Assembly: GCA_024679645.1 (NCBI GenBank)
Contig: JAIBCZ010000004.1
Location: forward strand, 1 to 32,899
Length of the DNA stretch: 32,899 bases
DNA from: Amphritea sp.
GTDB lineage: Bacteria; Pseudomonadota; Gammaproteobacteria; Pseudomonadales; Balneatricaceae
Direction of reading: 5' to 3'
Shown: positions 1 to 32,899 of the stretch, piece after piece
Layout of the letters: the number at the start of each line of letters is the position of its first letter
Position numbering within the stretch: position 1 is the stretch's first letter
Notes under the pieces: generated by a model
Told to the model about the DNA's origin: nothing
What the model saw: the letters and a program-made list of their open reading frames with translations, nothing else
Database searches by the model: none
Position numbers and translations under genes: made by a program

Positions 1-1872
1 CCACTCGAGATAGACGCATTTTTCGGCATCATCCTTCATAAAGGCAATATTGCGGCAGTCGGTACGGTGAATAACTAATCCTCTGCCTGTGCTTATATGG
101 CCGGTAATACTATCGCCGGGGATCGGTCCGCAACAGCGGGCGTAATGGAGGACCATGCCTTCTGTGCCTCGAATAGCCAATGTTGCTTTATCGGAACTTG
201 GAGTTTCCTGCTGCTCTTCCTCTTCATGCTCGACAGGGCGTAAGCGACGAGCGACAACGTAGGCCATCCGATTCCCCATCCCGATGTCTTCAAGCAACTC
301 ATCAAGTGAGCCGAGCTCAGTCTCTTCAAGTAAGCTTGAAAGCGAAATTGGGTCAATTTCTTCGAAACTTGAACCGTAATTCGAAAGAAACTGGGTCAGT
401 AGGCGTCGGCCCAGTTCAATGGATTCGCCGCGATGCTGAACTTTAATAAAATGACGTATAGCAGAGCGAGCTTTTCCGGTGATTACAAAGTTGAGCCAAG
501 CCATATTTGGCTGCGCGCTGGGTGTTGTAATTATCTCTACCGTTTGGCCGCTCTGCAGAGGCTGTGAGAGCGGCGCTAAGTGCCTGTTGATGCGGCAAGA
601 TACGCATGAGTTACCGATGTCAGTATGGACCGCATAGGCGAAGTCGACCGCCGTGGCTCCCTGTGGTAGTTCAAAAATACGACCCTGGGGGGAGAATACA
701 TAAACTTCGTCAGGAAAGAGGTCTGTTTTAACGGTTTCGATAAACTCCATCGAGTTGCCGGCTCGCTGCTGCATTTCCAGTAAGCCCTGAACCCATTTGC
801 GAGCGCGATTATAGCCGTCGATGGCAGAGCTTGAATCGCCATAAATTTTATAATGGCTGTGCTCAGCTATTCCCTGGCCGGCAACCGCATCCATCTCTTT
901 AGTACGTATTTGTACTTCAATGGTGATGTCCCGAGCGCCGAAAAGATCGGTGTGGAGGGACTGATAGCCGTTAGCCTTGGGGATAGCGATATAATCTTTA
1001 AAGCGACCCGGTACCGGCTTGTATAGGTTGTGTACTATGCCCAGAGCACGATAGCAGTCATCGACAGATTCAGTGACAATACGAAAAGCAAACACATCCA
1101 TGATTTCTGCAAAGGACTTGCCCTTGGTTTTCATCTTGCTGTAGATGCTATAGAGGTGTTTTTCCCGCCCCGAAACCGATCCGGCTAAACCTTCTTGATT
1201 AAGTCTGTTGCGTATAGCATCTTCTATTGAGGTAATGACGTCTTTACGCTGCCCTCTGGCCTGAACTACCGCCCGACGTATATATTTCGCCCGCATAGGG
1301 TAGTAGGACTGAAACGCCAGGTCTTCAAGTTCAAGTTGCAGGTCTCGCATGCCCAGACGGGCTGCAACCGGTGCATAGATATCCAGGGTTTCACGGGCAA
1401 TACGTCGTTGCTTTTCTGGCGGCATAGCACCGAGGGTGCGCATGTTGTGTAGCCGGTCCGCCAGTTTGACCAGAATGACTCTGATATCGACGGCCATGGC
1501 CAGAACCATTTTCTGAAAGTTCTCTGCCTGAGCTTCCGCACGGGTTTCGAACTCCAGATGAGTCAGTTTACTAACGCCATCGACAATGTCGGCAACCGTT
1601 TGCCCGAACTGCCCTTCAAGGCCGTCCCGGGATACCGCGGTGTCTTCTATTACATCGTGAAGCATGGCTGCCATCAGGCTTTGATGGTCCATGTGCATGC
1701 CTGCGAGGATTGAGGCGACAGCAAGAGGGTGGGTAACGTAGGGTTCGCCGCTTTTACGGCGCTGCCCATCATGTGCTTGCTCAGCATAATAATACGCACG
1801 TCTAACCGACTTGATCTGTTGCAGATCAAGGTATCCAGTCAGACGGTCAGAAAGCGCATCTACAGTTGGCAT
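1..1872 (-). CDS. spoT: SpoT/RelA-family bifunctional (p)ppGpp synthetase/hydrolase, 3' end truncated by window edge
   Basis: Reverse-strand reading from ATG at 1870-1872 gives MPTVDALSDRLTGYLDLQQIKSVRRAYYYAEQAHDGQRRKSGEPYVTHPLAVASILAGMHMDHQSLMAAMLHDVIEDT, the HD-hydrolase start of SpoT; adjacent to rpoZ and gmk as is usual in Gammaproteobacteria. Runs off the window, so it is not in the ORF track. Confidence 0.95.
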   Translation of the reverse strand, partial: MPTVDALSDRLTGYLDLQQIKSVRRAYYYAEQAHDGQRRKSGEPYVTHPLAVASILAGMHMDHQSLMAAMLHDVIEDTAVSRDGLEGQFGQTVADIVDGVSKLTHLEFETRAEAQAENFQKMVLAMAVDIRVILVKLADRLHNMRTLGAMPPEKQRRIARETLDIYAPVAARLGMRDLQLELEDLAFQSYYPMRAKYIRRAVVQARGQRKDVITSIEDAIRNRLNQEGLAGSVSGREKHLYSIYSKMKTKGKSFAEIMDVFAFRIVTESVDDCYRALGIVHNLYKPVPGRFKDYIAIPKANGYQSLHTDLFGARDITIEVQIRTKEMDAVAGQGIAEHSHYKIYGDSSSAIDGYNRARKWVQGLLEMQQRAGNSMEFIETVKTDLFPDEVYVFSPQGRIFELPQGATAVDFAYAVHTDIGNSCVSCRINRHLAPLSQPLQSGQTVEIITTPSAQPNMAWLNFVITGKARSAIRHFIKVQHRGESIELGRRLLTQFLSNYGSSFEEIDPISLSSLLEETELGSLDELLEDIGMGNRMAYVVARRLRPVEHEEEEQQETPSSDKATLAIRGTEGMVLHYARCCGPIPGDSITGHISTGRGLVIHRTDCRNIAFMKDDAEKCVYLEW

Positions 1873-1971
1873 CAATCACTCCTATGCCCCTAGCGTAGTC
1901 ATATTCAAAGGTGACTACAAAACAACAGAAACTATAGAGATGATGCCTTATTCGGACGGATTGAAAAAGAG

Positions 1972-2184
1972 TTAATCTTCTTCGCGTTCATCAAGGATGG
2001 AAACATCGATGTGTTTTTCTGCGATTTCACGCAGAGCAACCACAGTTGGCTTGTCATTTTCCCACTCAACTTTAGGTTCTTTTCCACCCGTAGCGATCTG
2101 ACGAGCACGCTTAGATGCGATCATTACCAGTTCAAAACGGTTGTCTACATTTTCAAGACAATCTTCAACAGTTACGCGAGCCAT
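1972..2184 (-). CDS. rpoZ: DNA-directed RNA polymerase omega subunit
   Basis: 70 aa [30 protein letters not shown]..., typical omega; between spoT and gmk. Confidence 0.97.
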
Positions 2185-2267
2185 TGGCGACCTCGGTTAT
2201 AGGATTCAATCATTCAGGCTGGTATTCAGACCTGATTCGGAGAGCCGGCCAGTCTACCGGAGAGCGC

Positions 2268-2987
<720 letters not shown>

Positions 2988-3198
2988 TTAGAATAATGGT
3001 TGGTGGTTCTTTTGAAATGGAACGGGCGATGCTCTGACAATTGTTTGAGTAATTAACAGAAATGTCCCCACAGCCCTCCTTTTTAAATGAAGAGCAGGGG
3101 GATTAATCTGAATATGGAATGCTATAAATTAACGTTCCACCAGTTCTGTATATCTAACAGTAAGCAGTATTGATGGGTAAATGAATACTAAAGCGTGT

Positions 3199-4062
3199 TT
3201 ACTCTATATTCTGGATCTGCTCGCGCATCTGCTCAATCAGTACTTTCAGCTCAACAGCATCCTGCGTGGTATCTGACACAATTGATTTGGAGGAAAGCGT
3301 GTTGGCTTCCCGGTTCAGTTCCTGCATCAGAAAATCCAGTCGTCGGCCAACGGGACCTTTTGATTTCAGAACGCGCTTCACTTCCTGAACATGGGTATTG
3401 AGACGGTCCATCTCTTCGTCAACGTCAGCTTTTTGCGCAAGGATTACCATCTCCTGTTCAAGCCTGCCTTCGTCCAGGTCTGCTTTCAATTCTTCCAAAC
3501 GACTTTTTAAATTATCCCGCTGTGCCTGAAGAATAGCCGGTAGTTTGCTGCGGACATCAGTGACGACATCGGTGATAGCATCTAGGCGCTGATCAATTAA
3601 TACCGCCAGTTCAACACCTTCACGGCCACGGCTTTCAATCAGGTCATTCAGGGCTTTGTGAAAGAGCTCCTGGGCTGCTTGCTTGACTTTATCCATATCC
3701 AGCTTCGTGTCTTGCAGGACACCGGGCCAGCGCAACAGTTCCAGCGTATCGAGAGGTGTTGAAACCGGCAGCAGGTTCTCGACCTGCTGTGCGGCGTCTA
3801 ATAGTTCACGGGCGAAGGATTCGTTAACGGTGAGGGTTTGGGCTTTTGCTTCGGGAACAAATCGCAGGGTACATTCAACTTTCCCCCGGCTGAGTTTTTT
3901 ACGTAGTGACTCTCTTAGTGAGCCCTCCAGATCACGAAGACTCTCTGGCAGGCGCAGGTGGGGTTCCAGGTAGCGGTGGTTTACCGATCGAACTTCCCAG
4001 ATCAGGCTGCCCCACTCATGTTGTGCTTCCTGACGGGCAAAAGCGGTCATACTACGTGTCAT
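3199..4062 (-). CDS. yicC: YicC family endoribonuclease/stress protein
   Basis: 287 aa MTRSMTAFARQE...WEVRSVNHRYLE...GRRLDFLMQELNREANTLSSKS, diagnostic YicC motifs; located between gmk and divergent rph. Confidence 0.93.
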   Translation of the reverse strand: MTRSMTAFARQEAQHEWGSLIWEVRSVNHRYLEPHLRLPESLRDLEGSLRESLRKKLSRGKVECTLRFVPEAKAQTLTVNESFARELLDAAQQVENLLPVSTPLDTLELLRWPGVLQDTKLDMDKVKQAAQELFHKALNDLIESRGREGVELAVLIDQRLDAITDVVTDVRSKLPAILQAQRDNLKSRLEELKADLDEGRLEQEMVILAQKADVDEEMDRLNTHVQEVKRVLKSKGPVGRRLDFLMQELNREANTLSSKSIVSDTTQDAVELKVLIEQMREQIQNIE

Positions 4063-4200
4063 ATCGTCTATTCTCGATTAGAATGCTGTTTTCGTTGCTG
4101 GCACTGAAACGAGTGTCGGCGGGTTTACGTTTTATTCTAACAGTCCTCGACCGCTTCCTCTATGCGTCCGGTCGGGTTGTCGAACAGGATTCCTAAGTAC

Positions 4201-4971
4201 ATGAGCTCAACAATTTCAGATCAGTTGCAAAACCTGGGCGTTACCACACACCGGCCGAGTAACCGTAATGTCGATCAGATGCGTGAGGTACGTATCACCC
4301 GTAATTTCACTAAGCACGCTGAAGGCTCTGTACTGGTCGAGTTTGGTGATACTAAAGTGATCTGTACTGCCTCCGTGGAACGGGGAGTGCCTCGCTTTTT
4401 ACGTGGCTCGGGTAGCGGCTGGGTGACAGCGGAATACGGGATGTTACCTCGCGCTACCGGTAGTCGTAACGGTCGGGAAGCCTCCCGGGGTAAGCAGGGT
4501 GGTCGTACGGTCGAGATTCAGCGTTTGATTGGTCGCTCGCTGCGCGCCTGTCTGGATCTTAAAAAGCTGGGTGAGAACACCATTACTATCGATTGTGATG
4601 TGATACAAGCCGACGGTGGAACCCGTACAGCATCAATTTCTGGCGCCTATGTAGCGCTGAGAGATGCCATTAGTTTTCTGAAAAAAGATAAGCATGGCGC
4701 TATGAAGGGTGATCCGATTAAATTTGGTCTGGCCGCTGTCTCGGTGGGTGTTTATAAAGGCGAGGCGGTGTTGGATCTGGATTATGCAGAGGATTCTGAC
4801 GCGGAAACCGATATGAACGTTATCATGACCGATAAAGGTGGCTTTATCGAAGTACAAGGTACGGCAGAAGGCGAACCATACTCAGAAGATGAACTGAATG
4901 CGATGCTGGCATTGGCTAAAAAAGGTATTGTGGAAATATCTGAGCTGCAGCGGCAGGTGCTTGCAGGCTGA
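4201..4971 (+). CDS. rph: Ribonuclease PH
   Basis: [43 protein letters not shown]...[13 protein letters not shown]; the ATG at 4201 is a likelier start than 4162. Confidence 0.94.
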
Positions 4972-4988
4972 TATGCGTGTCATGTAAT

Positions 4989-5017
4989 AAAAAAGGGAGC
5001 TGATGCTCCCTTTTTTT
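4989..5017. terminator. Bidirectional intrinsic terminator between convergent rph and crc-like genes
   Basis: AAAAAAGGGAGCTGATGCTCCCTTTTTTT: 6-bp GC stem flanked by A and T runs. Confidence 0.9.
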
Positions 5018-5038
5018 GTGTTTGTGGTCGGCTGTATT

Positions 5039-5806
5039 TTACAGGTCGTAGTCGACAATGACCGGGGCATGAGCAGAGAAACACTCATCCCGGTAGATAG
5101 ATGCGGCTTTAACCGTTTTACGAAGGTTGGCGGTAGTGACCTGGTAATCCAGACGCGCTCCTTCGTTCAGGTCGCGGGCTTTGTTGTAATCGGGCCACCA
5201 GGTATATTGTTGATCAGCATGGTTGACCTGGCGGAACGCATCGACATATCCCATCTCACCGAAGAGTTCTTCCATCCATTCGCGTTCCTGGGGGAGAAAT
5301 CCTGATACTTTCTGGTTCACATACCAGTTGCTCAGGTCCTGAGATTTGTGGGCGGTCTGTAACGGCCCACAAAAGATGAACTCACGACGTTTACGCAGGG
5401 TTTTGGTGAAGTGGCCCTTGAGCAGTCGTAAATATTCTTCTTTGGCGGCCTGCGCTTCTTCGCTCTTCAGGCCAGAAGGGACACTGAATGCTGCGACGCT
5501 GACGTTATCAAAGTCAGCCTGAATAAAGCGGCCATTAAAGTCACATTGCTCAAATCCAAGGCCGGTCATAATAGCTTTAGGCATTATCCGGGTATAGATT
5601 GCCACACCACTGTAGCCATCTTCAAATGCATCAAAGAAGTACGCGTCATAGCCTTCGGGATGATAGCGTTTATCATCTAACTGATACTCTTTTGCTCGCA
5701 GATCCTGCAGACACACAACATCTGCATCTTGTTTAACCATCCACTGGAAAAACCCATTATCTGCTGCCTGTTCAATACCCTGAGTATTGAAAGTTATGAC
5801 GCGCAT
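5039..5806 (-). CDS. crc: Exonuclease III/EEP-family protein, Crc-like
   Basis: 255 aa MRVITFNTQGIEQAADNGFFQWMVKQDADVVCLQDLRA...AHAPVIVDYDL; resembles pseudomonad Crc and lies beside pyrE/rph as crc does. Confidence 0.8.
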   Translation of the reverse strand: MRVITFNTQGIEQAADNGFFQWMVKQDADVVCLQDLRAKEYQLDDKRYHPEGYDAYFFDAFEDGYSGVAIYTRIMPKAIMTGLGFEQCDFNGRFIQADFDNVSVAAFSVPSGLKSEEAQAAKEEYLRLLKGHFTKTLRKRREFIFCGPLQTAHKSQDLSNWYVNQKVSGFLPQEREWMEELFGEMGYVDAFRQVNHADQQYTWWPDYNKARDLNEGARLDYQVTTANLRKTVKAASIYRDECFSAHAPVIVDYDL

Positions 5807-6002
5807 AGCTATAAACCCGTGAGAAGCGTAGTTCGATACGAAAGCCGCATTGTACTGGGTGTTTAAGCAAATTTGAATCTAAAGCGCTGACAATTAATCT
5901 CGCAGGGGGTAATTCAGAGCTTAAGTCTTGTTCCTTCTAGAGGGGCAGGACGAAACCCTGTATCATACGCGCACTTTTTATATAGCTTTGCGGAGAGCCC
6001 AG

Positions 6003-6644
6003 ATGCAGGATTATCAGAGAGAGTTTATCGAGTTCGCGATTGAGAAAGAGGTCTTGCGATTCGGCGAGTTCACACTGAAGTCTGGCCGGACCAGTCCTTA
6101 CTTTTTTAATGCTGGCCTCTTCAATACAGGTGAGGCTCTGGCCCGCCTAGGAAAGTGCTATGCGGCGGCGATTCAGCAATCGGGCATCGAGTACGATGTG
6201 ATGTTGGGCCCTGCGTATAAGGGCATACCGCTGGCTGCTGCGACTTGTGTCGCGCTGGCTACTGAGTTTGGCCAGGATGTGCCTTATGTCTTTAACCGTA
6301 AAGAAGCTAAAACTCACGGTGAAGGTGGCAATCTGGTTGGCGCACCGCTCGAAGGCCGGGTGCTGATTATTGATGATGTAATCACGGCAGGTACTGCGAT
6401 CCGTGAAGTGATGGATATTATTGAGCAGGCCGGCGCAACGCCAGCAGGCACTGTTATCGCTTTAAACCGCCAGGAAAAGGGCAAAGGCGAACTGTCGGCG
6501 ATTCAGGAAGTTGAGCGCGATTATGCGATGCCTGTCGCGAGCATTGTTTCCCTGAATGATCTGCTCACTTATCTGAGTGAGAAGGGGAGTATGGATGCTC
6601 AAATTGAAGCAATTTCAGCCTATCGTGCCAAATTCGGTATCTGA
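6003..6644 (+). CDS. pyrE: Orotate phosphoribosyltransferase
   Basis: [40 protein letters not shown]...[16 protein letters not shown] (PRPP-binding motif). ATG at 6003 preferred over the ORF-track start at 5928. Confidence 0.95.
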
Positions 6645-6738
6645 TCGGTTACTTATTGTTCAGTAACCTAATGTTTTATCGGGCAGATGCGTAATTCAGT
6701 TGATTTTTTTCGACCGGCCGTGTTTAATAGCGCCCGTT

Positions 6739-6814
6739 GCCCGGATAGCTCAGTCGGTAGAGCAGAGGATTGAAAATCCTCGTGTCGGTGGTTCGATTCC
6801 GCCTCCGGGCACCA
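6739..6814 (+). tRNA. tRNA-Phe (GAA)
   Basis: GCCCGGATAGCTCAGTCGGTAGAGCAGAGGATTGAAAATCCTCGTGTCGGTGGTTCGATTCCGCCTCCGGGCACCA: 76 nt, full cloverleaf, anticodon GAA at 6772-6774, encoded CCA. Confidence 0.98.
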
Positions 6815-6816
6815 CT
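6766..6816 (+). repeat. Left attachment-site repeat (attL; 3' half of tRNA-Phe)
   Basis: AGGATTGAAAATCCTCGTGTCGGTGGTTCGATTCCGCCTCCGGGCACCACT, repeated at 32411-32461 with one G/C difference. Confidence 0.93.
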
Positions 6817-6821
6817 TACTT

Positions 6822-6856
6822 CAAGCCTTGCAGTCAAATGCAGGGCTTTGTTGTTT
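6822..6856 (+). terminator. Hairpin after tRNA-Phe
   Basis: AAGCCTTGCAGTCAAATGCAGGGCTTTGTTGTTT; stem AGCC..TGCA/TGCA..GGCT followed by T-rich tract. Confidence 0.6.
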
Positions 6857-6860
6857 CTGG

Positions 6861-6884
6861 GCTCTGGTCGTTCTCTGGTCGGGG
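6861..6884 (+). promoter_or_regulatory. Candidate integrase arm-type site (left)
   Basis: GCTCTGGTCGTTCTCTGGTCGGGG: tandem CTGGTCG units ~45 bp inside attL; similar motif near the right end at 32275-32298. Confidence 0.5.
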
Positions 6885-7172
6885 CGACGTCAAACATCTT
6901 CTCATTGTCTCCTATTCTTTGCTGCAATTTACGATTTCTCCATTTTTGTTATTCCCCTCCAGCATCAATTTTTGCACTCTGCTTCAAAGCACTTCTCACA
7001 TCTTGTTGTACAACTGATACGCACATCATTACTTAGTTGCCCCCAAATTCTGTGGATAACCCTGTTCGCAAGGTGAGTATGATCTGCTTTTTAATTGAGC
7101 CTGCATGTATATGGGCTTATCGATCAATTTATGTTCACAGATAATTACTTCACTTAACAAGTACATCCTGTA

Positions 7173-7212
7173 GCCTAAAAAACTGAGAAGAGGCCATATA
7201 GCCCCTTCTCAT
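7173..7212 (-). terminator. Intrinsic terminator of the 7222-7455 gene
   Basis: On the minus strand: GAGAAGGGGCTATATGGCCTCTTCTC followed by AGTTTTTT. Confidence 0.75.
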
Positions 7213-7221
7213 TTCTTGCTT

Positions 7222-7455
7222 TTAATTATCAGATCGATAAGACATCTCGTACTCAATTGCTTGCAGAATGCAGGTATTAAAGAGGTGCAAACCTTGATTA
7301 GATATGGTCGTTAGTTCTATCCCATTTCCGTTATTCTCGCACTGAAGCTGTTTTAGCAGTGACATTGCTGCTTGAATGTTGATTTGAGTTTCACCAATCC
7401 CATCCCCAATTAAAGGATTTCTGAAGTAGTTCTGATCTTGTGCTGATGTAGTCAT
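7222..7455 (-). CDS. Hypothetical protein (77 aa)
   Basis: ORF with terminator immediately downstream; no recognised domain. Confidence 0.5.
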   Translation of the reverse strand: MTTSAQDQNYFRNPLIGDGIGETQINIQAAMSLLKQLQCENNGNGIELTTISNQGLHLFNTCILQAIEYEMSYRSDN

Positions 7456-7500
7456 TCATTAGCCCTTGGAATTCTTGGAGTAAAAGGAAGTATATGTACT

Positions 7501-7540
7501 GCCTTGCTTAGCAAGGCTAACCACCATATGGGTTAGCCTT
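7501..7540. other. Two overlapping, mutually exclusive stem-loops
   Basis: GCCTTGC-TTA-GCAAGGC (7501-7517) overlaps AAGGCTAACC-8nt-GGTTAGCCTT (7513-7540). Confidence 0.7.
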
Positions 7541-7554
7541 CCTTTGTATTCCCG

Positions 7555-7749
7555 TCATACCTGATTGAGATACTCACGAGTTATAGAGCGTACGAGTTGG
7601 CTTAAAGCTAACCCCTTACTATCGGCTATTTGTTTAAGTTTCAGCGCATCATCCTGAAGCACGTAAAAGTCTATTCGTACCTTCGAATTCTTCATTCGAG
7701 GACGACCACCAATTGCGTGCTCTATTTCTGCCTGGGTCTGTAACTTCAT
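7555..7749 (-). CDS. Small DNA-binding-like protein, probable ribbon-helix-helix partition partner
   Basis: 64 aa ...KVRIDFYVLQDDALKLKQIADSKGLALSQLVRSITREYLNQV, RHH-like C-terminus; overlaps the parA stop. Confidence 0.6.
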   Translation of the reverse strand: MKLQTQAEIEHAIGGRPRMKNSKVRIDFYVLQDDALKLKQIADSKGLALSQLVRSITREYLNQV

Positions 7750-8339
7750 TCAGCACCTCCTAACCTTAGAATCTCATCATAGATAGCTTCATGGGCTATT
7801 CGAGTTTTATTGAGCTGATGTTCTCCATTATCGTTATGAATATTCTGTATCCAGTCACGACCATCACGGCTGACCCGCTCAAATAGCGTCGTATAGCGAA
7901 TGGCAAATATCGGTAGACGACCAAGGTTTCTGATCAGATGTTGGCGAGCTTGATTACACTTCTTCGGATTCGTGAAGTTGTTAATGATGATAGCAATAGG
8001 CTTGTTAGCTTCTTTAGCAAAATTAACCGTATCAATAGTCGCCTGAAGGCTACGTGGATCAGTCATCGTTGGAATAACAACGACATCACATATATTGAGG
8101 GCATGCGACACTTTGGGGTCTATCTGAGTGGACATTGCACCGAAATCGAAGACTATATCTGGCTCTGAAGAGAGTTGAACAGGTATCCGCCTCTTCTTCG
8201 GTTCAATCTGAATTGCAGTGTCATCATCTATAGCAACTATATCGTTCGTGACATAAGTGTAGTTAACATACGCGGCAAGGTTAAAGGCGATCGAGCTCTT
8301 GCCCACTCCTCCTTTGACAGAGGTAAAAAGGATAATCAT
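7746..8339 (-). CDS. ParA-family ATPase
   Basis: 197 aa MIILFTSVKGGVGKSSIAFNLAAY (deviant Walker A), VFDFGAM, VVIPTMTDPRSLQATIDTV. Confidence 0.88.
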   Translation of the reverse strand: MIILFTSVKGGVGKSSIAFNLAAYVNYTYVTNDIVAIDDDTAIQIEPKKRRIPVQLSSEPDIVFDFGAMSTQIDPKVSHALNICDVVVIPTMTDPRSLQATIDTVNFAKEANKPIAIIINNFTNPKKCNQARQHLIRNLGRLPIFAIRYTTLFERVSRDGRDWIQNIHNDNGEHQLNKTRIAHEAIYDEILRLGGAE

Positions 8340-8964
8340 AACTGATCCCTAACTTGGTGAATTCATGGATGATGGTTACCATCCGCTAATCAATAGTTAG
8401 GTTTTTAGGGGGTAAAATAGTAGCTTTCTACCGTATTACACCACACGTGTTTATATGGTGGTGAGAGCATGAAAGCGGACAAAGACGGCGTCGTTACAAG
8501 CGTCAGCTTTCGCCACAGAGCAGCCATTGACTAACCAGGCTAACTTCAGTTCGTTGCTAGTCTCTCTTATGTCCGAAAGGTACTCTGAAAGCTATACTGA
8601 TAATCACTTGAATCGCCTTGGATGGTAACGATTTTTCGTAGACAGAGTTGGATTTATCAACTCCTAGAATCATATATTGCAGGATTGGATATGAGAGCAA
8701 TAGATATTTGTGCGTTCAGAATCCGTACATATAGCTTTATTTCATAGTTTATGAACAATGTGCCAACGAAAGGCTGGCTGATTCACTTCCTTAATGCCAG
8801 ACACTGAGGTCCCAGCGTTTTGAACTAGAACTAATAGTACTGGAAATAGCTGCAGAGAGATTAAGGCTCAGATATTCGAATAGGATGGCCGGCGGTGTAC
8901 ACCGGCCAGGGGACACCTGCCAGAACTAACGCTCCGGCAGTGTTGATCGGTTAGCTGAGATTAA

Positions 8965-10713
8965 TCAGGAAAGGTCAGCGACCTCACGATCGATTATTTC
9001 CTTAACCTCTTCAATTTCTTCTGATTCATCTTCAGCAACGAAGCTTTCGCTATCTTTACGCAGTGATTTCACCAGGCCGAACATCATGGCGATGATGACT
9101 ACCGTAAAGGGTAGTGCACCGGCGATTGACGCGGCTTGTAGCGCTTTCAGTGCCTGACTGCCACCCATCAACAGGATCATCAGAGTAACAGCACCCAGAA
9201 CAGAACCCCAGATGATGCGTTGCTGGATAGGAGGACGACGACCAAAGGATAGTAAGCGGCCCAGTACCAGAGTACCTGAGTCAGCTGCCGTAACGAAGAA
9301 GACAACAACAACAACCAGTGCACAAATCTTAGCAACAGTCGCTGCTACGCCAGGCGTGAGTACCTCAAAAGCGGTAAACAGCGTGCCTGCGTAATCCCAG
9401 TTGTTGACCGAGGTATTGTAGATAGACATATCTGCGCCGTAAACGGACTCATAGATACCGGCAGAACCGATTATGCTGAACCAGATAAGCGAGACAATAG
9501 TAGGGATGAATACAACACCCATAACGAATTCACGGATAGTACGGCCACGTGAGATACGCGCAATGAACATACCTACGAAAGCAGACCAAGCAATCCACCA
9601 ACCCCAGTAGAAGATAGTCCAGCCACCTTGCCAGGTCTGTTCTTCAGAGCTGCGTGCAGTCCAGAGTGTCATAGAGAAAACTTCTGACGTGTAATCACCC
9701 AACGTTGTAAGGGTGCTGGCAATCAGGTAATTACCGCTAGAGGCAAACAGGAAGTAGGAGATAATGGCAATACAGATATAGCTGTTGAACTGCGACAGCA
9801 TGTTTATGCCTTTAGCCACACCACTGGTTGCAGACAAGGTTGCAATCAACGTGATGAAGACAATAGACATAACCGTAACGGTGGTAGATTTCTCATCGAG
9901 AATATTAAGAGAGATAAGACCAGCGCTGATCTGTTCAACACCCAGACCCAGAGTCGTCGCGATACCAAAGATGGTTCCGAATACCGCCAGGATGTCTACG
10001 GCGTTACCAATCGGGCCGTAGATCCGGTTACCGATAAGAGGATAAAGCGCTGAACGGATTGATAAAGGCAGGCCTTTACGGAAAGAGAAGTAAGCCAGTG
10101 ATAAACCTACGATGGCATACATAGCCCAAGCGACAGCACCCCAGTGGAAAACGGTAAGTGTCAGGCCGCCAACAGCAGCTTCAGCTACCAGATCGTTAGG
10201 TACTGGAAAACCTTTGTCTCCTGGCTGTAAGCCCGCTGCCAGAGCCGCCTGCTTCGCCTCAAAGAAGCTGGCAACCGCTGCTTTTACTTCAGCACTCATG
10301 AAAGGGTTTCCACCACTCCAGCCACTAGCGAAATGGATCATTGGCTCCGACATCGAGAAGAACAGCATACCTGCTCCGGTACCACAACCGAATAGCATGG
10401 AAAACCAGGCAAAGTTAGAAAATTCAGGCCGTTCGTCATCGCGGCCTAAACGTATCCGGCCTACTTTAGATACCATCAGCGTTGCACAGACGAGGAATGC
10501 CATAAGCATGACCAGGATGTAGTACCAACCGAGGGTTTCTTCGATCCAGCTTTTCAAACCGAGGAATTGTTGACTGGCAACTTCGCCCAGTAACACGGTA
10601 TAGAGGATAAACACTAGTACCATGACAATGGCAGTAATACCAAGTGTTGAGTTGAGTCCTTTCAGGACTCCCCTTTGCGCGATTAGCGCATCTATCTGTT
10701 TTTCTGCGAGCAT
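8965..10713 (-). CDS. dddT: BCCT-family betaine/DMSP transporter
   Basis: 582 aa, 12-TM-like; FGCGTGAGMLFFSMSEPMIHFASG and WTIFYWGWWIAWSAFVGMFIARISRGRTIREF are BCCT signatures; ddd-cluster context gives the DddT call. Confidence 0.85.
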   Translation of the reverse strand: MLAEKQIDALIAQRGVLKGLNSTLGITAIVMVLVFILYTVLLGEVASQQFLGLKSWIEETLGWYYILVMLMAFLVCATLMVSKVGRIRLGRDDERPEFSNFAWFSMLFGCGTGAGMLFFSMSEPMIHFASGWSGGNPFMSAEVKAAVASFFEAKQAALAAGLQPGDKGFPVPNDLVAEAAVGGLTLTVFHWGAVAWAMYAIVGLSLAYFSFRKGLPLSIRSALYPLIGNRIYGPIGNAVDILAVFGTIFGIATTLGLGVEQISAGLISLNILDEKSTTVTVMSIVFITLIATLSATSGVAKGINMLSQFNSYICIAIISYFLFASSGNYLIASTLTTLGDYTSEVFSMTLWTARSSEEQTWQGGWTIFYWGWWIAWSAFVGMFIARISRGRTIREFVMGVVFIPTIVSLIWFSIIGSAGIYESVYGADMSIYNTSVNNWDYAGTLFTAFEVLTPGVAATVAKICALVVVVVFFVTAADSGTLVLGRLLSFGRRPPIQQRIIWGSVLGAVTLMILLMGGSQALKALQAASIAGALPFTVVIIAMMFGLVKSLRKDSESFVAEDESEEIEEVKEIIDREVADLS

Positions 10714-11352
10714 CGGTTTACCTTTTACTTTTGTTGTTGTTTTAATTTCTCATCGTTTGGGGCGTAATAATTCTTATCAGCAGAGTTATGGCGCAGTAGT
10801 GGAGGCAGAAACCGGCCGCTCTGCTAATAATGTCCTGCATGTATTCTGTAGATCAGGTCTGGATAACAGATAATTTGGCAAGGAACCTCCTGCTCTGATT
10901 CTGCTTGCCGGTCTGATGTAATAAAGATCATAAATTCTGCTTCTTCTAATTATTTTTTTATCGATAACAGCATGCTATAAATCTGTTAAGAGCATTGCAA
11001 TCTACTATTTTTAGGTCATTCGATAAGTAAATTAATGGCTGTTTTTTTCTATTTTTTTCAATTGGTTGCATGATTTATGAGAGAGCGGGAAGAGAAAAAA
11101 TAAAAACAGGGAGGAGGGAGTAGAGATTGGACAGGCTTAGGTTGTTAATGCCGCCTAAGGTAGAGGGTAAAATTAGATTTTGTAGCTTGTTTTTGAAGAA
11201 CTATCTAAGGAATCTGCGAACAAGTCCTATACTAACTTCGAAGTTTCCTAAGTAATATAGTCTGTCACTTTTAGTTAATAATGTTAGCGTTGGAGTACTC
11301 GTTGGCATAAGCCGGTTTTGCTGTTCTTGATCTGCTTAAGAATGCTTTCTTA

Positions 11353-12489
11353 TCATGGTGCTGCTGTTTTCTCGTTAGTTACTGAAGCGATGTTGCGCTG
11401 TGTCAGTTGGTCGGCAACTGACCTTACTTGATCTGAAACTGTCTGCTTGTTTAGACCGTAACAGCTCAGGGGAGGGAAGCGGAGACTGACTACAAAGTGT
11501 TTCAGTTCTGCTGCTAACATTTCTGTGGATTTCTCCGGTTCCCTTTGATTAGTAATGGTCAGCGCTTTTGCGCAATTGACAAATCGCTTTGGATTGACGT
11601 GGGCAGCGTATTCGATGCCCTGAGTCAGTAGTTCAGGAAAGATCGTATCCCGGGGTAAGGCTAATTCATCACACAGCGTTCTGTGAATTTCCTCCAGTGG
11701 TCCGGTTGTGTTGCCAGATGCTGTCGATCCCGGCAGCATTGATGCCAGTTGCAATGACTGGCTGACATCAGAATTATCAGGCTCTGGTATCAGGAGAGGC
11801 AGATTAGTATTTAGCAACATGAGAGCGGAATGATGTTGTTGATCGCGGAACGGTGATGGCTGCCCAAAAGCTATGTAATCTATTACTTTTAGTAAGGTTC
11901 TGGCAGCACTCTTTATCAGCTGCAGTTGTGGGGTCTGGCTGATAAGGTCTGTATCCTGAATGATTGCGACGGGAACTGATAAATGATTTTCTGAAGCAGT
12001 CATTGGGGTTAATCCTGTCGCTTTAGGGAGCAACCCCAGAGTAGTATCGTAGCTAAAGGTTGTCGGGATTGCGATGAGTGGAATCTGGATTCCGGTAATA
12101 CTGAAAGACCGGGGATACCCCTGAGCTCTGTTGTTACTGCAATAAGTGCTGATTGACTTAGCCAAATCGATCACAGATCCGCTGCCCAGCGCAATAATAA
12201 CATCGAAAGTATCAGGCATCAGACTGTCGCTACCCGAGAAAAAGCGTTTTACGCCTTTGTCGATGTCGCTCTGTTGAGGTTCAGCAGGGATATCATCAAA
12301 CAGTCTGTGCTTGATTCTGAAGATATCCAGTTGCCGGGATAGGCTAAGCGAATTCATTTTTTCTGACCCGCTGCAGCCGGAGAGAATCATCGGGGTACGA
12401 TACCCCATTAACGATAGGATTCTTGGGACTTCCTGAAGTACGCCTGAGTCATTCAGGATAATGCGGGGAAAACAGATACGTTCAGACAT
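11353..12489 (-). CDS. Divergent iron-containing alcohol dehydrogenase-like protein, probable pseudoenzyme
   Basis: 378 aa; retains GSGSVIDLAKSI-type nucleotide loop and SPFRDQQHHSALMLLNTNL aligning with SPYSDSQALSAMRLIGPNL of the dddB product, but catalytic metal-ligand motifs are replaced (see findings). Confidence 0.75.
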   Translation of the reverse strand: MSERICFPRIILNDSGVLQEVPRILSLMGYRTPMILSGCSGSEKMNSLSLSRQLDIFRIKHRLFDDIPAEPQQSDIDKGVKRFFSGSDSLMPDTFDVIIALGSGSVIDLAKSISTYCSNNRAQGYPRSFSITGIQIPLIAIPTTFSYDTTLGLLPKATGLTPMTASENHLSVPVAIIQDTDLISQTPQLQLIKSAARTLLKVIDYIAFGQPSPFRDQQHHSALMLLNTNLPLLIPEPDNSDVSQSLQLASMLPGSTASGNTTGPLEEIHRTLCDELALPRDTIFPELLTQGIEYAAHVNPKRFVNCAKALTITNQREPEKSTEMLAAELKHFVVSLRFPPLSCYGLNKQTVSDQVRSVADQLTQRNIASVTNEKTAAP

Positions 12490-12543
12490 ATGAATTGATC
12501 CCGGGGTTATGGCTGGCGGATGAGTGCCAGCCAGATAAAATGA

Positions 12544-15057
12544 TTAGCTAGGTAGGAACTCTCTTCCCCAGTTCAGACTCGCGATACCGCGTTCAATCAT
12601 CGATTCAATTTCGCCGGCACTATAGCCGACACCACTCAGAATCTCGCGGGTTGAATGGCCAAACCGTTCAGTTGATGCGACCGCTTTGATTGAGGCTTCT
12701 GACGGCCGAATTGAATAGTGATCGATCTGAGTGAAGCAGTGGCCACTGGGATGATCCGGGTAGATCGAGAAGGCATAGCTGCCTGAATCAATGCCTGGAG
12801 TACCATCGGCGATACGACTGTTCTGATCACGTAGTGTTTCAATTGAGTTAGGGGTTGCCACGGCTATATCGGCTTGATGTAAAACTGTGGTCCAGTACTC
12901 AGATGAGGCTAGCTTGAATGCTTGTTGCAGGTAGTTATACCTATCGCTGGCTTGTCTTATATCTGCCAGGCCTTCGATTGATGTAAGGCGATCCATTTCG
13001 GATAGGTCAGAATCCATGAAAATCCAGCCATCCGATGTTTCATAGAAATGCGACAACGCGTGATTACCTAATGATTCACGGCCGGAGGCTTCATTGAATG
13101 GCGGTCTTCCTTCGAAATCAAAGACAAAAGGAATCTGGGCCATATTCGTAACCGCTGAGAGTGAGGTCCTGACCCGGCTAGCCGTTCCGGTTCTGAGCTT
13201 GTGATAGGCAGCAAGTGCTACCCCCATACCGGCCGCAAAACCGCAGTTTACATCCAGTGTCCCTACATGAGCGTGTTCTTCGGGCGTATCTTTACCGCCA
13301 AAGCGCGTCATGATACCGCTATTGGCCTGAATGATATCGTCATAACCAAGGTAGTCAGTTTTAGGCCCGCGACGTGGACCTCCGAAACAGTCTAAACGGC
13401 AGAACAATACACCAGGATTGATCGTTTGCAGGCTGTCATGGTCAAGGCCTAACGGTTTCATTTGACGATCGGGGGCATTGATCAGTACCAGATCCACCGA
13501 ACGTATCAGACGATTGAGTGCTTCACGGCCTTCATTGGTATTGATATCCAGCAGCGCTTTCTTTTTTCCCATGTCAGTCTGAAAACTGTAAAGGGTGCCT
13601 ATCAGTGGATCATATAGCGGTGTGACCGGATCCAGTTTGATTACTTCAGCACCAAAACGCCCCAGAAATGCTGCGGAATGAGGGCCCGCTATAACGTTGG
13701 TCAGGTCTAGAACTTTGAATCCGTCCAGCCAGCCTTTACCAGAAATAGGGCGAATTTCATCGCCTGTCGGGCGGTCGCTTGTGCTACGTTCAGCGACTTC
13801 CTGCAATTCAGCCAGTGCTTCATCGAAGCTGACAGCTTTTCTTGGTCGTGGCGTAAGCAGAGCATCGGAATTTTGTTCGAACCATACCAACGGTCCAGGC
13901 TGTTTCATATCGCCGTATTCAGGATCTTTTACTTCTACGATTAGGCCCGCAGCGTTGGTATGTTCATCATTAACCCACTCCTCTGTGCTGCGGTGAGGTG
14001 CGCCCGGAATGCCTGTTTCGCCAAAGATTTTTCCCCACTCGTCAGAACTCTTTTCCAGGAACGCCTTTTTCATTTTGGCGGCGATTCTGTCAGCCCATTT
14101 CTTAGGGAGTGGGTAGACACCAATGGAGGTTTCACCGTCCCACTCAGCGATGGGCAGGTGCAGATTTTTCACATCAGGAAACCCTTCCGCCATCAATTCG
14201 TCATAGACACCTAGCACCTGTAGTGCGCGTTTGGCATGGTTGCGGTGCGAAGGACATACGCAATAAAATTTTCGGCCATCGGCACAGTCATAAGTACGAA
14301 AGAAAGGATCCAGGTATTCCTGTAGTGCTTCATAGCTAAGATCCATTTTGATGCCATTATTTTTGCGATACTCGATCTCGTGCTCACGCATAGTTTTGTA
14401 GCGTTCCGGAATGTCATCAATGACAAAGGAGTTATAGGACAAACCTTCCATTAATGCGGCCGCTACAGGTACTTCGACTTTATCGCCGCGGCCGGTTTTC
14501 TCCCGTTCCAGCAGGGCCATGACCATGGAGCTGGCGGCCAGAGATACAGCGTAGGACGAACCCAAAGGTACTGGAGAAAAACTCGGTTCTTTGCCCATTA
14601 ATATCCGGTTGAAGCCCATATCAGTAAATGCGCCAGAGGTTGCAGCAACCACTGCTTCAGTGGCCTTCCACTCCCGACGCAATTGGTCATTGCTGGCAAA
14701 ACCAGGCACAGAAAGCGTGATCAGTTCCGGGCGCTGTTGACGCAGTTGATCAAAATCGACCCCTAGTCGCTGCATGACTCCAGGTCGAAAACCTTCAATA
14801 ACAATATCAGCCTCTTCAATGAGCCGCAGGGCTTGACTGAGGCCTGACTCATTTTTCAAATCGAGTCTCAGGCAGCTCTTATTACGGTTCAGTACAGCAT
14901 TGGCGGGATGATCCCATTGCGGCCCCTGAGGCGGGTCGATGTGTACCACAGTAGCACCAAGGTCCGCCAGCGTCATGGCGACGGCTGGTGCGGCTATTTG
15001 CTGTCCAAAGTCTACGACCCGGACGCCTTCAAGAGGTAGTTGATTGTTATTATTCAT
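12544..15057 (-). CDS. dddD: DMSP CoA-transferase/lyase (tandem CaiB/BaiF class III CoA-transferase domains)
   Basis: 837 aa with two CaiB-like domains (LEGVRVVDFGQQIAAPAVAMTLADLGATVVHIDPP and LDGFKVLDLTNVIAGPHSAAFLGRFGAEVIKLDPV); DddD-like size and architecture; neighbours dddT, dddB, dddC. Confidence 0.92.
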   Translation of the reverse strand: MNNNNQLPLEGVRVVDFGQQIAAPAVAMTLADLGATVVHIDPPQGPQWDHPANAVLNRNKSCLRLDLKNESGLSQALRLIEEADIVIEGFRPGVMQRLGVDFDQLRQQRPELITLSVPGFASNDQLRREWKATEAVVAATSGAFTDMGFNRILMGKEPSFSPVPLGSSYAVSLAASSMVMALLEREKTGRGDKVEVPVAAALMEGLSYNSFVIDDIPERYKTMREHEIEYRKNNGIKMDLSYEALQEYLDPFFRTYDCADGRKFYCVCPSHRNHAKRALQVLGVYDELMAEGFPDVKNLHLPIAEWDGETSIGVYPLPKKWADRIAAKMKKAFLEKSSDEWGKIFGETGIPGAPHRSTEEWVNDEHTNAAGLIVEVKDPEYGDMKQPGPLVWFEQNSDALLTPRPRKAVSFDEALAELQEVAERSTSDRPTGDEIRPISGKGWLDGFKVLDLTNVIAGPHSAAFLGRFGAEVIKLDPVTPLYDPLIGTLYSFQTDMGKKKALLDINTNEGREALNRLIRSVDLVLINAPDRQMKPLGLDHDSLQTINPGVLFCRLDCFGGPRRGPKTDYLGYDDIIQANSGIMTRFGGKDTPEEHAHVGTLDVNCGFAAGMGVALAAYHKLRTGTASRVRTSLSAVTNMAQIPFVFDFEGRPPFNEASGRESLGNHALSHFYETSDGWIFMDSDLSEMDRLTSIEGLADIRQASDRYNYLQQAFKLASSEYWTTVLHQADIAVATPNSIETLRDQNSRIADGTPGIDSGSYAFSIYPDHPSGHCFTQIDHYSIRPSEASIKAVASTERFGHSTREILSGVGYSAGEIESMIERGIASLNWGREFLPS

Positions 15058-15262
15058 CTCAATTTATCCTGTGGAATACGTTCCTGAGCCAGGCGGCATA
15101 GAAACTGTCGGAACGTACAATTACATTTCATCCGAGTTGTTTCGGTGTCTGTAAACCGGCCTGGGTAGGCTAAACCCGTGACCGTTAAAACACGCTGCCG
15201 GCTCGTCAATACGATCGGGCGTGTTGGGATGAGATGTTAGGAGTGAAAAAAAAAACGAACCA

Positions 15263-15301
15263 GCAATAAAAAACACCACCTAGGGGTGGTTTTTTTTATG
15301 C
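15263..15301. repeat. 39-bp element A of an inverted pair; also a bidirectional terminator-like hairpin
   Basis: GCAATAAAAAACACCACCTAGGGGTGGTTTTTTTTATGC; hairpin ACCACC-TAG-GGGTGGT with A/T tracts. Confidence 0.8.
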
Positions 15302-15385
15302 TTGGTATTTTTTTGATATTGCTGACTTATTAAGCCATTGAAATAAAATTACTTTTTGTTTTTCCTCATGAAAAGCAAATGCCGG

Positions 15386-15424
15386 GCATAAAAAAAACAG
15401 TGTCTTAGGGTGGTTTTTTATTGC
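15386..15424. repeat. 39-bp element B, inverted relative to element A
   Basis: Reverse complement GCAATAAAAAACCACCCTAAGACACTGTTTTTTTTATGC shares the outer 12 and 13 bp with element A. Confidence 0.8.
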
Positions 15425-15460
15425 TTTTAAGGCTTTTGGCTATTCATGACAATGTCGATA

Positions 15461-15488
15461 TCACTTGTGATTCAGTTGCCACAAGTGA
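15461..15488. promoter_or_regulatory. Perfect 9-bp inverted repeat upstream of dddB, candidate LysR-type operator
   Basis: TCACTTGTG-ATTCAGTTGC-CACAAGTGA, about 90 bp upstream of the dddB start. Confidence 0.6.
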
Positions 15489-15579
15489 GATAGCTCCTTC
15501 TGGTTTGGGTCCTAGGTGATTCGATCTAAAGTCGGAAGAGTTCCCTGAAATAATAAGTACAAAAATGAGTGGAGTTGTT

Positions 15580-16737
15580 ATGACGATCCAAGTAATTCTA
15601 CCCCGCATTATGCAGGTTGGTGAGGATGCAAGCCTTGAAATTCCGAATATTCTTGCCAGTCTGGGCTGCTCCCGGCCACTGATTATTACAGACAAGATGA
15701 TGGTTGAGTTGGGCTATGCCGGCAGTATACAGACTTGTCTTGCGGAAGATTCCATCACTGCCGATGTGTTTGATGATACCGTGCCGGAGCCGACCGTTAG
15801 CTCGATTCAGGCGGGCGTGGATGCCGTACGTGACGGTAGCTACGACAGTATTATCGCACTGGGTGGCGGAAGCCCGATCGACAGCGCTAAGGCGATCGGT
15901 ATTCTGGGTAAGTTCGGCGGTGATATGCAGGACTACAAATTCCCTCGGATCGTAAACGAAGAAGGTCTTCCTATTATTGCTGTACCGACTACCGCCGGTA
16001 CCGGTTCAGAGGTAACCCGTTTTACCATCATCACTGATGAAACTACCGATGAGAAGATGCTTTGTGTCGGTATTGGCTTTATGCCGGTTGCAGCTTTGGT
16101 TGATTTTAAACTGACTCTGAGTCTGCCAGCGAGAATCACTGCTGATACTGGTATTGATGCACTGACCCATGCAATGGAAGCCTATGTAAGTAAGAAGGCT
16201 AGCCCATATAGTGATAGCCAGGCATTGTCAGCTATGCGCTTAATCGGCCCAAATCTACGCCGCGTATTCCATGATGGATCTGATAAAGAGGCTCGTGAAG
16301 CGATGATGCTGGGCTCTACCTTGGCTGGTATCGCTTTTTCAAATGCTTCTGTTGCCCTGGTACACGGAATGAGCCGTCCGATCGGTGCCGCTTTCCATGT
16401 ACCTCATGGCTTGTCGAATGCGATGTTGTTACCGGCAGTGACCGAATTTTCCATACCTGAAGCATCAGAACGTTATGCTGACTGTGCCCGGGCGATGGGA
16501 ATTGCAACGGTGCAGGATAGCGATGACATTGCCAACGGTAAATTGATGACTGAACTGCGTGCACTGAATGACGAACTGAAGGTGCCTACACCCGAACAGT
16601 TTGGTATCGAGCGCGAGACATTCTTTGAGATGATGCCAACCATGGCTGAACAGGCTTTGGCGTCGGGCTCTCCGAATAATAATCCGCGGGTGCCTACTCC
16701 CGAACAGATCATCGAGATCTATAAACAGATCTGGTAA
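15580..16737 (+). CDS. dddB: Iron-containing alcohol dehydrogenase, DMSP pathway (3-hydroxypropionate oxidation)
   Basis: MTIQVILPRIMQVGEDASL...GGGSPIDSAKAI...PTTAGTGSEVTRF...DALTHAMEAYVS...LVHGMSRPIGAAFHVPHG; canonical D/H/H/H ligands. ATG at 15580 has GGAG upstream; track start is 15565. Confidence 0.88.
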   Translation: MTIQVILPRIMQVGEDASLEIPNILASLGCSRPLIITDKMMVELGYAGSIQTCLAEDSITADVFDDTVPEPTVSSIQAGVDAVRDGSYDSIIALGGGSPIDSAKAIGILGKFGGDMQDYKFPRIVNEEGLPIIAVPTTAGTGSEVTRFTIITDETTDEKMLCVGIGFMPVAALVDFKLTLSLPARITADTGIDALTHAMEAYVSKKASPYSDSQALSAMRLIGPNLRRVFHDGSDKEAREAMMLGSTLAGIAFSNASVALVHGMSRPIGAAFHVPHGLSNAMLLPAVTEFSIPEASERYADCARAMGIATVQDSDDIANGKLMTELRALNDELKVPTPEQFGIERETFFEMMPTMAEQALASGSPNNNPRVPTPEQIIEIYKQIW

Positions 16738-16875
16738 ACCCTGGCCTGAGAACAAGCCTTCAGGTATTGGCGGGTGGGATTCCCGATCTGAGGGCCTTTC
16801 GAAGACTCCCTAACTATCCCCCTATGCCATTCCGGCAGGCGTATTGCCGCCGGATATTATTTTGAGGAAATACAC

Positions 16876-18366
16876 ATGAATACAGTTGGACATCTGATCA
16901 ACGGTCAAATGGTTACTGAAGCGGATCGCCTTCAGGATGTTTATAACCCAGCCACAGGCGCAGCTTCTAAGCAGGTAGCGCTGGCATCTAAAGAAACTGT
17001 TGAAGAAGCAATTGCAGCGGCACAGGCAGCTTTCCCTGCGTGGCGTAATACCCCGGCAATTAAGCGTGCCCGGGTCATGTTTCGCTTTAAAGAGTTGCTG
17101 GAACAGAATGCTGATCGCATCTGCGAAATGATTGGCGAAGAACACGGTAAGATCAGCCATGATGCGGGCGGTGAACTGCAGCGTGGTATTGAGAACGTTG
17201 AATATGCATGCGGTATTCCTGAGCTGCTGAAAGGCGAGCACAGCAAGAACGTTGGCCCTAGTATCGATTCCTGGAGTGAATTCCAGCCATTGGGTGTGGT
17301 AGCAGGTATTACCCCATTCAACTTCCCGGCGATGGTACCTATGTGGATGTTCCCTCTGGCGATCGCTTGCGGTAACACCTTTATTCTTAAGCCTTCAGAG
17401 CGTGATCCAAGCTCTACTATGTATATTGCACAGCTGCTTCAAGAAGCGGGCTTGCCAGACGGTGTAATGAACGTAGTTAATGGTGATAAAGTTGCAGTAG
17501 ATACCTTGCTGACTGATGAGCGCATCAAAGCGGTAAGCTTTGTTGGTTCAACGCCTATTGCTGAGTACATCTACAGTACAGCAAATGCAAATGGTAAGCG
17601 TTGCCAGGCGCTGGGTGGTGCGAAAAACCACGCTATCGTGATGCCAGATGCGGATATGGATAACGCTGTTAACCAACTGGTTGGTGCTGCGTTTGGTTCA
17701 TCTGGTGAGCGTTGCATGGCGCTATCTGTTGCTGTTGCCGTCGGTGATGAAGCTGCGGATGCCTTGGTTGCTAAAATGACTGAAGCGATGAAGACGCTGA
17801 AAGTTGGCGTTTATAGCGAAAGCAGCAATGACTTTGGCCCGGTAATCACTCGTCAACATCAGCAAAAAGTTGTCGGCTACATCAATAGCGCAGAAACTGA
17901 TGGCGCACGCATCGTAGTTGATGGCCGTGCACCGGAAGTTGAAGGTTATGCCGAAGGTTTCTTCGTTGGTGCAACACTGATTGATGGTGTTACCACTGAG
18001 ATGCAGAGCTACCAGGAAGAGATCTTTGGTCCAGTACTTCAGGTTGTTCGTGTGAACAGCATGGAAGAAGCGATGAAGATGATCGACGACCACGAATACG
18101 GTAACGGTACTTGTATCTTTACCCGTGACGGTGAAGCGGCTCGCTACTTCTCTGACAATATTCAGGTGGGCATGGTTGGTATCAACGTACCACTGCCTGT
18201 TCCTGTTGCTTACCACAGTTTCGGTGGCTGGAAGCGTTCACTGTTTGGTGATCTGCATGCCTACGGTCCTGATGGCGTACGTTTTTACACTAAGCGTAAG
18301 ACTATTACTCAGCGTTGGCCTTCAAGTGGTGTACGTGAAGGCGTATCCTTCGCGTTCCCAAGCTAA
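16876..18366 (+). CDS. dddC: Methylmalonate-semialdehyde dehydrogenase-like aldehyde dehydrogenase (malonate semialdehyde to acetyl-CoA)
   Basis: 496 aa MNTVGHLINGQMV...VGSTPIAEYIYSTANANGKRCQALGGAKNHAIVMPDADMD...GSSGERCMALSVAV; MmsA-type ALDH directly downstream of dddB. Confidence 0.9.
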   Translation: MNTVGHLINGQMVTEADRLQDVYNPATGAASKQVALASKETVEEAIAAAQAAFPAWRNTPAIKRARVMFRFKELLEQNADRICEMIGEEHGKISHDAGGELQRGIENVEYACGIPELLKGEHSKNVGPSIDSWSEFQPLGVVAGITPFNFPAMVPMWMFPLAIACGNTFILKPSERDPSSTMYIAQLLQEAGLPDGVMNVVNGDKVAVDTLLTDERIKAVSFVGSTPIAEYIYSTANANGKRCQALGGAKNHAIVMPDADMDNAVNQLVGAAFGSSGERCMALSVAVAVGDEAADALVAKMTEAMKTLKVGVYSESSNDFGPVITRQHQQKVVGYINSAETDGARIVVDGRAPEVEGYAEGFFVGATLIDGVTTEMQSYQEEIFGPVLQVVRVNSMEEAMKMIDDHEYGNGTCIFTRDGEAARYFSDNIQVGMVGINVPLPVPVAYHSFGGWKRSLFGDLHAYGPDGVRFYTKRKTITQRWPSSGVREGVSFAFPS

Positions 18367-18404
18367 GCCGGTCACTAACGAGTAGAATTGTTGCACTTTT
18401 TGGT

Positions 18405-18438
18405 CGAGCCCCTGCATAAGGGGTCTCGGCTCTTTTTT
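18405..18438 (+). terminator. Intrinsic terminator of dddBC
   Basis: CGAGCCCCTGCATAAGGGGTCTCGGCTCTTTTTT. Confidence 0.8.
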
Positions 18439-18749
18439 CTACAGAGATACTCCGCTGCATTGACTGTAACTTTCGCCACGGAAAAAATTGCATAACCTGG
18501 TTGGAAGAGTAAACGGCCAAGATACATGGCGCCATAACACCCCAGTGGCTTGAGACTATCATGGCGGTTCCTGGCTTAACGTTTGATTTTGTCGGGTAAG
18601 TGGATATAAGGCATTGAGCTGGCGGAGACCTATACTGATTGCCATAAACTGTTGCGAGACGCCATTCTGAAAAAGGCCCCTCCAAAGTTGTGGTGCTAAT
18701 TTTTCTAGGAATGAGAAACGAGTTTTTACGATTGACCGTTGCTATATTC

Positions 18750-18763
18750 TACGATTAATCGTA
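18750..18763. promoter_or_regulatory. Palindromic candidate operator upstream of dddR
   Basis: Perfect palindrome TACGATTAATCGTA; related ACGATTGACCGT at 18728-18739, 23 bp upstream. Confidence 0.5.
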
Positions 18764-18874
18764 AGTGCTTAAACGTTGATTTAATTATGCCTTTTTCTGC
18801 ACAGATAAGTCGCAGGCCTGGGTTGTTAATTGATAATAGTTAGATGATAAGAATTCTGATGTGAGGATACTAAG

Positions 18875-19789
18875 ATGAAAAAAAGACTCCCACCGCTCAA
18901 CTGGTTGCGCTCTTTTGAAGTGTCTGCACGTCATTTGAATTTTACCCAGGCTGCGTCAGAGCTTAATTTGACTCAAGCGGCAATCAGCCAGCAAATCAAA
19001 GGGCTTGAGTCCCAGCTAGGGGTGCTACTTTTCAAGCGCCTTCCCAGAGGGCTTGAGTTGACAAAAGCCGGCCGGGCTTATGTCCCTGTCGTACATGAAT
19101 CGATTGAACGCCTTGCTGAAGTAACTGATGAGCTGTTTGGAAAAGGTCAGACCCGCCCGCTCACCATTAAAACTAATTTGATCTTTTTTGTCACATGGCT
19201 CTCATCCCGTTTAGGTCAATTTCGCACTTTGTATCCCGATGTTAATTTGCGCTTTGCCAGTAATATTTGGGTCGAGGAGATGGATAAAGAGTCTGACATG
19301 GAAGTTCGCCATGGCCTGGGGGAATGGCCAGATGTTAAATGTGATCGGCTGACCTGGGATGAACTTATTCCTGTATGTAGTCCAACGCTGGCAAACGGCG
19401 AAATGCCGCCTAATTCTCCTGAAGATCTATCCAGATGTACGTTGCTGCATGTGGTTGGGTATAACGAAGGCTGGGGGTACTGGCTGAAGCAAACGGGATT
19501 TCAAGCGTTAGATTCTTCTCAGGGAATTCAGTTTGATACTCTGATCTCTGCTTTGAATATGGCTAAAAGGGGGCAAGGTATTGCACTGGGCCGGACCTCA
19601 GTGATTGAAGAGATGATTGAAACAGGACAGTTGATAGCCCCCTTTGAACAACGGATGGCAACATCAGAAGCTTTCCACCTGATAAGTCCGGTTAACCAAT
19701 TTGAACATCCTCATGCGGAGATATTCCGTTCCTGGCTTATTAAAGAAGCTGGGATAGCCCGCGAGCAAGTGATTTCAAGTAATATTTGA
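18875..19789 (+). CDS. dddR: LysR-family transcriptional regulator
   Basis: 304 aa LPPLNWLRSFEVSARHLNFTQAASELNLTQAAISQQIKGLESQLGVLLFKRLPRGLELTKAG, GcvA-like LysR HTH; adjacent to the ddd operon, so DddR by context. Confidence 0.8.
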   Translation: MKKRLPPLNWLRSFEVSARHLNFTQAASELNLTQAAISQQIKGLESQLGVLLFKRLPRGLELTKAGRAYVPVVHESIERLAEVTDELFGKGQTRPLTIKTNLIFFVTWLSSRLGQFRTLYPDVNLRFASNIWVEEMDKESDMEVRHGLGEWPDVKCDRLTWDELIPVCSPTLANGEMPPNSPEDLSRCTLLHVVGYNEGWGYWLKQTGFQALDSSQGIQFDTLISALNMAKRGQGIALGRTSVIEEMIETGQLIAPFEQRMATSEAFHLISPVNQFEHPHAEIFRSWLIKEAGIAREQVISSNI

Positions 19790-20199
19790 AAACGATCAAA
19801 GAGAAAATTTTCAGTGTTTAAAGAATATATGATGGCTGGTAGCTTCATTTGAGTTGATATTTAATTATCGGTGCGTATTTAAATTTTTGATTATCAGTAA
19901 CACTGTATTTCGCTCTCTCTTTTTGGCGAAATATTTTGGGTAGCTGTGCCTCTTTTTTAGGTTCTTCGCAGGTTATGGATATATATTTCCATTAGCCATG
20001 GCAGCTTCTGGCACATAGTTACCCACTACTGAAGGTTGAAGTGTATGTCTGCTTTCGGGGATTTTAGTGGATGCGCCCTTGTGACTCAAACGCGATTGTA
20101 TGTACTCCCTGTGTAGTGGCAAAACAAATAAGCTGCTGATGTGTACGCGCATGTCTTTATCTCATTGCATATAGTTGCAAGTTTCATCTACAGAACTAA

Positions 20200-20253
20200 A
20201 AAAACACCTCGCTCCCCCCTGATAGTTTGTCAGGTGAAAGTCCGGGTGTTTTA
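20200..20253. terminator. Long hairpin downstream of integrase 1
   Basis: AAAACACC...GGTGTTTT arms (AAAACACCTCGCTCCCCCCTGATAGTTTGTCAGGTGAAAGTCCGGGTGTTTT). Confidence 0.5.
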
Positions 20254-20313
20254 AAGCAGCCTACTAACTTGGCTTCTATCTAATGGGTACATAGATATCT
20301 TCCGAAGTTATTG

Positions 20314-21537
20314 TTATCCCTGATATGGCGAGTAAGACAGCGCTTGCTCAACAAAATCAGAAATTTGATTACCCGTATGTGCGATACGACTCGGGCTTAA
20401 ATGGCTGTAACGAGCACTCATAGCTGGAGACGAATGATTCAGCGCGAGCATAATATCCGTAATACTTCCCCCATTATTGATTATTATAGAGGCGTGCTGG
20501 TGACGTAATTGATGGATGCAATATTCGCCTGTAATACCCGCTCTACGCAAAATTCGTTTAAAGGCTTTAGAAGGTGACGTTATCGGGCCGCCATAGTCTT
20601 TGTAGTTTGGATATCCTCCTGGAAACAGAAAAGGGTTGCCTTGTATGCGCCGTAAATTCCTGAGTAATTCAACAGTTAATCTGTTGAGATACACGGTATA
20701 CCCCCCAGCCTTGGATGTAGGCACCACCCAGGTTGGGTGGGCAAGCCCTATGCTGATGTGTTCCCACTTAGCCTGAGCTGCTTCAGAGCGCCTGGCTCCT
20801 GTTAGCAAAAGGTACTTAAAGTACTGACCTGCAAAGTAGTTACAGTCTTCGTCGCAGGATTTAAACAGCGCACGAAGCTGATTATCCGTTAGTAGTCGGG
20901 TACGTTGATTATCCTCTCTGAGTAACCGAACTGATCTAGATTTAGCAGGACTACAATCGATTAATCCCCATTGTTCCGCTGTATTAAAGATGTGTCGACA
21001 GAGCGCTAATACTCGATTGTTGCTTGCAGGGGCTAATTTGGCGGTTAGACTGCTCTGCAACGCCAGCAGGTTCTGTGTGGTGACCTCATCGAGTAGCTGC
21101 CCGCCTAATGCTTTATGAACATGGTGTTTGTAGCGACCTAAATCACTGCGTTCGCTTCGCTTCTTTGCGGCAACAAGCGGTGCATACTGTTGGTAAAAGA
21201 ACTCATCCAAAGTCAGTGCCCGCTGGCTCTTAAGCTTCTCTTGCTTTGGATCGATACCCTTAGCCACCATTCCTTTGTACTGGTTAGCTATTTCACGTGC
21301 CTCAGCAACGGACAATGGCCCGAAAGGACCAATGGCGATAGAGCGCTTTCTTTTTCTGAAGGAAAATCGCAGCAAGAATTTTTTCGAGCCTTTGTTCTTA
21401 CCAACTAACAGCTTTAATCCTACAACGTCAGTATCGCTGATTTCTCTTTCCGTAGATCGGGAATCTGCATCATGAGGAGGTAATTTTTCAATTAGCCTGT
21501 TGGTCAAACGCATTTTATTCGAAGAAGGCTTAGCCAT
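20314..21537 (-). CDS. int: Tyrosine recombinase/integrase (DUF4102-type N-terminus, P4-like)
   Basis: LTNRLIEKLPP...LLTGARRSEA...IHQLRHQHASIIINNGGSITDIMLALNHSSPAMSARYSHLS carries R, HxxR and Y residues. Start 21537 has AAGGAG upstream; track start is 21588. Confidence 0.93.
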   Translation of the reverse strand: MAKPSSNKMRLTNRLIEKLPPHDADSRSTEREISDTDVVGLKLLVGKNKGSKKFLLRFSFRKRKRSIAIGPFGPLSVAEAREIANQYKGMVAKGIDPKQEKLKSQRALTLDEFFYQQYAPLVAAKKRSERSDLGRYKHHVHKALGGQLLDEVTTQNLLALQSSLTAKLAPASNNRVLALCRHIFNTAEQWGLIDCSPAKSRSVRLLREDNQRTRLLTDNQLRALFKSCDEDCNYFAGQYFKYLLLTGARRSEAAQAKWEHISIGLAHPTWVVPTSKAGGYTVYLNRLTVELLRNLRRIQGNPFLFPGGYPNYKDYGGPITSPSKAFKRILRRAGITGEYCIHQLRHQHASIIINNGGSITDIMLALNHSSPAMSARYSHLSPSRIAHTGNQISDFVEQALSYSPYQG

Positions 21538-21767
21538 AGGTTTCTCCTTAGTGTTCCTGGGAGTTGTAATCCTCGGTCCAACACACACTTTCCCCCGCAG
21601 CAGACACAGCGAAGCCTTGGCAATGCTGCCAATAGGATTCTAGGCGCTGAAAGCAAAAGAGGAATTACCTGCCGCCCGGTCTATTACCGGTCATTCAGGT
21701 TGGAATTACAGAGGGTTTAGCCTCTTGAGTGTGTATTGGGCGAGAAAATGGAATTGAGATTGATGGG

Positions 21768-22199
21768 TTAATCGTCGACAGTCACAGTGACATCGAAAAC
21801 GCCCATTCGGTTGTAGGTCAGAAAGTTGTCTTGCCACAAAGCATAGAATTCAGCGCAGTTAGCTAAGTCCTGACGAGGTAGATCAAGCGCATAGAAATCA
21901 CCGGATTCAAAATCGAAATCCAGCTCTTTCGCAAGCTCACTGCACCAACCCTGACCGACATAACAAAAGTCCGTAATGTAACTTAGAACACCCTTATCCT
22001 CTGAAATTTCAATACGGATCTCTACAGGGTGATAGCCTCCTGCCTCAGCGGAGTAATCAGGGTCACGGAAGTTAATCGTAACGGCGTTAATGCCCCGGTC
22101 TTTTCCCCGGGCCCGTAGGTGTGTTTCTGTAGCATCAACAAGCAGTTGGGTAAGTTCCGGAGATACCGGTACTGAGTAGTTCCTTGGTAACTGGAACAT
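21768..22199 (-). CDS. DUF2787-like protein of mobile elements
   Basis: 143 aa with FRDPDYSAEAGGYHPVEIRIEISEDKGVLSYITDFCYVG, recognised from memory as DUF2787-like. Confidence 0.65.
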   Translation of the reverse strand: MFQLPRNYSVPVSPELTQLLVDATETHLRARGKDRGINAVTINFRDPDYSAEAGGYHPVEIRIEISEDKGVLSYITDFCYVGQGWCSELAKELDFDFESGDFYALDLPRQDLANCAEFYALWQDNFLTYNRMGVFDVTVTVDD

Positions 22200-22211
22200 A
22201 GTCTTTCCTCC

Positions 22212-22790
22212 TTATATATCGTTTTCAGGTTTGGTATCGGCAGATATTGGTGAGTCAGAATCAGTAAAGAGGCTTTCAGTTTTAGCCTGTGCAGACTTAG
22301 CTTTGGTTGAAGCATTAGGCTTTGGCTTGCTGGATTTGGGCGGAGTCTTCATTGGTTTGAGTTTGCCAACTTCAGCTATCCAATCATCGACCGGATGCCC
22401 CTTTAAATGTAGGAATGCTTTGTCAGGCACAGCAGCAAGAACTCCTTCGGCCCTGAATACCGCAGCACAAAATCCTGCATTGTTACTTGAGCCTCCACTG
22501 AAGAGGTTACGCAGTGCTGACGACTTAAAGGGCTTATCAGCTTCTAAGGTATCGAGCAGTGACTTGATAGATTCCAGCTCAACCCACTCTTTACTGAAGT
22601 AGCCCCCAGAGTCACTTTCGAGCATCCGTAATGCCAAAGCATTTGATTCAGGATGCTTACCGATCTGATAGGTCAGAGAACCTGGGGTTTTAGGTGAGAG
22701 TTTGGGAGCGGTAGCTTGCTTCAGAAGTATGAATTCAATAGCTGTAACCTCCTGAGTGGAGGTTACAGCGTCAGTTTTGTTAGTGATCAT
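22212..22790 (-). CDS. Hypothetical protein with basic/low-complexity C-terminus
   Basis: 192 aa ORF in a tight minus-strand array; lysine/proline/serine-rich tail. Start uncertain because of a strong hairpin in the 5' coding region. Confidence 0.6.
   Translation of the reverse strand: MITNKTDAVTSTQEVTAIEFILLKQATAPKLSPKTPGSLTYQIGKHPESNALALRMLESDSGGYFSKEWVELESIKSLLDTLEADKPFKSSALRNLFSGGSSNNAGFCAAVFRAEGVLAAVPDKAFLHLKGHPVDDWIAEVGKLKPMKTPPKSSKPKPNASTKAKSAQAKTESLFTDSDSPISADTKPENDI
22741..22769. repeat. Perfect 12-bp inverted repeat inside a 5' coding region
   Basis: GCTGTAACCTCC-TGAGT-GGAGGTTACAGC. Confidence 0.95.
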
Positions 22791-22795
22791 GTTGT

Positions 22796-23143
22796 TTAAT
22801 CCTTCGATGATTTAATCAATTGAGTAGGACAGAGGAGATAGCAACCACCACCGTCATCAGTTGTAACGGCTAGGCTGAGTTGGTGGTCCTGCGGAAGGTT
22901 AATAATCCACTCGGGGTATTCAAGCGCAAAGGCCAATACAGGATCGGACTTAGATAAGTTATCTAGGTCATCATCTGGCTCGATTAGTAGTAATCGTGTA
23001 TTGGTCTGTTGCCAAAATACGGTAACCGCTACGGCTGATTCGAATGGTTGTTCAATCTCTAGGATCAGGGCGTTAATGAGATCATCATCCAGTGGTAGCT
23101 GAATGACCTGAGAAGGGCTGTTTATAGTAATCACAGTCATCAC
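22796..23143 (-). CDS. Hypothetical acidic protein
   Basis: 115 aa ORF, gene-tight with neighbours; no recognised domain. Confidence 0.55.
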   Translation of the reverse strand: MMTVITINSPSQVIQLPLDDDLINALILEIEQPFESAVAVTVFWQQTNTRLLLIEPDDDLDNLSKSDPVLAFALEYPEWIINLPQDHQLSLAVTTDDGGGCYLLCPTQLIKSSKD

Positions 23144-23150
23144 CCCCTCA

Positions 23151-23336
23151 TTAGTTATCAGAAGGACCGAAAATTAGACCTATAGCACCCCCGACCACAC
23201 CTCCGACGGCAGGGCCAACGACAGGAATAATGACACCGACGCGGGCTCCGGCGATTGCTCCGGCTACCGCCCCCGAGATACTAGGTTCTACCGTGATGGA
23301 ATTATCGATCATTGAGCATTTAGCTGAGGAAAACAT
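23151..23336 (-). CDS. Small glycine-zipper membrane-active-like peptide
   Basis: 61 aa MFSSAKCSMIDNSITVEPSISGAVAGAIAGARVGVIIPVVGPAVGGVVGGAIGLIFGPSDN; strong SD (AAGGAG, 5 nt before ATG) supports start at 23336. Confidence 0.65.
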   Translation of the reverse strand: MFSSAKCSMIDNSITVEPSISGAVAGAIAGARVGVIIPVVGPAVGGVVGGAIGLIFGPSDN

Positions 23337-23498
23337 GTGAACTCCTTGCAATGGATATCAAACAGAATGCAGCGAGCGCTGCTATGCAAGGTTGTTATAT
23401 ATAGATGTAAGAGAATTTATTGCGGAAAAGTCGTTGCCCCTAGCGGGCTCTCATCCCGTTTTTAAGGTGTGGGAAAATTTCAATGTCGTAGCACCCTA

Positions 23499-24038
23499 CT
23501 AACAGCTCTTATACAGGTTTCTTCTTCTCGCTCTCAGAAAGCTTACGGGCCAGAGTTTATGCTTTAGCGACCTCCGCTTAGTCACTTCTACAAACCTCTC
23601 TGCAAGCAAATCTATTCGACTCCTCTTAAAAGCGGAGATGGAAACTTCGGCGGGTACTCGCAAACCTTCGCCGTTGCTAGCCATGCCCCACAACACCACA
23701 AACACCACTTTATTTCTGTAAATGAGCATACAAAAAATAATATCCAGCAAGATGAAAAAAAGGAAAAACCTCCAATAATTTTGAATTCCATAGGTTCCCT
23801 TCTCTTTTTTAATAGGTATTTGCCAAATTTCTAGATCGGGGAGTAGGCCTACTTGCCTGCCGAACATTCTTACAATAATACGAGGGCCTCTTCCTTTCTG
23901 GATCTTATCACTACCAGCTATAAATTTATAAGGACTTTTAGCTGCATTATCGGTTTTACACGACCAATAACAACTAATAACATCTCGTCCTGTAAATAGC
24001 TGAAGCGACATTTCGCATCGGCAATCGCTCTTTAACAA
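23499..24038 (-). CDS. Hypothetical protein with one predicted hydrophobic segment
   Basis: FFLFFILLDIIFCMLIY hydrophobic stretch; divergent from integrase 2. Internal Met (MSLQLFTG) is a possible start. Confidence 0.4.
   Translation of the reverse strand: MLKSDCRCEMSLQLFTGRDVISCYWSCKTDNAAKSPYKFIAGSDKIQKGRGPRIIVRMFGRQVGLLPDLEIWQIPIKKEKGTYGIQNYWRFFLFFILLDIIFCMLIYRNKVVFVVLWGMASNGEGLRVPAEVSISAFKRSRIDLLAERFVEVTKRRSLKHKLWPVSFLRARRRNLYKSC
24026..24038 (+). promoter_or_regulatory. boxA-like antitermination motif
   Basis: CGCTCTTTAACAA, close to the rrn boxA TGCTCTTTAACAA, about 40 nt upstream of the integrase 2 start. Confidence 0.55.
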
Positions 24039-24064
24039 TTTGGGAAATAGGGTCAGCGGGATTC

Positions 24065-25312
24065 ATGAGGTATTTCATGGAAACTGCTAACAGCAATATC
24101 TGTTCACCCTCTCAACCGCTGCTTAAAGGTCAAACCATACGGTTAACCAAGCGTGCGATACAGTTGATGCTTCAATCACCTTATCCGTCAGGAAAGGTTC
24201 AAATTGAAATATCTGACTCTGATTGTAGAGGTTTAAAAGTACTGATATCTCGAACCGGAATAGCAACGTATTACTCTCGCTTTCATTTGAAACACAAACG
24301 TTTTTCTAAAAGGCTCGGAGAGTTCCCCGTAATGAATGTTGAAAGCGCCAGAAAAAACGCTTCAGCATATCGATTATCGGTGCAAAAAGGTGAGATTTTT
24401 GTATCAAGTTCTGATGCAAAAATTACTTTTGTAGGCGCTATGAATCGTTATGGCGAACACTCTAAAGCAACAAAAAAAAGCTCAAAAGAGGATCTTAGCA
24501 AAATAAAAAATCATCTGACTCCGTTCTTTAAGAAAATGAGGCTATCAGATGTTACTCCAGCAGATATAAAGAGTTACTTGAACTGGCTTAAAAAGAAGAA
24601 AGTCAAAAATAAGGAGCGCAAAGATTCAACAATAGATAGGCATATTTCATTGCTTATGGCTATGTGCAAGTTCTTCATATCTAAAGGATGGCTCGGTTCA
24701 TCGTTCATGGAATCAATTAAAACGAAGAACCCTGATAACAGCAAAGATCGTTACTTATCAACTCAAGAACTAGGTGGCTTTATGAGAGCTTGCCGTAGTT
24801 TTGAAGGGGATCCTTTTAGAGTTTTTGAGCTACTTGCGGCTACGGGAATGCGGATATCTGAAGGGTTGTCAGCCCGACTGGATAACTGGGACATAGAGCG
24901 TCAGGTGTTAATACTTGATGACTCTAAAACAGGCAAACGTGAGGTAGTGCTAAACCCCACAGCTACCAGAATACTTGAACTTCAATATGAGAAATATGGA
25001 GGTCGAGGTTTAGCATTTCGAGGGAGATTTGATGACCGTCCCATGAGTCGCCCCAATAGCGCTTGGAAAAAGATCATGATTATGGCGAATCTTAATGATG
25101 GAACTGTCACTCCTCATACGCTTAGGCATACATTCTGCTCTCACCTACTTATGGCGGGTGTTGATCAGTTTACTGTCAGTAAGTTAATGGGACTCAAATC
25201 AACATATTGCGTACAACGTCATTACGGCCACTTGAGCCAACAAATGCTCGCAAAAACATGTGCTGTAATCACCGATGTAATAAATAAATCACTTACGATA
25301 TTGGAGGAATAA
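24065..25312 (+). CDS. Tyrosine recombinase/integrase (second)
   Basis: LLAATGMRISEGLSARL...TVTPHTLRHTFCSHLLMAGVDQFTVSKLMGLKSTYCVQRHYGHLS: complete R/HxLR/Y catalytic set; alternative start 24077. Confidence 0.93.
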   Translation: MRYFMETANSNICSPSQPLLKGQTIRLTKRAIQLMLQSPYPSGKVQIEISDSDCRGLKVLISRTGIATYYSRFHLKHKRFSKRLGEFPVMNVESARKNASAYRLSVQKGEIFVSSSDAKITFVGAMNRYGEHSKATKKSSKEDLSKIKNHLTPFFKKMRLSDVTPADIKSYLNWLKKKKVKNKERKDSTIDRHISLLMAMCKFFISKGWLGSSFMESIKTKNPDNSKDRYLSTQELGGFMRACRSFEGDPFRVFELLAATGMRISEGLSARLDNWDIERQVLILDDSKTGKREVVLNPTATRILELQYEKYGGRGLAFRGRFDDRPMSRPNSAWKKIMIMANLNDGTVTPHTLRHTFCSHLLMAGVDQFTVSKLMGLKSTYCVQRHYGHLSQQMLAKTCAVITDVINKSLTILEE

Positions 25313-25317
25313 TGTAA

Positions 25318-25521
25318 ATGGAGAATATCCCCAGTGACTGGGAGCCCTTAGTTAGGAGTGAAGATGCTGCCAAGTATCTTAGTATTTCTAAAAGCGCGCT
25401 AGAGAAAGGGCGCGCAGCAGGAAACGAAGGGCTTCCCCCTTTCTGCAGAATAGGTAAATCAGCAGTTCGCTACCGACGTAGCGACCTAATTTCCTGGGTG
25501 GAAAGTAATCTAGTGAACTAG
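25318..25521 (+). CDS. AlpA/excisionase-like helix-turn-helix protein
   Basis: 67 aa PLVRSEDAAKYLSISKSALEKGRAAGNEGLPPFCRIGKSAVRYRRSDLISWVESN, MerR/AlpA-type HTH. Confidence 0.8.
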   Translation: MENIPSDWEPLVRSEDAAKYLSISKSALEKGRAAGNEGLPPFCRIGKSAVRYRRSDLISWVESNLVN

Positions 25522-25536
25522 AGTGTTTTGCCTTCA

Positions 25537-25735
25537 ACTGCCAAGGCTTCAATTGGCAGTAATAGCGATCCATCTCCGTCAGGTGGAACCAATCGCTCTC
25601 TAAAGGTTACGCGAACCTTACGACGGATAACTTAGCTGGGACGCCAGTTTAATTCTATTCAAAACGGCCCGGCCAGCCGTTTTGATATTTACTGCTCAGA
25701 TGAGCATCAAATCAACTACCTACCCCAAAGTAGGT
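25537..25735. other. Dense cluster of inverted repeats
   Basis: ACTGCCAA/TTGGCAGT (25537-25560), AGCGAT/ATCGCT (25564-25597), AAGGTT/AACCTT (25603-25619), CTGG/CCAG (25636-25647), AAAACGGC/GCCGTTTT (25661-25683), TGCTCA/TGAGCA (25693-25706), ACCTAC/GTAGGT (25718-25735). Confidence 0.85.
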
Positions 25736-25754
25736 CTAAATCAAGGCTACAAGG

Positions 25755-27500
25755 ATGAATAATCCAACCCTAAAAGAGGCCGTTCGCCTGGCATTGAAAG
25801 GCGAAACTATCACCAGCTGCTTAGATGACTTTGAAGACACCATATGGCCTTCAGGATTCTTTCAAGAAGACGGCAAAATCTTCATGACCAAAAAGGATGA
25901 AGACATACTAGTCAGCACATCACCGTTTATGGTGATGGCACGAAGCCGCAGCAAGAAAAGCGGAGAATGGAGTTCTCTCACTACTTGGCTAGATCCCGAT
26001 TCAAAGCGTCACTGCGCCATCATACCCGATAGCGAAGTTCATAAAGAAGTGGTGCACCAATCACTGAAATCCAAAGGGCTCGGCATTATGCCTGGCCACG
26101 GCAAGACCTTTGCCGAACTAATCATGCGATCAAACTCAGATGAACGTCTGAATATCACATCTGACATGGGATGGGATGATGACTCAATGATGTTTGTTGG
26201 GGCTGAGGAGATCATCAGCCCCGATCATGTTACCGAAGAAGAACATACTGCTTATATGCCTAAAAATGGTGGAAAGATCTCAGAAATGAGCTCCTCAGGG
26301 TCACTGGAAGAATGGCAAGAAAATGTTGCCAAGCCGTGTGCTTTGATCCCTTTACAGGTGTTCGCAATCCTTGCTGCATTAGCATCCTGCCTACTACGTT
26401 GGGTAAATCTGGATGTAGGTGGTTTTTCTGTACACTCACTAACCAGTCGAGGAAAAACAACGTTGCTGCAAATCTTTGCGTCAGTCTTTGGTAACGGGAG
26501 CGATCCTAACGCCGGTGGAGACAGCTGCATACGTAGATGGGACAGTACCGCTAACGGATTAGAAGGCATGGCAGCAAAGCACAATGATATCGGTCTCCCC
26601 CTTGATGAGATCGGGGCTAAGGACCCTCGCGATATTAAGTTTGTCTTATACAACTTGATGTCAGGTCGAGGTAAAGAGTCCATGAACAATCTAAGACAGC
26701 TCGTCGCTACCAAGAAATGGCGCACTATTGTGTTTTCATCCGGTGAGAAGTCAATCAGGGAAGTGTTAGAAGGTAATGGTGACGAAATCAAAGGAGGTCA
26801 GCTTGTACGTCTTGCAGATATCCCCATGGATGGGATGGAACTCCCTTCTTCCATAGATCCAGCAAAGCACATGCAGGCGCTGAAAGCGGCTACTTCAAAG
26901 TACTACGGTACAGCTTTACCCGCTCTGGTTAAGCAGCTAGTGAACCTGAGGGATGAAGATGAGCGTCCAATGGGTATGTCGGGGCTATCTGAGTACCTGA
27001 CAGGTGAGTTGGAATACTGGGAAGAGCAACTGCAGATTGATGGGCTTACGCCTGAACAGGCGCGAGTTAATCGTCGGTTTGCATTAACTGCCGTAGCAGG
27101 GGCTCTTGCCGTTGATTTCAAGATAGTCCCGTATACCGAAGAGCAGGTCCTGCATTCAGTCACATTTGCACGAGATCAGTGGCTGCAAGGAATGCGTGAA
27201 AGTGATCCCGCATTGACAGGCATTATCAACGTGGCTCAGTTCATTGTTGATCAAAGTGATCAATGTGTTGACTACACGGATGCACGTTCAGGTAAATCAC
27301 TGATATTGATACCAGGTGATCGCTTTAACGCCGCATGTTCAGGCGTGGATCAGAAGACAGTCATCAGTAAGTTATCTGAACTCAGCCTTCTTCACCGCCA
27401 AGAATCAAAGCGAGCAAAGTCTACATTCACTATTGATGGAAAACGAGCTCGATACTACGCCGTTAAGCCTGCAATTCGCGACCACTACATCAACAGCTAA
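25755..27500 (+). CDS. DUF927-domain protein (helicase/primase-associated mobile-element protein)
   Basis: 581 aa; GGFSVHSLTSRGKTTLLQIFASVFG (P-loop-like), LPLDEIGAKDPRDI, WRTIVFSSGEKSI: DUF927 pattern. Confidence 0.8.
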   Translation: MNNPTLKEAVRLALKGETITSCLDDFEDTIWPSGFFQEDGKIFMTKKDEDILVSTSPFMVMARSRSKKSGEWSSLTTWLDPDSKRHCAIIPDSEVHKEVVHQSLKSKGLGIMPGHGKTFAELIMRSNSDERLNITSDMGWDDDSMMFVGAEEIISPDHVTEEEHTAYMPKNGGKISEMSSSGSLEEWQENVAKPCALIPLQVFAILAALASCLLRWVNLDVGGFSVHSLTSRGKTTLLQIFASVFGNGSDPNAGGDSCIRRWDSTANGLEGMAAKHNDIGLPLDEIGAKDPRDIKFVLYNLMSGRGKESMNNLRQLVATKKWRTIVFSSGEKSIREVLEGNGDEIKGGQLVRLADIPMDGMELPSSIDPAKHMQALKAATSKYYGTALPALVKQLVNLRDEDERPMGMSGLSEYLTGELEYWEEQLQIDGLTPEQARVNRRFALTAVAGALAVDFKIVPYTEEQVLHSVTFARDQWLQGMRESDPALTGIINVAQFIVDQSDQCVDYTDARSGKSLILIPGDRFNAACSGVDQKTVISKLSELSLLHRQESKRAKSTFTIDGKRARYYAVKPAIRDHYINS

Positions 27501-27593
27501 TAACACCACCTGCTGACCCTATCTCTTTCTTCAAATTCACGAGCCCGCATCAGGGCTCTTTCTTTTACACTTTTTCCTTATTGGAGATTCACT

Positions 27594-28130
27594 ATGAATA
27601 CTAATGGAACACCACACGCAGAAGACCTTACTGCTTACCCAATCAGCCGATATGAATGTTTTTGGAATGGAATCTACAATCCCTTTATGGAACAGGACCT
27701 ACATGGATTGATATATCAGGATGAAAATACACTTTTATATCATCGCCTACCATTTAACGTCATTTTAGGATTACACGATGGCTTTTATTTCTATGAACTT
27801 ACCGAACACTTACAAGACTCGGAATTAAAAAGTTCTATTCGCTTTGGTTCAAAAATTGAGTTGAATCGAAACGGCCACCCCAAAGCTCTTCCAGATAGCT
27901 TCTATCGAGTACGAGCCTACATGAACTCCCACTTTCCAGGTCATGGACCTGTTATTCAAGAATTTCTTGAGGGGCTCACTATGAATGGATTACTGGTTAA
28001 CGAAGATACTGATGATTTAGGGGAATTAGATGATGTTATAAGTAGTCTGAATAGACAAACCAATCGTGCAAGACTTGAAAGCGCTGCTATACCAGCCACT
28101 CATACTAAGGATCCGCTAAAAGCTATTTAA
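27594..28130 (+). CDS. Hypothetical protein
   Basis: 178 aa ORF with TTGGAG SD-like sequence before the ATG; no recognised domain. Confidence 0.6.
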   Translation: MNTNGTPHAEDLTAYPISRYECFWNGIYNPFMEQDLHGLIYQDENTLLYHRLPFNVILGLHDGFYFYELTEHLQDSELKSSIRFGSKIELNRNGHPKALPDSFYRVRAYMNSHFPGHGPVIQEFLEGLTMNGLLVNEDTDDLGELDDVISSLNRQTNRARLESAAIPATHTKDPLKAI

Positions 28131-28157
28131 CCGCCTTATTTAGCGAAAGATGCTTGC

Positions 28158-28580
28158 TTGCAGTCGACGGATCATGGAACAGTCCTATTAGATCAAGATG
28201 ATAACGAGGTTGGTATTTTATCAGATATTAGTATTAGAGCTTATATCGATAAGAATATCCCAATGCACAAAGACCAGGAATTCTGTGTTATCCATGCGAG
28301 TGTTCCTCAGCACGATGGAAGCGTAACCGAAATCGAGTTTAGGTCTCTGAACTGCCTACCTGAATATCTACCAAGTGCTCCGCTTATGGCCATAGAGTAT
28401 TTACAACAAATAGTGTCTGAACGGGCAGAGATCATTCCAAATCTTGTAATTGGTAGTATCGGTACTGTCCTTAACGGGCTTAAAAAAACTACGTATTTGG
28501 ATGAAGGTTTTTCGGCAGCCGAAGAATGTTACCTTAGAAGAACAGCGCGAAAGCTACGAAGCCTTAAAGCGTACTATTAA
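28158..28580 (+). CDS. Hypothetical protein (TTG start)
   Basis: 140 aa ORF followed by a strong terminator. Confidence 0.5.
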   Translation: MQSTDHGTVLLDQDDNEVGILSDISIRAYIDKNIPMHKDQEFCVIHASVPQHDGSVTEIEFRSLNCLPEYLPSAPLMAIEYLQQIVSERAEIIPNLVIGSIGTVLNGLKKTTYLDEGFSAAEECYLRRTARKLRSLKAYY

Positions 28581-28621
28581 CCTATAACGAATAGTTAATT
28601 TAGCTAGCTCAATCAAAAACA

Positions 28622-28652
28622 GGGTAGTCTTCTAAGGCTACCCTTTTTTTTA
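28622..28652 (+). terminator. Intrinsic terminator
   Basis: GGGTAGTCTTCTAAGGCTACCCTTTTTTTT. Confidence 0.9.
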
Positions 28653-28802
28653 TTTCTGGACTAAGCAATCGAATATGCTACCCCCTAGCGTTCGCTCATA
28701 TCGGTCTGAACCGGAATTAACTACTTATGTGATTTACCTGTACTCAGTTTCTACCAACATAGCCTTCTCGCAGATCTCAGAGGCCTCTTGGCTATTTGTT
28801 CA

Positions 28803-28904
28803 TAAAACAACCAAACCCAGCTCTTACCGGGGCTGACAATTCTACAGGGTAGTTTCAAACCCTTATTACAGCTGGCTCTAACCCACTACTCCACCAACAC
28901 CACT
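28803..28904 (+). repeat. Imperfect ~100-bp direct repeat, left copy
   Basis: ACAACCAAACCCAGCTCTTACCGGGG...CAAACCCTTATTACAGCTGGCTCTAACCCACTACTCCACCAACACCACT; matches 32083-32184. Confidence 0.75.
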
Positions 28905-28950
28905 CCCTTCATATGAGTCGTTATGTTCAATTAATCTTGATTTCTTTACT

Positions 28951-30687
28951 TCAAAACCTGATACCAAATAATCCACCCGCTTCACTATCTGTAATATTCA
29001 GATCCACTCTATAATTTTCAACGTTAAAGCCGTTGTATCCTGACATATCAGGTATATCGTCGGAATTCATTGTCACGATGTATTGAAAATTGTATTGCTC
29101 TGACATTTGAGCTCCTACCATCAACGCTTTAGCGATCTGGCGTTCATCTACTCCATCGAACATCAAGCTATCGTGTATCAGCACCTCTGGCCTATTCGGC
29201 TCCTCAGCCCATAGCTTCATCAGCATCATATCAAAGCAAAAAATCTGCATCTTTGACTTGCCAGTACTTTTTTTGCCTGGGATGTCGAATTCAAACTTTG
29301 GCCCATTTTCTGTTGGGTCAATAGTAAATTTACCGGGTTCCTCGTAAAGCTGTTTTGATATCTCCGCAAAGTACACAACAGCTTGTCGGATAGCTTCATC
29401 ACGCTCAGAGTGATCAATGCGCATCTTACGCTGTAGATTGTGCCTCTCGATTTTGAGTTCTATTTTTTGATCATCTAAGTTCTGTGTCGCAGCTAGCTTC
29501 TGTTTCAACAGCTCAACATTAGCGTTCAGGGCTGACAACTCTGACTGCAAGCTCATATACTGCTCAAGTGCTCCATACTCTTGCAGCAAGGACAAAATCT
29601 GAGCGCGCTCATTATCAAGCGCCTGCTTTTCTGAAAACCGCAGCTCAATGCGAGTAGATATGACGTCCATTTCCTGCTTAAGGTGATCTCGACGGTTTTT
29701 TACTATCGATTCGTGAAAGGCCTCAAACTCATCAAAACGCCTTGTAATAAGATCAGGAAGTTCGATCTGAACTTCAGAAAAAAGCCTCTCAAGCTTACTG
29801 TTATCAGGCTCTATTTCGTCATCGATCGTCCGCTCCAGTTGAGACTGCCACTCTTTGTCGACGGTATCCTCTGCAGATAATTCAGAAAGCCTTTTTGATA
29901 TCTGAGCGATCCGAGTTTCCTTATCCTGATACTCTGGAAGTACTCTAAACTCAGAAACTAATCTTTGAAGCCGTGCGGCCTTATCTTCTTTCAGATGTAT
30001 CTCTGTTGATAGCTCAGATGCCGAGCCCATGATTGCCCCAAGCGTACCCTCGTTAGAGGCCTTCTTTAACGCTTTAATCAGCTTGTCTTTTTGTCTGACC
30101 CCTTCAAACTCTCGTGCTATCTTCCAGTTGAGTTTCAATAAGTATGTCAGTGCGACTTGCACTTGCCAGGCCGCCTGCAGAGGAAAGGTTTTTTCGGGAG
30201 AATCGAAACCCTTTGAAGGTCTAGCAAAGTAGGCAGACAAGGATCGAAATGAGACCCCATTCTTCATAGCTTTCATTGAACCTGAAATATTGAAAAGCTC
30301 GCGGCCTAAACATTCCAACCATTGATCATTAGTAATGTAGTTTTCGCCATCATAGAGAGTGACTGGAAGGAATCCTTTTGGCATCTGGCGAATACGTAGC
30401 TTTGTCGAGCTAGCTCCGCTCCTCTCTATGTGCACTTGTTTGCCAGCAAGACTAATCTTAATCCCGAAAGTGTTATCTACTATTTCAGGGGCTTTAAGGA
30501 TGTTTCCCTTTCTAAGATCACTTCCCAGCAAAGCATTAATTATCTCGACCAGAGAACTTTTTCCTGCGCCATTTCGTGTATGCCCGTCAGTAGACTGGCT
30601 CCCTTTTTCAGCAAGAATTAAGTTCAGGCCTTTATGAAAAGTGACCTTCTTAAAACTTGGTAAGTCGCTGTATACCTCAAGTAGCAT
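28951..30687 (-). CDS. DUF2326-type ABC/SMC-like ATPase, probable ABC-3C ATPase component
   Basis: 578 aa; GLNLILAEKGSQSTDGHTRNGAGKSSLVEIINALLG Walker A, coiled-coil middle, PEVLIHDSLMFDGVDERQIAKAL Walker B region. Confidence 0.8.
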   Translation of the reverse strand: MLLEVYSDLPSFKKVTFHKGLNLILAEKGSQSTDGHTRNGAGKSSLVEIINALLGSDLRKGNILKAPEIVDNTFGIKISLAGKQVHIERSGASSTKLRIRQMPKGFLPVTLYDGENYITNDQWLECLGRELFNISGSMKAMKNGVSFRSLSAYFARPSKGFDSPEKTFPLQAAWQVQVALTYLLKLNWKIAREFEGVRQKDKLIKALKKASNEGTLGAIMGSASELSTEIHLKEDKAARLQRLVSEFRVLPEYQDKETRIAQISKRLSELSAEDTVDKEWQSQLERTIDDEIEPDNSKLERLFSEVQIELPDLITRRFDEFEAFHESIVKNRRDHLKQEMDVISTRIELRFSEKQALDNERAQILSLLQEYGALEQYMSLQSELSALNANVELLKQKLAATQNLDDQKIELKIERHNLQRKMRIDHSERDEAIRQAVVYFAEISKQLYEEPGKFTIDPTENGPKFEFDIPGKKSTGKSKMQIFCFDMMLMKLWAEEPNRPEVLIHDSLMFDGVDERQIAKALMVGAQMSEQYNFQYIVTMNSDDIPDMSGYNGFNVENYRVDLNITDSEAGGLFGIRF

Positions 30688-30940
30688 TTTTAGTGATCCT
30701 TACTAATAATCCATTTTTTTCTTCAATCACGCCGATCAGAAACAATAGGTCGATGGCGAGCACAAACCAGTCGTAAGGAATCTCTCCGTATCGCAAGGAC
30801 GATTTCTGCTGTTCCTGAAAGTCATTCCAGACTGAGCTGACGGTTGATCTCTTATCAATCAGCTCAAAGACATCTGCTGATACTGAGATTAGTGCCCTAT
30901 TAGGGGCCATATGTTTTGAAGGCAGAATCATTGAGTCCAC
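30677..30940 (-). CDS. Small middle component of putative ABC-3C system
   Basis: 87 aa, wHTH-like ...LISVSADVFELIDKRSTVSSVWNDFQEQQ...YDWFVLAIDLLFLIGVIEEKNGLLVRI; overlaps both neighbours. Confidence 0.7.
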   Translation of the reverse strand: MDSMILPSKHMAPNRALISVSADVFELIDKRSTVSSVWNDFQEQQKSSLRYGEIPYDWFVLAIDLLFLIGVIEEKNGLLVRITKNAT

Positions 30941-31836
30941 CCTATAGGCGCGTTATCGAAGATATCGCAGCGCTCAAAGAAGTAACTCAGTACCGCCAGA
31001 GATGATACTTGAGCCGAAACTACGTCTGAATTTCCACCAGCGAAAGCTTGTAGCCCAGAGAAGATTTCGTCAGGTGGTACACCTTCTTCTTTCAGAGAGT
31101 GATATTTCCTTCGGAACGACTCCGCAAGTTCCTCTCCATATTCTGGATCGGGCCAAATCATGAGTAAATCTTCAACAAGCTTTTCTTTGGTTCTGCCTGC
31201 AGTAAGGAGAGTTTCAACGTCTTCAGACAGTCTGTTGTATTGCAGTTTATCAACGGAAACTGGGGCCAATACTGCCTTACCCGTCTCTTTTCCAGATATA
31301 GCCCTGAGTAGCGTCTTGATGGGGTCGTGCGTAAGGGAAACAACATCTGACTGCGTTGGTGCAGGCCCAAACAAATCAACCAGATCCTTCACCGCCATAT
31401 CTAAAGCAAGGTCCTTAAGTATTGCTGGCCGCCAGGAACTAACCTCAATTCCTGCGTTGTTCGCCCGAATATCATCCAAGCAATCAAGAGCATACTTTGG
31501 CAGGCCTTCCCATTCATTATGCACGAAAGTCCACTTGGCCATTTTGGGGCCCCACTTGCTCTTGGCCCCTTCAAAATCACCTTTAATCTTGGTCAGTAAC
31601 TTGTTTTTTTGGAAACCTGAACTCGGTGCATAGACTTGGTAAATGCACTTTTCGGGGATCAGGTAACCATCTGACTTACCATCACCATCCCTACCTGCTG
31701 CTTTAACTAGCTGAAAATTATCCGAGTACTTTTTCTCCATCAAGTCACAGAAAAGGTCTTCATACGCCTGTTCCTTACGCTTGTGAAGTTGAAGCTCTAT
31801 GTCTTTCCCGTACCAAGCTCGCGTAATTTGATCCAT
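30928..31836 (-). CDS. Putative ABC-3C effector/C-terminal-domain component
   Basis: 302 aa; N-terminus YEDLFCDLMEKKYSDNFQLVKAAGRDGDGKSDGYLIPEKCIYQVYAPSSG is nuclease-fold-like; C-terminus ...YGEELAESFRRKYHSLKEEGVPPDEIFSGLQAF. Confidence 0.7.
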   Translation of the reverse strand: MDQITRAWYGKDIELQLHKRKEQAYEDLFCDLMEKKYSDNFQLVKAAGRDGDGKSDGYLIPEKCIYQVYAPSSGFQKNKLLTKIKGDFEGAKSKWGPKMAKWTFVHNEWEGLPKYALDCLDDIRANNAGIEVSSWRPAILKDLALDMAVKDLVDLFGPAPTQSDVVSLTHDPIKTLLRAISGKETGKAVLAPVSVDKLQYNRLSEDVETLLTAGRTKEKLVEDLLMIWPDPEYGEELAESFRRKYHSLKEEGVPPDEIFSGLQAFAGGNSDVVSAQVSSLAVLSYFFERCDIFDNAPIGWTQ

Positions 31837-32082
31837 CTGAGGCTCTTTCCCTGAAGGCTGTGATTTATCCTTTTCACTGTTCGATTACTGTACCAAACCT
31901 TTTACCTAAGATCATTTCACAGTGATATGACAAGAGCGCCTTTCCTGTTAAAAACGACATAGCGGTGTCCCGAAAAGAGCCTAATCGTATAATTCTGACC
32001 AATGGCCACTCATGGTACTGGAGCCACAGTTCTCATCAACAAACTGACCTGAGACTCAATGCCTGATTTAATCTCAATTCGT

Positions 32083-32184
32083 ACAAAGCAACAAACCCAC
32101 TTCTTACCGGGGACCGATAGTTTACCGGGGTTCCTCAAATCCTTATCACAGTTAGCTGTACCCCATGACTCCACCAGTACCACT
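32083..32184 (+). repeat. Imperfect ~100-bp direct repeat, right copy
   Basis: GCAACAAACCCACTTCTTACCGGGG...CAAATCCTTATCACAGTTAGCTGTACCCCATGACTCCACCAGTACCACT. Confidence 0.75.
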
Positions 32185-32274
32185 GAATCAATTACAGGAA
32201 GTAGAGATTAGATGGAAGAAACATTGCTTGATATGAAGTGCAATTTCCCGGTCTGTCTCCGGTTCTTAATTTGA

Positions 32275-32298
32275 GCTATGGTCGCCCTCTGGTCGGGT
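32275..32298 (+). promoter_or_regulatory. Candidate integrase arm-type site (right)
   Basis: GCTATGGTCGCCCTCTGGTCGGGT, 20/24 identical to 6861-6884. Confidence 0.5.
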
Positions 32299-32410
32299 TG
32301 GGAAAATAGTGAATAATTACCGAATGCGGTGAAATACAACATTTACCTGCAATGATGGGAGCTCTTTGCTGCAATCTGCGAGGATATACAACCTACTTTA
32401 CGCTTTCTCA

Positions 32411-32461
32411 AGGATTGAAAATCCTCGTGTCGGTCGTTCGATTCCGCCTCCGGGCACCACT
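32411..32461 (+). repeat. Right attachment-site repeat (attR)
   Basis: AGGATTGAAAATCCTCGTGTCGGTCGTTCGATTCCGCCTCCGGGCACCACT; 50/51 identity to attL. Confidence 0.93.
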
Positions 32462-32469
32462 ACTTTTAA

Positions 32470-32496
32470 GCCTCGTTTTTAAACGGGGCTTTTTTG
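32470..32496 (+). terminator. Terminator following attR
   Basis: AGCCTCGTTTTTAAACGGGGCTTTTTT. Confidence 0.8.
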
Positions 32497-32504
32497 TATC
32501 TGAA

Positions 32505-32564
32505 GAATAGAAAATTCTCGTGTCGGTGGTTCGACTGATTATAAATTCTGGCCTCCGGGCACCA
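32505..32564 (+). repeat. Degenerate tRNA-Phe 3'-end copy (second)
   Basis: GAATAGAAAATTCTCGTGTCGGTGGTTCGA-CTGATTATAAATTCTG-GCCTCCGGGCACCA, with an insertion in the T-arm; followed by its own hairpin plus T6. Confidence 0.85.
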
Positions 32565-32705
32565 ATATACTTTAAGGCCTCACTTCATAGTGGTGCTTTT
32601 TTGTGTCTGGAGGCATGTTAGGGCGTCCTCGAACCGGGTTCGTGCTCCTCTCCCTGCGGGCCATCGCTCAAAAACAGCGATGTTGTATTGTCCTTCGGCC
32701 AATGC

Positions 32706-32722
32706 TCCGCCTCCGGGCACCA
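32706..32722 (+). repeat. Third tRNA-Phe 3'-end remnant
   Basis: CCGCCTCCGGGCACCA followed by AAGCCTC...GGGGCTTTCTTGTATCTGG. Confidence 0.7.
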
Positions 32723-32899
32723 ACTATTCTGATAAAGCCTCACTCTTTTCGAATAGCAAGCCGGGGCTTTCTTGTATCTGGAAGCCAGGCTGTGACTAGT
32801 TTGAATCTTGAGCCATTTAAAGAGAGTAGGGCTGAAACAGGCATGGGCTTGTTGTTGTACATGTTGGCCCGGAATAGCGCACCAGTGAGTAAATGTTGC

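Follow-up and report, generated by a model that had tools for sequence, protein, structure and literature searches.

DMS, a climate-active gas, is set free when the marine sulfur compound DMSP is degraded. Iron-type alcohol dehydrogenases (Fe-ADHs) form dimers. FucO, AdhE, and methanol dehydrogenase of this family depend on a metal bound by a D/H/H/H set of ligands (PMC5125639). The superfamily also has active metal-free members, in which the ligand Asp is replaced by Asn or Arg (PMC5125639) and the substrate channel is positively charged (PMC5741723). Maleylacetate reductases (MAR, cd08177; GraC, PcpE) combine the Fe-ADH fold with an active site devoid of metal, a replaced Asp ligand—by Arg in some of them—the retained histidines, a working NADH site, and the signature LHHKLCHTLGG (PMC5741723). 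A further Fe-ADH homolog, the alcohol dehydrogenase-like regulatory protein ErcA (NF041833), is reported to have a regulatory role (cited in PMC12997753), proposed to lie in ethanol regulation. In ddd clusters, the superfamily is represented by DddB, the Fe-ADH type 3-hydroxypropionate (3-HP) dehydrogenase.

The window analyzed here, i.e., the whole stretch of 32,899 nucleotides from Amphritea sp., contains a ddd island with dddB and, directly behind dddD, a ligand-less Fe-ADH paralog, in the following called para (Table 1). As proposed in a preliminary description, para forms an intact frame of 378 residues; it runs on the minus strand (12489→11353) like dddD and starts 54 bp past the dddD stop codon, and the plus strand is riddled with stops over the same positions. 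The minus strand of the island bears dddD, para, and a BCCT transporter gene in this order; on the plus strand, dddB is followed by dddC and then by a LysR gene. The right half of the window (20314–31836) carries two tyrosine integrases, DUF2787, and DUF927 and looks like a mobile island; a protein pair with ABC-3C CTD10 domains within it may be a defense system.

Table 1. Features of the ddd island and of para (positions within the window)
Feature	Position	Strand	Description	Basis
para	11353..12489	-	378 aa	ORF call; PF00465/PF25137 above gathering cut-off; orthologs
dddD	12544..15057	-	Two-domain class III CoA-transferase DMSP lyase, 837 aa	Pfam; 80% identity to Amphritea DddD
dddB	15565..16737	+	Fe-ADH, D/H/H/H intact	Pfam, alignment; 90% identity to A. 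atlantica
dddC	16876..18366	+	CoA-acylating methylmalonate-semialdehyde dehydrogenase type	TIGR01722 above cut-off
LysR-type regulator	18875..19789	+	dddR-like	Pfam, locus comparison
BCCT transporter	8965..10713	-	3' of para	Pfam, locus comparison
R197 codon	11899..11901	-	Replaces DddB ligand Asp (Ala in A. atlantica)	Alignment
K201 codon	11887..11889	-	Replaces ligand His (Arg in A. atlantica)	Alignment
E266 codon	11692..11694	-	Replaces ligand His (Gln in A. atlantica)	Alignment
R280 codon	11650..11652	-	Replaces ligand His (retained in A. atlantica)	Alignment
GSGSVID	12166..12186	-	Pyrophosphate-binding loop, residues 102-108, kept (sisters GGGSTID)	Alignment
PTTFSYDTT	12040..12066	-	Degenerate PTTAGTGSE cofactor loop, residues 142-150	Alignment, AF2 model
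7-residue insert	12208..12228	-	Residues 88-94, common to A. atlantica paras, missing in DddB	Alignments
8-bp stem-loop	12510..12533	-	TGGCTGGC-N8-GCCAGCCA, no T tract	dddD-para spacer

Para is a member of the Fe-ADH superfamily. The window protein scores 60.9 bits against the Fe-ADH model PF00465 (cut-off 31.3) and 31.9 bits against ADH_Fe_C, PF25137 (cut-off 27), and the A. atlantica-type protein reaches 108 and 121 bits. Foldseek searches with AF2 models return the solved structures of FucO, the alcohol dehydrogenase domain of AdhE, and Bacillus methanol dehydrogenase as top fold matches, with TM values of 0.5 to 0.7 for the window protein (pLDDT 70, with low confidence at residues 146–171) and of about 0.8 for that of A. 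atlantica (pLDDT 77). Within the superfamily, the para clade branches among DddB-like enzymes, the A. atlantica paras being 44 to 47% and the window para 27% identical to DddB. From DddB, with which it shares superfamily and island, para differs by the missing metal ligands and PTTxGTGSE motif, by a 7-residue insert, by its position behind dddD, and by a 7- to 13-fold higher dN. The window para retains 52 of the 144 DddB-invariant residues, and its C-terminal tail is lost.

The preliminary description suggested that all four metal ligands are gone. An alignment of 68 Fe-ADHs—65 DddB-like enzymes, the window para, and two sister paras—bears this out: the D/H/H/H columns, kept in 65 of 65 DddB-like enzymes, are occupied by R197, K201, E266, and R280 in the window para, so that the residue numbers given earlier (R196/K200/E265/R279) were each one too low. 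In both sister paras, these columns read A/R/Q/H, i.e., three of the four ligands are lost and the last His is kept. The alignment reveals no ligands relocated elsewhere in para; the seven His of the window protein (61, 169, 219, 220, 269, 297, and 331) all lie outside the ligand columns, with H269 indeed 3 residues from E266. In the AF2 model of the window para, R197 and K201 are carried by helix 188–208 and E266 by helix 264–275, in agreement with the alignment register. The cofactor loop, PTTxGT(S/T)E in 65 of 65 DddB-like enzymes, is lost in all three paras: it reads PTTFSYDTT in the window, from residue 142 and as described before, and PTAI(S/G)GSE in the sisters. Of these motifs, only the GGGSxID loop is retained throughout, and the window version GSGSVID from residue 102 is the nucleotide loop that had been said to remain.

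The sister paras come from 117 genomes of the family, a search of which placed two genomes of the same genus clearly ahead of the rest (E about 1e-45): A. atlantica DSM 18887 (G001/L033/L125) and G003 (L032), both with para 52 bp behind dddD. The three paras form one clade inside the DddB-like set (SH-aLRT 99, to be read with caution given the very long branch of the window row) and have in common the 7-residue insert and 21 residues that are rare in DddB. The ddd island adjoins rph, xth, and pyrE in the window (4162–6644) as well as in A. atlantica (L033:3333-5804), and these common neighbors support the positional orthology of para; in G003, the island lies on a 305-kb second contig next to an amidoligase gene. 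The window BCCT is 88% identical to the BCCT behind dddD in two genomes (L106, L107) of another family of the same order, but only 44% to the A. atlantica BCCT, which is placed between dddB and dddD. This indicates an exchange of the island's transporter.

Of 18 Amphritea genomes, all three with a ddd cluster carry para and none of the 15 without one does; it was found in 0 of about 38 other dddD loci examined in the family and order. A class-wide search, a plasmid search, and a profile-led scan of genome contigs yielded no further member of the para clade. When genome contigs were scanned with the window protein, no match was obtained because this para is too diverged; the profile led by a sister sequence found A. 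atlantica. The other full-length loci from the profile-led scan (L126–L130, 42–46% identity) are not para and all bear D/H/H/H, and the matches in the plasmid collection (identity up to 46%) are ordinary Fe-ADHs only. A candidate for a fourth para, G074 C45 with 49% identity to a sister gene, turned out to be DddB-like: it is 71% identical to DddB, keeps its ligands, and adjoins a DddC-like gene. G074 carries a second DddB-DddC-like pair at a distance from its dddD cluster (L104:6419-9135). Four Amphritea genomes (G005, G006, G008, and G016; L083, L078, L079, and L081) encode a two-domain DddD-like protein with 45% identity to DddD, and in the two of these loci that were inspected—G006 and G008—neither dddB nor dddC was seen nearby. 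In a sample of three genomes, two of them close relatives, the para clade is thus small, so far restricted to Amphritea ddd clusters, and located directly behind dddD.

Between A. atlantica and G003, para shows an omega of 0.265 (dN 0.085, dS 0.32), and omega = 1 is rejected (2dlnL 56.5, p ~ 6e-14). The ligand-less para is under purifying selection, at least in this pair. For the linked genes, omega amounts to 0.056 (dddB), 0.11 (dddD), and 0.032 (dddC), so that constraint acts on the ligand-less form too, though not as strongly as on the genes around it. Toward the window, para diverges much further, with a dN of about 0.8 and a saturated dS; at this saturation, pairwise fits still reject omega = 1 (2dlnL 50 and 67), and the differences by codon position are 0.53/0.43/0.70. 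As no direct pairwise omega can be given at saturated dS, the linked genes were used as a dS yardstick, and their dS of 1.1 to 2.4 suggests an omega of roughly 0.3 to 0.7 for the window para. Its identity to the sisters is 30% versus 80 to 91% for dddD, dddB, and dddC; its dN is 13-fold that of dddB and about 5.5-fold that of dddD. Conservation is higher in the N-terminal nucleotide domain than in the metal domain (Fisher p 0.005–0.04). Constraint may be weaker on the window copy than on its sisters, and fast divergence, the lost C-terminal tail, and the lack of a clear Shine–Dalgarno sequence fit a loosening of function in this copy.

At the level of expression, both sister paras bear AGGAGG upstream of the start codon, whereas the window para has no clear Shine–Dalgarno sequence. 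The spacer holds a stem-loop at the same place in all three species, with unrelated sequences (z −2.35 in the window, −1.86 and −3.80 in the sisters). In A. atlantica and G003, ACTTTT follows the hairpin, as it does behind dddD in G074, a genome that lacks para; the hairpin thus probably represents an older 3' element of dddD. Many para-less dddD genes also have a hairpin downstream, and the hairpin was dropped as a para-specific feature. On the minus strand of the dddD–para spacer, site calling gave neither a terminator-like nor a promoter-like element. The simplest reading is that dddD and para are co-transcribed and that para expression is attenuated. Co-transcription as suggested in the preliminary description is hence plausible (same strand, 52–54 bp, no terminator call), but given the stem-loop in the spacer, both genes may be differentially expressed.

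Could para still be an enzyme? An alternative metal site (e.g., from E266, H269, H219/H220) is conceivable in so far as E266 and H269 lie on one model helix and H219/H220 on another. However, three ligand positions are filled by the basic residues R197, K201, and R280, and the A. atlantica orthologs do not share H219, H220, or H269, which makes a remaining metalloenzyme highly improbable. Chemistry with NAD(P)H but without metal, like in maleylacetate reductases, would give the basic residues a purpose: R197, K201, and R280 might bind an acid in anionic form, e.g., 3-HP, acrylate, or malonate semialdehyde. The active metal-free members of the superfamily with their positively charged channel offer a precedent, the window para has the Asp to Arg exchange plus two more basic residues, and maleylacetate reductase structures are among the para fold matches. 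Yet these enzymes keep the histidines and the LHHKLCHTLGG signature, where PLEEIHRTLCD is found in the window para and LLQSMSNTLQS in A. atlantica; neither the signature nor the catalytic His/Lys is present, none of the three paras has kept the PTTxGTGSE cofactor loop, and no maleylacetate reductase family model matched. We consider a metal-free enzyme quite unlikely.

Two further readings do without catalysis. Para might have become a regulatory sensor. In the former active-site cleft, it would bind a pathway metabolite (3-HP, DMSP, acyl-CoA) or NADH and thereby act on the LysR regulator or on a kinase, as proposed for ErcA. Indeed, ErcA is the top NCBIfam relative of para, and para lies within a regulated catabolic island containing a LysR gene. 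Its score of 70.5 bits, however, is far under the NF041833 cut-off of 550, and DddB itself reaches 311 bits—which reflects superfamily likeness only—and the island showed no gene for a sensor kinase; a sensor role appears unlikely. On the other side, para might be a redundant dddB-like duplicate behind dddD that lost catalysis first and is slowly decaying, with the window as a late stage before frame loss. The very fast divergence of the window lineage, the less constrained metal domain, and the lost Shine–Dalgarno sequence and C-terminal tail would be expected from such a process. Against it stand the frames, which are intact in three of three genomes although a neutral simulation to the window divergence predicts about 9 to 14 stops and left not one frame intact, and the sister omega of 0.265 at a stage already without three ligands; neither a broken frame in the three genomes nor an omega near 1 between the sisters marks these genes as pseudogenes, with dS saturated in the window comparisons. 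Para was also kept behind dddD though the BCCT gene was exchanged or moved, and slow decay seems a minor possibility.

The best explanation overall, to which we assign a probability of about 0.5, is a lineage-specific Fe-ADH pseudoenzyme that is kept with dddD and perhaps serves as a non-catalytic partner of DddB. Judging from residue loss and selection, para is probably unable to perform metal-dependent hydride transfer. The loss of metal site, cofactor loop, and catalytic-side residues next to an intact DddB in the same island argues against a second 3-HP dehydrogenase, and the conservation of the predicted fold, the N-terminal domain, and the dddD linkage argues for a retained role. The pseudoenzyme reading of the preliminary description has thereby gained support from dddD-adjacent orthologs in two other Amphritea genomes, from ligand loss shared with them, and from dN/dS well below 1 between these two; the window copy alone, which evolves very fast, is less convincing.

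Descent from DddB-like enzymes of a dimer-forming family makes a DddB partner the most economical guess, and DddB a likelier partner than DddD. Hereby, para would keep its ADP-binding half and the surface by which Fe-ADHs dimerize, assemble with DddB as a non-catalytic, prozyme-like partner, and tune 3-HP oxidation downstream of DddD. It would be co-transcribed with dddD and attenuated through the spacer stem-loop, and constraint on the partner role would be weaker in the window lineage. A role beside DddB is suggested by ancestry and predicted fold; the mechanism as a whole is the most likely one we can put forward, but tentative and at clearly less than even odds. Nucleotide or CoA binding, put forward in the preliminary description, is a candidate role; para has lost the K and the PTTxGTGSE residues that should contact NAD(P), so that nucleotide binding is doubtful, and the missing cofactor loop argues against NAD(P) binding of the normal kind. 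It appears improbable that para, as a dead Fe-ADH, is an obligate regulatory (prozyme-like) subunit which in Amphritea links the lyase reaction of DddD with the oxidation by DddB.

As far as searched, the para clade is a previously undescribed, Amphritea-specific group of ligand-less Fe-ADHs tied to dddD; the papers found leave para undescribed, PMC9327192 being covered apart from its gene-cluster figure. According to the 13C-labeling work in that study, DddD-bearing Amphritea dominate the use of DMSP carbon, and the genus is reported to lead its consumption in coastal seawater. A selected, apparently non-catalytic, dddD-linked protein in exactly this genus is an extra candidate component of the DMSP pathway. 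It also makes the path of a metalloenzyme family toward pseudoenzymes accessible to study, as one genus displays three stages: intact DddB, the sister paras minus three ligands, and the window para minus all four. If the coupling-subunit reading were true, DMS release would have a new control point in para, which would also be, to our knowledge, the first Fe-ADH subunit without a catalytic function.
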